Assembly: GCF_011250645.1 (NCBI RefSeq)
Contig: NZ_JAANNO010000001.1
Location: forward strand, 518,658-582,657
DNA: 64,000 nt
Direction: 5' to 3'
From: Motilibacter aurantiacus
Lineage (GTDB): Bacteria > Actinomycetota > Actinomycetes > Motilibacterales > Motilibacteraceae
Part shown: positions 1 through 64,000 of the stretch, one piece after another
How the letters are laid out: each line of letters starts with the position of its first letter
Numbering within the stretch: the first letter of the stretch is position 1
Made by a program: the position numbers and the translations under genes
Notes under the pieces: generated by a model
Told to the model about the DNA's origin: nothing
Seen by the model: the letters and a program-made list of their open reading frames with translations, nothing else
The model's database searches: none

Positions 1-890
<890 letters not shown>

Positions 891-894
<4 letters not shown>

Positions 895-1937
895 CTGTCG
901 CGGACCTGCCCACCCCGAAGCTGACGGCCAAGGACTTCAAGACGGACCAGGAGGTCCGCTGGTGCCCCGGCTGCGGTGACTACGCCATCCTCGCCGCCGT
1001 CCAGGGCTTCATGCCCGAGCTGGGCGTGGCGCGCGAGAACATCGCCATCGTCTCCGGCATCGGGTGCTCCTCGCGCTTCCCGTACTACATGAACACCTAC
1101 GGGATGCACTCGATCCACGGGCGCGCCCCGGCGATCGCCACCGGCCTGGCCGCATCCCGGCAGGACCTCTCGGTCTGGGTCATCACCGGCGACGGCGACG
1201 CGCTCTCGATCGGGGGCAACCACCTGATCCACGCGCTGCGGCGCAACGTCGAGCTGAAGATCCTGCTGTTCAACAACCAGATCTACGGCCTGACCAAGGG
1301 GCAGTTCTCCCCCACGTCCGAGCTGGGCAAGATCACCAAGTCCACGCCGATGGGCTCGCTGGACGCGCCGTTCAACCCGGTCTCGCTGGCCCTCGGCGCC
1401 GAGGCGACGTTCGTCGCGCGCACCATGGACTCCGACCGCAAGCACCTGACGTCGGTGCTGCGCGCGGCGGCCGAGCACAAGGGCTCGGCGCTCGTGGAGA
1501 TCTACCAGAACTGCAACATCTTCAACGACGGCGCGTTCGACGTGCTCAAGGACCCGGAGACCCGCGAGGACTTCGGCTTCCAGCTGCAGGACGGCGAGCC
1601 GATCCGCTGGGGCAAGGACGGCCGGTACGGCATCGTCCGCGACGCGGCTACCGGCTCGCTGCGCGTGGTCGACGACGTCGACGACGACAGCGTCGGCCGG
1701 CTGCTCGTGCACGACGCGCGCAACCCCGACCCGTCCACGGCGTTCGCGCTCTCCCGGCTGCAGGACTCCTCGCTCGCGCGTACCGCGTTCGGGGTGTTCC
1801 GCGACGTCAACCGCCCGGCCTACGGCGCCCTGGTCGAGGACCAGATCCACCGGGCCAAGGCGACGCAGGGCGAGGGCGACCTCGGGGCGCTGCTGGCCGG
1901 CGGCGACACCTGGACCATCTCCGGGACGATCAACTGA
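891..1937 (+). CDS. korB: 2-oxoacid:ferredoxin oxidoreductase beta subunit
   Basis: Thiamine-diphosphate and iron-sulfur subunit of the same enzyme, 348 aa, full length. The N-terminal WCPGCGDYA motif supplies C25 and C28, and C59 sits in GIGCSSRF; these are the positions expected for 4Fe-4S ligands. The ThDP/Mg motif begins at GDGDALSIGGNH (about residues 100-111) and is completed by NNQIYGLTKGQFSPTS. The GTG start overlaps the korA stop by four bases. Transcription probably ends at the 17-bp-arm hairpin that begins 12 bases after the stop. In actinobacteria KorAB can replace or support the 2-oxoglutarate dehydrogenase step of the TCA cycle; that role here is inferred. Confidence 0.95.
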
Positions 1938-1949
1938 GCAGCCCTGCTT

Positions 1950-1987
1950 CGTCGAAGGGGCCGGTGGAGACACCGGCCCCTTCGACG
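1950..1987 (+). terminator. Perfect 17-bp-arm hairpin after korB, overlapping the rarD start
   Basis: Left arm CGTCGAAGGGGCCGGTG (1950-1966), GAGA tetraloop (1967-1970), exactly complementary right arm (1971-1987). It follows the korB stop by 12 bases and has no U-tract, as is common in high-GC genomes. The left arm also contains the only plausible start codon of rarD (GTG 1964-1966) and its AAGGGG Shine-Dalgarno-like sequence, so on a read-through transcript both would be base-paired. It could act as terminator, translational silencer or both. Confidence 0.75.
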
Positions 1988-2926
1988 TCTCCCGGGGCCT
2001 CCGCCGCCGAGGCCGCGGGCCGCGGCACGCTCTTCGGCGCCGCGGCGTACCTGCTCTGGGGGCTCTTCCCGCTCTACTGGCCGCTGCTGGAGCCCGCCGG
2101 CGCGCTGGAGATCCTCGCCCATCGGATGGTGTGGTCGCTGGCCGCCGTGGGCGTGCTGCTGGCGGTGACGAGGCGCGGGCTGCCCTGGCGCGGGCTGGGG
2201 CGGCGGCGGGTCGGGCTGCTCATGGCCGCCGGCGCCGTCGTCTCGGTCAACTGGCTCGTCTACATCGTCGGCGTCAACTCCGGCCACACGGTCGAGACGT
2301 CACTGGGCTACTTCATCAACCCCCTGGTGACGATCCTGTTCGGCGTCTTCCTGCTCGGGGAGAAGCTGCGCCGCCCGCAGTGGGTGGCCGTCGGCATCGC
2401 CGCGGCCGCGGTCGTCGTGCTCACCGGCGCGTACGGCCGCCCGCCTTGGATCGCGCTGATCCTGGCGCTGTCCTTCGGCACCTACGGCCTGCTCAAGAAC
2501 CGGGCCAAGGTGGACGCGGTCTCCTCCCTCGGGGTCGAGACCGCCACCGTGGCGCCCTTCGCCCTGGCCTACATCGTCGCCCTGCAGGCCGCCGGCGACG
2601 CGACGTTCGGCTCCGAGGGCGCGGGCCAGGCCGCCCTGCTCGTCGGCAGCGGCGTGGTGACCGCGATCCCGCTGCTGCTGTTCGGGGCCGCCGCCGTCCG
2701 GGTGCCCCTGACCGTGATGGGCCTGCTGCAGTACCTCGCCCCGGTCGTGCAGTTCCTCATCGGGGTCCTGGTGCAGCACGAGCACATGCCGGCCTCGCGC
2801 TGGGCCGGGTTCGCCCTGGTGTGGCTCGCCCTGGTGGTCCTGACCGTCGACGGGCTGCGCGCCCGCCGGGCCGCGTCGCGCCCGCTGGTCGAGGCGGCCA
2901 CCGAGCCGGAGGCCGCGCCCGCCTGA
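1964..2926 (+). CDS. rarD: EamA/RarD family permease
   Basis: Membrane transporter of the drug/metabolite superfamily, RarD-like, about 320 aa with roughly ten hydrophobic segments starting at GTLFGAAAYLLWGLFPLYW. RarD proteins are named from a chloramphenicol-sensitivity phenotype; the physiological substrate is unknown. The GTG at 1964 is the only standard start codon upstream of the first conserved helix, and AAGGGG precedes it. Both lie in the left arm of a perfect hairpin, so translation should depend on hairpin opening or on transcription starting inside it. The C-terminus is Ala/Glu-rich (TEPEAAPA). The gene ends facing the leftward metal transporter, 45 bases away. Confidence 0.85.
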   Translation: METPAPSTSPGASAAEAAGRGTLFGAAAYLLWGLFPLYWPLLEPAGALEILAHRMVWSLAAVGVLLAVTRRGLPWRGLGRRRVGLLMAAGAVVSVNWLVYIVGVNSGHTVETSLGYFINPLVTILFGVFLLGEKLRRPQWVAVGIAAAAVVVLTGAYGRPPWIALILALSFGTYGLLKNRAKVDAVSSLGVETATVAPFALAYIVALQAAGDATFGSEGAGQAALLVGSGVVTAIPLLLFGAAAVRVPLTVMGLLQYLAPVVQFLIGVLVQHEHMPASRWAGFALVWLALVVLTVDGLRARRAASRPLVEAATEPEAAPA

Positions 2927-2971
2927 CGCCTCGTCGCCAGGGCCCCGGTGGCGCCCCGAGCGCAGCGGCCG

Positions 2972-3805
2972 CTATGCCGCAGCGGCGAGCTCTCGCTGCA
3001 GCCGGCGTGCGCGCACCCGCCTGAGCGCGGGTGCGGCCGCCACGGACAGCACGAAGACCACGGTCGTGCCCAACGTGATCGCGCCGCCGGTGGCGACGCG
3101 CACGTGCTGGGAGACCAGCACCCCGAGGACGCCGCACCCGCTGCCGATGAGGACGGCGAGCCCGGTCATCGGCCCCAGCCGCTCCACCCACAGGCGGGCC
3201 GCCGCGGCCGGAGCCACGATCAACGCGACCGACAGGATCGTCCCGACCGACGGGACGGCGGTCACGATCGCGATCTCGACGAGGAGCAGGACGGCGAGGT
3301 CGAGGGCGAAGGAGGGGTAGCCGGCGGCGCGCAGCCCGGTCGGGTCGAAGGCCCCGAAGACCAGCTCCTTGCCGATGACCGCGAGCACCGCCGCGACCGC
3401 CACCAGGACCCCTGCGGTGATGACGACGTCCGAGGTCTGCACGGTCAGGATCGAGCCGACGAGGTACGCCGAGAGGTCCTTGCTGAAGCCCTCCTGGGCG
3501 GAGACCAGCACGACGCCGAGCGCGAAGCCGGCGGAGAGCACCACCCCGGTGGCGGTGGCGAAGTCCTGCCCCCGGCCGCGGGCGAGCCCGGCCACGCCGA
3601 CGGCGACGAAGACGCCGAAGACCCAGCCCCCGACGAAGATGTTGATGCCGAGGATCGCGGCGAGCACGACGCCGGGGAACGTCGCGTGGGTCATGGCCAT
3701 GGTGAAGAACGACAGCCGACGCAGCACGACGTGGACCCCGACGAGCCCGCCGATCGCGCCGACGAGGGCGGCCTCGATGAGGGCCCGGAGGGTGTAGGCG
3801 TCCAT
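2972..3805 (-). CDS. Metal ABC transporter permease (second permease)
   Basis: ABC-3 (ZnuB/MntB) family permease, 277 aa, last gene of the metal-import operon. Hydrophobic helices include the N-terminal IEAALVGAIGGLVGVHVVLRRLSF block and the family segments AMTHATFPGVVLA and SVGTILSVALIVAPAAAARL. Its ATG overlaps the TGA of the other permease (TGATG), showing tight coupling. Two different permeases in one operon fit a heterodimeric channel as in SitCD/MtsC-type Mn/Fe importers, whereas ZnuB usually forms a homodimer. The metal is therefore not settled; the His-rich loop of the binding protein and the Zur-like operator favour zinc. Confidence 0.9.
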   Translation of the reverse strand: MDAYTLRALIEAALVGAIGGLVGVHVVLRRLSFFTMAMTHATFPGVVLAAILGINIFVGGWVFGVFVAVGVAGLARGRGQDFATATGVVLSAGFALGVVLVSAQEGFSKDLSAYLVGSILTVQTSDVVITAGVLVAVAAVLAVIGKELVFGAFDPTGLRAAGYPSFALDLAVLLLVEIAIVTAVPSVGTILSVALIVAPAAAARLWVERLGPMTGLAVLIGSGCGVLGVLVSQHVRVATGGAITLGTTVVFVLSVAAAPALRRVRARRLQRELAAAA

Positions 3806-4710
3806 CAGTGCCCCACCCCCGCCGCAGGCGCGGTGTCGGCCGGGAGCCGGCGTGCCCGCGACCGCGCCACGGCCCGGCGCGCGGGCAGGGCCGCGAGGGC
3901 CAGCAGGTAGAGCGCGACCAGGGCGAGGACGATCGTCGCGCCGGAGGCGAGGCGCACGCCGTGGCCGACCGACGCCTCGTAGCTCGCGGCCAGCCCGAGC
4001 CATCCCCCGGCCGCGCCGACCACCGCGCCGATGGGCGCGAGCCAGAGCAGCCGGTCGGTCAGCGCCCGGGCGGCCGCGGCGGGGACGATGAGCAGCGCGA
4101 TCACCAGGATCGTCCCGACGGCCTGCACGGCCGCGACGATGACCAGCGCGACCAGCAGGTTGAGGACCAGGTCGAGCCCGACCACGCGGTAGCCGGCCGC
4201 CCGCGCGCCCACCGGGTCGAACGAGCGCAGCACGAGCTCCTTGCCCGCCACGGCGAGGACGAGCAGGGTCAGCACCGCGACGACGGCGGTCTGCACGATC
4301 TGCTCGCGGGTCACGACGAGGATCCGGCCGAAGAGGAAGGCGGTCAGGTCCGCCGAGTAGGACGAGCGCCGGGACACCAGGACGACGCCGACGCTGAACA
4401 TGCCGGTGAGCAGCACGGCGAGCGCGGCGTCCTCGCTGACCAGCTCGCGGGCGGTCAGCAGGGTGAGCAGCACGGCGGTGACGACCGCCGCCACCAGCGC
4501 GCCCCAGAAGACCCCGCCGGTGCCTGCGGCCAGGAACCCCAGCACGACGCCGGGGAAGACGGTGTGCGTCATGGTGTCGGCGACGAACGCGAGCCGCCGC
4601 AGCAGCACGTAGACCCCGACGATGCCGCCGAGCGCCCCGAGCAGGACCACCTCGAGCAGGGCTCGGGCCATGAACGGAGCCTCGAAGGGCTCCACGAGCA
4701 GGTCGTACAC
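3805..4710 (-). CDS. Metal ABC transporter permease (first permease)
   Basis: ABC-3 family permease, 301 aa. It has the family segments VYVLLRRLAFVADTMTHTVFPGVVLG near the N-terminus and AVQAVGTILVIALLIVPAAAARAL in the C-terminal half, close in pattern to the downstream permease but clearly a separate protein. The C-terminal 35 residues are an Arg/Ala-rich cytoplasmic tail. It starts six bases after the ATPase stop and its TGA overlaps the next ATG. It should form the membrane channel with the second permease, powered by the ATPase encoded just upstream. Confidence 0.9.
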   Translation of the reverse strand: MYDLLVEPFEAPFMARALLEVVLLGALGGIVGVYVLLRRLAFVADTMTHTVFPGVVLGFLAAGTGGVFWGALVAAVVTAVLLTLLTARELVSEDAALAVLLTGMFSVGVVLVSRRSSYSADLTAFLFGRILVVTREQIVQTAVVAVLTLLVLAVAGKELVLRSFDPVGARAAGYRVVGLDLVLNLLVALVIVAAVQAVGTILVIALLIVPAAAARALTDRLLWLAPIGAVVGAAGGWLGLAASYEASVGHGVRLASGATIVLALVALYLLALAALPARRAVARSRARRLPADTAPAAGVGH

Positions 4711-4716
4711 GTGCGG

Positions 4717-5484
4717 TCAGCCGGTCACGATCACGCGGTCGCCGCGCAGCTCGAGGGCGTGGCCGCCGTACGCCGCCCGCAGGTTCTCCGGGGTGAGCGT
4801 CTCGTCGACCGGCCCGAAGGCGAACTGGTGGTGGTTGAGCAGGCACACGTCGTCGCACGCGAGGTGGGCGAGCGCGAGGTCGTGGGTGCTGACGATGACA
4901 GCCACCCCCTGCCGCTTGAGCTCGTGGATCGCGCCGAGCAGCGCGTCCTGGCTCACCGCGTCCAGCCCGTTGAACGGCTCGTCGAGCAGCAGCAGGCGCG
5001 GCTCCTGGGCGATCGCCCGGGCGAGCAGCACCCGCTGGCGCTGGCCACCCGAGAGCAGCCCGAACCGGGTGCTCGCCCGAGAGGAGAGCCCGACCGCCTC
5101 GAGCGCCTCGAGCGCGAGCCGCCGGTCCTCCCGGCCGGGCCGCCGCAGCCACCCGATGCGCCGGTAGCGCCCCATGAGCACGACCTGCGCGGCCGTCACC
5201 GGGAAGCCGGGGTCCAGCGCGTCGGCCTGCGGGACGTACGCGACCTCCCGCCGGGCCTGCCGCGGCGCCTCGCCGAGGACCCGGATCTGCCCGGACACGA
5301 CCGGGACGAGGCCGAGGACGGCCTTGATGAGCGTCGACTTGCCGGCCCCGTTGGGGCCGATCAGCGCGACCGCCTCCCCGGGCGCGACGACGCCGTGCAC
5401 ACCCTCGAGGACGGGTACCTCGCCGTACGCGATGCTCGCCGAGTCCAGGACGAGCGCTGGGGAGAAGCTGGCGGGGACCGTCAC
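4717..5484 (-). CDS. Metal ABC transporter ATP-binding protein
   Basis: ATPase of the metal importer, 255 aa. Walker A is GPNGAGKS (residues 43-50), the signature LSGGQRQR lies at about 144-151, Walker B LLLLDEP ends at about 170, and the switch histidine is in VSTHDLALAH. It lies between the binding-protein gene (stop seven bases upstream) and the first permease, so the order is binding protein, ATPase, permease, permease. ZnuC and MntA/SitB type ATPases look alike at this level, so the metal is inferred from neighbours. Confidence 0.92.
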   Translation of the reverse strand: MTVPASFSPALVLDSASIAYGEVPVLEGVHGVVAPGEAVALIGPNGAGKSTLIKAVLGLVPVVSGQIRVLGEAPRQARREVAYVPQADALDPGFPVTAAQVVLMGRYRRIGWLRRPGREDRRLALEALEAVGLSSRASTRFGLLSGGQRQRVLLARAIAQEPRLLLLDEPFNGLDAVSQDALLGAIHELKRQGVAVIVSTHDLALAHLACDDVCLLNHHQFAFGPVDETLTPENLRAAYGGHALELRGDRVIVTG

Positions 5485-5491
5485 TGCGCAA

Positions 5492-6556
5492 TCATCCCCC
5501 GAGCGCGGCGACGATGGTGTCGGTGTTGTGAGCTTCAGCCTTGAGGTAGGTGTCGCCGGCCGAGCCCTGCGGGCCGAGTGCGTCGCCGTAGAGCGCGTCC
5601 TCCCCGGCCACGACCTCGACGCCGGCCCGCTCGGCGATGGACTCGGCCGTCCGCGGCGGCAGCGAGGACTCGGAGAAGACGGCCTTCACGCCGGACGCCT
5701 TGATCTCGTCCACGAGCGCGTTGACGTCGGCACCGGACAGCTCGGCGGAGCTGTCGAAGCTCGGGATGATCGAGCCGACGAAGGTCAGCCCGTAGTGCTC
5801 GACGTAGTAGCCGAACGCGTCGTGGTTGGTCACGAGCTTGCGGTCGGCGGCGGGGATCGTCTCGAGCTTGCGCTTGTTGTCCGCGTCGAGCTGGTCGATC
5901 TGCTCGGAGTACGCCGCCGCGTTCGCCGCGTAGGCGCCGGCGTCCTCGGCGTCGGCCGCGGCGAAGGCCTTCTCGATGTTCGCGACCATGAGCTTGGCGT
6001 TCTGCGGGTTGTGCCAGATGTGGGGGTCGCCCTCCTCGTGGGCGTGCTCCTCCTCCGCGTGCTCCTCCTCCGCGTGCTCGTCGGCGTGCTCCTCCTCCGC
6101 GTGGCCCTCCTCGGAGCCCTCGTGAATCTCCACGCCCTCGCTGGAGTCGACCAGCGTGCCGTCGAAGCCGGAGGCGCTGATCGTGTCGTCCAGCCAGTGC
6201 TCGAGCCCGACGCCGTTCTCCACGACGACCTCGGCCTCGCCGATGGCGACGATGTCGGCGGGCGAGGGCTCGAAGTCGTGGGGGTCGACGTTCGGCTGCA
6301 GGATCTGGGTGACCTCCACGCGGTCACCGCCGACGTTGCGCGCGAAGTCCGCCACGATCGCCGTCGTCGCGACGACCTTGAGCTTGTCCCCACCCCCACC
6401 GGTGGCGGCGGCGGCGGACGAGTCGCCGTCGTCACCGCAGGCCGCGAGCCCGAGCGCCAGCGCGCTCGCGAGCGCGACGGCGCCTGCCGTCCGCTGGCGA
6501 CGGGAACGGCGGGGGCGGTCGGCGGCCGGGACGACGGGGTGGGATGCGGTGCTCAT
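5492..6556 (-). CDS. Zinc/manganese-binding lipoprotein of the ABC importer
   Basis: Extracytoplasmic substrate-binding protein (ZnuA/TroA family), 354 aa. A signal peptide ends in lipobox LAAC (C40), predicting a lipid anchor. The conserved VDPHDFEPSPADI segment provides the first metal histidine, followed by a long acidic His-rich loop with HAEEEHADEH-type repeats just before GDPHIWHNPQN. That loop is typical of zinc-binding ZnuA/AdcA proteins. The chosen ATG (6556) leaves a 15-bp Zur-like palindrome immediately upstream; a longer start at 6592 would run through that palindrome and weaken the signal peptide. No strong Shine-Dalgarno is visible, and a TACAGT -10 box seven bases before the ATG suggests a leaderless mRNA. 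Confidence 0.92.
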   Translation of the reverse strand: MSTASHPVVPAADRPRRSRRQRTAGAVALASALALGLAACGDDGDSSAAAATGGGGDKLKVVATTAIVADFARNVGGDRVEVTQILQPNVDPHDFEPSPADIVAIGEAEVVVENGVGLEHWLDDTISASGFDGTLVDSSEGVEIHEGSEEGHAEEEHADEHAEEEHAEEEHAHEEGDPHIWHNPQNAKLMVANIEKAFAAADAEDAGAYAANAAAYSEQIDQLDADNKRKLETIPAADRKLVTNHDAFGYYVEHYGLTFVGSIIPSFDSSAELSGADVNALVDEIKASGVKAVFSESSLPPRTAESIAERAGVEVVAGEDALYGDALGPQGSAGDTYLKAEAHNTDTIVAALGG

Positions 6557-6576
6557 GGCAACCACTGTAGCCGCCA

Positions 6577-6591
6577 TGGATACCGTTTTCA
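6577..6591 (-). promoter_or_regulatory. Putative Zur-type operator of the metal importer
   Basis: Imperfect 15-bp palindrome TGAAAACGGTATCCA (minus strand), 5 of 7 symmetric pairs plus the centre. It resembles the actinobacterial Zur box TGAAAATGATTTTCA. It sits between an ATGAAA -35-like element and a TACAGT -10-like element of the binding-protein gene, where a bound repressor would block RNA polymerase. Assignment to Zur rather than another Fur-family repressor is inferred. Confidence 0.5.
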
Positions 6592-6742
6592 TTACCGGAG
6601 GCAAGGTCTCCAGCGTCACCCTGCGAAGAGCCCACGAACGAGGGGCCCGCGGAGCAGGGCAACGATGAGCCCGCGCGAGCTCGGACGTCTGCACCGACAC
6701 AGCGGCTCCCCGGGCCGCGCCGACCGACGGAAGGACCCCCCG

Positions 6743-7243
6743 ATGCCGAAGACCATCCCCTGCCTGTGGTTCGACGGGCAGGCCGAGGACGCCGCCGAGC
6801 TCTACGTCTCGCTCTTCCCGAACTCCTCCATCACCAGGGTCACGCGCTATGGGCCGGACCAGCACGGCGCCGAGGGCGCGGTGCTGACCGTCGAGTTCAC
6901 CCTCGACGGGCAGGACTACGTCGGGCTCAACGGCGGGCCGCAGTTCCGCTTCACCGAGGCGGTCTCGTTCCAGATCTCCACCAGGGGCCAGGAGGAGACC
7001 GACCACTACTGGGACGGGTTGACCGCGCACGGCGGTGAGGAGAGCCAGTGCGGCTGGCTCAAGGACCGGTTCGGGCTCTCCTGGCAGGTCGTCCCGGCGG
7101 AGCTGATGGATCTGCTGTCCGACCCCGACCCCGGGCGCGCCAACCGCGCGACGCAGGCGATGCTGCAGATGCGCCGGATCGTGATCGCCGACGTGCGGGC
7201 AGCGGCCGACGGGGTGCCGTTCTCGACGTCAACCACTGGTTGA
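6743..7243 (+). CDS. VOC superfamily protein (PhnB / 3-demethylubiquinone-methyltransferase-like fold)
   Basis: Soluble protein of 166 aa, family annotated as PhnB-like or 3-demethylubiquinone-9 3-methyltransferase domain. Typical features are PCLWFDGQAEDAAELYVSLFPNSSI at the N-terminus, ITRVTRYGPD, GQDYVGLNGGPQF, and the C-terminal KDRFGLSWQVVPAEL. Such proteins are usually vicinal-oxygen-chelate fold dimers of unknown substrate; the methyltransferase label is historical and not supported here. The ATG is preceded by GGAAGGA. It is transcribed divergently from the metal importer. Its last codons and stop lie inside the first palindromic operator of the next gene. Confidence 0.85.
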   Translation: MPKTIPCLWFDGQAEDAAELYVSLFPNSSITRVTRYGPDQHGAEGAVLTVEFTLDGQDYVGLNGGPQFRFTEAVSFQISTRGQEETDHYWDGLTAHGGEESQCGWLKDRFGLSWQVVPAELMDLLSDPDPGRANRATQAMLQMRRIVIADVRAAADGVPFSTSTTG

Positions 7244-7244
7244 C
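7228..7244 (+). promoter_or_regulatory. Palindromic operator 1 of the HTH-Clp_N gene
   Basis: Perfect 17-bp inverted repeat GTCAACCACTGGTTGAC, i.e. GTCAAC-N5-GTTGAC. Its right half supplies a TTGAC -35-like sequence. It overlaps the 3' end and stop codon of the upstream VOC gene. It is probably bound by the downstream HTH protein itself. Confidence 0.6.
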
Positions 7245-7254
7245 GACAGCGAGG

Positions 7255-7275
7255 GCGTCAACCTACCGTTGACGC
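7255..7275 (+). promoter_or_regulatory. Palindromic operator 2, abutting the HTH-Clp_N start codon
   Basis: 21-bp inverted repeat with arms GCGTCAAC and GTTGACGC around a 5-base spacer, again GTCAAC-N5-GTTGAC. It ends on the base before the ATG. Its centre is 29 bp from that of operator 1, close to three helical turns. A TACCGT -10-like hexamer lies inside it 18 bp after the TTGACG of operator 1, implying a leaderless transcript that starts at or near the ATG. Confidence 0.6.
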
Positions 7276-8019
7276 ATGACCACACCTCTGCCGCTCGACC
7301 CGCCGGTCCGGCTCGACGAGCTGATCACCGCGATCAAGAAGGTCCACACCGACGCCCTCGACCAGCTCAGCGACGCGGTCCTGGCGGCGGACCACCTCGG
7401 TGAGCTGGCCGATCACCTCATCGGCCACTTCGTCGACCAGGCCCGGCGCTCCGGCGCCTCCTGGACCGACATCGGGCGCAGCATGGGCGTCTCGAAGCAG
7501 GCGGCGCAGAAGCGGTTCGTGCCGCGGACGCCGGCCGAGCCGTCGGCCTTGAACCCGAACGAGGGCTTCAACCGGTTCACGCCGCGGGCCCGCAACGTGA
7601 TCGCCGCCGCCCAGAACGAGGCCCGCACCGCCGGGAACGCGAGCATCACCCCGGCGCACCTCGTGCTCGGCCTGCTCACCGAGCCCGACGGGCTCGCGGT
7701 CAAGGCGCTGGCGGCGCAATCGGTCGACCCCGCTGCGGTCCGGCAGGCGGGTGCGGCCGCCCTGCCGCCGCGTACCGAGAGCGCGCCCGAGCTCGTCCCC
7801 TTCGACGCCGACGCCCGCAAGGCGCTCGAGCTGACCTTCCGCGAGGCGCTGCGCCTCGGGCACAACTACGTCGGGACCGAGCACCTGCTGCTCGCCCTGC
7901 TCGAGCAGGAGAACGGCAGCGGCGTGCTGCACGGGCTCGGCGTCGACAAGGCGGGCGTCGAGGAGTGGGTACGCGCCGCGCTCGCCACCCTGACGGGGGC
8001 GCAGCCGCCGCGGCCGTGA
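7276..8019 (+). CDS. HTH protein with Clp N-terminal (Clp_N) repeats, likely autoregulator
   Basis: 247 aa. Residues about 10-90 form a helical region with an HTH, SWTDIGRSMGVSKQAAQKRF, that resembles sigma-like DNA-binding helices. Residues about 97-245 hold two Clp_N repeats: FTPRARNVIAAAQNEAR...ITPAHLVLGLL and DADARKALELTFREAL...VGTEHLLLALL, as found at the front of ClpA/ClpC where adaptors and substrates bind. There is no AAA+ domain. The protein may sense a Clp partner or damaged protein and act as a transcription factor; that is inference. Two identical-format palindromes lie directly upstream and point to autoregulation. Its targets are not known. Confidence 0.85.
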   Translation: MTTPLPLDPPVRLDELITAIKKVHTDALDQLSDAVLAADHLGELADHLIGHFVDQARRSGASWTDIGRSMGVSKQAAQKRFVPRTPAEPSALNPNEGFNRFTPRARNVIAAAQNEARTAGNASITPAHLVLGLLTEPDGLAVKALAAQSVDPAAVRQAGAAALPPRTESAPELVPFDADARKALELTFREALRLGHNYVGTEHLLLALLEQENGSGVLHGLGVDKAGVEEWVRAALATLTGAQPPRP

Positions 8020-8127
8020 GGCACGCGACGTCCGCTGCCGCTGTCACGACACCCGGCGCCGCATGCTTCCTGGCGGGCCGTCAACCATGGGACGGCGCCC
8101 CGCGTGAGGAACGGCGAGGGGGTGCGC

Positions 8128-8652
8128 ATGGAACGGCGCTGGGACCGGCTCGACGAGTTCGCGGCGGCGCGCGGGCAAGCGCTGCTGCGCACCGCGTACG
8201 TGCTGACCGGGGACGCGCAGGCTGCGGAGGACCTCGTGCAGACCGGGCTGACGCAGGCCGCCGCCCGCTGGCACCGCATCGCCGGCGACCAGGAGGCCTA
8301 CGTCCGCAAGGTCATGTACAACGCGCACGTCTCGGCCTGGCGCAGGCTGCACGGCGCGTCGGTCCGGTCCTACGGGGACGTTCCGCCGGACGCGGCCGTG
8401 CCCGTCGCGGACGCCGAGGTGGAGGACCGTCTCGTCCTCCGGACGGCACTCGGCCGGCTCGCACCCCGGCAACGGGCGGTGCTCGTGCTGCGCTACTACG
8501 AGGACCTCACCGAGGCGCAGACGGCCGAGGTGCTCGGCTGCTCCGTCGGCTCGGTCAAGCGGACCGCGCACGTCGCCCTCAGGCGGCTCCGGGAACGGAT
8601 GCCCGAGCTGGCCGCTCTCCCCCTGGTGACCCTCGAGGAGGGCGCGCGATGA
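8128..8652 (+). CDS. ECF RNA polymerase sigma factor (SigE family)
   Basis: Sigma-70 family extracytoplasmic-function factor, 174 aa. Region 2 includes RTAYVLTGDAQAAEDLVQTGLTQAA, and region 4 includes RLAPRQRAVLVLRYYEDLTEAQTAEVLGCSVGSVKRTAHVALRRL. This is the actinobacterial SigE/M-type family without an extra C-terminal domain. ATG 8128 is preferred over an in-frame GTG at 8104 because GAGGGGG lies five bases before it. The stop overlaps the ATG of the next gene (ATGA), a membrane-anchored propeller protein, which suggests the partner controls this sigma factor from the cell surface. Confidence 0.92.
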   Translation: MERRWDRLDEFAAARGQALLRTAYVLTGDAQAAEDLVQTGLTQAAARWHRIAGDQEAYVRKVMYNAHVSAWRRLHGASVRSYGDVPPDAAVPVADAEVEDRLVLRTALGRLAPRQRAVLVLRYYEDLTEAQTAEVLGCSVGSVKRTAHVALRRLRERMPELAALPLVTLEEGAR

Positions 8653-9908
8653 GCTCCGACCTGCACTCGCGGCTGCATGCGCTGGAGGACGACTCGCCCC
8701 TCCTGTCGCCGGACGCCTGGGCGGCCCGCGCGGCCCGGGCGCAGGCAGCGGCACGCGCGCGGACGACGCGGCGGCGGGCCGCTGCGGCCGCCGCCTCCGC
8801 TCTGGTGGCGCTTGCAGCGGTGATGACCCCGGTCGTCCTTACGAAGGAGGAGACGGAGCCTGCCGCTCCGCCGGTCAGTGGGCCGGGCACGTTCCCCCGG
8901 ACGCAGCCCGCCGTGCCGGACGACGGCTCGTCCGTGCCGGCGCTCGCGGACGCCCCGATACGCCGTGCCGCGATGCTGCACTCCGTCATCGACTGGGCCG
9001 CGTCGGACGTTCGAGACGTAGCGACCGGTGCCCGGATCACCGCCCGGCCGACGGCCCCTACCGGGTACACCGGGACCGTCGTCGTGGACGTGCTCGCCTA
9101 TGACGCGGACGGCAGCGGCTGGCGCCGGTTGCCGGGGCAGTTGCGGCGAGGGGCGTCCGAGGACCCGAGCCCGCCCGACGCCTTCGCCCAACTGTCCGAC
9201 GACGGTACGCGAACTGCGGGAGGCGGGCAGTTCATGCGGCCGGTCGTGGTGCGCACGTTCGTGTTCGCGACGGGTGAGCAGCGCGATTACAGCTTGGACC
9301 GGTTCGGCAGCGTCCGCGACCTGCGCTGGTCGCCGGACAACCGCTACATCGCGTTCGCACTGGGTGTCGCCCGTCCTGACCACACCAGCGCGGAACGCGG
9401 ACAGCGCCTGATGCTCCTGGACACGCGCACAGGTGAGTTCCGCACGCTGGCCCAGCAGGTGTCCGCACCGGTCGCGTGGAGCTCGGACTCCCGGCGGCTG
9501 GCGGCGGTCATCGGAGAGGCCGGCTCGAGAGCGCCGAAGCAACCCACGCTCGCCGTCATCGACGCGCGCTCGGGACACGTCAAGGACCTGACCCGGCGGC
9601 CCCTCTCCACGACCGGGGCCCCGGTCTGGTCGCGCGACGGCCGCACGCTCTGGGTCCTCGGCTACGGCAGCGCCGGACGCACCGTCCTGCGGACGGTGGA
9701 CGTCGACGGCGGTGGAGAGCGTGTCGAGCCGGTGCCGGGTGCAGGAGTCATGCCGATCACCGGACGTGGTGACGCGATCGTCGTGGCGGGCGGCTCCGGG
9801 TTGGGCCTGCTGAGTCCCGAGACGGGCCGCACGAGGCCCCTCACAGAAGTGCGATGGAGCGGCGGGAGCATGGCCCTCGGGATACTTCGTGAGGGCCACA
9901 TCCGCTGA
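8649..9908 (+). CDS. Membrane-anchored beta-propeller (TolB/PD40-like) protein, candidate anti-sigma/sensor
   Basis: 419 aa. A short cytoplasmic head (residues 1-42, HSRLHALEDDSPLLSPDAWAARA) precedes one membrane helix (about 44-64), a Pro/Thr-rich linker and a large extracellular part. The latter has repeated propeller blades such as VRDLRWSPDNRYIAFAL, PVAWSSDSRRLAAVI and APVWSRDGRTLWVLGY, typical of WD40-like PD40 repeats. It overlaps the sigma factor stop by four bases. The arrangement suggests the head contacts the sigma factor and the propeller senses an external ligand, but no zinc-binding anti-sigma motif (HxxxCxxC) is present. Function is therefore inferred from position. Confidence 0.75.
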   Translation: MSSDLHSRLHALEDDSPLLSPDAWAARAARAQAAARARTTRRRAAAAAASALVALAAVMTPVVLTKEETEPAAPPVSGPGTFPRTQPAVPDDGSSVPALADAPIRRAAMLHSVIDWAASDVRDVATGARITARPTAPTGYTGTVVVDVLAYDADGSGWRRLPGQLRRGASEDPSPPDAFAQLSDDGTRTAGGGQFMRPVVVRTFVFATGEQRDYSLDRFGSVRDLRWSPDNRYIAFALGVARPDHTSAERGQRLMLLDTRTGEFRTLAQQVSAPVAWSSDSRRLAAVIGEAGSRAPKQPTLAVIDARSGHVKDLTRRPLSTTGAPVWSRDGRTLWVLGYGSAGRTVLRTVDVDGGGERVEPVPGAGVMPITGRGDAIVVAGGSGLGLLSPETGRTRPLTEVRWSGGSMALGILREGHIR

Positions 9909-9985
9909 CGCTCCGGGAAGGCACGCGGCGCCCACTGCCGCTCCCCCACGACGGCAGACGCCGCCCGCCCGCGCCGCAGCACAGC

Positions 9986-11014
9986 TCAAGCCGAGCGATC
10001 CACCACCACGTCGCACAGCGCCTCGAGCGCGGCCTTGGCCGGGACGTCCGGCAGCGGCGCGAGCGTGGCCCGTGCCCGCTCGGCCCACCGCCGCAGATCG
10101 GCCTGCGCGGCGTCCACCGCGGGGTGCGCGCGCAGCAGCCCCAGCGCCTCGGCGAGCGCGGCGTCGGAGGACAGGTCGCCGTCGAGCAGCTCGATGAGCC
10201 GCGCGTCGGCCGGGTCGCGTACGTCCGCAAGCCGCCGCGCGTGCAGCACCGGCAGCGTCGGGACCCCCTCGCGCAGGTCGGTGCCGAGCGCCTTGCCGGA
10301 CAGCCCGCTCTCCCCCGCCACGTCGAGCAGGTCGTCCGAGAGCTGGAACGCGACACCGATGAGCTCGCCGTACGTCGTCAGCACGTCGTCCACGCCGGCG
10401 GGCGCGCCGCTCTGCCAGGCGCCGAAGCGGCCGCTGGTCGCGATGAGCGAGCCGGTCTTGTCCGCGAGCACGTCGAGGTAGTGCTCGACGGGGTCGGTGC
10501 CCTCCGGCGGCTTGATCGTCTCGCGGATCTGGCCGGTGATGAGCCGTTCGAAGGTGCGCGCCTGCAGCCGCACGGCGTCCGGCCCGAGGTCGGCGACGAG
10601 GTGCGCGGCCCGGGCGAAGAGGAAGTCGCCGGTGAGGATGGCCATCGAGTTGCCGTAGCGGGCGTTGGCGCTGGGGGCGCCGCGCCGCAGCGGCGCCTCG
10701 TCCATGACGTCGTCGTGGTAGAGCGAGGCCAGGTGGGTCAGCTCGACCACGACCGCCGCAGGGACGACGCCCGCCGCCTTCGGGTCGCCGAACTGCGCGG
10801 CCAGCAGGACGAGCAGCGGCCGGAAGCGCTTGCCGCCGGCGTCGACGAGGTGCCGGGAGGCCTCCGTGACGAAGCCGAGGGAGCTGCTCACGCACTCGCG
10901 GAGCAGCTCCTCCACCTCGTCGAGCCCCTGGGCGAGGCTCGCCTCGAGCTCGGCGTGGATCGGGGGCAGCCCGAGCAGCTGACCAGCGGTCGGCGGACTG
11001 GAAGACGCGGTCAC
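9986..11014 (-). CDS. Long-chain polyprenyl diphosphate synthase (menaquinone side chain)
   Basis: Trans-isoprenyl diphosphate synthase, 342 aa. First aspartate-rich motif DDVMD (residues 101-105), second DDLLD (227-231), GGKRFRP for substrate binding at about 60-66, and KTGSLIATS. It extends farnesyl or geranylgeranyl diphosphate with IPP to give the prenyl tail attached by MenA. Chain length cannot be read from sequence; hepta- to nonaprenyl is usual in actinobacteria. The GTG start leaves an eight-base gap after the nuoN stop, so it is probably the last gene of the nuo transcript, linking complex I to quinone supply. Confidence 0.9.
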   Translation of the reverse strand: MTASSSPPTAGQLLGLPPIHAELEASLAQGLDEVEELLRECVSSSLGFVTEASRHLVDAGGKRFRPLLVLLAAQFGDPKAAGVVPAAVVVELTHLASLYHDDVMDEAPLRRGAPSANARYGNSMAILTGDFLFARAAHLVADLGPDAVRLQARTFERLITGQIRETIKPPEGTDPVEHYLDVLADKTGSLIATSGRFGAWQSGAPAGVDDVLTTYGELIGVAFQLSDDLLDVAGESGLSGKALGTDLREGVPTLPVLHARRLADVRDPADARLIELLDGDLSSDAALAEALGLLRAHPAVDAAQADLRRWAERARATLAPLPDVPAKAALEALCDVVVDRSA

Positions 11015-11022
11015 GGCGCCCG

Positions 11023-12615
11023 TCAGCGGACGAAGGCCGCGGCGTCGCCGGCCAGGTCGAGGACGGGCTGAGGAATCACTCCGAGCACGAGAGTGACGGT
11101 AACGCCTAGCGCGAGCGCGACCGTCGTGAGGATGCTCGGAACGGCCACCGTGGGCCCGTCGGCGGCCGGCTCGCTGAAGAACATGAGCACGATGACGCGC
11201 ACGTAGAAGAACGCCGCCACGACCGAGGCGAGCACGGCCACGATCACCACCGGCGACGCCCCCCCGTCCAGCGCGGCGGAGAACACGGCGTACTTGCTCA
11301 TGAAGCCGGACGTCAGCGGGATGCCCGCGAACGAGAGCAGGAACAGTGCGAACGCGCCCGCGACCAGCGGGGACCGCCTCCCGAGCCCGGCCCACTGGGA
11401 CAGGTGGGTGGCCTCGCCGGCCGGGTCGCGCACCATCGTCACGACGGCGAACGCCCCGATCGTCGCGAAGCCGTAGGCGAGCAGGTAGAACAGCACGCCC
11501 CGCAGCCCGGCGTCGTCGGCCGCGAGCACCCCGACGAGCACGAAGCCGGCGTGGGCGATCGAGGAGTACGCCAGCATGCGCTTCACGTCCTGCTGGGTGA
11601 GCGAGATCACCGCGCCCACCAGCATGGTGAGGATCGCGACACCCCACATGAGGGGCCGCCACTCCCACCTCAGCCCGCCGAAGGCCACGTAGTAGATCCG
11701 CAGCAGCGCGCCGAAGGCCGCCACCTTGGTGCAGGCGGCCATGAACGCGGTGACCGCGGTCGGGGCGCCCTGGTAGACGTCGGGCGTCCACGCGTGGAAC
11801 GGCGCGGCGCCGGCCTTGAACAGCAGGCCGACGGTGACCAGCGCGACGCCGCTGAGCAGCAGCACGTCGCTGCCGGCGGCCTGGCTGGTCGCGTCGGCGA
11901 TCTCGGAGAGCCGCACCGAGCCGGCGTAGCCGTACAGCAGCGCGACGCCGTAGAGGAAGAAGGCCGACGAGAACGCCCCGAGCAGGAAGTACTTCATCGC
12001 GGCCTCCTGCGACAGCAGGCGGCGGCGCCGGGCGAGCCCGCAGAGCAGGTAGAGCGGGAGCGACAGCACCTCGAGCGCGACGAACGCCACGAGCAGGTCG
12101 TTGGCGGCCGGGAAGAGCAGCATGCCGCCGACGGCGAAGAGGGTCAGCGGGAAGACCTCGGTCTGCGCCGCCCCGGCACGCGTCACCTCCAGCTCGGCCG
12201 GCGAGCCGGGCACCGTCGAGGCCTGCGCGGCGAACGCGCCGCTCGGCCCCGGGTCGAGCCGGCGCTCGGCCAGCAGCAGCACGGCGACGAGGGCGAGCAG
12301 CAGGACGGTGCCCTGCAGGAACAGTGCGGGCCCGTCCACGGTGACCGCGCCCTCCGCGACGACCGCGTCCGCGCCCTTCCAGTCGTCCCCGGACGCCACC
12401 AGCACGACGGCGACGAAGGCGCCGACGAGCCCGAGCAGCGAGAGCCCGACCTGGATCCCCCAGCGCGCGGCCCGCGGGGCGAACGCCTCCACGAGGACGC
12501 CGAGGACCGCGGCGCCGAACACCACGAACAGCGGCGACAGGGCGCCGTACTCGATGTGCGGGGCGGGGATGCTGTCCGCGGCGGAGACCGCGGACACCCC
12601 GGCAAGGACCGTCAT
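11023..12615 (-). CDS. nuoN: NADH-quinone oxidoreductase subunit N
   Basis: Antiporter-like membrane subunit of complex I, 530 aa, with about 14 helices. Conserved parts are LLFKAGAAPFHAWTPDVYQGAPTAVTAFM with the mid-membrane lysine, and QQDVKRMLAYSSIAHAGFVLVG. It carries out one of the proton translocation steps at the distal membrane arm. ATG overlaps the nuoM stop (ATGA). A Pro/Gly-rich insert around residues 136-150 lies between early helices. Length is usual for actinobacterial NuoN. Confidence 0.95.
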   Translation of the reverse strand: MTVLAGVSAVSAADSIPAPHIEYGALSPLFVVFGAAVLGVLVEAFAPRAARWGIQVGLSLLGLVGAFVAVVLVASGDDWKGADAVVAEGAVTVDGPALFLQGTVLLLALVAVLLLAERRLDPGPSGAFAAQASTVPGSPAELEVTRAGAAQTEVFPLTLFAVGGMLLFPAANDLLVAFVALEVLSLPLYLLCGLARRRRLLSQEAAMKYFLLGAFSSAFFLYGVALLYGYAGSVRLSEIADATSQAAGSDVLLLSGVALVTVGLLFKAGAAPFHAWTPDVYQGAPTAVTAFMAACTKVAAFGALLRIYYVAFGGLRWEWRPLMWGVAILTMLVGAVISLTQQDVKRMLAYSSIAHAGFVLVGVLAADDAGLRGVLFYLLAYGFATIGAFAVVTMVRDPAGEATHLSQWAGLGRRSPLVAGAFALFLLSFAGIPLTSGFMSKYAVFSAALDGGASPVVIVAVLASVVAAFFYVRVIVLMFFSEPAADGPTVAVPSILTTVALALGVTVTLVLGVIPQPVLDLAGDAAAFVR

Positions 12616-14162
12616 CGCCCGTTCTCCTGCTCCGCCGTGGCCGGCACGGCCGGCGCCGGGTCGCCCTGGTTGACCGACTCCAACGTCCGCTCCACCGCCG
12701 GGTTGATGACGTCGAGGGCCAGCTGCGGCGCGACGCCGAGCCCGAGCAGCAGCGCGATCACCGGCGCCACGGCCCAGACCTCGCGGGCACGCAGGTCACG
12801 GAACCCCTCGACCGCCTTCGCCACGGGACCGGTCATCACCCGTTGGTAGACGATCAGGATGTAGAGCGCGGCGAGCACGATGCCGAGCGTCGCGACGATC
12901 GCCGCCACGGTGTAGCGGCCGTACGTCCCTGCGAGCACGAGGAACTCGCTGACGAAGCTGGAGAACCCGGGCAGCGCGAGGCTGGACAGGCCCGCCATGA
13001 GGAAGAGCCCGGCCAGGACCGGCGCCACGCGCTGCACACCGCCGAAGTCCGCGATCCGCCGCGAGCCTCGCCGGGAGGCGAGCATCCCCGCGAGCAGGAA
13101 GAGCGCGGCGGTCGAGAAGCCGTGGCTGAGCATGTAGAGCGTCGAGCCCGCCTGGCCCTGGGACGTCATCGCGAAGACGCCGAGCGCGATGAACCCGAAG
13201 TGCGACACGGAGGTGTACGCGATCAGCCGCATGAGGTCGACCTGGCCGATGGCGACCAGCGCCCCGTAGATCACACCGACGACGCAGAGCACGATCACGG
13301 CGGGCCGCGCCCACACCGACGCGTCCGGGAAGAGCGGCAGGCAGTACGCGATCATGCCGAAGGTGCCGATCTTGTCGAGCACGCCGACGAGCATGACCGC
13401 GCCACCGGGCGGCGCCTCGGACGCCGCGTCCGGCAGCCAAGTGTGCAGCGGCCAGAGCGGGGCCTTGATGGCGAACGCGATGAAGAACCCCAGGAAGAGC
13501 CAGCGCTGGGTCGTGGGGTCGATGGACGCGCCCTCGAGCGTGCTGCGCAGGAAGCCCTGCTCCCCGCCCGGCCCGGCGACGTAGAGGCCGATGACCGAAG
13601 CCAGCATCAGCAGTCCGCCGAGCAGCGAGTAGATCAGGAACTTGACCGCGGCGTACGAGCGCTGCGCGCCGCCGAAACCGCCGATGATGAAGTACATCGG
13701 GATGAGCACTGCCTCGAACAGCACGTAGAACAGGAAGACGTCCGTCGCCGCGAAGACCCCGACGAGGATGCCCTCCGTGGTCAGCATGAGCGCGAAGAAC
13801 GTCTGCACCCGCCGTGCCCCCTGCACCTCGGTGACGTCGTGCCACGAGGCCAGCAGGCAGACCGGTGTCAGCAGCGCGACGAGCGCGAGCAGCACCAGCG
13901 CGATGCCGTCGACGCCCAACGCATAGCTGACACCGAACTCAGGAATCCACCTGTGGTACTCGGTGAACTGGAAGGTGCCGGCCCCGTCGGTGTCGAACTG
14001 CAGGCCGATCGCCACGACGAGCGCGAGCACGATGAGGGAGACGGCGACCGCCAGCTGCTTGGCCAGCAGCTCACGGCCGCGCGGCACGGCGGCCACGGCC
14101 ACGGCGCCGACGAGGGGGACGGCGGCGAGCACGCTCAGCCAGGGGAACTCGGGATCGTTCAC
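12612..14162 (-). CDS. nuoM: NADH-quinone oxidoreductase subunit M
   Basis: Antiporter-like membrane subunit, 516 aa. Family signatures are FVLFEAVLIPMYFIIGGFGG with the essential glutamate, AFAIKAPLWPLHTWLPDAASEAPPGGAVMLVGVLDKIGTFG, and LMRLIAYTSVSHFGFIALG. It shares the proton-pump fold of NuoL and NuoN. It starts six bases after nuoL and its stop overlaps nuoN, in the standard nuo gene order. Confidence 0.96.
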   Translation of the reverse strand: MNDPEFPWLSVLAAVPLVGAVAVAAVPRGRELLAKQLAVAVSLIVLALVVAIGLQFDTDGAGTFQFTEYHRWIPEFGVSYALGVDGIALVLLALVALLTPVCLLASWHDVTEVQGARRVQTFFALMLTTEGILVGVFAATDVFLFYVLFEAVLIPMYFIIGGFGGAQRSYAAVKFLIYSLLGGLLMLASVIGLYVAGPGGEQGFLRSTLEGASIDPTTQRWLFLGFFIAFAIKAPLWPLHTWLPDAASEAPPGGAVMLVGVLDKIGTFGMIAYCLPLFPDASVWARPAVIVLCVVGVIYGALVAIGQVDLMRLIAYTSVSHFGFIALGVFAMTSQGQAGSTLYMLSHGFSTAALFLLAGMLASRRGSRRIADFGGVQRVAPVLAGLFLMAGLSSLALPGFSSFVSEFLVLAGTYGRYTVAAIVATLGIVLAALYILIVYQRVMTGPVAKAVEGFRDLRAREVWAVAPVIALLLGLGVAPQLALDVINPAVERTLESVNQGDPAPAVPATAEQENGR

Positions 14163-14168
14163 GCGCCG

Positions 14169-16121
14169 TCAGATCCTCACGAGGAGAAGGGCGCCGACCA
14201 CGAGGGCGGCGCCACCGAGCATGGACAGGGCGTAGCTGCGCACGAACCCGGTCTGCAGCCTGCGCAGCCGGCCGGAGGTTCCGCCCACGAGGGCGGCGAA
14301 GCCGTTCACCACGCCGTCCACGCCGCGGTTGTCCGCGTAGACCAGCGAGCGGGTGAGGTACTGGCCCGGGCGCATGAGCACGGCCTCGTTGACCGCGTCC
14401 TGGTAGAGGTCGCGCCGCGCGGCGATGGTGGCCGGGGAGCCCACCGGGGCGACGACCGGGACCTCGCGCCGCCCGTACTGCAGCCAGGCCCCCGCCGCGC
14501 CACCTGCCACGACGAGCAGCGTCAGCAGGGTCACGACGATGGGCGAGAGCGTCGTGACGCCCTCCTCCTCGCCGTGCCCGCCGACCACCGGCTCGAGCCA
14601 GTCCTGCAGCATGCCGCCGTACGCCAGCACCCCGCCGAGGAACACCGAGCCGAGCGCCAGCACGACCATCGGGGCGGTCATGACCGCCGGCGCCTCGTGC
14701 GGGTGGGCGTCGTCGGCCCAGCGGCGCGGGCCGAAGAAGGTCATCACCATCACGCGGGTCATGTAGAACGCGGTGATGCCGGCCCCGAGCAGCGCCACGA
14801 CGCCGAGCGTCCAGCCCTTGACACCGCCCTCGTGGAACGCGGTCTCGATGATCTTGTCCTTGCTCCAGAAGCCGGACAGCAGCGGGAAGCCGATGATCGC
14901 GAGGTAGCCGAGCCCGAAGGTCACGAAGGTCACCGGCATGACCGAGCGCAGCCCGCCGAAGCGGCGCATGTCGGTGGTGTCGTTCATTGCGTGCATGACG
15001 GACCCGGCGCCGAGGAAGAGCCCGGCCTTGAAGAAGCCGTGGGTCAGCAGGTGGAAGACCGCCACCGCGTACCCCGCCGGCCCGAGCCCGGCTGCGAGGA
15101 CCATGTAGCCGATCTGGCTCATCGTCGAGGCCGCGAGCGCCTTCTTGATGTCGTCCTTGGCCAGGCCGATCACGGCCCCGAAGACCAGCGTGACCGCGCC
15201 CACGATCGCCACGACCAGCTGTGCCGTGGGGGCGAGGTCGAAGATCGGCCCGGAGCGGACGATGAGGTAGACGCCGGCGGTGACCATCGTGGCGGCATGG
15301 ATGAGCGCCGAGACCGGCGTCGGGCCGGCCATGGCGTCGCCGAGCCAGGACTGCAGCGGCAGCTGCGCGGACTTGCCGCAGGCCGCCAGCAGGAGCAGCA
15401 GGCCGATGGCCGTGAGCGTCCCCTCGCCGGCCCCGGCCGCGGCGGCGTGCACCCGCACGAAGTCCGTGGCGCCGAAGGTGGTGAACATCAGGATGATCGC
15501 GAGCGACATGCCGACGTCGCCGACCCGGTTGGCGACGAACGCCTTCTTCGCCGCCGTGGCGTAGGCCGGGTTGCGCCCCCAGAACCCGATCAGCAGGTAC
15601 GACGCGAGGCCGACGCCCTCCCAGCCGATGTAGACCGTGAAGTAGTCCGACCCGAGGACGAGCAGCAGCATCGCCGCGACGAAGAGGTTGAGGTAGGCGA
15701 AGAACCGGCGCCGGTCGGGGTCGCGCGCCATGTAGCCGATCGAGTAGACGTGGATCAGCGTGCCGACGCCGGTGATGAGCAGCACGAACGCCATCGACAG
15801 CTGGTCCAGCTGCAGCGCGATGTCGACGTGGAAGCGCCCGACGTCGATCGCGGTCCAGAGCTTCTGGACCGTCGCGCGCTCGGCGGCGTCGCGCCCGATC
15901 ATGTCCAGCCAGAGCACCAGCGCCACGACGAAGGACGCCGCCGAGGCGAGCGTCCCGAGCAGGTGCCCGAACCCGTCCGTGCGGCGGCCGCCGAGCAGCA
16001 GGACCGTCGCCCCCGCGATCGGGAAGGCGAGCAGCAGCCACGTCAGGTCGGCGGTGCCGCTGGCCTGCGCCACGGACGCGGGCTCGGCGGCCGCCAGCAC
16101 CGGCGCGTACGGGAAGCTCAC
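14169..16121 (-). CDS. nuoL: NADH-quinone oxidoreductase subunit L
   Basis: Largest antiporter-like subunit, 650 aa. The family core [64 protein letters not shown] and [21 protein letters not shown] is intact. The C-terminal amphipathic lateral helix region is expected from about residue 520 onward. It is separated by 36 bases from nuoK, the largest gap inside the operon apart from nuoA-nuoB, so it may have its own ribosome binding site rather than stop-start coupling. Confidence 0.96.
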
Positions 16122-16157
16122 GTCGTCTCTCCGTCAGTCACTGCGGGTCCGTCCGTC

Positions 16158-16457
16158 TCAGTACTTGAGGAGGTTGGCGTCGTCGACCGAGGTGGACCGC
16201 CGCGTCCGGAAGATCGTCACGATGATGGCGAGCCCCACCACGACCTCCGCCGCGGCCACCACCATCACGAAGAACGCGATGACCTGGCCGTCGAGGTTGC
16301 CGTGGATGCGGGCGAAGGTGACGAAGGCCAGGTTGGTGGCGTTGAGCATCAGCTCCACGCACATGAAGACCACGATGGCGTTGCGCCGCAGCAGCACGCC
16401 TGCCGCGCCGATCGTGAAGAGGATCGCGGACAGGTACAGGTAGTTCTGCACGCCCAT
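16158..16457 (-). CDS. nuoK: NADH-quinone oxidoreductase subunit K
   Basis: Small three-helix membrane subunit, 99 aa, homologous to MrpC. The conserved glutamate lies in [16 protein letters not shown], and a second acidic position is in [13 protein letters not shown]. It is part of the proton path near the quinone-binding end of the membrane arm. ATG 16457 overlaps the nuoJ stop. Confidence 0.96.
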
Positions 16458-17296
16458 CAGTAGCGCCCTCCGTGCGGCGGCTCCGGGCGCACGTCCTCCG
16501 GCGCCTCTCCGGCCTCGAGCGACCGCTGCTCCGTGGCCTCGACCTCGGGGGCCGCCTCGCGGACGTCGCCGCGCGCCACGAGCACGCGGGACACCGACAG
16601 GTCCGCGGTGCTCCCGTCGGGCAGCAGCGCCGGGAAGTCGACGGCATTGTGCCGCGCGTACACGCCGGGGGGAGGCAGCGGGCCGGGGTGCTCGTCGGAG
16701 CGGAACCGTTCCTCCGACAGCTCGCGCTGGGTCTTGCGCGCCGTGAGCCGCTCGCGGTGCGCCAGCACCATCGCGCCGACGGCCGCGGTGATGAGCAGCG
16801 CGCTCGTCACCTCGAAGGCCAGCACGTAGTCGGTGAAGAGCAGCCGGGCGATGCCCTCGACGTTGCCGTCGGCGTTGGCCGCCCCGAGCCCGACGACCGT
16901 GACGTCGTCGAACGCGGCCGAGCCGAGGGCGCCCACGAGCAGCACGCCGAACCCCAGAGCGAGCAGCAGCCCGGTGAGCCGCTGCCCGCGCAGGGTCTCG
17001 ACCAGAGAGTCGCTGGAGTCGACGCCCACGAGCATGAGGACGAACAGGAAGAGCATCATCACGGCGCCGGTGTAGACGACGACCTGCACCACGCCGAGGA
17101 ACGGCCCGCTCTGGGCGAGGTAGAACACGGCGAGGACCATCATGGTCAGCGCGAGCAGCAGAGCCGAGTGGACCGCCTTGCGCACGAACAGCATCGCCAG
17201 CGCCGCGAGGACCGCGATCGGCCCCAGCACCCAGAAGCCGAACGCCTCGGCCCCCGAGGTCTGCTGGGCCGCGGCGAGCAGCGGGTCGGGGCTCAC
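16457..17296 (-). CDS. nuoJ: NADH-quinone oxidoreductase subunit J
   Basis: Membrane subunit of 279 aa with five helices in the first 165 residues. The family motif [23 protein letters not shown], in helix 3, includes the pi-bulge region known from complex I structures. A hydrophilic C-terminal tail of about 100 residues (from [18 protein letters not shown]) is much longer than in Escherichia coli and common in actinobacteria. GTG start overlaps the nuoI stop (GTGA); the stop overlaps nuoK. Confidence 0.95.
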
Positions 17297-17946
17297 AGCG
17301 GTGCCTCCTCGGCGGGCGTGACGATCGGCCGGCCCGCACGCTCGGCGGCGTACCGGATCTGGGCGTCGGTCGCCCCGGACACCCGGCCGCCGTAGTAGTC
17401 GTCCGCGTCTGTGCCCTCGACCATCGGGTGCGGCGCGGGCACCATGCCCGAGAGCATGGGGCCGAGCAGGTCCTGCTTCTCGAAGATGAGGTCGGCCCGT
17501 GAGGTGTCCGCCAGCTCGTACTCGTTGGTCATCGTGAGCGCGCGCGTGGGGCAGGCCTCGATGCACAGGCCGCAGAAAATACAGCGGAGGTAGTTGATCT
17601 GGTAGACGCGGCCGTAGCGCTCACCGGGGGAGTAGCGCTCCTCCTCGGTGTTGTCGGCGCCCTCGACGTAGATCGCGTCCGCCGGGCAGGCCCAGGCGCA
17701 GAGCTCGCAGCCGATGCACTTCTCCAGCCCGTCCGGGTAGCGGTTGAGCTGGTGCCGGCCGTGGAACCGCGGCGCGGTCGGCTTCTTCTCCTCGGGGTAC
17801 TGCTCGGTCACGACCTTCTTGAACATCGTCGAGAACGTGACGCCGAAGCCCTTGACCGGGTCGAGAGCGCCCGGCTGGGGGCGGTCCGCCCCGGCGGGGG
17901 CCGTCGTCCCGGCCGGACGGGTCGCGGGTGTGCGTTCCTCAGCCAC
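17293..17946 (-). CDS. nuoI: NADH-quinone oxidoreductase subunit I
   Basis: Peripheral-arm ferredoxin-like subunit carrying clusters N6a and N6b, 217 aa. The two 4Fe-4S motifs are [12 protein letters not shown] (C77, C80, C83, C87) and [12 protein letters not shown] (C122, C125, C128, C132). The first 30 residues are a low-complexity Ala/Pro/Thr extension. GTG 17946 is chosen because AGGAGGG stands about six bases upstream; it overlaps nuoH by eight bases. A start at 17982 would give 12 extra Arg-rich residues without such a site. Confidence 0.95.
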
Positions 17947-19261
17947 GGTCGCCCTCCTGCGCTGCGTCGGTCTCGGTCGCACGTCCCTGCTCGCCCGCGC
18001 GGGCCGCCCCGGCGTACGCCGGCTCGTCCGGGCCCTGGCCCGGCAGCGGGGGCACCGGGAAGCCCCCGGCGAAGGCGTCGCGCTGCGTGGGGGCCGTGCG
18101 CACCTGGAGCCGGGTGGACTCCCGGCGGGCGGCCACGGCGTCCCACACGAAGCTCAGCACCAGCCCGACGATCAGCACGCCGGCGAAGGTGAACAGCAGC
18201 GTGCGGGTGTCGACGTCGGTCTCGCGCCGCACGGTCATCACGGTCGCCAGCAGCACGATCCAGGCCAGCGAGGCCGGGATCAGCCCCTTCCAGCCCAGCT
18301 TCATGAACTGGTCGTAGCGCAGCCGGGGCAGGGTGCCGCGCAGCCACACGAACACGAAGATCAGCAGGACGACCTTCGAGACCCACCACAGCAGCGGCCA
18401 CCAGCCCTCGTTCGCCCCGTCCCACAGCGAGATGGGCCAGGGCGCGCGCCACCCGCCGAGGAACAGCGTCGTCGCGAGGGCGGAGACGTTGACCATGTTG
18501 ATGTACTCGGCGAGGAAGAACAGCGCGAACTTCAGCGACGAGTACTCCGTGTGGAAGCCGCCGACTAGCTCGCCCTCGGCCTCCGGCAGGTCGAACGGCG
18601 CCCGGTTCGTCTCGCCCACCATCGCGATGAGGTAGATCGCGAACGAGGGGAAGAGCAGGATGCCGTACCACCAGTCCGACTGCTGCGCGACGATCTCGGA
18701 CGTCGACATCGACCCGGCGACGAGGAAGACCGCGACGAACGACAGCCCCATCGCGATCTCGTAGGAGATCATCTGCGCCGACGAGCGCAACCCGCCCAGC
18801 AGCGGGTAGGTCGAGCCGCTGGACCAGCCGGCGAGCACGATCCCGTAGATCCCGACCGACGCGATGGCCAGGACGTAGAGCACGCCGACCGGGAAGTCGG
18901 CCAGCTGCAAGGTCGTCCGCTCGCCGAAGATCGAGACTTCCGGCCCGAACGGGATGACCGCGAAGGCCAGGAACGCCGGGGCCGTCGAGATGACAGGGGC
19001 GAGGAAGAAGACGACCTTGTCGGCGGTGCTCGGTGTCAGGTCCTCCTTGAACGCCAGCTTCACCCCGTCGGCGAGGGACTGCAGGCTGCCGAACGGGCCG
19101 TGCCGGTTCGGGCCGATGCGGTGCTGCATGCGGGCGACGACGCGCCGCTCGAACACGATGTTGAACAGCGTGATGAGGACGAGGAAGCCGAAGACGCAGA
19201 CCGCCTTGAAGGCGATGAGCCACCACGGGTCGTCGGCGAGCAGGCTCGCGGTGTCGTTCAT
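17939..19261 (-). CDS. nuoH: NADH-quinone oxidoreductase subunit H
   Basis: Membrane subunit forming the quinone chamber entrance, 440 aa. Conserved segments are [29 protein letters not shown] and [27 protein letters not shown], the loop lining the quinone site. A hydrophilic C-terminal tail of about 60 residues follows the last helix. ATG 19261 overlaps the nuoG stop (ATGA) and its own stop overlaps nuoI by eight bases. Confidence 0.96.
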
Positions 19262-21758
19262 GCCAACGCCCTTCCGGCAGCGGCGACGGAGACGACCGCC
19301 CCCGCGTCGACGCCGAGGGTGCGGCGCACCTGCGAGCCGACGGAGTTGGTCGGCACCCAGACGACCCGGTCGGGCATCTCGGTGACGAGCAGCGGCAGAG
19401 TGACCGACCCCGCTGCGGTCGAGACGCTCACCAGGCCGCCGGGCGGCACCCCCACCTCGGCGGCGGTCCCGGGTGACATCCGGGCGTACGCCGGCTTGGC
19501 AGTGGCCGCGAGGTGCGGCTCGCCGTCCTGCAGGCGCCCGAGGTCGAGCAGCTGGTGCCAGGTGGCGAGCACCGCCTGCCCGGCGACGGGGCGCGGCGGC
19601 TCGGGAACGGCGGATGCGGGCGCCGGCGCGGGCCGGCCCTCCCACCCGGCGAGCTCGGCCAGCTCGACGCGGGCCGCCTCCACGGTCGGCAGGCCGAGGC
19701 GTACGCCCATCTCCTCGGCGAGCGCGTCGAGCACGCGCAGGTCGGCCATGCTGGGCAGCGTCTGCTGCGGGTTGGCCAGCGCCGCCGCGAACGGGCGGGC
19801 TCGCCCTTCCCAGTCGACGAAGGTGCCGGCCCGCTCGGCGACCGGCGCGACGGGCAGCACCACGTCGGCCCGCTCGGTGACCGCGCTCGGCCGCATCTCC
19901 AGGCTCACCAGGAAGCCGGCCCGGTCCAGCGCGGCGAGCGCCTCGGCCGGCGAGGGCAGGTCGTACGGGTCCACCCCGCCCACGACGAGGCCGCCGAGCT
20001 GGCCGGCGGCGGCCGCGCGCAGGATGGCGGAGGTGTCGCGCCCCGGCGTGGCCGGGAGCCGGCCGCCCTCGTGCAGCGCGAGCCCCCACGTGGCAGCGAC
20101 GTCGATCCGAGCCTCGGCGTCGTCGACGGGGCGGCCACCGGGCAGCAGCGTCGGCAGCGCTCCGGCCTCCAGCGCCCCGCGCTCCCCCGCGCGGCGCGGC
20201 ACCCACGCGACCCGGGCGCCGGTCGCGCCGACCAGCCGGGCCACGGCGGACAGCGCGCCCGGAGCGGCGGCCAGCCGCTCGCCGACGAGCACGACCGCGC
20301 CGGGCGCGCGCAGCAGCGCGCCCAGCTCGGCGAGCTCGCCGTCCGGTGCGGCGATCACGTCGAGCACCTCGGCCTCGGTGCCCGGTGCGGACGGGACGAG
20401 CTGCCCCGAGAGCTTGTCCAGGCCGCGCGTCCGCCAGGGGGCGACGGCCAGGACCCTGAGCCGGCTCTTCCGGACGGCCTTGCGCAGCCGGAGGAAGACG
20501 ATGGGCGACTCCTCCTCCGGCTCGAGGCCGGCGAGCAGCACCGCGGGCGCCGCCTCCAGGTCGGCGTACGTGACCGACCCGGCGCGCCCGAGCGTGCGGC
20601 CGGCGACGTGCGAGCCGAGGAAGGCCGTCTCCTCCGCCGAGTGCGGACGGGAGCGGAAGTCGACGTCGTTGGTTCCGAGGGCCAGCCGGGCGAACTTCGC
20701 GTAGCCGTAGGCGTCCTCCTGGGTGACGCGGCCGCCCAGCAGCACGCCGACCCCGCCGCTCGCGCGGGCGGAGAGCAGCCCGCGGGCCGCGACGTCGAGG
20801 GCGTCGGCCCAGGAGGTGGGGACGAGCTCGCCGTTGTCGCGCACCAGCGGGGTGGTGATGCGGTCGGGCTGCGCGGCGTAGCGGAAGGCGAACCTGCCCT
20901 TGTCGCAGTTCCACTCCTCGTTGACCTGCGGCTCGTCGCCGGCGAGCCGGCGCTGCACGGCCCCGCGACGCACGTCGGTGCGCAGCGCGCAGCCGGAGGC
21001 GCAGTGCTCGCACGCGGTCGGCGTGGACACCAGGTCGAACGGGCGCGCGCGGAAGCGGTAGTCCGCCGAGGTGAGCGCGCCGACCGGGCAGATCTGGATG
21101 GTGTTGCCGGAGAAGTAGGACTCGAACGGCTGCTCGGCGTAGATGCCGACCTGCTGGAGCGCGCCACGCTCCAGCATCTCGATGAACGGGTCGCCGGCTA
21201 CCTGGTTGGAGAAGCGGGTGCAGCGCGCGCAGAGGACGCAGCGCTCGCGGTCGAGCAGCACCTGCGCCGAGATCGGCACCGGCTTCGGGTAGGTCCGCTT
21301 GACGCCGTCGAAGCGCGACTCCGGACGCCCGTTCGTCATCGCCTGGTTCTGCAGCGGGCACTCCCCGCCCTTGTCGCACACCGGGCAGTCGAGGGGGTGG
21401 TTGACGAGCAGCAGCTCCATCACGCCCTTCTGCGCCTTGTCGGCCACGGGCGAGGAGAGCTGGGTGCGCACGACCATCCCCGGCGCGACCGTCGTGGTGC
21501 AGGAGGCCGCCGGCTTCGGCATCCCCCGCCCGTTGCCCGCGTCCGGGACCTCGACCAGGCACTGCCGGCAGGCCCCGACGGGGTCCAGCAGCGGGTGGTC
21601 GCAGAACCGCGGGATCGCGATGCCGAGCATCTCGGCGGCCCGGATGACGAGGGTCCCCTTGGGGACGCTCACCTCGAAGCCGTCGATGGTCAGCGTGACC
21701 AGCTCTTCGTGCTTCTGCACGTCCCCGCCGCTGCCGGCGGGCGTGCTCGTCGTGACGG

Positions 21759-21762
<4 letters not shown>
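19258..21762 (-). CDS. nuoG: NADH-quinone oxidoreductase subunit G
   Basis: Large iron-sulfur subunit, 834 aa. An N-terminal 2Fe-2S domain ([15 protein letters not shown], later ASC) is followed by [13 protein letters not shown] and CVLCARC for clusters N4/N5. A further C-x2-C-x3-C-x27-C set, starting at CEHCASGC and ending in EEWNCDKGR, matches the ligands of the off-pathway cluster N7. The rest is a divergent molybdopterin-oxidoreductase-like region without cofactor motifs. The C-terminal half is strongly Ala/Gly-rich. Overlaps nuoF and nuoH by four bases each. Confidence 0.95.
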
Positions 21763-23074
<1,312 letters not shown>

Positions 23075-23078
<4 letters not shown>

Positions 23079-23901
23079 GTGCTCTTGCCTCCCTCGCTGG
23101 AGCTCTCGTCCGGGGCACTGCCGGGCGTCGGGTTGGCCGGGTCGGACGTCGCCGTGCTCAGCGGCGCGTCGTCCCCGCTGGGGCCTCCGCGCGGGCCGTA
23201 GCCCGAGACGGGGACGCCCGCGTCGCCGGCGTGGCCCCCGTCCGCGTTGGGGTGCGGGGCCGACCAGCCGTGCGCGCGCGCGAGCCGCAGCCCGGCGAGC
23301 GTCGCCGGGCCGGCACCGACCCCCGTGTCGGCGAGGCCGTCCTCGAAGCCGGCCAGGACCCGCTCGACCTGCTTGAAGGTGCAGAGCCGCGACGCGCCGC
23401 GCGTGGGGGCGGGCGGGTCGCCGGCGCGCAGCCGGTCGACGAGGTCGACGGCGCCCTGCGGGGTGACGTTGTCGAAGAACTCCCAGTTGACCATCACCAC
23501 GGGGGCGTAGTCGCAGGCGGCGTTGCACTCGATGTGCTCGAGGGTGACCTTGCCGTCCGGCGTCGTCTCGTCGGTCCCGACACCGAGGTGCTGCTCGAGC
23601 CGGGCGAGGATCTCGTCGCCGCCGAGGACGGCGCAGAGGGTGTTGGTGCACACCCCCACGCTGTAGTCGCCGTTGGGCCGGCGCTTGTACATGGTGTAGA
23701 AGGTCGCGACCGCGCTGACCTCCGCGGTCGTCAGGTCGAGCCAGCGGGCGCAGAGCTCGATGCCCTGCGGGCTGACGTAGCCCTCCTCGGACTGCACCAG
23801 GTGCAGCAGCGGCAGCAGGGCCGACCGCGGCCGGGGGTAGCGGGCGATGACCTCCTTGGCGTCGAGCTCGAGCCGGGAGAGCACGTCGGCGGACAGGGCC
23901 A

Positions 23902-23902
<1 letters not shown>
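23075..23902 (-). CDS. nuoE: NADH-quinone oxidoreductase subunit E
   Basis: Thioredoxin-fold subunit with cluster N1a, 275 aa. Ligands are C85 and C90 (CTNTLC) and C126 and C130 (CNAAC). The conserved core ends near residue 190; an additional tail of about 85 residues rich in Gly, Pro, Ser and Ala has no recognised domain and is low complexity. ATG 23902 overlaps the nuoD stop by one base. Tail extensions are seen in other actinobacterial NuoE. Confidence 0.95.
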
Positions 23903-25283
<1,381 letters not shown>

Positions 25284-25287
<4 letters not shown>

Positions 25288-26060
25288 CCGGAGTACGACC
25301 TCCGCTCGTCCGGCGGCGGGATCTGGGCGCCCTTGTACTCCACCGGGATGCCGCCGAGGGGGTAGTCCTTGCGCTGCGGGTGCCCGGGCCAGTCGTCCGG
25401 CATCAGGATCCGGGTCAGGGCCGGGTGGCCGTCGAAGACGATGCCGAACATGTCCCAGGCCTCGCGCTCGTGCCAGTCGTCCGTGGGGTAGACGGCCACC
25501 GCGCTGGGGACGTGCGGGTCCGCGTCCGGGCACGTCGTCTCGACGCGCACCCGCCGGTTGTGGGTGATGGACAGCAGCGGCCACGTGACGTGCAGCTCGC
25601 GGCCCGTGTCCTCCGGGTAGTGGACGCCGGTCGCCCCGAGGCAGAGCTCGAAGCGGAGCGCGGCGTCGTCCCGCAGCACCCGCAGCACCTCGACGACGTG
25701 CTCACGGCGTACGACGAAGGTCAGCTCACCGCGGTCGACGACCACGCGCTCGAGCGCCTCGTCGAGCTGCGGGTACGCACGCTCCAGGGCGTCCGCGACG
25801 ACGTCGAACGTCCCGCCGTACGGGCGCTCGGACGCGCCGGGCATCTGCACCCGGCGGACGATGCGGCCGTAGCCGGTGGTGTCACCGCCGCTGCGGCCGC
25901 CGAACATTCCGCGACGGGTCTGGAAGACCTCGTTCGGCACCCCGCTCGCGGTGGGGCTGGGCTGCGCCTCGAGCTGCTGCCCGGCGTCCTTGGCCTCGAG
26001 GGGCGAGCCCTCGGTGCGGTCGGTGACCGAGCGGCGCGCGCTGTCGCTGGGCTCGCTCAC
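25284..26060 (-). CDS. nuoC: NADH-quinone oxidoreductase subunit C
   Basis: 30-kDa-type subunit, 258 aa. The signature [44 protein letters not shown] is complete. Roughly the first 65 residues form a polar extension ([18 protein letters not shown] onward) found in actinobacterial homologues. GTG 26060 overlaps the nuoB stop. It links NuoB and NuoD in the peripheral arm. Confidence 0.96.
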
Positions 26061-26611
26061 CGCAGCAGGCCCTTCAGCTCCGATGTCGGCGCGCTCGTCA
26101 GCGCCAGCCGCTCGGCCTCGTGCTCCTCGCGGACCCGGTTCACCCCGAGCTTGGAGTGTTGGATCTTGTCGTGCAGCGTGAGGATCGCGTCGAGCAGCAT
26201 CTCCGGCCGCGGCGGGCACCCGGGCAGGTAGACGTCGACCGGGACGATGTGGTCGACGCCCTGCACGATGGCGTAGTTGTTGAACATCCCGCCGCTGGAG
26301 GCGCAGACGCCCATCGCCAGCACCCACTTGGGGTTGGCCATCTGGTCGTAGATCTGTCGCAGGACCGGTGCCATCTTCTGGCTCACCCGCCCGGCCACGA
26401 TCATCAGGTCCGCCTGCCGCGGGGACGCACGGAAGACCTCCATGCCGAAGCGCGCGCTGTCGTAGCGCGGGCCGCCGGTCGTCATCATCTCGATGGCGCA
26501 GCAGGCCAGGCCGAACGTCGCCGGCCACAGGGACGCCTTGCGCACCCAGCCCGCGGCGGCCTCGACCGTCGTCAGCAGAAAACCGCTCGGAAGCTGCTCT
26601 TCGAGGCCCAT
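26057..26611 (-). CDS. nuoB: NADH-quinone oxidoreductase subunit B
   Basis: Subunit carrying terminal cluster N2, 184 aa. N2 ligands are C37 and C38 in [11 protein letters not shown]103 in [11 protein letters not shown] and C132 in [10 protein letters not shown]. It donates electrons to menaquinone at the NuoB/NuoD interface. It starts 31 bases after nuoA, where GGAAGGACG-type purine-rich sequence lies upstream, and its stop overlaps nuoC. Confidence 0.97.
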
Positions 26612-26642
26612 GGGCTGGTCGTCCTTCCTTGCCTAGTCCCGC

Positions 26643-26999
26643 TCAGTCCCACTCGAGGCCGCCGCGACGCCACACATAGGCGAACGCGACGAACACGGTG
26701 GCGATGAAGAGCACCATCTCGATCAACCCGAACAGGGCGAGGCTGTCGAAGGCCACGGCCCAGGGGTAGAGGAAGACGATCTCGATGTCGAAGATGATGA
26801 AGAGCATCGCGGTGAGGTAGTACTTCACCGGGAAGCGCCCGCCGCCGGCCGGCTGCGGCGTCGGCTCGATGCCGCACTCGTACGCCTGGAGCTTGGCTCG
26901 GTTGTAGCGCCGGGGCCCGGTGAGGGCGCCCGCCACGACGGAGAAGACCGCGAATCCGAACGCGAGACCGCCCAGCCAGGCGATGGGTACCCAGTCCAC
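26643..26999 (-). CDS. nuoA: NADH-quinone oxidoreductase subunit A
   Basis: Small three-helix membrane subunit, first gene of the operon, about 118 aa. Signatures are YECGIEPTPQP in the TM1-2 loop and RFPVKYYLTAMLFIIFDIEIVFLYPWAV. GTG 26999 is preferred because the AGGAGG nine bases upstream would otherwise sit inside the coding sequence; an ATG at 27017 gives a six-residue longer form. Together with nuoB-N it encodes the complete complex I. Confidence 0.93.
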   Translation of the reverse strand: MDWVPIAWLGGLAFGFAVFSVVAGALTGPRRYNRAKLQAYECGIEPTPQPAGGGRFPVKYYLTAMLFIIFDIEIVFLYPWAVAFDSLALFGLIEMVLFIATVFVAFAYVWRRGGLEWD

Positions 27000-27055
27000 G
27001 AGCCGCTCCCTCCTCATCGAGTTCCGCCGCGTGGCCCCGCCGGGCCCGGGCCGGA

Positions 27056-27083
27056 ACTATACGGATTCGACCGGCGCTGTCCG
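27056..27083 (-). promoter_or_regulatory. Putative promoter of the nuo operon
   Basis: Minus-strand -35-like CGGACA (27078-27083), 16-base spacer and -10 TATAGT (27056-27061). Transcription would start near 27049, giving a leader of about 50 bases that contains the AGGAGG of nuoA. The -10 is strong for this GC content; the -35 matches 4 of 6. Confidence 0.45.
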
Positions 27084-27088
27084 CCGGT
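27070..27088 (-). terminator. Hairpin between the reductase gene and nuoA
   Basis: Inverted repeat with arms ACCGGCG and CGCCGGT around a five-base loop, 58 bases after the stop of the upstream flavoprotein gene. It overlaps the -35 region of the putative nuo promoter, so it may be a weak terminator or an operator rather than both. Confidence 0.35.
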
Positions 27089-27145
27089 TCTGCGCAACTC
27101 CCACTGTCGCGATTCGATCACGGACGAGCGGTCTCCAGCGGCTCC

Positions 27146-28423
27146 TCATGCGGCCGGAGCCACCTTCGTCATGGCGGTGATGACGCGGTCCATCGCGTCG
27201 CCGCCCTTCGGGTCCGTGAGATTGGCGAGAAGCTTGAGCGTGAAGCGCATGAGCAGCGGGTGCGGCAGCCCGTGCCGCGTCGCCAGCCGCATGACGCGCG
27301 GGTCGCCGATGAGCTTCACGAAGACCCGGCCGAGGGTGTAGTAGCCGCCGTAGGTCTCCTTGAGCGCCCGCGGGTAGGCGCTGAGCGCCAGCTCGCGGCC
27401 GGGCCCCTCCGGGCGCGCCAGCGCCTGCGCGGCGACCTCGGCGGCCATCGCGCCGGACTCCATCGCGTACGCGATGCCCTCGCCGTTGAACGGGTTGACC
27501 ATGCCGCCGGCGTCCCCGACCAGCATCAGGCCACGGGTGTAGTGCGGCTGGCGGTTGAAGCCCATGGGCAGCGCGGCGCCGCGCACCGGGCCGACGCGGT
27601 TCTCCTCGCGCAGGCCCCACTCCTCCGGGGTCGTCTCGGTCCACCGCTTGAGGAGAGCCTTGTAGTCGACCTTGCCCCAGGCGCTGGAGGTGTTGAGGAC
27701 GCCGAGCCCGACATTGCTCGTGCCGTCGCCCATGCCGAACACCCAGCCGTAGCCGGGCAGCAGGTCGTCGCCCTCCCAGAGCTCCAGCCACGACTCGAGC
27801 CAGTCGTCGTCGTGGCGCCGGGAGGTGTAGTAGGTGCGGACCGCCACGCCCATCGGGCGGTCCTCGCGCTTGTGCAGGCCGACCGCGAGCGAGAGCCGCG
27901 AGGAGTTGCCGTCGGCCGCCAGCACCAGCGGCGCGCGGGCCTCGAGCGGCTCGCCCTCCGGGCCGGTGGCGGTGACGCCGATGACGCGGCCGGTGCGCTC
28001 GTCGAGGACCGGCCCGGTGACCGTGGTCCGCTCCGCGAGGCGGGCGCCGGCCTTCTGCGCGGTGCGTGCGAGCAGCTCGTCGAAGTCCTCGCGGCGCCGG
28101 ACGAGGCCGTAGGGCGGGAAGCTGGCCAGCTCCGGCCACGGGAGCTCGAGCCGCATGCCGCCGCCGAGGATGCGCAGGCCCTTGTTGTGCAGCCAGCCGG
28201 CCTCGGGGCTGGTGTCGATGCCCATGCGCACGAGCTGGGCGACCGCGCGGGGGGTGAGCCCGTCACCGCAGACCTTCTCGCGGGGGAACGCGGTCTTCTC
28301 CAGCAGCAGGACGTCCACCCCGGCCCGGGCCAGGTGGTAGGCGGCGGTCGAGCCCGCCGGCCCGGCTCCCACGACGATGACATCCGCGGTCGTCGAACCC
28401 GCGATGCCGGCCGTGTCGCTCAC
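27146..28423 (-). CDS. Geranylgeranyl reductase family FAD-dependent oxidoreductase (likely MenJ-type)
   Basis: Flavoprotein of 425 aa. The Rossmann motif VIVVGAGPAGSTAAYHLA is at residues 16-31, EKVCGDGLTPRAV follows at about 50-62, and the second FAD motif MLVGDAGGMVNPFNGEGIAYAMESG is in the C-terminal half. Members reduce isoprenoid double bonds of geranylgeranyl chains or of the menaquinone tail (MenJ). Its place between menG/menD and nuoA favours tail reduction of menaquinone. GTG start with GGAGG five bases upstream. A perfect CRP/GlxR-type site lies 24 bases upstream of the start. Confidence 0.88.
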   Translation of the reverse strand: MSDTAGIAGSTTADVIVVGAGPAGSTAAYHLARAGVDVLLLEKTAFPREKVCGDGLTPRAVAQLVRMGIDTSPEAGWLHNKGLRILGGGMRLELPWPELASFPPYGLVRRREDFDELLARTAQKAGARLAERTTVTGPVLDERTGRVIGVTATGPEGEPLEARAPLVLAADGNSSRLSLAVGLHKREDRPMGVAVRTYYTSRRHDDDWLESWLELWEGDDLLPGYGWVFGMGDGTSNVGLGVLNTSSAWGKVDYKALLKRWTETTPEEWGLREENRVGPVRGAALPMGFNRQPHYTRGLMLVGDAGGMVNPFNGEGIAYAMESGAMAAEVAAQALARPEGPGRELALSAYPRALKETYGGYYTLGRVFVKLIGDPRVMRLATRHGLPHPLLMRFTLKLLANLTDPKGGDAMDRVITAMTKVAPAA

Positions 28424-28446
28424 GAGAACCTCCGGTCATGTGCGCT

Positions 28447-28462
28447 TGTGAACTGCTTCACA
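28447..28462 (-). promoter_or_regulatory. CRP/GlxR-type binding site upstream of the geranylgeranyl reductase gene
   Basis: TGTGAACTGCTTCACA is an exact match to TGTGA-N6-TCACA, the site bound by cAMP-CRP family regulators, including actinobacterial GlxR and Crp. Outer GCGC flanks extend the symmetry to 26 bp with one mismatch. A TAGAGT -10-like hexamer at 28479-28484 would place the site downstream of the transcription start, i.e. in a repressing position; another start would change that. Confidence 0.6.
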
Positions 28463-28501
28463 TGCGCCCGATGCCGGAACTCTAACTCTCGAGCCTGCCT
28501 C

Positions 28502-28535
28502 GCGCGGGGCGGGGTGAGCTACCCGCGCCCCGCGC
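28502..28535 (-). terminator. GC-rich hairpin after the CsbD gene
   Basis: Arms GCGCGGGGCGGGGT and ACCCGCGCCCCGCGC, with one bulged base, close a five-base loop. It lies 54 bases downstream of the small CsbD gene on the minus strand and upstream of the reductase gene. No U-tract. Confidence 0.5.
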
Positions 28536-28588
28536 GCCGCGCCCACGCGGTGCTCGCCGTCGGGAGGCCGCGGGGACGCGGGGGCGGG

Positions 28589-28762
28589 TCAGCCCTTGAA
28601 GACGTCCTTGACCTTCTCGCCGGCCTGCTTGAGGTCGGCCTTCGCCTGGTCCCCCTGGCCCTCGGCCTGCAGGTCCGGGTTGTCGGTGGCGTCGCCGTAG
28701 GCCTCCTTGGCCTGGCCACCGAGCTTGTCCGTCGCGTTCGAGATCTTGTCGCTGAGTCCCAT
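28589..28762 (-). CDS. CsbD family small stress protein
   Basis: 57 aa, too short for many gene finders. The sequence MGLSDKISNATDKLGGQAKE, then a Gly/Asp-rich middle, and a C-terminal QAKADLKQAGEKVKDVFKG is the classic CsbD pattern (two amphipathic helices rich in Lys, Ala, Gly). CsbD-like proteins accumulate under general stress; molecular role unknown. There is no convincing Shine-Dalgarno in front of the ATG. It sits between menG and the reductase gene and may be transcribed alone, with the hairpin at 28502-28535 as terminator. Confidence 0.8.
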   Translation of the reverse strand: MGLSDKISNATDKLGGQAKEAYGDATDNPDLQAEGQGDQAKADLKQAGEKVKDVFKG

Positions 28763-28838
28763 GGAGGTGTCCTACCCGCGGGCCCGCTCGATCCATGCCT
28801 GGCCGGGTGGCCCTGCCGCGGCAAGGGCGACGGCGGGC

Positions 28839-29546
28839 CTACGAGAGCGGCTTGCGCCCGCGGTGCAGCGCGACGATGCCACCGGTGAGGTCGCGCCACT
28901 CCACCTCGGCCCAGCCCGCGGCCGCCACCCGGCGGGCGAGCCCCTCCTGCGCCGGCCAGTCCGCGATCGACTCGGCCAGGTACGCGTACGCCGGGCCGTT
29001 CGTGCCGACACGGCGGGCCACCCGCGGCAGGGCGCGCATGAGATAGCCGGAGTAGACGGCCCGGAAGGGGCGGAAGGTCGGCGTGCTGAACTCGCAGACG
29101 ACGAGGCGGCCGCCGGGGCGGGTGACCCGGAGCAGCTCCCGCAGCGCACGGTCGGTGTCGGAGACGTTGCGCAGGCCGAAGGAGATGGTGACCGCGTCGA
29201 AGGCTCCGTCCCGGAAGGGCAGCGCGAGCGCGTCGGCGGCGGTGAACGCCAGGCCCCGCGTCCCCGATCGCCGGGCGTGCCCGGCTCGCAGCATGCCCAA
29301 CGAGAAGTCGGCGGCGACCACCTGCGCCCCGGCCGCGGCGAACGGCAGGGCCGAGGTCCCGGTGCCGGCGGCCAGGTCGAGCACCCGGTCGCGCGGCCGC
29401 GGGTCGACCGCGCGCAGCACGGCCCGCCGCCAGAGCCGGTCCTGCCCGAGGGACAGCACCCCGTTCGCCAGGTCGTAGCGGGGAGCCACGTCGTCGAACA
29501 TCGCCGAGACGTCGTGCGGGTCCTTGTCGAGGTCGGCTCGGCTCAT
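28839..29546 (-). CDS. menG: Demethylmenaquinone methyltransferase
   Basis: SAM-dependent C-methyltransferase of the UbiE/MenG family, 235 aa, last step of menaquinone synthesis. SAM motif I is [10 protein letters not shown] (residues 55-64); also [24 protein letters not shown] at the N-terminus and [15 protein letters not shown] plus [19 protein letters not shown], all diagnostic. The start ATG 29546 has CGGGGA immediately upstream. It lies downstream of menD in the same direction, separated by about 410 bases without a clear gene. Confidence 0.94.
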
Positions 29547-29575
29547 TCCCCGAAGCCTGCCATGCCCGCCCGTCA

Positions 29576-29719
29576 GGCCGGCTCGCCCGGCCTCAGCGGT
29601 GCCGGGGCCCGCGCGCCCGGTCGCGGCGGCGGGCTGCCGGGTAGGGCCGGGCCGCTGAGCGACAGCGCGCCCCGCGCCGTGTCGAGCATCGCGAGCAGCA
29701 CGTCGAGCGGGGTGTCGCC
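29576..29719 (-). pseudogene. Possible decayed PAS/LOV-type fragment (copy A)
   Basis: In the 410 bases between menG and menD, a minus-strand reading gives [16 protein letters not shown] followed by [11 protein letters not shown], then unrelated Pro/Arg-rich residues and a stop. The pattern LL-x-LDTAR-x-A resembles the helix leading into a PAS/LOV core and is shared with a second fragment at about 33.9 kb. No start or intact domain is present. This could be chance in high-GC DNA; confidence is low. The rest of the gap has no gene I can support. Confidence 0.3.
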
Positions 29720-29927
29720 CCGGCGACAGGAGCTGCAACAGGAACCGTCCGTGAGCGTTCGATCACAGGAAGCCGGGCACGCCGACGTGCCGGAGCACGC
29801 TCGTGACACCCACGTGGGCTGTCCGGGGCTTCTTGCCGGCGACGGCTTGCGGACGCCAGGAGCACCTGCGCGGGACGGCAGGCGGTCCCGGCCTTCCCGC
29901 CGCCGGCCGACCTGATGCGTCGGCGTG

Positions 29928-29976
29928 AGCCGAGGACGGCGTCGGCCGACGAGCGCCTCAGCCGAGGACGGCGTCG
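29928..29976. repeat. 17-bp direct repeat copying the menD 3' end
   Basis: AGCCGAGGACGGCGTCG occurs at 29928-29944 and again at 29960-29976. The second copy includes most of the menD stop and its last codons; the first lies just beyond the gene. Unit spacing is 32 bases. It suggests a small local duplication or a former longer gene end. Confidence 0.8.
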
Positions 29977-31697
29977 ACCGCGGCGTGCAGACGGTCGTGG
30001 ACGCCGGGCGTCGCCTGCCGGTCCACGCGCACCTCGACCACCCGGATCCCGAGGCCGGGCTCCAGCGCGAGCTCGAGCTCGTCGGCGGAACGGGCTCGCA
30101 CGTACGGCGTGGACGTGGCCGAGCACAGAGCTCGGAGGTCGACACCGTGGGGCGTGCCGAACACCCGCTCGAACGGCACGGACAGCTCGGGGGCGCCCTG
30201 CTCGAGCAGGCCGAAGATGCCGCCACCGTCGTCGTTCACCACGACGATGGTGAGCCCGGGCAGCGGCTCGCCCTTCCCGATGACGAGAGCCGTAGCGTCA
30301 TGCAGGAACGTGAGGTCACCCATCAGTGCGTACGCCGGGCCGCCACCGGCGCGCTGGTGCCCCAGCGCGGCGCCGATCGCGGTGGACACCGTGCCGTCGA
30401 TACCGGAGACCCCCCGGTTCGCGAGCACCCGCGCGGGCTGGAGCACCCAGGACCCCACGTTGTCCAGGTCCCGCACCGGGTTGCTCGACCCGACGACGAG
30501 CAGCCCGTCACCGGGGACGTTGCCGGCCACCGCCTGCGCGATGTGGAAGCCGGAGGGCCAGGGCTCCTTGCGCAGCACCGCGGACACGGCATTGGCCACG
30601 GACTCGCCGGCCACGCGCCACGCTTCGGCGAAACCCTCTTCGCCCTTCACCGGATCGTCGGCGATGAAGGACCACTCCGGGTGCACCGCGAACGCCGGCC
30701 CGGTCAGCAGCGCGGGCGGGAGCACCGTCTCCGCGGTCGTCGCCGGGTCGGGCCAACGCGGGGAGCCCGCGACGACGTCGACCGCGACACCGGGTGTGCG
30801 CAGCAGCTCCGTCACTGCCCGCGAGAGCGTCGGCCGGCCGACGAGCAGCACCCGCTCCGGCCGGTTGACACGGACGAAGTCCTCGGCGGCGAGCAGCAGC
30901 GAGGGCAGCGCGGCGTTGCCGAGGCCGGCCGACGGCTCGGCGACGATCGGCCAGTCGCGCTCGCCGGCGAGCCGGAGCGCCCCCTGGGCGAGGGCCGGGG
31001 CGCAGTCCCCGACCAGGACGAGGGTGCGAGGGGCGCCGGCGTAGGGCGGCACCGCACCGGTGGCGCGCCCGACCGCGGCCCACGGAGCGCCGTCGGGGCG
31101 GCCGTCCAACGGCTCGACCCAATCGTCGGCCCCCGACGGCACGAGCGGCTCCCGGAAGGCCACGTCGATGTGGACCGGGCCCGGGTCCTCGTCGAGCCGT
31201 CCGCACGAGGTCGCGAGCGCGCGTGCCGTCAGGGCCCGCCACCACCGGACCTGGCCGGTCCGGGAGTCAGGCGCAGGCACGACGAAGGATTCACGAACGG
31301 CCGATCCGTAGACCGAGCGCTGGTCGACGAGCGTCTGGTTCGCCCCCACCCCGCGCATCTCCACCGGCCGGTCGGCGGTCAGCGCGAGCACCGGCACGCT
31401 GGAGTAGGACGCTTCGAGCACCGCGGGGTGCAGGTTGGCGGTGGCCGTCCCCGACGTCGTGACCACCGGCACCGGGAGCCCTGAGGCCTTCGCCAGGCCG
31501 AGCGCGAGGAAGCCGGCGGTGCGCTCGTCGATCCGGACGTGCAGCCGGAGCAGGCCGCGCGCCTCTGCGGCGTGCAGGGCGTACGCGAGGGGAGCCGAGC
31601 GCGACCCCGGGGAGAGGACCGCCTCCTGGACGCCGCCCCGCACGAGCTCGTCGACGAGGACGGTCGCGAGCGCCTCGGCGGGCGTCATGACCGGCAC
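29958..31697 (-). CDS. menD: 2-succinyl-5-enolpyruvyl-6-hydroxy-3-cyclohexene-1-carboxylate synthase
   Basis: Thiamine-diphosphate enzyme of menaquinone synthesis, 579 aa, joins 2-oxoglutarate and isochorismate. The N-terminal SPGSRSAPLAYAL and RIDERTAGFLALGLAKASGLPVPVVTTSGTATANLHPAV (ThDP-activating glutamate in DER) and the C-terminal GDLTFLHD...VVVNDDGGGIFGLL Mg/ThDP motif are all intact. GTG 31697 has GGAG nine bases upstream; ATG 31688 is an alternative. It reads leftward toward menG and away from menC, 87 bases apart. Confidence 0.95.
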   Translation of the reverse strand: MPVMTPAEALATVLVDELVRGGVQEAVLSPGSRSAPLAYALHAAEARGLLRLHVRIDERTAGFLALGLAKASGLPVPVVTTSGTATANLHPAVLEASYSSVPVLALTADRPVEMRGVGANQTLVDQRSVYGSAVRESFVVPAPDSRTGQVRWWRALTARALATSCGRLDEDPGPVHIDVAFREPLVPSGADDWVEPLDGRPDGAPWAAVGRATGAVPPYAGAPRTLVLVGDCAPALAQGALRLAGERDWPIVAEPSAGLGNAALPSLLLAAEDFVRVNRPERVLLVGRPTLSRAVTELLRTPGVAVDVVAGSPRWPDPATTAETVLPPALLTGPAFAVHPEWSFIADDPVKGEEGFAEAWRVAGESVANAVSAVLRKEPWPSGFHIAQAVAGNVPGDGLLVVGSSNPVRDLDNVGSWVLQPARVLANRGVSGIDGTVSTAIGAALGHQRAGGGPAYALMGDLTFLHDATALVIGKGEPLPGLTIVVVNDDGGGIFGLLEQGAPELSVPFERVFGTPHGVDLRALCSATSTPYVRARSADELELALEPGLGIRVVEVRVDRQATPGVHDRLHAAVDAVLG

Positions 31698-31784
31698 GGT
31701 AGGACGCTCCTTCTTCCACGGCGCTTCGGTAGCAGAGGGTACGCCAGGCGGCCTCTAGATCGTCATGGTCGATCTAGACACTCC

Positions 31785-32765
31785 TCACGCATCAGCCTGC
31801 ACCCTGGCCAGCCGCTCCGCCCATCGGAGCCTTCCCTCGTCGTCGAGCGCTGACGCCTCGAGCAGGTCGGGGTCCGGCGCCACCCGGCGCACGGCGATAC
31901 GGCCGTCGACCGCGACGAGCGGCTCGCTGGCGAGGTCGGCCCCGAGCAGCCGTGCCGTCCCGAGGCCGCAGGCGTACGGCAGCTCCGGCAGCGCCGCCGC
32001 CAGCGCGACCCCCGCCGCGAGCCCGACGGACGTCTCCAGTGCCGAGGACACCACGACGGGCACGCCGACCTGCTCGGCCACGATGAGGCAGGACGCGACC
32101 CCGCCCATCGGGGCGACCTTCAGCACGACGATGTCGGCGGCCTCGGCCCGCACGACCCGCAACGGGTCGTCGCTCATCCGCACGGACTCGTCGGCGGCCA
32201 CGGGCACGTTGACCCGGCGGCGGACCGACGCGAGCTCATCGATGGTCGGGCAGGGCTGCTCGACGTACTCCAGCCCGCCGGCGGCGATGTCCAGCGCGCG
32301 GATGCGCTGGACCGCCTCCTCGGCCCCCCACGCGCCGTTGGCGTCCACGCGGATGCGCCCCTCCGGCCCCAGCACGTCACGGACGGCGGCCACCCGCTCG
32401 ACGTCGGCGTCGAGCCCCTGGCCCGGCTCCGCGACCTTCACCTTCACGGTTGTGCATCCGGCGGCCCGGACCAGCTCCTGTGCCCGCTCCGGGCTGACCG
32501 CCGGCACGGTCGAGTTCACCGGGACGCTGTCCCGCACGGGCGGCGGCCACCCGCTGAAGGCGGCCTCCCGCGCGGCGTACAGCCAGGGGACGGCCCGCCA
32601 GGTGTCGTAGTCCCAGAACGGCGAGAACTCCCCCCAGCCGGCCGGCCCGTGCAGCAGCACGCCCTCTCGGGCGTCCACCCCGCGGAAGCGGACCGCCATC
32701 GGCAGCGCGAACGAAGCGGCGAACGGGGCGCCCTCCGCGGGGGCGTCCGGGACGGGCGAGCTCAT
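31785..32765 (-). CDS. menC: o-Succinylbenzoate synthase
   Basis: Enolase-superfamily dehydratase, 326 aa, makes o-succinylbenzoate from SHCHC. Catalytic K108 and K110 are in TVKVKV, metal ligands D141 (RVDANG), E169 (YVEQPC) and D192 (AADES), and the second-side lysine K216 is in VVLKVAPMGG. Length is typical of the short actinobacterial MenC. It starts 20 bases from divergent menB, so the two promoters must overlap each other and the opposite coding starts. It is probably co-transcribed with menD. Confidence 0.93.
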   Translation of the reverse strand: MSSPVPDAPAEGAPFAASFALPMAVRFRGVDAREGVLLHGPAGWGEFSPFWDYDTWRAVPWLYAAREAAFSGWPPPVRDSVPVNSTVPAVSPERAQELVRAAGCTTVKVKVAEPGQGLDADVERVAAVRDVLGPEGRIRVDANGAWGAEEAVQRIRALDIAAGGLEYVEQPCPTIDELASVRRRVNVPVAADESVRMSDDPLRVVRAEAADIVVLKVAPMGGVASCLIVAEQVGVPVVVSSALETSVGLAAGVALAAALPELPYACGLGTARLLGADLASEPLVAVDGRIAVRRVAPDPDLLEASALDDEGRLRWAERLARVQADA

Positions 32766-32785
32766 GGTCCCTATCGTGGCCTGCC

Positions 32786-33703
32786 GTGGAGAACCCGTTG
32801 TTCGACCCCTCCGCCTGGCGCCCGGTCGAGGGCTTCGACGGCCTCACGGACGTGACCTACCACCGCGCCGTCGAGGACGGCCACGACACCGGCACCGTCC
32901 GGGTCGCCTTCGACCGGCCAGAGGTCCGCAACGCGTTCCGGCCGCGGACGGTCGACGAGCTGCTGGCCACCCTCGACCACGCGCGGGCCACGCCCGACGT
33001 CGGGTGCGTGCTGCTCACCGGCAACGGCCCCTCCCCGAGGGACGGCGGGTGGGCGTTCTCCTCCGGCGGCGACCAGCGCATCCGCGGCCGCAGCGGCTAC
33101 GTCGACGCCGCCTCCGAGGCTGCGGCCACACCGGCCGAGCGGGCGCGCGCGGGGCGGCTGCACATCCTCGAGGTGCAGCGGCTGATCCGCTTCATGCCGA
33201 AGGTCGTCATCGCGGTCGTGCCCGGATGGGCGGCCGGCGGCGGGCACAGCCTGCACGTCGTCTGCGACCTGACGCTCGCCTCGCGCGAGCACGCCCGGTT
33301 CAAGCAGACCGACGCCGACGTCGCCAGCTTCGACGGCGGGTACGGGTCGGCGTACCTCGCTCGCCAGGTGGGGCAGAAGCGGGCGCGGGAGGTGTTCTTC
33401 CTCGGCCGCGAGTACTCCGCGCAGGAGGCGTACGAGATGGGCATGGTCAACGCGGTCGTCCCCCACGCCGAGCTCGAGCAGGTCGCGCTGCAGTGGGCGC
33501 GCGAGGTCAATGCCAAGTCCCCCACCGCGCAACGGATGCTCAAGTACGCCTTCAACCTGCCCGACGACGGGCTCGTCGGGCAGCAGCTGTTCGCGGGGGA
33601 GGCCACGCGGCTGGCGTACGGCACCGACGAGGCCGCCGAGGGGCGCGACTCGTTCCTGGAGAAGCGCGCGCCGGACTGGTCCCCGTTCCCCTGGCACTAC
33701 TGA
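32786..33703 (+). CDS. menB: 1,4-Dihydroxy-2-naphthoyl-CoA synthase
   Basis: Crotonase-fold ring-closing enzyme, 305 aa. VRVAFDRPEVRNAFRP, the oxyanion-hole segments FSSGGDQRIRG and VPGWAAGGGHSLHVVCDLTLAS, KQTDADVASFDGGYGSAYLARQVGQKRAREVFFLG and the C-terminal FLEKRAPDWSPFPWHY agree closely with mycobacterial MenB. GTG start. A TATCGT -10-like hexamer eight bases before the GTG suggests a leaderless transcript beginning inside the 20-base gap from menC. Downstream the menaquinone genes are interrupted by about 11 kb before menE. Confidence 0.95.
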   Translation: MENPLFDPSAWRPVEGFDGLTDVTYHRAVEDGHDTGTVRVAFDRPEVRNAFRPRTVDELLATLDHARATPDVGCVLLTGNGPSPRDGGWAFSSGGDQRIRGRSGYVDAASEAAATPAERARAGRLHILEVQRLIRFMPKVVIAVVPGWAAGGGHSLHVVCDLTLASREHARFKQTDADVASFDGGYGSAYLARQVGQKRAREVFFLGREYSAQEAYEMGMVNAVVPHAELEQVALQWAREVNAKSPTAQRMLKYAFNLPDDGLVGQQLFAGEATRLAYGTDEAAEGRDSFLEKRAPDWSPFPWHY

Positions 33704-33860
33704 GCCCGGTCGCGTGGCCCGCGGGCGTGAGCCGCGAGGGGCGAGGGATCAGTTCCGCGTCGGGCCCCGTGCCGGTCCGCCCCTGGTGATCGCGCTGGTG
33801 GGGCAGGACGGGGACGCGGGCCGGGGCCTGGCCCGGGGATAGCGGGGCATCGGCTCGAGC

Positions 33861-33974
33861 CGCCGATCACGTGGACCACCGGTTTGTCCGGCGGCGCCGG
33901 GGCGGTGATGCAGAAGGCGGCCCGCGCGGTGTCGAGGACCGGGGCCAGCAGCGACAGCTCGCGTCCCGGCTCGG
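33861..33974 (-). pseudogene. Decayed PAS/LOV-type domain fragment (copy B)
   Basis: Minus-strand reading gives EPGRELSLLAPVLDTAR, then AAFCITAPAPPDKPVVHV, followed by loss of similarity. AFxIT-x-P-x-x-PD-x-P-V-V-x-V is the entry motif of LOV/PAS sensor domains. There is no intact start, core or partner domain. It lies in the 345-base gap between menB and the HxlR gene, which otherwise shows nothing I can support. A similar, weaker piece lies at 29576-29719. Confidence 0.4.
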
Positions 33975-34048
33975 TCGACTGCGCGGCGGCCGCGGCGCAG
34001 GACGGGCCCGGCGCCGCGACGGCCCTCGGCCATCTGTCCTGGGGTGAG

Positions 34049-34759
34049 CTACGTCGGGGCCAGCGCTGTGCTGCCGAGCGCCTCCCGGCGGCTCAGCCCC
34101 TCGGCGAAGAGCGTGGTGTCGAACCAGGTCGGGAAGGCCCGGGTCAGTGCGGCCGGCCCGAGCAGGCGTGCCGACCCCGGCCGCCGCGAGCCGGCCGAAC
34201 GGCACCAGCCCGACGAGCCAGCGGTGCATGTCGCCGGTGGGGGCCTCGAGGGCGAGGTCGCAGTCGAGCCCGGGTCGTCGCGGCACACCGACATCGCGCG
34301 GCGGTCGATGTCGAGCCAGCCCTGCGCCGCGCCGTCGCCGGTGAGCTGCACGAGGACGACGGCCCGTCGCTCGGGCAGGGCGTCCGGCACCGCGTGCTGG
34401 TGCATCCGCCACAGCAGGGACAGCCCGTCGCAGTCCTCGGCCGTCGGGTCGCCGAAGACCCACTCGGCGGCCCACTGGCCGAGCGCCCGGACGATCGGGG
34501 TCAGCCCCTCCCCGGCCGGGGTCAGCGTGTAGCAGGCCGGCCGACCGGGCCCGGTCTCCCCGCGCCGGACCAGCCCCTGCCGCTCCAGCTGGCGCAGCCG
34601 CCGGGCGAGCAGGGTACGGCTCATCCGCGGCAGGCCCCGGGAGATCTCGTGGAACCCGCTGGCGCCGACCATGAGCTCGCGGATCACGAGCGGCGTCCAG
34701 CGGTCCCCGAGCACGTCGACGCCGACCGTGATGGGGCAGTAGTCCCCTCGCGCGGGCAT
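34049..34759 (-). CDS. HxlR family transcriptional regulator with compensated frameshifts in its C-terminal domain
   Basis: Winged-helix regulator, 236 aa as read. C8 in DYCPITVGVDVLGDRWTPLVIREL and the wing SRTLLARRLRQLERQGLVRRGETGPGRPACYTLTPAGE are typical HxlR. An SCP2-like C-terminal domain follows. Between about residues 165 and 195 the open frame is nonsense, while the neighbouring frame reads LDCDLALEAPTGDMHRWLVG, matching the family. A one-base loss near 34266 and a one-base gain in the CCCC at 34175-34178 explain it; the frame is then restored (ARLLGPAALTRAFPTWF). DNA binding may survive. Start ATG 34759; possible operator at 34791-34810. Confidence 0.8.
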   Translation of the reverse strand: MPARGDYCPITVGVDVLGDRWTPLVIRELMVGASGFHEISRGLPRMSRTLLARRLRQLERQGLVRRGETGPGRPACYTLTPAGEGLTPIVRALGQWAAEWVFGDPTAEDCDGLSLLWRMHQHAVPDALPERRAVVLVQLTGDGAAQGWLDIDRRAMSVCRDDPGSTATSPSRPPPATCTAGSSGWCRSAGSRRPGSARLLGPAALTRAFPTWFDTTLFAEGLSRREALGSTALAPT

Positions 34760-34790
34760 GCCCTCATGGTGGCCCCGTAGGGGCGCTCGG

Positions 34791-34810
34791 GGTAGTACAC
34801 GTTCCGTACC
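34791..34810. promoter_or_regulatory. Candidate HxlR operator
   Basis: 20-bp symmetric element GGTA-N4-ACGT-N4-TACC, 32 bases upstream of the HxlR start. HxlR proteins often bind GTAC-type inverted repeats in their own promoters. Beyond it, to 35077, I see no gene: only a possible 36-codon reading frame from 34971 without recognisable features. Confidence 0.4.
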
Positions 34811-35076
34811 TGGCGCTCCCGCGCATGCGCGCGCGGGCCAGGCCCGGCCGGGCCGCGACACCGCGGGCCCGACCTCGGCACCGCCGACGTCGATCGGGCC
34901 GCCAGCGGGTGGCGGGTTCCCGCCGGGCACCGGTCACGATCTGACCGCATCACCTTCTACGGTCCCGCCCATGCACACGACGCCTTCCCTGCACGTTCTT
35001 CCCCGCCCGTCGCCGGGCAGCACCCGACCGACCGGCCCAGCCCCCGCACTCGGTCCGAACATGTACGGCACCAAAG

Positions 35077-35093
35077 CTTGAACGCCGTCCAAG
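35077..35093. promoter_or_regulatory. Candidate TetR operator
   Basis: 17-bp inverted repeat CTTGAACGCCGTCCAAG with one mismatched pair. It covers the TTGAAC -35-like element of the TetR gene. Size and symmetry fit a TetR dimer site, so autoregulation is likely. Confidence 0.55.
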
Positions 35094-35107
35094 ATTGCTG
35101 CTAAGGT
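35078..35107 (+). promoter_or_regulatory. Promoter of the TetR gene
   Basis: TTGAAC (35078-35083), 18-base spacer, TAAGGT (35102-35107), then six bases to ATG 35114. This predicts a leaderless mRNA starting at or next to the ATG. There is no Shine-Dalgarno before that ATG, which agrees. Confidence 0.5.
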
Positions 35108-35113
35108 CTTGCC

Positions 35114-35752
35114 ATGACCCCGACGCCCTCTCCGGCCGAACCCGGCCTCGGAGTGTGCGCCGGGGGCAAGGCGATGGGCCTGCGCGAGCGCAAGAAGCTC
35201 GAGGCCTGGCGCTCGATCCGTGAGTGCGCGCTCCGCCTGATCAGCGAGCGTGGGTTCGACGCGGTCAGTGTGGAAGAGATCGCCGAGGAGGCGAACGTCT
35301 CCCGCACGACCTTCTTCAACTACTTCTCCTGCAAGGAAGCGGTCGTCTTCGACCCGGACCCGCAGGAGCCGCAGGTCTGGCAGGGGCTGCTGGCGGAGCA
35401 TCCGGCCGACGAGCCGCTGTGGGAGGCCTTGACGGGCATCCTGCTCGGCTACGTCTCGCACTTCAGCGACACCCTCGCCATCCACAAGCGGCTCAAGACC
35501 GAGTCGCCGGCGGTCGCGGCGTCGGCGCGTGGTGCCGGCGACCGGTTCCAGGCAGAGCTCCGCGCCTGGGTCGCCGACCGGACGCCGCCGGGCCGCGAGC
35601 TCGACGCGCAGCTCATGCTCAACACCGCAACCGCAGCGATCGGCACCGCGCTCTCCCTGTGGAAGCCGACCGACCCGTTCGAGGACTTCCTCGACATCGC
35701 CCGCACCTGTCTGCAGAAGGCTGGTTCCGGGCTCGCCGCGCTGACCGTCTGA
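35114..35752 (+). CDS. TetR family transcriptional regulator
   Basis: 212 aa. HTH region LRERKKLEAWRSIRECALRLISERGFDAVSVEEIAEEANVSRTTFFNYFSCKEAVV at residues about 22-77; the rest is a helical ligand-binding domain with no recognisable ligand class. ATG 35114 is favoured by a promoter that would start transcription there; ATG 35174 would lose only a 20-residue extension. It probably represses itself through the palindrome at 35077-35093 and perhaps the MFS exporter 504 bases downstream, since TetR-MFS pairs usually control drug efflux. Confidence 0.9.
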   Translation: MTPTPSPAEPGLGVCAGGKAMGLRERKKLEAWRSIRECALRLISERGFDAVSVEEIAEEANVSRTTFFNYFSCKEAVVFDPDPQEPQVWQGLLAEHPADEPLWEALTGILLGYVSHFSDTLAIHKRLKTESPAVAASARGAGDRFQAELRAWVADRTPPGRELDAQLMLNTATAAIGTALSLWKPTDPFEDFLDIARTCLQKAGSGLAALTV

Positions 35753-35867
35753 CCCTCCGGCAGGACTCCCCCGCCGCACGGCTGCCGCCGTCCGGACGAC
35801 GAGCCCCTGCCCCGACGCCCCCCTTCCTTCTCCTGCGCGCCATCCGGCGCAGAGAGGACGGCTGCTC

Positions 35868-36062
35868 ATGACCGTTCGACGCACTTCCGGGCCCGCTCTT
35901 CCCGCCACCGTGATGGGTGGCCCGGGCCGCGCCCTGATCCTCCGCCTGGGCACGCGCCGCCCGGACCGGCCCTCCGGGCCGGCGCGCCCGGGGAGCCGCC
36001 CGGACCGCGCACCCGCCGCCCGGGTCTCCCCCGGCCGGGTGACCTGCTCGTCCCGTACCTGA
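35868..36062 (+). other. Possible 64-codon leader reading frame with a hairpin, between tetR and the MFS gene
   Basis: The 504 bases between the TetR and MFS genes hold an ATG frame, MTVRRTSGPALPATVMGG onward, preceded by GAGAGGACGG and ending at 36062. It resembles no family and is Arg/Pro/Gly-rich, so it may be chance. Inside it lies a perfect hairpin with arms CCGGCCC and GGGCCGG (35966-35982). A leader peptide plus hairpin could attenuate the exporter gene, or the hairpin may simply terminate tetR. Confidence 0.25.
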
Positions 36063-36211
36063 CCGGGTGGCCGGCCGGAGCCCTCCGGTGAAATCGTGTG
36101 GCCCGGGACCTGTCCCGACCACGAGACTGGGAGCTCCGCCCTCATCCGGACGCCCCGCCGGTGCGCGCTGCACGACGCGCGCACCGCACCTTCACCAACA
36201 CACGAAGCGCA

Positions 36212-36242
36212 CTGTGCACATCCCAGATCGGGTATCGCACAG
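36212..36242. promoter_or_regulatory. Inverted repeat just upstream of the MFS ribosome binding site
   Basis: Symmetric 31-base element: CTGTGC, four unpaired bases, CCC, a five-base centre, GGG, four unpaired bases, GCACAG. It ends one base before the GAAGGAG of the MFS gene. It may be an operator or an mRNA structure controlling access to the ribosome binding site. Confidence 0.35.
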
Positions 36243-36256
36243 CGAAGGAGAACGAC

Positions 36257-37765
36257 GTGACGACGACTTCCGACCAGGCGTCCTTCCCAGGCCAGCGCGC
36301 AGAGGCCGAGGCGCCGCCCGATCCGAAGCGATGGCTGGCGCTCGCCGTCGTCGCCATCGCGCAGCTGATGGTGGTGCTCGACGCCTCCATCGTGAACATC
36401 GCGCTCCCCTCGGCGCGTGACGACCTCGGCATCAGCGACGCCAACGTGCAGTGGGTCATCACGGCCTACACCCTGGCCTTCGGCGGGCTGCTGCTCCTCG
36501 GGGGCCGGATCGCCGACTTCACCGGGCGCAAGCGCGCCTTCGTGATCGGCCTCCTCGGCTTCGCCGGTGCCTCCGCTCTCGGCGGCTTCGCGCCGAATCA
36601 GGAACTCCTCTTCGCTGCTCGCGCACTTCAGGGCGCCTTCGGCGCACTGCTCGCGCCCGCAGCGCTGTCCATCATCACGGTGACGTTCACCGAGCCCAAG
36701 GAACGTGCCCGCGCGTTCGGCGTGTTCGGCGCCATCGCCGGCGGTGGCGCGGCGATCGGCCTGATCCTCGGCGGCGTCCTCACCGAGTACGCGTCCTGGC
36801 GCTGGTGCCTCGGGGTGAACGTCCCGATCGCGATCGCCACGGCGCTTGCCGCCATCCCGCTGGTGCGCGAGAGCCGCGCCCCCGGTGACCGGCGCTACGA
36901 CGTCCCCGGCACCGTCCTCGCGACCGCCGGCCTGGTGGCGCTCGTCTACGGCTTCACCCGCGCCGCCGAGCCGGGCGTCGGCTGGTCCGCGCCCTCGACG
37001 ATCGTGCTTCTCGTCGGGTCCGTCGCCCTGCTCGCCGCCTTCGTCGCCTACGAGGCGCGGGCGAAGAACCCGCTGCTTCCGCTGCGCATCGTGCTCGACC
37101 GCAACCGGGGTGGGTCCTACCTCATCTTCCTGCTGGTCGGCGCCGCGATGTTCGCGATGTTCCTCTTCCTGACGTTCTACCTGCAGCAGACGCTGGGCTA
37201 CAGCCCGCTGAAGTCCGGCTTCGCCTTCCTCCCCTTCAGCCTCGGCATCATCGTCACCGCGGGGGTCGCGGCTCAGCTGCTGCCCAAGGTCGGGCCGCGG
37301 CCGCTGATGCTGACCGGTCTCGTCATGGGGACCGTCGGCATGCTGTGGCTGACCCAGATCACGCCGGACACCTCGTACTGGACCCACGTGCTGCCCTCCG
37401 AGCTCGTCATGAGCATCGGCATGGCCCTGGTGTTCATCCCGACTTCGAGCACCGCGCTCGTCGGTGTCGGGGGGCACGACGCCGGCATCGCGTCCGCGGT
37501 GCTCAACACCTCTCAGCAGATCGGCGGCGCGCTCGGCACGGCGCTGCTCAACACGCTGTACGCGTCGGCTGTCACCGCGTACATCTCGGACAACGCGACG
37601 TCCCCCGCCGACGTCGCCCGGGTGCAGCCGGACGCGCTGGTGCACGGCTACCACGTGGCGTTCGCCTGGGGCGCGGTCCTGCTGGTCGTCGGCCTGGTGA
37701 CGGCGGCGGTGGCCATCCGCGCCGCCCGCCAGGACATGCCGGCCGAAGCGGCCGTCGCGGTCTGA
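36257..37765 (+). CDS. MFS drug exporter (DHA2 / EmrB-QacA family)
   Basis: Proton-coupled efflux transporter, 502 aa, about 14 helices. Signatures are MVVLDASIVNIALPSARDDLGISDANVQWVITAYTLAFGGLLLLGGRIADFTGRKRAF (motif D1 and motif A) and ALLAPAALSIITVTF followed by EPKERARAFGVFGAIAGGGAAIGLILGG (motif C). GTG 36257 has AAGGAG seven bases upstream. Substrate unknown. Likely controlled by the upstream TetR protein; the long 5' region contains a leader-like frame and an inverted repeat. A 10-bp-arm hairpin follows the stop. Confidence 0.92.
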   Translation: MTTTSDQASFPGQRAEAEAPPDPKRWLALAVVAIAQLMVVLDASIVNIALPSARDDLGISDANVQWVITAYTLAFGGLLLLGGRIADFTGRKRAFVIGLLGFAGASALGGFAPNQELLFAARALQGAFGALLAPAALSIITVTFTEPKERARAFGVFGAIAGGGAAIGLILGGVLTEYASWRWCLGVNVPIAIATALAAIPLVRESRAPGDRRYDVPGTVLATAGLVALVYGFTRAAEPGVGWSAPSTIVLLVGSVALLAAFVAYEARAKNPLLPLRIVLDRNRGGSYLIFLLVGAAMFAMFLFLTFYLQQTLGYSPLKSGFAFLPFSLGIIVTAGVAAQLLPKVGPRPLMLTGLVMGTVGMLWLTQITPDTSYWTHVLPSELVMSIGMALVFIPTSSTALVGVGGHDAGIASAVLNTSQQIGGALGTALLNTLYASAVTAYISDNATSPADVARVQPDALVHGYHVAFAWGAVLLVVGLVTAAVAIRAARQDMPAEAAVAV

Positions 37766-37786
37766 CCCACGGCACCTGCCCGCTGT

Positions 37787-37812
37787 CGCCCGGGCCCGGC
37801 TCGGCCCGGGCG
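37787..37812 (+). terminator. Terminator hairpin after the MFS gene
   Basis: Perfect arms CGCCCGGGCC and GGCCCGGGCG around a six-base loop, starting 21 bases after the stop. No U-tract. Confidence 0.6.
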
Positions 37813-37847
37813 GCGGCGGGGGCACCACCACGATCGAGGGAGGCAAC

Positions 37848-38627
37848 GTGAGCATCGCCGGCCCCGCCTCCCTCCTGGGAAGCCTCGGCCCGCAGACGGG
37901 GCGGGCCGAGGCTCCCCGCCTGCACCGGCGTGCGGTCGTCCCCGCCCTGCTCGGGCAGGCCGTCCTGCTCGGTGCGCTGCTGGGGATGTACATGTGGGCC
38001 CGGCTGCAAGCCGCCGGTGAGGCCTCGTCCGCGGTGGCCAACGCGCACTCGCTGTACGCGTGGGAGCGCGCCGTGGGGCTGCCGGACGAGCTCGCCCTCC
38101 AGAAGTGGCTCCTGGACCGGCCCACGCTCGCTCGGACGGCCAACACCTACTACGCCACCGTGCACTTCCCGTTCACGGGCCTGGTGCTCGCGTGGCTCTT
38201 CCTGCGTGACCGGGTGCAGTTCCGGTGGGCCCGGACCGTGCTCGTCGCGGTGACGGCCGCCGCCCTGGTGCTGACCTTCACCGTCCCGCTCGCACCACCT
38301 CGCCTCATGCCCGATCTCGGCTTCACTGATGTAGCGGCCGTCCTCGGCCCCTCCGTCTACGCCCACTCCGCCTCCGGCGCGACGAACCAGCTGGCCGCCA
38401 TGCCCTCCCTGCACGTCGGCTGGGCGGTGCTCGTCGCGGTGGCGCTGGTCCGGGCCGGGCACACACGCTGGCGCTGGCTCTGGCTGGTGCACCCTGCGGT
38501 CACCTGGCTGGTCGTCGTCGCGACCGCGAACCACTACTGGGCGGACGGGCTCGTGGCCGTCGCGATGCTCCTCGCCGTCATGGCATCGGCGAGCGCCCTG
38601 CGCCGCGAGCGCGGCACCGGCCCGTGA
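37848..38627 (+). CDS. PAP2 superfamily phosphatase (membrane, aureobasidin-resistance-like subgroup)
   Basis: Integral membrane phosphatase of 259 aa with about six helices. PAP2 elements are APPRLMPDLGF, then MPSLHVGWA (catalytic serine-histidine motif) and the final NHYWADGLVAV with the second catalytic histidine. This arrangement is the PAP2_3 (inositolphosphotransferase-like) subgroup. Candidates are lipid phosphatase or phosphoinositol transfer; not decidable here. GTG start with GAGGGAGG six bases upstream. The gene stands alone between the MFS terminator and the XRE regulator. Confidence 0.85.
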   Translation: MSIAGPASLLGSLGPQTGRAEAPRLHRRAVVPALLGQAVLLGALLGMYMWARLQAAGEASSAVANAHSLYAWERAVGLPDELALQKWLLDRPTLARTANTYYATVHFPFTGLVLAWLFLRDRVQFRWARTVLVAVTAAALVLTFTVPLAPPRLMPDLGFTDVAAVLGPSVYAHSASGATNQLAAMPSLHVGWAVLVAVALVRAGHTRWRWLWLVHPAVTWLVVVATANHYWADGLVAVAMLLAVMASASALRRERGTGP

Positions 38628-38765
38628 GACCGTCGGCGCCCCTGCGGTGCCACCGCCCTCGCGGAGTCCCTGCCCTCCCGTCTGCACGTTCTCCCGCGCA
38701 GCGTGACCTTCCGCGAGACCGCCGCCGCACCCACCGACGGTCGCTCCCAGCCGGAGCACGCCGCT

Positions 38766-38789
38766 CGCGCGAAGCATTTCCTTCGCGCG
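38766..38789. promoter_or_regulatory. Inverted repeat upstream of the XRE regulator gene
   Basis: Perfect 9-bp arms CGCGCGAAG and CTTCGCGCG around a six-base centre, ending 22 bases before the GTG start. With a leaderless start it would cover the -35 region, fitting autoregulation. It could also act as a late terminator for the PAP2 gene 140 bases upstream. Confidence 0.45.
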
Positions 38790-38811
38790 GCTGTCCGGGC
38801 AGACTTGCGCC

Positions 38812-39666
38812 GTGAAGCGTCAGGAGTTCGGCGCGGCGGTGCGCCAGCTGCGCGAGGGCACGGCCCCCGACCTCGTCGGGCTGCCGCCCGGCGCTCGACG
38901 GGTGCGCGGGCTGCGCCGTGAGGAGCTCGGCGAGCTCGCGGGGATGTCCGCCGACTACGTGCGCAGACTGGAACAGGGCCGCAGCCACCCGTCGGCCGGG
39001 GTGGTGAACGCCATCGCCCGGGCACTGCGGGTCGGGCGCGCGGACTACGAGCGGCTCTGTGCACTGGCCGGGTACGCCGCCGCGGACGGGCAGGTGCCCA
39101 CCGACCTCGGCGTCGGCGCGACGCGACTGCTCGAGCGGTTCTCGGACACCCCCATGTTCGTCTCGGACGCGGCGATGAACCTCGTGGCGGTCAACGGCGC
39201 CTTCCTGGCCCTGGGGCACTGGGAGCTCACGGGAAGCCCCTGGGAGTGGAACATCGCCTGGCGCACCTTCTGCGAGCCCTTCCCCGCGTTCCAGCAGTCG
39301 CCAGCTGACGCGGCCGATCACCAGGCCGTCCTCGTGACCCAGCTGAGGAGCGCGCTGCTGCGCTACCCCGCCGACACCTCGCTCGCCGCTCTCGTGGACG
39401 AGATCCGCAGCCGGAGCCGGGTGTTCGACACCTTGTGGCGCATCCCCCGACCGGTGGAGGCCTACGAGAGCAGCGCGACCTTCGTCCGCCCGGACGGTGA
39501 CCCCGTCACCCTCGTCGGGAACATGCTCGCCATCCCCGGCGACGACCTGGCGGCGCTGATGCTGACCGCTGCGCCGGGATCGGACGACGCGGCCCGGCTG
39601 GCCGAGGTGGTCAGCGCAGCAGACGGGCCCCCGGTCATCAAGGTGGGCCGATCCGGCCCAGGATGA
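38812..39666 (+). CDS. XRE family regulator with MmyB-like ligand-binding domain
   Basis: 284 aa. N-terminal helix-turn-helix (PPGARRVRGLRREELGELAGMSADYVRRLEQGRSHPSAGVVNAIARALRV, residues about 25-75) followed by the MmyB-like PAS-type domain (MFVSDAAMNLVAVNGAFLALGHW...WRIPRPVEAYESSATFVRPDGDPVTL). This subgroup usually regulates neighbouring short-chain or medium-chain reductase genes and may bind a lipid or aromatic ligand. GTG start without Shine-Dalgarno; inverted repeat just upstream. It probably controls the quinone oxidoreductase and NmrA genes that follow. Confidence 0.9.
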   Translation: MKRQEFGAAVRQLREGTAPDLVGLPPGARRVRGLRREELGELAGMSADYVRRLEQGRSHPSAGVVNAIARALRVGRADYERLCALAGYAAADGQVPTDLGVGATRLLERFSDTPMFVSDAAMNLVAVNGAFLALGHWELTGSPWEWNIAWRTFCEPFPAFQQSPADAADHQAVLVTQLRSALLRYPADTSLAALVDEIRSRSRVFDTLWRIPRPVEAYESSATFVRPDGDPVTLVGNMLAIPGDDLAALMLTAAPGSDDAARLAEVVSAADGPPVIKVGRSGPG

Positions 39667-39759
39667 CCGCGCCGGAACCTGCCAACGTGAGTGACGTCCC
39701 CCGGAGCCGCCGACCGGCCCGGGGAGCACGTCAACCCACTCACGAAGGCAGGTTCAGCG

Positions 39760-40704
39760 ATGAAGGCAGTGCGTTTCCACGAGTTCGGCGGTCCTGAGGT
39801 CCTGCGCTACGAGGACGTCGAGCTGCCCGTCCCCGGCCCTGGCCAGGCCCGGATCCGGGTCGCCGCCACGTCGTTCAACGGCGTCGACGCGAACATCCGC
39901 GCGGGCTACATGCAGGGCCCGATCCCGGTCCGGCTGCCGCACATCCCCGGCATCGACGTCTCCGGGACGGTCGACGCGCTCGGCGAGGGCGTGGGCACCG
40001 TCGCGATCGGCGACCGGGTCGTCGGCTTCCTGCCGATGACGGAGGCCGGGGCGGCTGCCGAGTACGCCATCGCGCCGGCCGAGATCCTGACCGGAGCACC
40101 GAAGAACGTCCCGCTGGCCGACGCCGCGGCCCTGCCGATCGTCGGCCTGACCGCGTGGCAGGCGCTGTTCGAGCACGGCGACCTCACGGCCGGGCAGCGG
40201 GTGCTGGTCAACGGGGCCGGCGGAGCCGTCGGCGGGTACGCGGTGCAGCTGGCCAAGGAGGCCGGCGCGCACGTGATCGCGACCGCGAGCCCGCGCAGCG
40301 CCGTGCGGGTGAAGGCCGCGGGCGCCGACGAGGTCGTCGACCACACCACCAGCGAGGTGACCGCAGCGGTGACCGAGCCCGTCGACCTCGTGCTCAACCT
40401 CGCGCCGGTAGCCCCGGAACAACTGGCCGCGCTGGTCACGCTGGTGCGCGACGGCGGCAGGCTCGTCAACACGACGGTCTGGATGCCCGCACCTTCGGAC
40501 GACGAGCGCGATGTGCGCGGGATCGACCTGTTCGTCCGCAGCGACGCCGACCAGCTCGCCGACCTGGTCGCCCGCGTGAGCACCGGCGAGCTGCTCCTCG
40601 ACGTCGCCCAGCGGGTGGCGCTCGCCGACCTTCCCGCGCTGCACGCGCAGGCCGGCGCCGGCGAGCTGTCGGGCAAGGCCGTCGTCGTGGCGCCCACCGC
40701 CTGA
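39760..40704 (+). CDS. NADP-dependent zinc-type alcohol dehydrogenase / quinone oxidoreductase
   Basis: Medium-chain reductase, quinone-oxidoreductase branch, 314 aa. GroES-like N-terminus MKAVRFHEFGGPEVLRYEDVELPVPGPGQARIRV, then VLVNGAGGAVGGYAVQLAKEAGAHVIATASPRS for NADPH binding. Zinc-ligand cysteines are absent, as in QOR-type enzymes. It should reduce quinones or enones. ATG 39760 is chosen because it opens the conserved N-terminus and has GAAGGCAGG upstream. Neighbour to XRE and NmrA genes, suggesting a small redox-responsive unit. Confidence 0.9.
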   Translation: MKAVRFHEFGGPEVLRYEDVELPVPGPGQARIRVAATSFNGVDANIRAGYMQGPIPVRLPHIPGIDVSGTVDALGEGVGTVAIGDRVVGFLPMTEAGAAAEYAIAPAEILTGAPKNVPLADAAALPIVGLTAWQALFEHGDLTAGQRVLVNGAGGAVGGYAVQLAKEAGAHVIATASPRSAVRVKAAGADEVVDHTTSEVTAAVTEPVDLVLNLAPVAPEQLAALVTLVRDGGRLVNTTVWMPAPSDDERDVRGIDLFVRSDADQLADLVARVSTGELLLDVAQRVALADLPALHAQAGAGELSGKAVVVAPTA

Positions 40705-40810
40705 GCGGCGCCCCTGAAACGGGCACCCCTGCTCGTCCTGTGCCGGCGACGCCGCTCGCCGCACCACCTCTGACCACCTCGCTCGGCGCGGACGCCCCCG
40801 GGCGACCGCG

Positions 40811-40878
40811 CCCACCGACCGACCGAACCCACGGACCGACGGAACCCACGGACCGACGGAGCCACCAACCGACGGGAG
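40811..40878. repeat. Four tandem 17-bp repeats upstream of the NmrA gene
   Basis: Units CCCACCGACCGACCGAA, CCCACGGACCGACGGAA, CCCACGGACCGACGGAG and CCACCAACCGACGGGAG follow without gaps. The two middle units differ by one base. The array ends six bases before ATG 40885, so it is the 5' leader or operator region of that gene, and the last unit contributes the GGGAG used as Shine-Dalgarno. Copy number could vary between strains. Confidence 0.8.
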
Positions 40879-40884
40879 ACACCC

Positions 40885-41838
40885 ATGTCCATGTCACAGA
40901 CATCCGATCAGCAGCTCGTCACCGTCCTCGGCGCCACCGGCACCCAGGGCGGCGCGGTCGCCCGCGCCCTGCTGGCCGAGGGCACCTTCGCGGTCCGCGG
41001 CGTGACCCGCGACGCCTCCTCCGCCAGAGCGCAGGCCCTGAGCGAGCTGGGCGCCGAGATGGTCGAGGCGGAGCTGACCGACGAGAGCAGCCTGCGCACA
41101 GCGTTCGACGGCGCGTACGGGGCCTTCGTCGTCACCCCGTTCTGGGAGCACCGCTCCCCGGAGCGTGAGCTGGCCGAGGTGCGCACCGTCATCGCCGCGG
41201 CCCAGGCCGCGCGGCCGCAGCACGTGGTGTGGTCCACCTTGGAGGACACCCGGCAGGCCATCGCCGCCGACGACCAGCGGATGCCCTTCCTCGACGGCTA
41301 CCGGGTCCCGCACTTCGACGTCAAGGGCGGCGCGGCCGACGCCCTCTTCGCCGCGTCCGGGCTACCGGTGACCTACGTGCTGATGTCCTTCTACTGGGAC
41401 CAGCTGCTCGGCGACCTCGCGCCGCAGCGCGACGAGGACGGCACTCTCGCCCTGCACCTGCCCGTCGCGGACGCCCCGGTCGCCGGCATCGCCTCCGACG
41501 ACATCGGCCGCGTCGTGCTGCGGGTGCTGCAACAGCCCGCCACCACCATCGGCGCCACCGTCCCCGCCGTCGGCGACGTCCTCACCGGGGGGCAGATGGC
41601 GGCCGCGTTCACCGCGGTCCTCGGTGAGCCGGTGGCGTACCGGCCGCTCACCGCCGCGCAGTTCCGTGCCTTCCCCTTCCCCGGCGCCGAGGAGCTGGCC
41701 AACATGTTCCAGTACTACGCCGAGTTCCCAGACTCCTACACCGGGCGCCGGGACGTGGCGGCCGCGCGCGCGGTCAACCCCGAGCACCTGAGCCTTCCCG
41801 ACTTCCTGCGCGCCCACGGGGCCCGGGTCCCCGGCTGA
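40885..41838 (+). CDS. NmrA-like NAD(P)-binding protein
   Basis: Atypical short-chain dehydrogenase of 317 aa. The NAD(P) motif VTVLGATGTQGGAVARALL is at residues 12-30, followed by GVTRD. The NmrA-type features VVWSTLEDTR and PHFDVKGGAADAL replace the catalytic Tyr-x3-Lys of true reductases, so it may sense the NADP redox state rather than catalyse a reaction. The C-terminal YRPLTAAQFRAFPFPGAEELANMFQYY is common in the family. Preceded by tandem 17-bp repeats. Confidence 0.88.
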   Translation: MSMSQTSDQQLVTVLGATGTQGGAVARALLAEGTFAVRGVTRDASSARAQALSELGAEMVEAELTDESSLRTAFDGAYGAFVVTPFWEHRSPERELAEVRTVIAAAQAARPQHVVWSTLEDTRQAIAADDQRMPFLDGYRVPHFDVKGGAADALFAASGLPVTYVLMSFYWDQLLGDLAPQRDEDGTLALHLPVADAPVAGIASDDIGRVVLRVLQQPATTIGATVPAVGDVLTGGQMAAAFTAVLGEPVAYRPLTAAQFRAFPFPGAEELANMFQYYAEFPDSYTGRRDVAAARAVNPEHLSLPDFLRAHGARVPG

Positions 41839-41887
41839 GCTCGCTGCTCCGCCGCCGAGCCGGCGCCTCCCCGCACATCGCGCACCC

Positions 41888-42960
41888 ATGCCGGCAGGAG
41901 CGCCCGGGAGCAGCACCGGCACCACGTCCCGCACCCGCGGCGCGGGCGCCCCCGGAGGCCTCGCACCCTTCAGCCCGCCCGGGAGCGCGGAGCACGAAGC
42001 GGCGACCGCGGCGTGCCCGCTCGCCGTCCCCGTCGAGCCCACCGCGGCCTTCGTCGCGCAGCGTGCGCGAGATCGCCGACGCCGTCACCACCGCCCGCCG
42101 TACGCGAGTCCCGCTACGAATCAGCACCACCGGCCATGCCAAGGGGCGCACCGGACCGCTGGCGGGGTCGCTGCTGGTGCGCCCGGTCCTCGATGCTCCG
42201 GTACGCGTCGACCCGCACGCCCGCACGGCGGGCGTGCCGGCCGGCAGGACCCGGGGCGACGTGCTGCCCGAGGTGCTGCCCCACGGCCTGACCGCACCGC
42301 ACGGGTCCTCCTCCCCCACGGTCGGCGTCATCGGCTACCTGCCCGGCGGCGGCTCGGCTTCTCCGGCCGGCGCGTCGGCCTCGCCGCGAACCTCGTGCGG
42401 TCGCTGACCGTCGTGCTGGCCGACGGGCAGGTCGTCGAGACCAGCGCCACGGAGCGCCCGGAGCTGTTCCGGGCGCTGCGCGGTGGCGGCGGTGGCTCCG
42501 GGGTGTCGTGGAGGCAGAGATCGAGCCGGTGCCGCTGCCCACGCTGCCGCCGGCGCTGGCCGGCAATCGCGTGCTCGCCCTCGACCGGGGCAGTGGCGGC
42601 GTCCACCGAGGCTGACCTGCCGCTGCACCACGACGCCGTCGGGCTGGCCGCGCCCGGCACCGCGGCACGGGCCGCCGTGGGCCTGCAGGCCGCACGCTCC
42701 GCCCTGCAGCCTTACCTCACGGGCAGGACTGCGCCGAGCTTCGTCGACTCCTTCGAGCAGCCGCAGCGCAGCACGACGACGCGACCCGCGCCCGTGTGCA
42801 GCGGGTGCGGGAGACGGTGGGCCCGAGGGGTGTCTCGCCCGCGGACGTCGCGCCCATCACGACGGAGCGCGGGCGCAGCTGCGGCCCGGTCGGAGCGAGC
42901 GTCGTCCGCGCCTCGCGACTGCCTGCTTCTGCACGCCGTGACGAGGGCCACCCGACTAAT
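41888..42960 (+). pseudogene. Decayed FAD-linked (berberine-bridge-type) oxidase gene
   Basis: Pieces of one FAD_binding_4 oxidase appear in successive frames: LAVPVEPTAAFVAQ (about 42020), VREIADAVTTARRTRVPLRI to HGSSSPTVGVIGYLPGGG (42063-42355), then GRRVGLAANLVRSLTVVLADGQ to ELFRALRGGGGGSGV (about 42370-42508), then VVEAEIEPVPLPTLPPALAG, and a last piece near 42690-42770 (GLQAARSALQPYLTGR). At least three frameshifts separate them, and a C-terminal BBE motif is not recognisable. The order and direction are conserved, so this is a pseudogene rather than noise. Exact ends are uncertain. It lies between the NmrA and amidase genes. Confidence 0.75.
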
Positions 42961-43065
42961 TAACACGCCGGCAAATCCGGAGATGCTTGCCCGGAACAAT
43001 CCCCTAGTGAGGTGTGCCGCGTCCCCCCACCGGGTCGCCCCGACCCGTCCCCCGAAAGGGCAGAC

Positions 43066-44709
43066 GTGCATTCCTCTTCGCTCTTCTCCACCCGCCGCAA
43101 GGGGCTGACCGGCCTCGCCGCGCTCGGTCTGGCGGCCTCGCTCGTGGCTCCGGCCACCGCCACCGCGGCCCCGGCTCCCGCCCCTGCCCTGCTGAGCCCG
43201 GCGGCCGTCGCGCAGGACGTCGTCTCGATGGGCGTCGCCGAGCTGCAGGCCCTGCTCAAGCAGGGCAAGGTCACGTCAGTCCAGCTCGTCCAGGCCTACC
43301 TCGACCGGATCCAGGCCTACGAGAACGCCTACGGCAGCCAGCCCGGCGTCAACGCCGTCATCGCCACGAGCCGGACGGCGCTCGCCGAGGCGCGCCGGCT
43401 GGACGCGGAGCGCAAGTCCGGCAAGGTCCGCGGTGCGCTGCACGGCATCCCGATCCTGGTGAAGGACAACTACGACACCGGCGACATGCCCACGACGAGC
43501 GCGTCCGAGGCGCTGGAGGACTTCCGGCCCGCTGACGACGCCACGCAGGTGGCGAAGCTGCGCGCCGCGGGCGCGATCGTCGTCGCGAAGACCAACCTGC
43601 ACGAGTACGCCGCCGGCATCACCTCCATCAGCTCCCTGGGCGGCCAGACCCGCAACCCGTTCGACCAGACCCGCAACCCCGGTGGCTCCAGCGGCGGTAC
43701 CGGCGCCGGGATCGCCGCGAGCTTCGGCGCCATCGGGCTCGGCTCGGACAGCTGCGGCTCGATCCGCATCCCGGCCGCGCAGAACAGCCTCGTCGGCCTG
43801 CGCCCGAGCCTCGGCCTGTCCAGCCGGGACGGCATCGCCCCGATGTCGGCGACGCAGGACGTCGGCGGCCCGATCGGCAAGTCCGTACGCGACGTCGCCC
43901 TGGTGATGGACGCGACCGCCGGCTACGACCCCAAGGACCCGGTCACCGCGTCCTCCATCGGCCAGGTCCCGAAGAGCTACACCTCCTCCCTGCAGGGCAG
44001 GGCGCTCAAGGGCAAGCGGGTCGGGCTGCTGACCGACCTCCTCGGCACGACGCCGGACGAGATGCCCACGACGACCCTCGTGCGGCAGGCCACGAAGGAC
44101 ATGGCGCGGGCCGGGGCGTACGTGCTCGAGGTGCCGGGCCAGCCGGAGCTGGTCCGCCTCATCGGCGCCTCCGGCGTGATCGCCGACGAGATGGAGCGCG
44201 ACCTCAACCGCTACCTGGCCCAGCCGGGCGCGCGCTTCGACAAGGCCCTCGCCGCCCGCGTGGCGCCGGCGGACAAGCTCACGATCGCCGACATCGTCGA
44301 CTCGGGCGAGGTCACGCCGAGCGTCCTGACGTTCCTGCGGTCGCTGGTCGGCACATCGGGACCGGACGACGCCTACACCGCCAAGCTGCTCGCCCGCCAG
44401 CAACTGCAGCAGCTGACCCGCGAGCTGATGGAGGCGTACGACCTCGACGCCCTGGTCTACCCGACCATCAAGCAGGTCGCCCGCACGATCGGCGAGGCCC
44501 AGCCCGGAAGCAACTGCGGCCTGTCGGCGCAGACCGGCTTCCCGGCCCTGACCGTCCCGGCAGGCCTCACGCCCGGCGGCATGCCCGTCGGCGTCGAGCT
44601 GCTCGGCCTGCCGTTCAGCGAGCCGACGCTGCTCGGGATGGGCTACAGCTACGAGCAGCTCACCAAGCACCACGCGCTGCCGGCCAGCACGCCGGCGCTG
44701 CGCCGCTAG
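43066..44709 (+). CDS. Secreted amidase (amidase signature family)
   Basis: 547 aa with an N-terminal signal peptide (VHSSSLFSTRRKGLTGLAALGLAASL, cleaved near the ATAAPAPAP stretch). Catalytic Ser-cisSer-Lys triad: K133 in PILVKDNYD, S208/S209 in NPGGSSGGTGAG, nucleophile S232 in SDSCGSIRIPA (Cys replaces the usual Gly before GSIR). It should hydrolyse an amide outside the membrane; substrate unknown. GTG 43066 is chosen for the signal peptide and the GAAAGGG upstream. A strong hairpin terminates it. Confidence 0.9.
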   Translation: MHSSSLFSTRRKGLTGLAALGLAASLVAPATATAAPAPAPALLSPAAVAQDVVSMGVAELQALLKQGKVTSVQLVQAYLDRIQAYENAYGSQPGVNAVIATSRTALAEARRLDAERKSGKVRGALHGIPILVKDNYDTGDMPTTSASEALEDFRPADDATQVAKLRAAGAIVVAKTNLHEYAAGITSISSLGGQTRNPFDQTRNPGGSSGGTGAGIAASFGAIGLGSDSCGSIRIPAAQNSLVGLRPSLGLSSRDGIAPMSATQDVGGPIGKSVRDVALVMDATAGYDPKDPVTASSIGQVPKSYTSSLQGRALKGKRVGLLTDLLGTTPDEMPTTTLVRQATKDMARAGAYVLEVPGQPELVRLIGASGVIADEMERDLNRYLAQPGARFDKALAARVAPADKLTIADIVDSGEVTPSVLTFLRSLVGTSGPDDAYTAKLLARQQLQQLTRELMEAYDLDALVYPTIKQVARTIGEAQPGSNCGLSAQTGFPALTVPAGLTPGGMPVGVELLGLPFSEPTLLGMGYSYEQLTKHHALPASTPALRR

Positions 44710-44730
44710 CCCCGGCCCGGCGGCCCACGA

Positions 44731-44761
44731 GGCCCCGGCCCGCCCTCCGGCGGCCGGGGCC
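44731..44761 (+). terminator. Terminator hairpin after the amidase gene
   Basis: Perfect 10-bp arms GGCCCCGGCC and GGCCGGGGCC around an 11-base loop that can itself pair (GCC/GGC). It begins 22 bases after the stop and ends 46 bases before menE. No U-tract. Confidence 0.65.
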
Positions 44762-44807
44762 TCAGCCGTCCCGGCGGCGCGGCCGGCGACAGTACGCTGG
44801 GGACGCC

Positions 44808-46001
44808 ATGCCGCAGCCTTCCGTCGCGCCGCTCACCGCGCTGCCCGCGCCCACCGGCACGGACGTGGTGCGCACCTTCGTCCCGGCGCTCGCCGCGGCC
44901 CTCGACGGCACCGGGCCCGCGCTGCTCCCCCTGCCGCCGCTGCCCGCGCCCGCCCGGGCCCGGGCCCTCGCCGCACTCCGGCCGGACGACCCGGCCGCGC
45001 CGCTCGAACGGGACGACGTCGTCGTGGTCGTCCCCACCAGCGGCTCGACCGGCGACCCCAAGGGATCCCTGCTTCAGCGAAGCGCTCTTCAGGCATCAGC
45101 CGCGGCGACGGCACAGCGGCTCGGCGGCCCGGCCCACTGGCTGCTGGCGCTCGGCGTCGGTCACGTCGCCGGCCTGCAGGTCGTCGCCCGGTCGCTGCTC
45201 GCGGGGACCGAGCCGGAGGTGCTCGACGTGGCCGCGGGCTTCACCTGCGAGGCCTTCGTCGCCGCCACGGGCCGGCTGCGGCGGCGCGCGCCCCGGGCGT
45301 ACACCTCGCTCGTCCCCACCCAGCTGACGCGGCTTCTCGACGGCGGCCCGGCCGCACACGCCGCCCTCACGTCCTACGACGCCGTCCTCGTCGGCGGCGC
45401 GGCGACGCCCACCGCCCTGCTGGCGCGGGCCCGCTCGGCCGGCGTGCGGGTGGTGACGACCTACGGCATGTCCGAGACGTGCGGGGGCTGCGTCTACGAC
45501 GGGGCACCGCTGGACGGGGTCGGCGTGGCCCTCGAGGACGACGGCCGCATCGTGCTGTCCGGGCCCGTCGTCGCCGCGGGGTACCGGCTGCGTCCCGGCC
45601 TCACCGCCGAGCGGTTCGGGCCCGCGGGCTTCCGCACCGACGACCTCGGCGAGCGTGCCGCCGACGGGCGCCTGCGCGTCCTCGGCCGGGCCGACGACGT
45701 CGTCGTCACGGGCGGGGAGAAGGTCGCGCTGGCGGCCGTCGAGGACGCGGCGGCGGGGCACCCCGGCGTCCGCGAGGCCGCCGCGTTCTCGCGGCCGGAC
45801 CCGGAGTGGGGAGAACGCGTGCTGCTGGCCGTGGTGCCGACGGACCCGGCGGCGCCGCCGGCGCTGGACGACGTACGGGCGGCCGTGCGCGACCGCGCCG
45901 GCCGGGCCGCGGCCCCGCGCGAGCTCGTGCTGCTGCCCGCGCTCCCCCTGCTGCCGTCGGGAAAGGTCGACCGGGCCGCGTTGCGGGGGGCACGGCCGTG
46001 A
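44808..46001 (+). CDS. menE: o-Succinylbenzoate-CoA ligase
   Basis: ANL-family adenylating enzyme of menaquinone synthesis, 397 aa, short form as in other actinobacteria. P-loop PTSGSTGDPKGS (residues 76-87), YGMSETCGG in the middle, FRTDDLGERAADGRLRVLGRADDVVVTGGEKVALAAVE as the hinge, and the catalytic lysine in PLLPSGKVDRAAL near the C-terminus. It activates o-succinylbenzoate for MenB. The stop overlaps the menA GTG (GTGA). Confidence 0.93.
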   Translation: MPQPSVAPLTALPAPTGTDVVRTFVPALAAALDGTGPALLPLPPLPAPARARALAALRPDDPAAPLERDDVVVVVPTSGSTGDPKGSLLQRSALQASAAATAQRLGGPAHWLLALGVGHVAGLQVVARSLLAGTEPEVLDVAAGFTCEAFVAATGRLRRRAPRAYTSLVPTQLTRLLDGGPAAHAALTSYDAVLVGGAATPTALLARARSAGVRVVTTYGMSETCGGCVYDGAPLDGVGVALEDDGRIVLSGPVVAAGYRLRPGLTAERFGPAGFRTDDLGERAADGRLRVLGRADDVVVTGGEKVALAAVEDAAAGHPGVREAAAFSRPDPEWGERVLLAVVPTDPAAPPALDDVRAAVRDRAGRAAAPRELVLLPALPLLPSGKVDRAALRGARP

Positions 46002-46873
46002 CGACCGCCGCCCAGTGGGTCTCCGGCTCCCGCCCGCGCACGCTCCCCGCGGCGGTCGCCCCGGTCCTCGTGGGCACCGGCGCGGCCGCCGCCGTCGACG
46101 GAGCGGTCGCCTGGCGTGCCGTCGTCGCGGGGGTGGTCGCCCTGGCCCTGCAGGTCGGGGTCAACTACGCCAACGACTACAGCGACGGCATCCGCGGGAC
46201 GGACGAGAACCGCGTCGGCCCGTTCCGCCTGGTCGGCTCCGGCGCAGCCCGCCCCGCCGCGGTCAAGGCCGCTGCGTTCGCGTCCTTCGGGGTCGGCGCG
46301 ATCGCGGGGCTCGCACTGGTCGTCGCCACGGGCGCCTGGTGGCTGGTGGGCGTGGGCGCGGTCTGCATCGCGGCCGCCTGGGGCTACACCGGCACCTCCA
46401 AGCCGTACGGCTACCGCGGCCTCGGCGAGATCGCCGTCTTCGTCTTCTTCGGCCTGGTCGCGGTCGTCGGCACGACCTTCGCCCAGGCCGAGCGGGTGCC
46501 GGCCGAGTCCGTCGTCGCCGCGCTGCCCGTCGGCGCGCTGGCCTGCGCCCTGCTCGTGGCCAACAACCTGCGCGACATCCCGACCGACACCGTCTCGGGC
46601 AAGCGGACGCTGGCCGTCACGATGGGCGACCGCCGCAGCCGGCTGCTGTACGCCGCGCTGCTCGCCGTCGGCGCGGCCGCCCCGGTGGCGCTGGCCCTCC
46701 TGGCCGGGCCGTGGCCGCTGCTCGCCCTGCTCGCCGCGCCGCTCGCCCTCGGGCCGCTCCGGGTCGTGCTCGGAGGCGCCCTGGGCCGTGACCTCGTCCC
46801 CGCGCTCGCGGGCACCGGCAAGCTGCAGCTGGCGTACGGCGCGCTGCTCGGGCTGGGGCTCGCGCTCTCCTAG
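45998..46873 (+). CDS. menA: 1,4-Dihydroxy-2-naphthoate polyprenyltransferase
   Basis: UbiA-superfamily membrane prenyltransferase, 291 aa with about eight or nine helices. First Asp motif NYANDYSDGIRGTDENR, second NNLRDIPTDTVSGKRTLAV, both bind Mg-prenyl diphosphate. It attaches the polyprenyl tail (product of the synthase near 10.5 kb) to DHNA to give demethylmenaquinone, the MenG substrate. GTG start, coupled to menE by a four-base overlap. Confidence 0.95.
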   Translation: MTTAAQWVSGSRPRTLPAAVAPVLVGTGAAAAVDGAVAWRAVVAGVVALALQVGVNYANDYSDGIRGTDENRVGPFRLVGSGAARPAAVKAAAFASFGVGAIAGLALVVATGAWWLVGVGAVCIAAAWGYTGTSKPYGYRGLGEIAVFVFFGLVAVVGTTFAQAERVPAESVVAALPVGALACALLVANNLRDIPTDTVSGKRTLAVTMGDRRSRLLYAALLAVGAAAPVALALLAGPWPLLALLAAPLALGPLRVVLGGALGRDLVPALAGTGKLQLAYGALLGLGLALS

Positions 46874-46911
46874 CGCTCGCGCCGCCCCTTCCCATGGGAT
46901 AGGAACACCCC

Positions 46912-47181
46912 ATGCATGCCGACGACATCGACGTGACCGCCGACGGGGAGCACGCCTACTGCGCGACGCTCGGGGAGCGGACGCTGCGCGTCACCGTCGA
47001 TCCCCGGCTGCTCGAGGAGCTGGGGCTGACGACCGTGCAGGAGCCGCTGCTGCTGCGCCGGGTGCTCGACGGGCTGCCGGCCGCCGAGCTCGCGGGGCTG
47101 TCGGGCACGATCGGGCTGACCGAGCTGGCGCACCGGGTCCCGGGGTTCCCGGACGCCGTGGTGGCACGGCTGCGGGCCTGA
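46912..47181 (+). CDS. Small hypothetical protein
   Basis: 89 aa, soluble, no membrane segment or known domain: MHADDIDVTADGEHAYCATL at the start, then a Leu-rich helical part (LLEELGLTTVQEPLLLRRVLDGL) ending PDAVVARLRA. ATG with AGGAA about seven bases upstream. It begins 38 bases after menA and may be on the same transcript. Short proteins of this type are common in actinobacterial genomes without assigned function. Codon use matches its neighbours, which supports it being real. Confidence 0.7.
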   Translation: MHADDIDVTADGEHAYCATLGERTLRVTVDPRLLEELGLTTVQEPLLLRRVLDGLPAAELAGLSGTIGLTELAHRVPGFPDAVVARLRA

Positions 47182-47322
47182 GCGCCCCCTCGAGGTCCTC
47201 CCCGCCCGCGGCCCACGGGGTGGCGTGACGACCGCGACAGGGCCGGCTGCTCAGTAGCTGGCGCGAGCGGCCGATGGTTGGCGGAACCGGTCGGACGGCG
47301 GCCGCGACGGAAGGCCCTGAGG

Positions 47323-49257
47323 GTGCAGTCGCTCGTCCGCCCCGCCCGCGCTCTGACCGCCCGGCTCCCCTACGCGGGCAAGCTCGCCGCCCTGACCGTC
47401 GTCCTGCTGCTCCCGCTGGGCTTCGTGGCACAGCAGTACCTCTCCGCGCAGAACGCGCAGACCGGCTTCAGCGCCAAGGAGCGGGTCGGTGTCGAGTACG
47501 CCCGGCCGGTCCTGCAGCTGCTCGCGGGCGCCGTCGACGCGCGCCACGCGGCCGTCTCCGGCCAGGCCCTTCCGGACCTCGCCGGCCGGGTGGCTGCGGT
47601 CGAGGACGCCACCGCCCGGCTCGGCGGGGAGCTCGGCGTGACCGACGAGTGGGAGGCCGCGTCGAAGGCGCTGACAGCGGCGAGCGCCTCGGGCGGCCCG
47701 GCGACCGCGTACGCCGGATGGAGCGCAGCGACCAGCGCTCTGCTCGCTCTCGTCGTGGCGACGTCGGACGGGTCCAACCTGACGCTCGACCCGGACCTGG
47801 ACTCCTACTACGTGATGGACGCGGTGATGTTCCGGCTGCCGCTCCTGCTCGACACGGCCGCCGGTGCCGTGGACCGGGCCGCGGTCGCCCGGCAGGACGG
47901 CTCCGCGGCCGAGCTCGACGCCGCGCGCGTCTCGCTCGCGGTCTCGACGGGCACGCTGACCACGACGCTGACCGCGGTGACGACCGGTCTGCAGACCTCG
48001 ACGCGGGAGACCGCGGACGGGCAGCTGCGGCAGGTCGGGGCGCAGGTCACCACGGCTGCCGGTGCCGCCCAGGACGTCCTCGACACCGTCACGGCGGCGG
48101 TGGCCGACGGGCGCATCGACGCGATCCCCGTGCCGGCGGCCGAGGCGGCGACGAGCGCCGTGGCCGGGCTCTCCGACCGCCTCGTGACGGACCTGGACCG
48201 GCTGCTGGAGACCCGGATCGACGGGTTCGTCTCCGCCAAGCGGGTCGTGCAGGGCGTGACGGGGGCCGCGCTGCTGCTGTTCGCGTACCTGCTGGCCGGG
48301 TGCTACCTGTCGACGGTGCCGCCGCTGCGCCGCACCCGCCAGGCGCTCGACCGGATCCGCGAGGGCGACCTCACGGTCCGGGTCGCCGTCGACACCTCGG
48401 ACGAGGTGGGCGCGATGGGCCGCGCGCTCAACGAGGCGGCCGAGTCCCTGACGGGCACCATGCAGGCCATCACGTCGAACGCCGAGGCCGTGTCGAGCGC
48501 CGCCGGCACGCTGCGCAACGCCTCCGGCGACCTCTTCGACGCCTCGCGTACCGCCGCGGGCGAGACCGCGTCCGCGGCGCAGGAGGTGCGCACGGTCACG
48601 ACGTCCGCCGACACGGTCGCGCAGGGCACGACCGAGATCGGCGCCGCCATCCGCGAGATCGCCCAGGGCTCGTCCGCAGCGACCGCCGTCGCGGCGTCCG
48701 CGGTCGCGTCGACCCGCGGCAGCAGCGAGCTGGTGGCCCGGCTCGGGCGCACCAGCGAGGAGATCGGCACGGTGGTCAAGGTCGTCACCGCGGTCGCGGA
48801 GCAGACCCATCTGCTCGCGCTCAACGCCACGATCGAGGCCGCCCGCGCCGGCGAGGCCGGCCGCGGCTTCGCGGTCGTGGCCGAGGAGGTCAAGCAGCTC
48901 GCGCAGCAGACGGCCGCAGCGGCCGAGGAGATCGTCGCCCGCGTCGCGGGCATCCAGGACGACGCGCGGGTGGCCGTCGGGTCGATCGACGCCTCCGCCC
49001 AGGTGGTGGTGCAGATCGCCGACATCCAGCAGTCGATCGCCGCCGCCGTCGAGGAGCAGGACGCGGCCACCGGCGAGATGGCCCGCAACGTCGGGGATGT
49101 CGCCGGGGCGAGCGCGCGCATCGCCGGCAGCGTCGAGGCTGCCGCGCGGTCGGCCCGCGCGGTCGAGGAGAGCGCGGCGACGACGCGCACGGTCGCGGAG
49201 GGGCTCAGTGGCAACGCCGAGCAACTGCGCGCGGCGGTCGCCCGCTTCACCGTCTGA
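47323..49257 (+). CDS. Methyl-accepting chemotaxis protein
   Basis: Chemoreceptor of 644 aa. TM1 (about residues 16-40, [20 protein letters not shown]), a helical extracellular sensing region to about 310, TM2 ([20 protein letters not shown]), HAMP ([34 protein letters not shown]), then the signalling coiled coil with hairpin tip [38 protein letters not shown] 47323 is preferred to TTG 47278 because GGAAGG stands eight bases before it. No che genes are in the window. It implies motility or another CheA-linked output. Confidence 0.93.
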
Positions 49258-49296
49258 GGCAGGCCCGCGCGCCGCGCCCGGCGCGTACCGTTAACC

Positions 49297-50055
49297 ATGG
49301 CCCCGAGACGTCCGCCCCGCGACCTGCGCCGTCACGCCCTGCTCGCCGCGGCCCTCACCCTCGGCCTCGCCGGGTGCGCGTACGGCGACGAGCCCGGCTC
49401 GGTGCAGCAGGCAGCGGCCACGTCGCCCTCGTCGCCCTCGCCAGCCGCAGCCGCCACCCCGCCCGGCCCCAGCCCCAGCCCCGAGCGCTCTCAGCCGCGG
49501 CGTACGCCCCGGCCGGCGCCCAGCGCCTCGCCCGCACGCACGCGCGTCGTGACCGCGTCGATGTCGATCCCGGCGCTGGGCCTGCGCGGGCTGAAGGTCG
49601 TCCCCTACACCGGCACCACCGACGACGCGCCGGGCACGCGCATCCAGAACCGCGGGGTAGCGGCCAGCCCGCGAGGAACGGCCGGCGGCGTCGGGCCCGG
49701 GGAGATCGGCAACTACCTCGTCACCGGGCACCGGCTGTCCGCCGGAGGGGTCTTCCGTGAGCTGCCGGCGCTCGAGGAGGGGGACACGGTCACCGTCACC
49801 TCCGACGGGGTCGCCTACACGTACGTCATCACCGGCACCCGCGAGACGTCCTTCCGCTCGCGGACGTCGCTCGCCCGCCAGCGCGCCGCGGTGCCCGGCT
49901 TCCCCGGCCGGAAGCCGACGAAGGCGATGATCACCATCTCCACGTGCGCCACCCCGGAGGACCACGCCGAGGGCAACTACTGGTCCGACCAGTTCGACAA
50001 CCCGGAGCACCGCATCGACAAGATCGGCGTGCTGAGGTCGAGCCGGGAGCTCTGA
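49297..50055 (+). CDS. Lipoprotein-type class E/F-like sortase
   Basis: 252 aa. A signal peptide ends in lipobox LAGC (C27), followed by a Ser/Pro-rich linker to about residue 85 and a sortase barrel. Catalytic H145 is in LVTGHRLSAGG, C217 in ITISTCATPEDHAEGNYWSDQF, and R239 in NPEHRIDKIGVL. A lipid anchor instead of an N-terminal helix is less usual for sortases. No LPxTG-type substrate is encoded in the window. It may attach proteins to peptidoglycan or be specialised for one substrate elsewhere. Confidence 0.85.
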   Translation: MAPRRPPRDLRRHALLAAALTLGLAGCAYGDEPGSVQQAAATSPSSPSPAAAATPPGPSPSPERSQPRRTPRPAPSASPARTRVVTASMSIPALGLRGLKVVPYTGTTDDAPGTRIQNRGVAASPRGTAGGVGPGEIGNYLVTGHRLSAGGVFRELPALEEGDTVTVTSDGVAYTYVITGTRETSFRSRTSLARQRAAVPGFPGRKPTKAMITISTCATPEDHAEGNYWSDQFDNPEHRIDKIGVLRSSREL

Positions 50056-50056
50056 G

Positions 50057-50674
50057 TCAGCCGTCGTCGTCCGGCCGCACCTCGAGGCCGAGGGCGCGGA
50101 CGAGGACGACGGCCTGCTGCACGTCGACGACCGCGCCGCGCAGCTCGACCCCGAGCGGGTCGACCCCCGAGAGGTCCGAGCCGCGCAGGTCGCACCGGGA
50201 GAGGTCGGCTCGGTGCAGCGTGGCCCCGGACAGGTCCAGACCCCGCAGGACCGCACCGGCGCACTTGGCAGCACTGAGGTCGGCTTCACGCATGCGGACG
50301 CCGTCGAAGGACGCCTTGCGCAGGTCCGCCGCTGCCAGGCCCGCGAACGACCAGTCGCCCCCCTCCACCCGCAGCAGGTCGAACGTGCAGCGGGAGAAGG
50401 CGCTGCCGGTCAGCTTGCAGCGGGTGAGCGCGGCGTCGAAGAACGAGCAGCTCGTGAAGGTGCAGCTCAGGAACGCCGAGTCGGCGTGCCGGGAGGCGTT
50501 GAGCTGGCATGCGCGGAACGTGCAGCCGGTGAACGTCGCGCCCACGCTGGACGCCTCGGTGAGGTCGACGTCGACGAAGGTCACCGAGGTGAACGTCCGC
50601 CCCGACAGGTCGAGCCCGTCCCAGTCGGCGCCGCGCACCTCACCACCGGCGGGGACCGCCTCGGGCAGGGCCAC
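50057..50674 (-). CDS. Pentapeptide-repeat protein
   Basis: 205 aa consisting almost wholly of A(D/N)LxX-like pentapeptides, e.g. GADWDGLDLSGRTF, ATFTGCTFRACQLNAS, FLSCTFTSCSFFDAALTRCKL, ADLSAAKCAGAVLRGLDLSGATLHRADLSRCDLRGSDLSG. This forms a right-handed quadrilateral beta-helix. Some relatives (Qnr, MfpA) protect DNA gyrase, but this one has no recognised gyrase-specific loops, so function is open. Many Cys occur in the middle coils. GTG start one base after the YihY gene stop, so the two form an operon. Confidence 0.88.
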   Translation of the reverse strand: MALPEAVPAGGEVRGADWDGLDLSGRTFTSVTFVDVDLTEASSVGATFTGCTFRACQLNASRHADSAFLSCTFTSCSFFDAALTRCKLTGSAFSRCTFDLLRVEGGDWSFAGLAAADLRKASFDGVRMREADLSAAKCAGAVLRGLDLSGATLHRADLSRCDLRGSDLSGVDPLGVELRGAVVDVQQAVVLVRALGLEVRPDDDG

Positions 50675-50675
50675 G

Positions 50676-51650
50676 TCAGCTCCTCGGCCGGAACGTCACG
50701 TCGACCTCCTCGAACCCCTTGGCGCGCTGGGCCTGCGCCTGGGTGGTGTAGGCGGCCTTGTCGCCGGGCGTCAGGTCGACCGCGTCCGTGAACGGGGTCA
50801 GCAGGGCGCGCGGGTGCAGCCGGTCGACCCGGACGACGTTCAGCTCGACGCAGAGGACGACAGCCATGGCGGCAAGGTAGACGAACGCGATCAGGCCGAG
50901 CATGAGGGCGAAGACGCCGTTGGTGTCGCTCGCGGCCTTGACCACCCGGCCCACGTAGACCGCGCCGAAGGTCTGCAACAGCTGCCAGACGACAGCAGCG
51001 GCCACGGCGCCCGGCGCGATGTCGCGTACCCGCAGCCGACGTGCCGTCGCGACGAGGAACGCCAGCAGGAAGACCCCGGTGTTCACCACCACGGACGCGA
51101 GGAGCACGAGCACCCGGATGAGGTCGTCGAGGTCCGCGCCGTACGACCCGGCCGTCGCGCCGAGCGCCGACAGCACCGTCGTGCCGAGGACGGCCAGGCC
51201 CAGCGTGGCCAGCAGTAGCAGCCCGCGCAGGCGGGCCATGATCGGATTGGGCCGGCTGTTGCGCGGCACCCTCCACGCGGTGTTCATCGCGTGCTGCACC
51301 GCCTGCGCCGCGCCGGTCCCGCCGTAGAGGCCGACGACGACCGCGATGACGACGCCGGCCGTTCCGCCGCTGAGCTGTTCCGGGGTCTGCAGCTGCGGCC
51401 CGATGACCGGGAACTGGGACAGCGCGGAGTCGCGGACCTGGACCTGCAGCTCGGGATAGTTGTCGAGCAGGACGCTGAGCAGCGTCGACAGCAGCAGGAG
51501 CACCGGCAGCACCGCGACGATGACGTAGTACGTGATCAGGGCGGCCAGGTAGTTGCCGTGGTCGTCGAAGAACTTGTAGACCACGGCGAGCGGGAACCCG
51601 GCTGCGGGATGGCGGCGCTGGAAACGGTCCAGACGCTCCGTGAGCGACAT
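50676..51650 (-). CDS. YihY/BrkB family membrane protein
   Basis: 324 aa, six helices. Family segments are KFFDDHGNYLAALITYYVIVAVLPVLLLLSTLLSVLL at the N-terminus, GLYGGTGAAQAVQHAMNTAWRVPRNSRPNPIMARLRGL in the middle and GVFALMLGLIAFVYLAAMAVVLCVELNVV at the end. Formerly mis-called ribonuclease BN; role in envelope function unknown. The ATG lacks a strong Shine-Dalgarno. It is divergent from phoD with 168 bases between, holding a perfect palindrome. Confidence 0.9.
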   Translation of the reverse strand: MSLTERLDRFQRRHPAAGFPLAVVYKFFDDHGNYLAALITYYVIVAVLPVLLLLSTLLSVLLDNYPELQVQVRDSALSQFPVIGPQLQTPEQLSGGTAGVVIAVVVGLYGGTGAAQAVQHAMNTAWRVPRNSRPNPIMARLRGLLLLATLGLAVLGTTVLSALGATAGSYGADLDDLIRVLVLLASVVVNTGVFLLAFLVATARRLRVRDIAPGAVAAAVVWQLLQTFGAVYVGRVVKAASDTNGVFALMLGLIAFVYLAAMAVVLCVELNVVRVDRLHPRALLTPFTDAVDLTPGDKAAYTTQAQAQRAKGFEEVDVTFRPRS

Positions 51651-51699
51651 GGGTGCAGCATTCCCGATGCTTGCGCTCCGGAACTGTGCGGTGATCACG

Positions 51700-51722
51700 G
51701 GCCTGGGGGGCGCCCCCAGGCC
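51700..51722. promoter_or_regulatory. 10-bp-arm palindrome between yihY and phoD
   Basis: Perfect arms GGCCTGGGGG and CCCCCAGGCC around a three-base centre, in the intergenic region of two divergent genes, where terminators are not expected. It may be an operator, or a structured leader for one of the two mRNAs. Confidence 0.4.
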
Positions 51723-51818
51723 GCGCGGGCCGCGCAGCCCCGACCGGACGCGTCCGGTTCGTCCCGGCGTAAGGCTGCGGCCACCCGGACAGCAGCAACG
51801 GCCACTAGACCCGTGCGC

Positions 51819-53408
51819 ATGCCGACCCCGCCTTCTCGTCCCGACGCCGCGCTCGACCGCCGCCGCTTCCTCGCCGCGGTCGGGGGCGTCGCGGGCCTGG
51901 CGGTCGCCGCCCAGGTGCCCGCGGAGCTCAGCGCCTTCGCCGCGGTCCGCGAGAAGGACGAATACCCGTTCACGCTCGGCGTCGCGTCCGGCGACCCCAC
52001 GTCCGACGGCGTCGTGCTCTGGACGCGGCTCGCCCCACGGCCGTTCGAGCCGGGCTACGGCATGCGCGAGAAGACGACGAACGTGCACTGGCGGGTCGCC
52101 TCCGACCCGGCGATGACGAGAAGCGTCCGGCACGGGACGGCGCGGGTCAGCCCTGCCCTCGGGCACTCGGTGCACGTGGAGGTCGAGGGGCTGCAGCCGG
52201 ACCGCGAGTACTACTACCAGTTCCGCTACCACGGCCACTACACGCCGGTCGCGCGCACCCGGACCCTGCCCGCGCCCGGTGCTGCGGTGAACGACCTGAC
52301 GTTCGCGTTCGTCTCCTGTCAGGACTACAGCAGCGGCTACTACCCGTCCTACCGCTTCATCGCGGAGGACGACCTCGACCTGGTCGTCCACCTCGGCGAC
52401 TACGTCTACGAGGGCTCCATCGGCGCCGACGGCGGCAACCGGCGTACGCCCGTCCCGGCCGCCGCCCGCCCGGCGCCGCGCACCCTCGACCAGTGGCGCA
52501 TGCGCTACGCGCTCTACAAGAGCGACCCGGACCTGCAGGCGGCGCACGCCGCGCACCCGTTCCTGGTCACCTGGGACGACCACGAGGTCGTCAACGACTA
52601 CGCCGGCACCGAGGCAAACCGGCAGCCGGACATCTCCGCCCTGCGGGCCGCGGCGTACCAGGCCTACTACGAGCACCAGCCGCTGCGCCGGCGCTCCATC
52701 CCGGTCGACGGCAACATGACCCTCTACCGGCGGATCCAGTACGGCGACCTCGCCCAGCTGGACATGCTCGACGGGCGGCAGTACCGCGACGTGCCGCCCT
52801 GCGGCTGGGGCGAGGCGCAGGCCTGTGCCGCCGCGTACGACCCCGAGATCACCATGCTCGGCCGACCGCAGGAGAAGTGGCTCCTCGACGGGCTCACCGC
52901 GTCCACGGCCCGCTGGAACATCCTCGGCAACAACGTCATGGCGGCCCGGCTCGACCACGACGGCGCGAAGGGCGAGCTGCTCTGGCACGACGCGTGGGAC
53001 GGCTTCCCCGCGGCGCGCAACCGGCTGACGGGCCACATCCAGGACGTCGGGGTGCGCAACGCGGTCTTCGTGACCGGCGACTGGCACTCCACGTTCGTCA
53101 ACGACGTCAAGCGCGACTTCGACGCCCCGGACTCGCCGGTGGTGGCGACCGAGTTCGTCGGGACGTCGATCTCGACCAACGGTGACGCGCCGGTCTACGG
53201 CCCGTACTACGGGCCCATGATCGGTTTCAACCCGCACATCAGGTTCTTCGACGGTGACCGCCGGGGGCACGTGCGCTGCACCGTCGGCCGCGACCAGTGG
53301 CGCACCGACCTGCAGATGGTCGACACGGTGAGCCGGCGGGACGCGCGCGCGTACACCCACGCGTCCTTCGTGGTGGACGACCGGGTGCCCGGCGCCCGCC
53401 GCATTTGA
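51819..53408 (+). CDS. phoD: Alkaline phosphatase D family protein (Tat-exported)
   Basis: 529 aa. A twin-arginine signal LDRRRFLAAVGGVAGLAVAA begins at residue 12. The core has PFTLGVASGDPTSDGVVLWTRLAP, the Fe/Ca-centre segments VSCQDY, VHLGDYVYEG, TWDDHEVVNDYAG and the C-terminal VFVTGDWHSTFVND. PhoD enzymes are secreted phosphodiesterase/monoesterases with Fe and Ca, acting on teichoic acids and phosphoesters. ATG 51819 starts six bases after an in-frame GTG. It heads a run of three secreted phosphorus-releasing enzymes. Confidence 0.93.
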   Translation: MPTPPSRPDAALDRRRFLAAVGGVAGLAVAAQVPAELSAFAAVREKDEYPFTLGVASGDPTSDGVVLWTRLAPRPFEPGYGMREKTTNVHWRVASDPAMTRSVRHGTARVSPALGHSVHVEVEGLQPDREYYYQFRYHGHYTPVARTRTLPAPGAAVNDLTFAFVSCQDYSSGYYPSYRFIAEDDLDLVVHLGDYVYEGSIGADGGNRRTPVPAAARPAPRTLDQWRMRYALYKSDPDLQAAHAAHPFLVTWDDHEVVNDYAGTEANRQPDISALRAAAYQAYYEHQPLRRRSIPVDGNMTLYRRIQYGDLAQLDMLDGRQYRDVPPCGWGEAQACAAAYDPEITMLGRPQEKWLLDGLTASTARWNILGNNVMAARLDHDGAKGELLWHDAWDGFPAARNRLTGHIQDVGVRNAVFVTGDWHSTFVNDVKRDFDAPDSPVVATEFVGTSISTNGDAPVYGPYYGPMIGFNPHIRFFDGDRRGHVRCTVGRDQWRTDLQMVDTVSRRDARAYTHASFVVDDRVPGARRI

Positions 53409-53443
53409 GCCCCCTTCAGCAGCGAGCCCTCCGGAGGCCAGCC

Positions 53444-55093
53444 ATGCCCCTTCCTGCCCTGCACCGCCGCCGTGCCACCCGCGCGGGCCTGGCGCTGGCG
53501 GCGCTGGTGACGACCGCCGCCGCACCGACCATGCTGACCGCCTCCGGCCCCGCTGTGGCTGCCGACCGGCACGGACGCGACAAGGACCTGCGGATCACCG
53601 ATCTGCAGATCATGGGTACGCACAACACGTACCACCGGGAGCTGTCGGAGGCCGAGAAGCAGGTACAGCTCGCCTCCGGGGCGGCCAACCGCAACCTCTG
53701 GTACGCCCACGCGGGCATCGCTGACCAGCTGGAGCGGCAGGCCGTTCGCGGGCTCGAGCTCGACCTGTTCCGCGACCCGCAGGGCGGGCTGTACAAGGCC
53801 CCCCTAATACGCCGTCTCGCCGGCCTCTCCCCCGAGCACCCGGCTGCCACGGCGATGTCGCAGCCCGGCATCAAGGTGCTGCACGTCGCGGACTTCGACT
53901 ACAACAGCACCTGCTGGACGTTCAGGGACTGCCTCACGCAGGTGAAGTCCTGGTCCGACGCCCACCCCGACCACGTGCCGATCCCGATCATGGTGGAGCT
54001 CAAGACCTCCGACGCCGCCGTGGTGCGCGCCGGTGGGGTCACCGCGCCGGCCTGGGACGCAGCCGGCCTGGACGAGATGGACGCCGAGATCCGGTCGGTC
54101 TTCGCGCCCGGCGACCTGATCACGCCCGACGACGTGCGCGGCGCGCACGCGACGCTGGAGCAGGCCGTGCTCGAGGACGGCTGGCCGAAGCTCGAGGGCT
54201 CGCGGGGGAAGGTGTTCTTCCTCATGGACCAGGGCGGTGCGATCCGCGACGCCTACCGGTCCGGCGGCCGCGACGTCCTGCAGGGGCGCGCCGCGTTCAC
54301 GAACTCTCTCGCCGGCCAGCCGGACGCGGCTTTCCTGAAGCTCAACAACCCGACCTCGTCCGGCTTCCACCAGATCCGCGAGGCGGTGAGGAAGGGCTAC
54401 TACGTGCGCACGCGCTCGGACGAGCCGATCTCCACCGTCAGCTCGGGGGACACCGGGATGCGCGACGCCGCCCTCTCGAGCGGCGCCCAGCTCATCAGCA
54501 CCGACTTCCCGGTGGCCGGCATGGCGGCCCGCTACGGCACCGACTTCGTCGCGGAGCTGCCCGGTGGCGTCCCCGTGCGCTGCAACCCGGTCACCGCGAC
54601 GAGCCGGTGCCGGGACGACGACCTCGAGGAGCCGCGTAGCGCCGCGGCAGCCCCGAACGACGGCGGCTTCGCCTTCGAGGCGGAGGACCTGCTGCCGGCG
54701 CTGCGCAACGACGCACCGCTCGAGGCGTCGGGCAACTCCAGCGGCATCGCCTGGTCCGGCGGAGCGCACCTCTGGATGAGCTCGACACGTGCGGGCCAGT
54801 CGTTCACGGTGCCCTTCAACCTGACCGGCAAGGGCGGGCGTTTCGCCCTGCGGGCGGCGTTCACACAGAAGGCCGAGTACTCGCAGGTGCAGATCAGCGT
54901 CGACGGCAAGCCGGTCGGCGGGCCGGTGGACACGTACGCCCCGACGATCCGGCTGTCGGAGCTGATCGACCTGGGGACGCTCGACCTGCGCGGTGGGCGA
55001 CACGAGCTGACGGCCACCGCCGTGGGCAGGAACGCCGCCGCCACGAGCTACCGGATCAGCCTCGACCGCGTCGTGCTCAGCCCTGCCCGCTGA
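53444..55093 (+). CDS. Secreted Ca2+-dependent phosphatidylinositol-specific phospholipase C-like protein
   Basis: 549 aa with a signal peptide (RRRATRAGLALAALVTTAAA, cleaved after AVAA near residue 40). PI-PLC fold: DLQIMGTHNTYHRE with catalytic H60, ADQLERQAVRGLELDLFRD, IMVELKTSD, DVRGAHATLEQAV, FLMDQ and AQLISTDFPV. The C-terminal 130 residues look like a carbohydrate-binding-type beta sandwich (FTVPFNLTGKGGRFALRAAFTQKAEYSQVQISVDGKPV). ATG has GGAGG upstream. Starts 35 bases after phoD, probably on the same transcript. Substrate (phosphoinositides or glycerophosphodiesters) not proven. Confidence 0.88.
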   Translation: MPLPALHRRRATRAGLALAALVTTAAAPTMLTASGPAVAADRHGRDKDLRITDLQIMGTHNTYHRELSEAEKQVQLASGAANRNLWYAHAGIADQLERQAVRGLELDLFRDPQGGLYKAPLIRRLAGLSPEHPAATAMSQPGIKVLHVADFDYNSTCWTFRDCLTQVKSWSDAHPDHVPIPIMVELKTSDAAVVRAGGVTAPAWDAAGLDEMDAEIRSVFAPGDLITPDDVRGAHATLEQAVLEDGWPKLEGSRGKVFFLMDQGGAIRDAYRSGGRDVLQGRAAFTNSLAGQPDAAFLKLNNPTSSGFHQIREAVRKGYYVRTRSDEPISTVSSGDTGMRDAALSSGAQLISTDFPVAGMAARYGTDFVAELPGGVPVRCNPVTATSRCRDDDLEEPRSAAAAPNDGGFAFEAEDLLPALRNDAPLEASGNSSGIAWSGGAHLWMSSTRAGQSFTVPFNLTGKGGRFALRAAFTQKAEYSQVQISVDGKPVGGPVDTYAPTIRLSELIDLGTLDLRGGRHELTATAVGRNAAATSYRISLDRVVLSPAR

Positions 55094-55146
55094 CCTGGGC
55101 TTCACCAAGCTCGCTTCACCGATCCGTGCTTCTCCGGAAGGAATCC

Positions 55147-56469
55147 ATGCTGCGCTGGACTGCAGTGCGTCGGGTGCTCGCCGTGTCCGCCCTGCCCGGG
55201 CTCGCCGTGCTCGGCGTCCCCGGGACGGGCTCCGCCGCGAGCGACAAGCTCGCTCTGCACCCGGTCACGGCCAGGGCCGAGACGGCGTCCAGCTTCGACG
55301 ACGCGGCCGGGGGCGACGCCGACGCGGACGACCCGGCGATCTGGGTGTCGCCGACGGAGCCGGCGCAGAGCGTCGTGCTGGGGACGCTGAAGAACGGCGG
55401 CCTGACGGTGTTCGACCTCGCCGGCCGCACGCTGCAGCACGTTTCCACGCCTCCGGCGCCGGGCGAGGGGCTGGAGGCCGGCCGCTTCAACAACGTCGAC
55501 ATCCTGCAGCGGGTCGCCTGGGGGAACGGCACCGCCGACATCGCCGTCGTGACCGACCGGGGACGCGACCGGCTGCGCTTCTACCTCATCGACCCGCGCG
55601 GATCCGCCGCCGGCGACGCGGTGCTCCGGGACGTCACCGCCCCCGACGTCCCGCGGTTGTTCAGCGCCACCGAGGCGGACGTGGAGGGGCAGCGCACCGG
55701 GTACGGGCTCGCCCTGCGCGCCGCGCCCGGCGGCGGGCTGCCCTACGCGGTCGTCAGCCGCCGGCACGAGACGCGGATCGGGCTCTTCGCGCTCCGCGCG
55801 GTCGGCGGCCTTCTGACGTACGCCCCGGCCGCCTCCGTCGACCTGCCTGCGCGCTTCGCCGTGGCCGGCGGCACCTGGTCCCCGTGCCAGGACCCGGGCG
55901 AGCGCCCGCAGGTCGAGGGCATGGTCGTCGACGGCGAGACGGACACGCTGTACGCCGCCCAGGAGGACGTCGGCGTCTGGCGGGTACCCCTGAGCGCCAG
56001 CGGGTTCGGGAAGCCGAAGCTGGTCGAGAAGACGCGCAGCTTCGGGCTCGAGGCCGAGTTCGACGAGGAGACCGAGGAGTGCGTGCCGACCGGCGGAGGC
56101 ACCCCGGCAGCCGGCGCCGTGCTGGAGGCCGACGCCGAGGGGCTGACGATCGCCCGCAGCGCGGGCGGGCGGGACCTGCTCCTCGCGTCGAGCCAGGGCG
56201 ACAGCACGTTCGCGGTCTTCGCGCTGCGGCACGCCTCGCCGCGGCTGGTCGGCCGGGTGGAGGTCACGGACGGCACGGTGGACGGCGTCCAGCACAGCGA
56301 TGGCGCCGCGGTCACCACGACTCCGCTCGGCCCCGCGTTCCCGAACGGGATGCTCGTCGTCCACGACGGGGAGAACACGCCCCGCACCGTCGACGCCGAG
56401 GGCGACGAGCGGACCGACACGAACTTCAAGCTCGTCGACTGGCAGGACGTGCAGATGACGCTGCGGTGA
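55147..56469 (+). CDS. Beta-propeller phytase (3-phytase) family protein
   Basis: 440 aa, secreted (signal peptide RRVLAVSALPGLAVLGVPGTGSAA). The phytase hallmark GDADADDPAIWVSP lies at residues about 56-69, with further Ca-site regions FNNVDI, VTDRGRDRLRFYLID, VEGMVVDGETDTLYAAQEDVGVWR, EADAEGLTI and the C-terminal GMLVVHDGENTP...TNFKLVDWQDV. These calcium-dependent enzymes release phosphate from phytate in soil. ATG 55147 follows GGAAGG. Third gene of the phosphate-scavenging run; its stop overlaps the next gene. Confidence 0.92.
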   Translation: MLRWTAVRRVLAVSALPGLAVLGVPGTGSAASDKLALHPVTARAETASSFDDAAGGDADADDPAIWVSPTEPAQSVVLGTLKNGGLTVFDLAGRTLQHVSTPPAPGEGLEAGRFNNVDILQRVAWGNGTADIAVVTDRGRDRLRFYLIDPRGSAAGDAVLRDVTAPDVPRLFSATEADVEGQRTGYGLALRAAPGGGLPYAVVSRRHETRIGLFALRAVGGLLTYAPAASVDLPARFAVAGGTWSPCQDPGERPQVEGMVVDGETDTLYAAQEDVGVWRVPLSASGFGKPKLVEKTRSFGLEAEFDEETEECVPTGGGTPAAGAVLEADAEGLTIARSAGGRDLLLASSQGDSTFAVFALRHASPRLVGRVEVTDGTVDGVQHSDGAAVTTTPLGPAFPNGMLVVHDGENTPRTVDAEGDERTDTNFKLVDWQDVQMTLR

Positions 56470-56864
56470 GGGAGCTGCCCGTGGGGCGCGCCCGGCTGCG
56501 CGCCCCGGGGCTCCCGTGGCTGCTGGCGGGGGTCGTCGTGGTGCCGACGTGCGCCCTGCTGAGCCTGGTCGCGATCGTCCTGCCGCGGGGGCAGGTCGTC
56601 GGCAGCCCCGGCAAGATCTGCACGCTGTCCCCGCCCGAGGGCGCTCCGGGGGCGCCCCACCGCGCGGTCGACGTGGAGCGGGTGTGGTGGCCGCTCGGCA
56701 TGCGCCGCCGCTACGAGAACGACGCGGGGAACGTGGTCGGGGCAGGGCCGACGTCCTGGGACATGACCGTGCTGCTCGCCCTTGCGGCGGGTGCCGCCGG
56801 AGTCCGGGCGCTGGTCGCCGCTGCGCTGCTCACCAAACGGGCCGTGATCGGCCGGAGTGCGTGA
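56466..56864 (+). CDS. Hypothetical two-helix membrane protein
   Basis: 132 aa. TM1 spans about residues 17-40 (LPWLLAGVVVVPTCALLSLVAIVLP) and TM2 about 98-122 (VLLALAAGAAGVRALVAAALL). The loop between (GKICTLSPPEGAPG...RAVDVERVWWPLGMRRRYE) would face the outside if both ends are cytoplasmic. No known family. GTG overlaps the phytase stop by four bases, so it is translated with the phytase; a role in that cluster is possible but unproven. It is convergent with the next gene, with no base between the two stops. Confidence 0.75.
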   Translation: MRELPVGRARLRAPGLPWLLAGVVVVPTCALLSLVAIVLPRGQVVGSPGKICTLSPPEGAPGAPHRAVDVERVWWPLGMRRRYENDAGNVVGAGPTSWDMTVLLALAAGAAGVRALVAAALLTKRAVIGRSA

Positions 56865-57110
56865 CTACTCGTCCTCGGACGCCGCGGCCGAGTCGAGCCG
56901 GCCGCGGGTGCGGTCCAGGCGCGCCGCGATCGCCTCGGAGACCGCGTCGCGCTGCTTGGACAGCAGCTTGAGGCTGAGGATGCTCGACACGACCAGCGCG
57001 ATGAGCAGGGCCAGCACGCCGTTCACGCCCATGAGCGACAGGACGAGCGCCACCACGACGAGGAGCGCAGTGCGCATGGCGAAGAACACGAGGACGGGGT
57101 GGCGCTGCAC
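56865..57110 (-). CDS. DUF4229 family small membrane protein
   Basis: 81 aa. Two helices (VFFAMRTALLVVVALVLSLM and GVLALLIALVVSSILSLKLL) followed by a charged tail KQRDAVSEAIAARLDRTRGRLDSAAASEDE. The RTALLVV start and SSILSLKLLSKQRDAV are typical of the actinobacterial DUF4229 family, often found near menaquinone and cytochrome c maturation genes. GTG 57110 is used; ATG 57077 would cut into the first helix. Function unknown. Confidence 0.8.
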   Translation of the reverse strand: MQRHPVLVFFAMRTALLVVVALVLSLMGVNGVLALLIALVVSSILSLKLLSKQRDAVSEAIAARLDRTRGRLDSAAASEDE

Positions 57111-57178
57111 ACCCCGAGCGTACGCCGCCTGAGCTCGCCGGCCTGCCGTACCGGGTGCAACCGGCCTACGCTGGGCCT

Positions 57179-57556
57179 GTGCTGAGGGTACTCACCGTCC
57201 TGATCCCGCTCGCCCTGCTCGTGTGGGCGCTGGTCGACTGCCTCCAGACCCGGGAGGAGGACATCAAGGGCATGCCCAAGGTGCTCTGGGTCCTCTTCAT
57301 GCTGCTCATCCCGCTGGTCGGCTCGCTGGTCTGGATCTTCGCGGGCAAGGACCGGCGGCGCCAGCGCCCGGCGGGCAACGGGCAGCCGTACGCCGCCGGG
57401 CCCGCCGGCCCCTACGGCGGCTCCCGCCCCGTCGCGCCGGACGACGACCCGAACTTCCTGGAGCGGCTGCGGCTGCACAAGCTCGAGCAGGACCTCAAGG
57501 CGCGTGAGGAGAAGCTGCGCCGCGAGGAGGGCGGCGACGACGACCGCCGCCCCTGA
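57179..57556 (+). CDS. PLD nuclease N-terminal domain membrane protein
   Basis: About 125 aa. Two helices (VLTVLIPLALLVWALVDCLQT and MPKVLWVLFMLLIPLVGSLVWIFAGK) form the PLDc_N domain; a polar linker and a charged helix (LERLRLHKLEQDLKAREEKLRREE) follow. There is no phospholipase catalytic motif; the domain is only a membrane module. GTG 57179 is preferred: a TACGCT -10-like hexamer ends seven bases before it, predicting a leaderless mRNA. GTG 57155 is an alternative. A bidirectional hairpin lies downstream. Confidence 0.82.
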   Translation: MLRVLTVLIPLALLVWALVDCLQTREEDIKGMPKVLWVLFMLLIPLVGSLVWIFAGKDRRRQRPAGNGQPYAAGPAGPYGGSRPVAPDDDPNFLERLRLHKLEQDLKAREEKLRREEGGDDDRRP

Positions 57557-57656
57557 GCCGTCCCCCACGTCCCTCGGGCGGCACTGGCTGTCGCGTCCGC
57601 AGCAGCGGGCGCCCATGCCCTGGCGAGGCCGAGGACCGGTGGCACGGACGTCGGCG

Positions 57657-57682
57657 CCCGCTGCCGTTCCTCCGGCAGCGGG
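57657..57682. terminator. Bidirectional terminator hairpin between convergent genes
   Basis: Perfect 10-bp arms CCCGCTGCCG and CGGCAGCGGG around a six-base loop, between the rightward PLDc_N gene (stop 57556) and the leftward ccsB (stop 57706). The symmetry can serve both transcripts. Confidence 0.65.
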
Positions 57683-57705
57683 CACCGACGTGCGTCGAGC
57701 GGCGG

Positions 57706-58683
57706 TCAGACCTGCGCGTAGCCCGAGTGGATGCCGCCCAGCCAGACGTTCACGCCGATGAAGTTGAACATCAGCGCGGCATAGCCCACGAGCGCGATCG
57801 CGTCGGACTTCCAGCCGCGCCAGCCCGTGGTCGCCCGGGCGTGCAGGTAGCCCGCGTAGACGATCCAGGTGATGAGCGCCCAGGTCTCCTTGGGGTCCCA
57901 GCCCCAGTAGCGGCCCCACGCGTTCTCCGCCCAGATCGCGCCGGCCATGACCGCGAACGTCCACACCGGGAACGTGAAGACGTGCACGCGGTACGCCCAG
58001 GTGTCGAGCCGCTGCGCGGGCGGCACCGCGATGCCCGCCAGCCGCTTCTCGTCGCCCGTGCGGGTCCGCCACCAGTGCGCAGCCGACAGCACGGCGCCGA
58101 GCGTGAACCCTCCGGTGGCCACGATCGCGGCCGCGACGTGGATGACCAGCCAGTACGACTGCAGCGAGGGGACGAGCTCCTCGGGCTCGGTGTAGAGCAC
58201 GGTGACAGCGAGACCGAGGACCAGGAGCACGAAGGGCACGACGACCGCGCCGGCCAGCCGGATCGGCCAGCGGCGCAGTGCGACCAGGAAGACGGCGACG
58301 GCGGCGAACGAGCCCGCGACCGCGAACTCGTACATGTTGCCCCAGGGGGCACGCGTGGCTGCGATGCCGCGGCTGACGAGCGCGGCGAGGTGCAGGAGCG
58401 CGGCGACGACGGTGAAGGAGACCGCGATGCGGCCCCAGCGCGCCGAGTCCGGGGCCGGCCCGGCCGGAGGCACGGCGGGCGCGGCCGGCGGGCGCTCCTT
58501 CGTGAGCAGGTCTCCCTCGGCGGGCGCGGCACGGCGGGCCGCGGCCTGGGCGGGCACCGGCGCTGCGGCCGCGGCCGGCACCGGCCGGCCGAGCGCCAGC
58601 TCCACGAAGGAGCAGAGCATCGCGAGCGCGTACACCGCCATCGCGGCGTAGACGAGGTCGAGACTGAGTTCGGCGACGCTCAC
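57706..58683 (-). CDS. ccsB: Cytochrome c biogenesis protein CcsB (haem handling, WWD)
   Basis: System II cytochrome c synthetase membrane subunit (CcsA/ResC type), 325 aa. The WWD-type signature ENAWGRYWGWDPKETWALITWIVYAGYLHAR with flanking histidines is complete, and APWGNMYEF is the usual upstream segment. A Pro/Ala-rich linker between TM1 and TM2 (residues 35-75) is longer than usual. It works with ResB to attach haem to apocytochromes outside the membrane. GTG overlaps the resB stop (GTGA). Confidence 0.94.
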   Translation of the reverse strand: MSVAELSLDLVYAAMAVYALAMLCSFVELALGRPVPAAAAAPVPAQAAARRAAPAEGDLLTKERPPAAPAVPPAGPAPDSARWGRIAVSFTVVAALLHLAALVSRGIAATRAPWGNMYEFAVAGSFAAVAVFLVALRRWPIRLAGAVVVPFVLLVLGLAVTVLYTEPEELVPSLQSYWLVIHVAAAIVATGGFTLGAVLSAAHWWRTRTGDEKRLAGIAVPPAQRLDTWAYRVHVFTFPVWTFAVMAGAIWAENAWGRYWGWDPKETWALITWIVYAGYLHARATTGWRGWKSDAIALVGYAALMFNFIGVNVWLGGIHSGYAQV

Positions 58684-60287
58684 TGGCGCTCCTGCTCGAT
58701 GGTTCGGTGGGTGTCGAGGGTGCCCGGGGACGTGCGGAGCCCGTCGGTGACCCGCTCGACCTCGGCGACGAGGCCGTCGGCGTCGCCCTTGCCGAGGCCC
58801 GCGACCTCCACGACGGTACGCCCATCGTCCCCGGGAGTCGCGCGGACCCAGACCCGGCGCCGCCGCAGCAGCAGCGAGCCCATGAGGCCCACGAGCGCGA
58901 GCACCGCGGCGGCCAGGGTCGGGCCGTTGCCCGTCGTGTCGGAGACCTGGAAGTTGGCGAAGCGGATGACGTCGAGGAGCTCGATCGTCCCCTGCCCGTC
59001 GGGCAACGTGGCCGACTCCCCGACCGCCAGCTGGGCGAGCCAGGGCTGGCCGTCGACCTCGACCCGGTCGAGCCCCTCGGTGTCGAGGGTGAAGACCGAG
59101 CCCGCCGCGCGCCCGTCCTCCGCGCCCCGGTAGGCGTTGAGGAAGACCTTCGGCTCGACGAGGTCCGGATAGGTCGAGATCGGGCCGAGCACGTCGTCGA
59201 CGGTCGCGGTCGGCAGGAAGAACCCGCTGAACGCCAGCCCGCCCCCGGCGGCCGACGGCGCCTTCACCGCCCCCAGCGAGGTCATGTTGGTGTCGCGCGG
59301 GAGGAACGGCTGCGGCCCCTCGTAGACGACGGTCCCGGTCGAGTCCGTGACCCGGAAGACCGGCGCGTAGCCGTTGCCGGTGAGGAAGACCTTGGTGCCG
59401 TCGATCTCCAGCGGGTGGTTGGGCGCGACCGACGCGCTGCCGGTGCCGGCCTCGTGGCTCCACGTGACGTTCGCGTCGAAGCGCCGGGGCTCGCCGATGC
59501 GCGGGCCGTCCTGCTCGTAGCGCACGTCGAGTCGGTCGAGCGTGACCTTGAAGGGCGGCAAGCTGTCCCCGTCGAAGCGCGCGCCCGAGCGGACCGAGTC
59601 GTACTGCCCCGCGGCGTTGACGAACGAGCCGCCCTCGACGACGACCTTGTTGGCGGTGTAGCCGACCAGCTGGCCGACCGCGACCGTGACGAGCAGGAGC
59701 AGCAGGGCGACGTGGAAGAGCAGGTTGGCGCTCTCCTTGGCGTAGCCCCTCTCCGCCGCCAGGGACTGTGGGTACGCCTCGACGCGGAAGCCGCGCAGCT
59801 GCTCGCGCGCCGCCCCGAGCACCTGCTCCGGCGGCCCGTCGACCACGAAGGACCGGTGCACGGGCAGCCGCTCCAGCCGCCGCGGCGTCGCCGGCGGACG
59901 CGAGCGCAGCGCCTTCCAGTGCACCCGCGTGCGCGGGATGACGCACCCCACGAGCGAGGTGAACAGCAGCAGGTAGACCGCCGCGAACCACGGCGAGGAG
60001 TAGACGTTGAAGCCGCCGAGCCGGTCGACGAGCTCGCCGAGCCGGCCGTGCTCCTCGATCCAGGTCGCCACCTCGTCCGGGGCGGACGAGCGCTGCGGCA
60101 GCACCGAGCCGGGCACCGCGACGACGGCGAGCAGCAGCAGGAGCAGCAGGGCCGTACGCATCGAGGTGAGCGTCCGCCAGCCCCAGCGCAGCCAGCCGAC
60201 CGCGCCGAGGGCGGCCTCCGGCGGGGCCGAGGGGGGCGGGGCGGGGGCGCCGGCGCTGTCGGTGGCGGCCCCGGTGGTCACGGTCAC
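58680..60287 (-). CDS. resB: Cytochrome c biogenesis protein ResB
   Basis: 535 aa, the other half of the system II synthetase. Helices: TALLLLLLLAVVAVPGSVLPQR, WFAAVYLLLFTSLVGCVIPR, LLFHVALLLLLVTVAVGQLVGY and one near the C-terminus (LAAAVLALVGLMGSLLLRRR), with a large extracytoplasmic domain between the last two. The N-terminus carries a Pro/Ala-rich stretch. GTG overlaps the ccdA stop; the stop overlaps ccsB. Confidence 0.94.
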   Translation of the reverse strand: MTVTTGAATDSAGAPAPPPSAPPEAALGAVGWLRWGWRTLTSMRTALLLLLLLAVVAVPGSVLPQRSSAPDEVATWIEEHGRLGELVDRLGGFNVYSSPWFAAVYLLLFTSLVGCVIPRTRVHWKALRSRPPATPRRLERLPVHRSFVVDGPPEQVLGAAREQLRGFRVEAYPQSLAAERGYAKESANLLFHVALLLLLVTVAVGQLVGYTANKVVVEGGSFVNAAGQYDSVRSGARFDGDSLPPFKVTLDRLDVRYEQDGPRIGEPRRFDANVTWSHEAGTGSASVAPNHPLEIDGTKVFLTGNGYAPVFRVTDSTGTVVYEGPQPFLPRDTNMTSLGAVKAPSAAGGGLAFSGFFLPTATVDDVLGPISTYPDLVEPKVFLNAYRGAEDGRAAGSVFTLDTEGLDRVEVDGQPWLAQLAVGESATLPDGQGTIELLDVIRFANFQVSDTTGNGPTLAAAVLALVGLMGSLLLRRRRVWVRATPGDDGRTVVEVAGLGKGDADGLVAEVERVTDGLRTSPGTLDTHRTIEQERQ

Positions 60288-61063
60288 AGCGTCGGGACGA
60301 AGTCGGCGTAGCTCGCGCGGAGCTCGGAGACGAGGTCGGCCCAGGTGCCGGTCACCAGCAGGACCCCGACGGCGACCAGCATCGCGCCGCCCGCGCGGAG
60401 CACCCACTGCGAGTGCGTGCGGACCAGCTTCATCGCGCCGAGGGCCCGCCGGTAGGCGAGGCCGGCGACCAGGAACGGGATGCCCAGCCCGGCGCAGTAC
60501 GCGAGCGCGAGCCCCAGCCCGCGGCCCTGGCCGCCGCCGTCGGCGAGCGAGAGCGCCATGACGGCCCCGAGGGTCGGGCCGATGCACGGCGCCCAGCCCA
60601 GCGCGAACAGCCCGCCGAGCAGGGGCGCGCCGGCCAGGCCGACGGCGGGGCGCTTGTGCAGCCGCCACTCGCGCGACATCCCCGGCAGGGCACCGGCGAA
60701 GGCGAGGCCGAGCAGGATCGTGAACACGCCCATCACCCGCTGCAGCGCGGTCGCGTGCTCGAGGAGGAACGCGCCGGCGGCGGCCTGCACGAGCACGAAC
60801 TCCAGGACGAAGACGACCGAGAAGCCCGCGACGAAGAGGATCGTGCCCGCGGCGACGCGGCCCTGGCGCCGCTCGGCCATCTCCTCGCCGGACAGCCCGG
60901 TGACGTAGGACAGGTAGCCCGGGACGAGCGGCAGCACGCAGGGGGAGAGGAAGGACACCAGCCCGGCGGCGGCCGCGATCGGCAGCGCGAGCACCAGCGG
61001 GCCGGAGGAGACCGTGCTGGCCGGTCCCGCCAGCACCGCGCCGACGTCGGTCACGGTGCTCAT
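60284..61063 (-). CDS. ccdA: Thiol-disulfide transporter CcdA
   Basis: Membrane protein that passes reducing equivalents from cytoplasmic thioredoxin to ResA, 259 aa with six helices. The two active cysteines are in FLSPCVLPLVPGYLSYVTG and LGWAPCIGPTLGAVM. Needed to keep apocytochrome haem-binding cysteines reduced. ATG 61063 overlaps the resA stop (ATGA) and the stop overlaps resB. Confidence 0.95.
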   Translation of the reverse strand: MSTVTDVGAVLAGPASTVSSGPLVLALPIAAAAGLVSFLSPCVLPLVPGYLSYVTGLSGEEMAERRQGRVAAGTILFVAGFSVVFVLEFVLVQAAAGAFLLEHATALQRVMGVFTILLGLAFAGALPGMSREWRLHKRPAVGLAGAPLLGGLFALGWAPCIGPTLGAVMALSLADGGGQGRGLGLALAYCAGLGIPFLVAGLAYRRALGAMKLVRTHSQWVLRAGGAMLVAVGVLLVTGTWADLVSELRASYADFVPTL

Positions 61064-61674
61064 CCGGGCGACCCCGTGGCCGCGGGCTCGGGCGTCCAGC
61101 TCGACTCGGCCGGGCCACCGGCGTCCGCGATCAGCCCGCGCAGGATCGACTCGTCCTCGAGCGTGCCGCTGACGCGGCCGGCGATGCGGCCCTCGGGGTC
61201 GATCACGAGCGTCGAGGGCGGCGACTGGGGCACGAGGCCGCGCAGCTTCACGAGCACCGAGCCGTCGGTGTCGTAGATGCTCGGGTAGGTCAGGCCGTAC
61301 TGCTTCTCGAACGCCTCGGCCGCGGCCCTGCCGCCGCCGTAGGAGCCCTCGAGGTCGAGCCCGACGAACTGCACCCCCTGCGGCATCAGCTCGTTGGAGA
61401 CCTTCGCCAGGGCGGGCGCCTCGACCTTGCACGGTCCGCACCAGGAGCCCCAGACGTTGAGGACGACCACCGAGCCCTTGAGCGCGGCCAGGTCGAGCGG
61501 CTCACCGTCTCGCGTCCGTCCCGCGAGCGCCGGCAGCTCGCGCCGCTCGGACACGTCCTGCCAGGACTGCACGCGGTCGACGCCGATGCTGACGCCGTCG
61601 TCCTCCCCGCCCCCGCTGCACCCGGCGACGGTGAGCAGCAGCACGGCTGCCGCGGCGGCGCGCACCCGGCTCAT
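61060..61674 (-). CDS. resA: Thioredoxin-like lipoprotein (ResA/TlpA family)
   Basis: 204 aa. Lipobox VAGC (C19) after a short signal. Thioredoxin fold with active site NVWGSWCGPCKVEAPAL (C79, C82) and the cis-Pro segment PQSPPSTLVID. It reduces the CxxCH motif of apocytochromes using electrons from CcdA. ATG overlaps the stop of the upstream phosphatase gene; stop overlaps ccdA. Complete operon order: hemL, phosphatase, resA, ccdA, resB, ccsB. Confidence 0.94.
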   Translation of the reverse strand: MSRVRAAAAAVLLLTVAGCSGGGEDDGVSIGVDRVQSWQDVSERRELPALAGRTRDGEPLDLAALKGSVVVLNVWGSWCGPCKVEAPALAKVSNELMPQGVQFVGLDLEGSYGGGRAAAEAFEKQYGLTYPSIYDTDGSVLVKLRGLVPQSPPSTLVIDPEGRIAGRVSGTLEDESILRGLIADAGGPAESSWTPEPAATGSPG

Positions 61675-62315
61675 GCGCCGAACCCCGCCTTCACCGGGAC
61701 CAGGTCGGCGGCCGGCTCGGAGTACTCCACCGCCACGAGCCTGTCCCCCTTCCACACCAGCGTCGTCACCGAGGCCAGCGCGCACTGCCGGCGGCGCGGG
61801 TCGTGGAAGAGCTTGCGCCCCTCGTACGAGGATCGCGCGGTCCACACCGGCAGCTGGTGGCTCACCAGCACCGCCTCGTGGCCGCGTGCCCGGGCCCGGG
61901 CGTCGGCGACGGCCGCCCGCATGCGCGTGGCGATCCCGAGGTACGGCTCCCCCCACGAGGGGCGGAACGGGTCGACCAGCAGCGGCCAGACCTCGGGCCG
62001 CTTGAGCGAGCCGTCGCCCACCCCGAACGTCTTGCCCTCGAACCGGTTGCCCGCCTCGATCACCCGCGCGTCGGTGCCGATGCCGAGCCCGAGCCGGTCG
62101 GCCAGCGGCCGAGCGGTCTCCTGGGCCCGCTCGAGCGGGGAGGCGGTGACGTCGACGATGTCGCGGCCGCCGAGCGCCTCGCCCACCCGCACGGCCATCG
62201 CCCGGCCGAGGTCGGACAGCGAGTAGCCGGGCAGCCGGCCGTAGAGCACGCCGCGCGGGTTGAACACCTCGCCGTGGCGCACGAGATGGACGCGGGTGGT
62301 CTCCTGCTCAGCCAC
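61671..62315 (-). CDS. Histidine phosphatase (phosphoglycerate-mutase-like) family protein
   Basis: 214 aa. The phosphoacceptor motif [12 protein letters not shown] has H14; the second half of the site is [10 protein letters not shown]. Also [12 protein letters not shown]. Family members act on varied phosphate esters, and this one is not a true mutase by length. It sits between hemL and resA in most actinobacteria, but its role in haem or cytochrome assembly is not established. GTG 62315, eight-base overlap with hemL, has AAGGAG seven bases upstream. Confidence 0.9.
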
Positions 62316-63627
62316 GGGAGGGCTCCTTCGCCGCTGCAGCGGCCTTGGCGGCGGTGGGCAGCGCCTCCGCGACCCGGGCGAGCGCGGCCGAGTCGTGCGC
62401 GGCGGACAGGAACCACGCCTCGAAGGCCGAGGGGGGCAGGTACACCCCGGCACCCAGCATGGCGTGGAAGAACGGGCCGTAGCGCCAGGCCTGCTGGGCC
62501 TTCGCGCCGGCGTAGTCGACGACCTCGTCCGCGGTGAAGAAGATGCTGAACATGTTGCCCGCGAACTGCACGCGGTGCGCGACGCCCTCCGCGGCCAGGG
62601 CGGACGAGGCCAGTGCGGCGAGCTCCTGGGCGGACCGGTCGACCCGGGCGTACGCCTCGGCGTCGGCGGCGCGCAGCGTGGCGAGACCGGCGGCGGTGGC
62701 GACGGGGTTCCCGGAGAGGGTGCCGGCCTGGTAGACCGGCCCGGCCGGCGCCAACTGCCCCATGAGGTCGGCCCGTCCCCCGAAGGCGGCCGCCGGGAAG
62801 CCTCCGCCCATGACCTTGCCGAAGGTCAGCAGGTCGGGCCGCACGCCCTCCAGGCCGAACCAGCCGGCGGGCGACACGCGGAACCCGGTCATCACCTCGT
62901 CGCTGATCAGCAGCGCGCCCTGCTCGTCGCACAGGTCGCGCAGCCCCTGCGTGAAGCCCGGCCGCGGCGGGACCACGCCCATGTTGCCGGCGGCGGCCTC
63001 GGTGATGACGCAGGCGACCTTCCCGTCCGCGGCCGCGAAGGCAGCCCGCACCGCCTCGAGGTCGTTGTAGGCGACCACGACCGTGTCGGCCGCCGCACCG
63101 GCCGTCACCCCCGGGGTGCCCGGGATGCCGAGCGTGGCGACCCCGCTGCCGGCGTCGACGAGCAGGCTGTCGGAGTGGCCGTGGTAGTGGCCCGCGAACT
63201 TGATCACCGTGTCGCGGCCGGTCGCGGCGCGGGCGAGCCGGACCGCCGACATGGTGGCCTCGGTGCCCGAGCTGACCAGCCGGACCTGCTCGACGGGGTC
63301 GATGCGGGCGACGATCTCCTCGGCCAGCTCGAGCTCGTTCACGGTGGGCGCGCCGTACGACGTCCCGAGCGCCGCCTGCCGGGTGACCGCCTCGACCACG
63401 GCCGGGTGCGCGTGGCCCAGCAGGAGCGGGCCCCACGAGCAGACCAGGTCGACGTAGTCGTGGCCGTCGGCGTCGGTGAGGTAGGCCCCCTCGCCCTTGA
63501 CGAAGAAACGCGGGACGCCGCCCACCGCGCGGAAGGCGCGCACCGGGGAGTTGACCCCGCCCGGGCTCACGGCCAGCGCGCGCTCGAAGAGGGTGGCCGA
63601 GGTCGACGCGTCGTCGCGGGATCGCAC
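62308..63627 (-). CDS. hemL: Glutamate-1-semialdehyde 2,1-aminomutase
   Basis: PLP enzyme, 439 aa, makes 5-aminolevulinate for haem. N-terminal [69 protein letters not shown], and PLP lysine K271 in [18 protein letters not shown] all match. GTG 63627 has GGGAG about nine bases upstream and begins just before the conserved region. First gene of the haem/cytochrome c operon. Confidence 0.95.
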
Positions 63628-63837
63628 AGGGACATTCTCCCTGCTGCCGGGCCGATGGCGCGCGTGGCGTCCACCACGCTCCCCGCGCCCGGCACCGCGC
63701 AAGGCGTTCGCAAGCACCGCCGACCCGCGCGCACAATGGGTCCAGACCGGAACGAACCGGACCGCGGGCCTGCCGCGTCCGCTCCGACGGGGACACGGAC
63801 GCCCCGACCGCGCGATCTGCAGAAGGGCTGCCCGACC

Positions 63838-64000
63838 GTGATGACTCTGCCTGGCCCTGGGGACCTCCTGCTCGGCGGGGCGGTCTACGGGTCGCCCCAG
63901 GAGGCGCCGGCGCTCGCGGCGGGCACCCCGGTCGCCCGGCTCCAGCTGCCCGGCGTCGCCGAGTCGGTGCCGACAGCACGCGCCTTCCTCACCGACCTGC
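63838..64000 (+). CDS. ATP-binding (anti-sigma / HATPase-like) protein, 3' partial
   Basis: Only the first 54 codons are in the window. The reading [16 protein letters not shown], then a short linker and [23 protein letters not shown] resembles the start of actinobacterial RsbW-like histidine-kinase-type ATPases, which regulate sigma factors through phosphorylation of antagonists. GTG 63838 is preferred over ATG 63841 for spacing to AGAAGGG. Divergent from hemL across 210 bases in which I see no other feature. Family assignment is tentative because the ATP-binding boxes lie outside. Confidence 0.5.

Follow-up and report, generated by a model that had tools for sequence, protein, structure and literature searches.

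Twin GTCAAC-N5-GTTGAC operators ahead of a clpC2 orthologue in Motilibacter aurantiacus, and comparative evidence for an N-terminal helix-turn-helix as the reader of the half-site

The window analysed here is a 64,000-nucleotide stretch of the Motilibacter aurantiacus genome, within which a short intergenic region and the gene that follows it carry these features:

7228..7244, no strand: putative operator 1, GTCAACCACTGGTTGAC, an exact match conserved in 80 orthologous loci
7240..7245, + strand: predicted -35 element TTGACG, inside site 1, proposed from its position and a 17-19 bp spacing kept in 80 loci
7257..7273, no strand: putative operator 2, GTCAACCTACCGTTGAC, an exact match conserved in orthologues
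7264..7269, + strand: predicted -10 element TACCGT (TANNNT), inside site 2, its TA kept in 79 of 80 relatives
7276..8019, + strand: clpC2 orthologue of 247 aa, with an N-terminal dimerisation/helix-turn-helix (HTH) domain and two Clp_N repeats, identified from Pfam, PDB matches and 80 orthologues
7462..7518, + strand: predicted HTH, codons 63-81, with recognition helix 74-81 (KQAAQKRF), from AlphaFold2 and orthologue conservation
7567..7968, + strand: Clp_N double repeat, codons 98-231, from Pfam and from Foldseek to the ClpC2 C-terminal domain

Pfam recognises two Clp_N stretches in the 247-aa protein (PF02861, E=3.5e-27) and gives no match to an AAA+ domain, and the reading frame stops at 8019, so that the product is not a Clp/Hsp100 ATPase. 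The same search did not call the HTH. In the AlphaFold2 models helices 63-70 and 74-81 form one, with a pLDDT of about 97 over block 61-80 of the N-terminal model, and the HTH of a paralogue encoded as a separate protein passes Pfam HTH_23. The composition given by the first-pass annotation, an HTH joined to two Clp_N repeats without AAA+, is thus borne out. With phmmer the N-terminal domain matches 8ADA (the Rv2667 N-terminal domain, homologous to Rv2667 1-72) at E=7e-33, and the best PDB matches of the C-terminal domain are 9P2P, 8AD9 and 8B9O (ClpC2 C-terminal domain, E=2.5e-55 to 1.3e-45), the last two also found by Foldseek with the window Clp_N part at a TM-score to target of 0.91-0.92. 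No solved structure lies closer to the window protein than the ClpC2 entries 9p2p, 9p39 and 9p4h (E=2.5e-55). Against DNA-binding HTH structures the N-terminal domain gives weak matches, of which Fis scores best with a Z of about 5; small helical domains commonly behave in this way. Judged by sequence and predicted fold, the window protein is an orthologue of mycobacterial ClpC2 (Rv2667). The cyclomarin-contact residues F96, F172 and E181 of the M. tuberculosis protein align, in a mapping made by hand, with F98, F176 and E185 of the window protein; F176 is not invariant among orthologues (0.69).

The ORF upstream (6743-7243, Pfam 3-dmu-9_3-mt) ends inside operator 1, its TGA stop codon (7241-7243) forming part of the GTTGAC arm. 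Directly downstream of clpC2 lies a gene for an ECF-type sigma factor (8104-8652), and the larger ORF after it may encode a partner of the sigma factor.

Both palindromes match GTCAAC-N5-GTTGAC with zero mismatches, lie 29 bp apart from centre to centre, and are one pair longer in the form CGTCAAC-N5-GTTGACG (7227-7245 and 7256-7274). The first-pass annotation had described twin palindromes of identical format that cover the -35 and -10 of a leaderless promoter and of which the second abuts the ATG; this layout is confirmed and is kept in relatives, the abutment being nearly exact, with 2 bp between operator 2 and the ATG at 7276, or 1 bp if the extended form is counted. The predicted -35 and -10 are separated by an 18 bp spacer, and the -10 lies 6 bp from the ATG, which makes a leaderless clpC2 transcript likely. 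In a search of the whole genome (4.59 Mb), a check that had been proposed with the annotation, the only exact copies of the motif were the two sites of clpC2 itself, and the reversed-pattern control gave 0. With up to one mismatch, 11 further sites were found, which look scattered; the idea of a regulon for this motif was accordingly set aside. A scan for chance GTCAAC-N3..6-GTTGAC palindromes in 148 genomes showed some of them to contain many isolated matches that belong to no twin (for example N3 in G056, G072 and G141). Single sites are thus weak proof, and the argument rests on the twin layout and the gene context.

We compared 80 orthologous loci from Streptomyces, Rhodococcus, Mycobacterium, Micromonospora, Actinomadura, Saccharopolyspora, Pseudonocardia, Nocardia, Modestobacter and others. 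In 68 of them one or more exact N5 sites lie within 110 bp of the start; with up to one mismatch all 80 have a site and 74 have two. Homologues devoid of palindromes, which the first-pass annotation had named as the finding that would speak against it, were thus not encountered, and the palindromes occur upstream of clpC2 orthologues far beyond chance. The promoter geometry is equally regular: the -35/-10 spacer is 17 bp in 57 loci, 18 bp in 21 and 19 bp in 2, the -10 lies 6 bp (72 loci) or 7 bp (8 loci) from the ATG, and the TA at the -10 slot, almost universal in site 2, is found in site 1 at 1/80. Within the protein, recognition-helix residues 75-81 show no variation across 26 orthologues, while block 45-82 is the most conserved part of ClpC2 (0.96, versus 0.72 and 0.86 for the Clp_N halves), which we counted in favour of the HTH as the reader of DNA.

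The first-pass annotation knew of no characterised protein of this design; one has in fact been characterised since 2023. Taylor et al. (Commun Biol 2023, PMC10030653) reported that the mycobacterial ClpC2 operator is CGTCAAC-n5-GTTGACG, located 1-2 nt ahead of clpC2 with a second copy upstream, over the -35 and -10, and they too inferred a leaderless start. By reporter, pull-down and EMSA, purified ClpC2 was shown to bind this operator in vitro and the protein to repress its own promoter in M. smegmatis, repression being lost in a clpC2 deletion strain (PMC10030653). The self-repressor on its own twin operators that the annotation had proposed is thus established for the mycobacterial protein. 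Cyclomarin A, an antibiotic that targets ClpC1 and is a ligand of its N-domain, derepresses ClpC2, and heat is a mild inducer; both dimerisation and protection have been shown (PMC10030653). Later M. tuberculosis work found ClpC2 raised by cyclomarin only, not by ecumicin or ilamycin, and damaged protein is put forward as a signal in a later paper. The annotation had also proposed a switch operated by the Clp machinery or by damaged protein. Its passage through the Clp_N part holds in mycobacterial ClpC2, where the inducer shown is cyclomarin A and not the Clp machinery itself. As the same operator, autorepression and release by cyclomarin A are already published, the twin-operator clpC2 locus is a known system, and the window locus is an orthologue of that characterised case.

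The mycobacterial protein of M. tuberculosis and M. smegmatis shares with the window locus the architecture, length, operator, twin -35/-10 sites and leaderless start. The window locus differs in coming from another lineage and being known from its sequence, and here the base reader is argued to be the N-terminal HTH; by analogy, Motilibacter ClpC2 may be expected to behave like its mycobacterial counterpart. The N-terminal domain of ClpC1 is likewise a Clp_N double repeat that binds cyclomarin A, the double repeat being the domain for this ligand in mycobacteria (PMC10030653); unlike ClpC2, ClpC1 is part of an AAA+ unfoldase, lacks the HTH and has, in mycobacteria, little operator specificity (PMC10030653). 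The RelI antitoxin (Rv2664) family also has an HTH region related to the N-terminal domain of ClpC2 (PMC13284704), and PDB 9SDC (RelI) matches window residues 13-89. RelI differs in neutralising a RelE-type toxin, and its authors found no upstream inverted repeats and no evidence of DNA binding (PMC13284704).

A design of the same kind, encoded as separate HTH and Clp_N ORFs, is present in two further copies in the host genome:

L003 split pair, 1376-2217 (host C1, about 365.9-366.8 kb): HTH 1426-1656, Clp_N 1660-2217
L006 split pair, 1454-2100 (host C2, about 95 kb): helix ISPQAAHKK

Twin GTCAAC-N4-GTTGAC sites lie upstream of L003, and twin ATCAAC-N4-GTTGAY sites, with a changed half-site, upstream of L006. 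The split HTH protein has about 70 aa, and in most cases a separate Clp_N gene comes next. In a survey of 118 genomes of the class, 66 contain relatives of the L003 HTH, a count that includes matches to fused ClpC2 at weak E-values, and in nearly all of 30 such loci examined a Clp_N gene is close downstream. Like ClpC2, the split pairs combine a related HTH, a related Clp_N protein, twin palindromes of the same half-site and a similar promoter layout; unlike ClpC2, they use separate ORFs and half-sites 4 bp rather than 5 bp apart, and their half-site varies with the recognition helix (GTCAAC, ATCAAC, GTCAGC, GTCAGT). For the spacing we used a twin-site search anchored on GTCA alone, with the register free from N3 to N6, in place of an unanchored twin-repeat search that gave GC-rich noise in some loci. 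The result was without exception: N5 in 77/77 fused loci and N4 in 71/71 split loci, the latter set being GTCA-anchored, so that proteins with other half-sites lie outside it. The centres of the twin sites are 28-30 bp apart in the fused form and 27-29 bp in the split form. A further 39 entries have no GTCA-anchored twin, a few of them because they are fused loci or the HTH pattern was not found. Among these 39 are loci with one site only (L108, L158, L162, L164), with other half-sites (L006, L154), with a loose twin only (L151, L153), with an AGCAAC-type variant beside a VTRQAV helix and with no visible site (L163, L180, L185, L195). No published account of the split HTH and Clp_N pairs was found in the open-access literature searched; Hoi et al. 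2023 (Cell), to which PMC10864484 refers for ClpC3, may overlap.

Some small HTH genes stand apart. Those with a VTRQAV helix (L234, L239, L240, L241, L243, L250) have half-sites of AGCAAC/CGCAAC type, outside the three residue-base rules given below, and L109 combines a VTRQAV helix with a GTCAAC half-site. In L161, L166, L167, L168 and L169 small HTH genes follow twin N4 sites, and the next 900 bp or so downstream contain no match to Clp_N. In one genome, three consecutive GTCAAC-N4-GTTGAC sites (G147:C1:2227983-2228047) lie close to an HTH gene match (2228128-2228298).

Across the split loci the half-site changes with the recognition helix. The residue after the conserved glutamine (Q) goes with base 5, alanine with A in 58/59 loci and serine or threonine with G in 12/12 (Fisher 1e-12), and the residue at Q+4 goes with base 6, lysine or arginine with C in 55/58 and other residues with T or G in 12/13 (Fisher 4e-10); both Fisher values treat the loci as independent, which they are not. 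An alanine or proline at Q-1 goes with A at base 1 in 4/4 loci; the rule was drawn from L006 and L154, and L233 and L244, read afterwards, obeyed it. In a phylogeny constructed with the helix left out, base 5 matches the residue at all 74 distinct loci and has changed 4 times; the 3 supported independent pairs are all concordant at base 5, too few for significance (sign test, p=0.25). The arm that doubles as the -35, on the right of site 1, stays A in 71/71 split loci while its partner arm varies with the protein, and the constraint imposed by the polymerase can thus be separated from that imposed by the repressor. This covariation was measured within the split family, the recognition helix of ClpC2 being without variation, and it indicates that the half-site tracks the HTH, whether Clp_N is attached or not.

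These data bear on the published assignment of DNA binding. Taylor et al. crystallised N-terminal residues 4-72, which they named the dimerisation domain, and placed DNA binding in the C-terminal domain through the R185A/R189A mutant, which binds the operator more weakly in vitro and raises expression about 2-fold (PMC10030653). The window counterparts are R189 and R193, and in the model that follows from that work these would read the operator while the N-terminal domain only dimerises, cyclomarin A blocking DNA through overlapping sites. A conserved positive patch (PMC10030653) agrees with it, as do the invariance of window R189 and the near-invariance of R193 among orthologues. We nevertheless regard it as unlikely. 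The counterpart of R185 is also found in the AAA+ ClpC of the host genome (LSLREALQLGHN), so that its conservation is not specific to a role in DNA binding, yet mycobacterial ClpC1 shows little operator specificity. The same half-sites precede split HTHs encoded without a fused Clp_N, in a register that is fixed but different, and their bases follow the HTH residues. Finally, the published crystal 8ADA stops at residue 72, just short of the recognition helix (74-81), which is thus absent from it; an HTH region in ClpC2 is noted in the 2026 paper on RelS-RelI as well (PMC13284704). The split N4 sites, the covariation and the end of the crystal together place base-specific reading in the N-terminal HTH, and we infer that in ClpC2, too, the bases are read by the HTH. 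The HTH as DNA binder, as first annotated, is therefore favoured by the comparative data and stands against the published C-terminal model. The effect of R185A/R189A may then reflect non-specific contacts added by Clp_N, or a role of Clp_N in setting the geometry of the dimer, and spacings of 4 and 5 bp would fit two dimer geometries.

Binding of the palindromes by another repressor, with clpC2 following them by coincidence, is very improbable, given that purified mycobacterial ClpC2 binds the same sequence, that the deletion strain loses repression, and that the sites track the clpC2 family across actinobacteria with no other exact copies in the host genome. We give still less credence to the repeats being promoter elements (TTGAC) with chance symmetry and no regulator. 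The right arm of site 1 is indeed the -35 and site 2 does contain the -10, but conservation extends to the left arms and to both arms of site 2, for which the polymerase has no need; the spacing is class-specific, and these arms, unlike the -35 arm, covary with the HTH.

The reading that we hold with high confidence is that of a clpC2 gene under autoregulatory operators. Each palindrome would be occupied by a ClpC2 dimer, joined through the N-terminal domain, with the recognition helix of each HTH (residues 74-81) reading one GTCAAC half-site. With one dimer at either site, both the -35 and the -10 would be covered and RNA polymerase blocked, and ClpC2 would in this way repress its own leaderless promoter. 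Binding of a ClpC-type ligand by Clp_N (a cyclomarin-like peptide, possibly unfolded protein) would abolish DNA binding, upon which ClpC2 would rise sharply and act as a sponge that shields the ClpC protease.

It is also probable, with somewhat less assurance, that ClpC2 belongs, as one branch, to a larger actinobacterial family of small autorepressors of HTH type, which share a residue-base code and each act on an operator pair of their own, and that the published Clp_N site is wrong for base recognition. In this code lysine or arginine at Q-1 would specify G1 and alanine or proline A1, alanine at Q+1 would specify A5 and serine or threonine G5, and lysine or arginine at Q+4 would specify C6, with 5 bp between half-sites in the Clp_N fusion and 4 bp in the split form. 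Ligands would then have to work through the dimer of N-terminal HTHs, not by covering a DNA site in the C-terminal domain. We found no prior report of the split/fused spacing rule, the residue-base covariation or the end of the crystal before the recognition helix in the open-access literature searched.

In mycobacteria ClpC2 blunts ClpC1-targeting antibiotics, and that it can be induced is a worry for these drugs as well as for degraders. The route by which a ligand on Clp_N releases the DNA is set by the domain that binds it; our comparisons shift the DNA site to the N-terminal HTH, and the switch thereby becomes an inter-domain problem. In the split gene pairs the same sensor-repressor exists naturally in a separable form. 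The window locus thus represents an orthologue of a known system, together with a testable correction to the published ClpC2 model.

Follow-up and report, generated by a model that had tools for sequence, protein, structure and literature searches.

Gene order around the menJ-like gene

The window, i.e. the whole stretch of 64,000 nucleotides that was analysed, carries a gene for a geranylgeranyl-reductase-family FAD enzyme (menJ-like) between menaquinone genes and a run of complex I genes. The features of this locus are listed below in descending order of coordinates.

29958-31697, minus strand: menD (TIGR00173, 364.9 bits against a cut-off of 244.2)
28839-29546, minus strand: menG, demethylmenaquinone methyltransferase (NF001241, 367.6 bits against a cut-off of 327)
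28590-28763, minus strand: small ORF in the menG-menJ interval (from the sequence)
28495-28545, minus strand: G+C-rich hairpin 5' of the menJ promoter (-37.8 kcal/mol)
28479-28484, minus strand: predicted -10 of the menJ promoter, TAGAGT (from the sequence and the conserved placement of TANNNT)
28442-28467, no strand assigned: extended inverted repeat of 26 bp with GCGC flanks (from the sequence and column counts in relatives)
28446-28463, minus strand: candidate Rex operator (ROP), ATGTGAAGCAGTTCACAA on the menJ strand (one mismatch to TTGTGAAN4TTCACAA; conserved at 83 of 105 loci)
28429-28433, minus strand: Shine-Dalgarno sequence GGAGG (from the sequence)
28421-28423, minus strand: GTG start codon of the menJ-like gene (from the sequence)
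27146-28423, minus strand: menJ-like gene, geranylgeranyl-reductase-family FAD enzyme (Pfam FAD_binding_3; TIGR02032)
27056-27083, minus strand: promoter-like CGGACA-16-TATAGT in the menJ-nuoA gap (from the sequence)
26643-27017, minus strand: nuoA, which opens the complex I run (Oxidored_q4, E 2.8e-36)
11023-26611, minus strand: further complex I (nuo) genes, partly typed (Pfam)
9986-11791, minus strand: ORF with a polyprenyl synthetase domain, after the last nuo gene (PF00348, E 1.6e-57, residues 308-549)

The menJ-like protein scored 277.3 bits with TIGR02032, the geranylgeranyl reductase subfamily (cut-off, 158.8), and 257.5 bits with the MenJ equivalog NF045655, which is below the cut-off of 700. 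Since menD and menG lie upstream and nuo genes and a polyprenyl synthetase gene lie downstream, all on one strand, the gene probably encodes a menaquinone-tail reductase. A reading of this DNA made from the sequence alone (the sequence-only reading) had presented it as a MenJ candidate; the protein family and the menaquinone/complex I neighbourhood agree with that proposal, while the MenJ name itself was not borne out by the score. MenJ of Mycobacterium tuberculosis (Rv0561c) belongs to the same geranylgeranyl reductase family and presumably also lies in a men gene neighbourhood, but the gene here falls far under the NCBI MenJ equivalog cut-off. The homologue in G007, a genome that appears to be mycobacterial, showed 38% identity to the menJ-like protein.

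nuoA follows the menJ-like gene after about 130 bp. Pfam profiles matched in the remaining nuo run were Oxidored_q6, Complex1_30kDa, Complex1_49kDa, 2Fe-2S_thioredx, Complex1_51K, Oxidored_q3, those of a Molybdopterin/Fer4_Nqo3 protein and three Proton_antipo_M, and the ORFs at 17808-19226 and 16138-16647 had no profile match at E 1e-10. The ORF at 9986-11791 probably encodes a quinone-tail synthase, and its real start is probably internal to the listed ORF. The complex I genes and the probable genes for making and reducing the quinone tail form one same-strand run. The small ORF at 28590-28763, which we take to be CsbD-like, gave no match with NCBIfam profiles.

The hairpin at 28495-28545 had a z of -2.74, with 2 of 200 shuffles folding equally well. 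It showed no T run and no terminator-like match, and it may terminate transcription of the preceding genes. A TANNNT was present in 51 of 85 menJ-nuoA gaps as compared to 23 of 255 coding windows, and CGGACA-16-TATAGT in the gap here is a possible separate nuoA promoter without a ROP. In view of the TANNNT in these gaps, menJ and the nuo genes may be transcribed either together or separately.

The palindrome at the menJ promoter

Positions 28442-28467 read GCGC-T-TGTGAACTGCTTCACA-T-GCGC on the plus strand, and TGTGAACTGCTTCACA (28447-28462) matches TGTGA-N6-TCACA exactly; both the match at every consensus base and the GCGC flanks had been described correctly from the sequence alone. No other match with up to one mismatch was found in the window. 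When the window was shuffled 100 times, such matches with up to one mismatch occurred 0.56 times on average and at least once in 44 of the shuffles, so that the number of matches in the window is compatible with chance. Three exact matches were found in the whole genome (4.59 Mb) and none with the reversed-pattern control. The other two (G000:C1:799536-799551 and G000:C7:125636-125651) do not have the inner bases of Rex sites and appear, from their letters, to be better CRP candidates than the menJ site.

The GCGC flank bases were enriched among relatives, but their constraint in column counts was far below that of the core. Symmetric flanks were rejected as a part of the operator, being only weakly above shuffles (the four pairs were reached by 69, 88, 429 and 1741 of 2000). 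Upstream of menJ in L240 (family f20) and L238 (f18), the ROP of 18 bp is bordered by recurring arms of the GCGC type or the AGT/ACT type; it might be guessed that such flanking arms are additional Rex contacts.

On the menJ strand, the 18 bp at 28446-28463 read TTGTGAA-CTGC-TTCACAT, which has one mismatch to the ROP, TTGTGAA-N4-TTCACAA. The ROP of Streptomyces coelicolor is given as TGTGAACNNNTTCACA, and all bases of the menJ site fit this form (PMC5355995). In Streptomyces avermitilis, the nuoA1 operator TTGTGACCTGCTTCACAT was DNase-footprinted with Rex, the nuoA1 transcript was raised in the rex mutant, and 17 of the 18 bases of this operator are identical to the menJ site (PMC5355995). The nuoA1-N1 system resembles the present locus also in the complex I neighbourhood and in the repression by promoter occupancy that we propose here, but the ROP at nuoA1 covers the -35 region, whereas the site here lies 5' of the menJ-like gene and 3' of the -10 (PMC5355995). 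The operator of cydA1B1CD in S. avermitilis lies downstream of the transcription start, as is predicted for the menJ site, the Rex footprint at cydA1 spans -3 to +25, and the menJ site of one relative (G003) is letter-identical to the cydA1B1CD ROP (PMC5355995). The target gene is different, however, and cydA was discarded as a Rex target here, as neither of the two cydA loci in the genome scanned carried a ROP at up to 4 mismatches.

TAGAGT begins 21 bp before the 18-bp operator. At 81 of the 83 conserved sites (see below), and in 24 of 24 families, a TANNNT starts 13 to 25 bp upstream of the ROP, as compared to 11 of 913 background windows. The transcription start would be at about 28472, with the operator just downstream. 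Since an operator 13 to 25 bp 3' of the -10 lies over the start region, its placement points to repression. The earlier suggestion of repression, made from the position relative to TAGAGT, is thus supported by the conserved placement.

One rex gene was found in the genome (PF06971, E 2.5e-18). The Rex protein scored 357.9 bits with the NCBIfam Rex equivalog (cut-off, 226), and among eight solved relatives, seven carry the label Rex and one that of 'AT-rich DNA-binding protein'. The genome also codes for a CRP/GlxR-type protein (C1:831154-832161); among its best solved relatives are 3i54, 3d0s and 4byy, which we take to be M. tuberculosis CRP and Corynebacterium glutamicum GlxR. Because the genome encodes both regulators, gene content is not decisive between Rex and CRP.

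Conservation of the site and the choice of regulator

The upstream DNA of the menJ-like gene was compared among relatives. The gene was matched in 29 of 30 relatives sampled and, at E <= 1e-120, in 99 of 158 genomes of the class; from the 59 class genomes without such a match, only G007 and G024 were counted, which came from the 30-relative search and whose weak homologues (37-38%) were retained. The 107 rows gave 105 upstream regions after leaving out L126 and L129, whose 5' end is missing; in place of L118 and L128, stretches that extend further around these genes (L271 and L272) were used. The count does not include G086, where the gene is partial, or G042:C17, a second copy of 52%; G033 and G096 were counted twice, and G018, G019, G025 and G027 came from the 30-relative search only. 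A ROP was called when it had up to two mismatches and lay within 350 bp 5' of the menJ-like gene.

A ROP was found 5' of the menJ-like gene at 83 of 105 loci, in 24 of 31 families, while 200 permutations of the half-sites reached at most 1 of 105 loci. It is this conservation, and not the number of matches in the window, that gives the site its evidential weight. The rest of the same loci (466,754 bases) contained four ROP matches, all starting 53 to 108 bp before nuoA. GTGAA and TCAC did not vary in any of the 68 distinct sites, the inner T failed once, and the four central bases were free.

The sequence-only reading had assigned the palindrome to CRP/GlxR and to cAMP-linked control by carbon or oxygen status; on this view, a cAMP-bound CRP-type protein would repress menJ and make quinone chemistry respond to the carbon or energy state of the cell. 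TGTGA-N6-TCACA is presumably also the skeleton of GlxR/CRP sites in Mycobacterium. The menJ site shares this skeleton with the GlxR/CRP sites of Corynebacterium and matches exactly the consensus stated for GlxR, in which the six central positions are open (PMC7999487). A CRP-type protein is encoded, and the site is present in related genomes; these were the two points at which the sequence-only reading had proposed to check its claim, and neither of them separates Rex from CRP. The conservation does. The GlxR consensus of Corynebacterium puts no constraint on the six central positions (PMC7999487), but at 82 of 83 menJ sites the first and last of these six were kept, i.e. the inner AA/TT pair of GTGAAN4TTCAC that Rex needs. 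The T at the outer end of the CRP consensus, in contrast, was replaced by C in 44 of the 68 distinct sites. Strict TGTGA-N6-TCACA was retained in 20 of 83 sites. In addition, all 13 genomes tested for CRP have it, among them G010 and G026, which lack both Rex and the site. CRP/GlxR was accordingly rejected as the main explanation on the basis of conservation and appears very improbable in that role, although it may still be a second binder. A site with both functions was also considered, in which Rex is the conserved regulator and the copy of this lineage is additionally read by CRP, thereby sensing NADH/NAD+ plus cAMP. TGTGA is present on both arms in this copy and in that of the congener G001, and the genome encodes both regulators, but 20 of the 83 sites carry TGTGA in the two arms, and this is inside the variation of the ROP; with no sign of CRP-specific selection found, this dual use seems rather unlikely.

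The inverted repeat lies within the predicted 5' leader, and its transcript can pair in a 10-pair stem with one internal mismatch, which would suit an element acting as an mRNA hairpin. The fold, however, was no better than that of shuffles, 45 of 200 of which did as well (z -0.68), and positions 2 and 17 are C-A in 28 of 83 sites; the hairpin was rejected on these two grounds. Moreover, the site lies anywhere between 17 and 258 bp from the start codon, whereas the -10 stays 13 to 25 bp upstream of the site. An RNA element was judged the least probable of the explanations, with hardly any chance of being correct.

These results suggest that the palindrome serves the redox-sensing repressor Rex as an operator at the promoter of the menJ-like gene, an interpretation to which we give a probability of about 0.92. 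Rex is preferred over CRP because the inner pair is held in 82 of 83 sites, the outer T drifts in 44 of 68, the motif also stands before rex, and 17 of 18 bases are shared with a footprinted ROP. The signal at the menJ site would then most likely be NADH/NAD+ and not cAMP. The claim that CRP/GlxR regulates the gene through cAMP was therefore not upheld, whereas the more general claim, that quinone chemistry is tied to respiratory status, retains the support of an operator at the reductase promoter beside complex I genes, with NADH as the probable signal in place of cAMP.

The occurrence of the site was compared with that of Rex. Among genomes with rex, 81 had the site and 18 did not; among those without, one had it and three did not (p = 0.026, with few Rex-lacking genomes, one of the three without either being represented by a distant homologue only, 37%). 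The Rex-lacking genome with a site is G064, a 380-contig assembly in which no Rex was found; its congeners G016 and G038 have both. G010 and G026 have neither Rex nor the site and kept CRP. In G010, the TAGACT -10 and the adjacency of menJ and nuoA are kept and the operator is missing (L117), which is possibly a natural loss of the operator. In G027 and G073 (menJ 56% identical), Rex is present and menJ adjoins nuoA, yet no site was found. The site was missing, at up to two mismatches, in 22 of 105 upstream regions, 13 of which belong to family f19. nuoA was in the sequence for two of the 13 f19 genomes, and both carry a ROP at nuoA; judged by this nuoA site, the f19 genomes would be Streptomyces-like.

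Placement of the proposed operator and its implications

The position of the operator was examined in relation to gene layout in 80 named loci, among which Streptomyces predominates; 41 of the loci include nuoA and 39 do not. In 6 of the 41 loci (two Actinopolymorpha and four metagenome assemblies), nuoA lies 93 to 159 bp after menJ and a ROP is present at menJ only. In the other 35, titled Streptomyces, Wenjunlia or Streptacidiphilus, nuoA lies 542 to 2746 bp from menJ and a ROP is present at nuoA only, starting 47 to 144 bp upstream. None of the 41 loci had a ROP at both genes or at neither. No menJ site was found in 74 of the 80 named loci, 39 of which had no nuoA in the sequence examined. 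In the class set, where nuoA lay less than 500 bp from menJ, the menJ site was present at 82 of 85 loci. A second site with two to three mismatches was found at nuoA in 4 of 13 genomes of family f17.

In the model that we infer, which extends to Rex binding and release, the direction of control, read-through into nuo and menaquinone as the substrate, Rex would bind the 18-bp ROP just 3' of the -10 when NADH/NAD+ is low, cover the start region and block the menJ-like promoter. When NADH rises, under oxygen limitation or with an excess of reductant, Rex would be released and the tail reductase would be made; read-through from the Rex-controlled promoter would perhaps make the nuo genes as well. 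If nuoA has a promoter of its own, the reductase becomes the main Rex target. We tentatively propose, as a possibility with somewhat more against it than for it, that in most of the sampled families with the gene next to nuoA, Rex acts on the menaquinone/complex I cluster through the reductase promoter as its dedicated target and the nuoA promoter is separate and operator-free. If this were true, cells would alter menaquinone tail saturation with NADH/NAD+, and control would act on quinone chemistry beyond the amount of complex I.

Partially saturated menaquinone tails have long been used as a taxonomic marker of actinobacteria and, to our knowledge, the physiological control of this saturation is little understood. 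A conserved site through which the reductase promoter probably responds to NADH offers a direct test, namely whether the hydrogenation state of menaquinone tracks NADH/NAD+ through Rex. Moreover, a ROP can satisfy the CRP consensus perfectly, and scans for CRP motifs in actinobacteria may thus collect Rex sites. Rex operators at nuo are already known (PMC5355995). No report of a Rex operator at the reductase gene, where we see the motif in some two dozen families of actinobacteria, was found in a literature search combining Rex with menaquinone, geranylgeranyl reductase or nuo in Actinobacteria, the scope of which did not extend to subscription papers and regulon databases, where it may have been noticed before; no mention of ROP, nuo or menaquinone was found in the accessible portion of a paper on Rex of Saccharopolyspora (PMC4172946).

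A ROP with up to three mismatches was found 5' of rex at 20 of 26 loci, including the own locus, and at 24 of 27 further loci of the class, which fits the expectation for an autoregulated repressor. The own rex gene has a degenerate ROP (three mismatches) at its 5' end, and the listed ORF begins at a TTG within that ROP; the true start is probably further inside the listed ORF.

Across the whole genome, 11 sites matched the ROP with up to three mismatches as compared to 2 for the reversed control; four of the 11 lie inside likely coding frames, and one was left out of this comparison. At one mismatch, only two sites were found, those of menJ and serA. The latter (G000:C2:296583-296600; L133:5584-5601) begins 73 bp 5' of serA, the product of which is presumably 3-phosphoglycerate dehydrogenase. 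A ROP with up to two mismatches was found 5' of serA at 5 of 29 loci (G000, G001, G012, G020 and G024), two of the 29 having no upstream DNA, and these sites suggest that Rex may be sporadically tied to serine synthesis.
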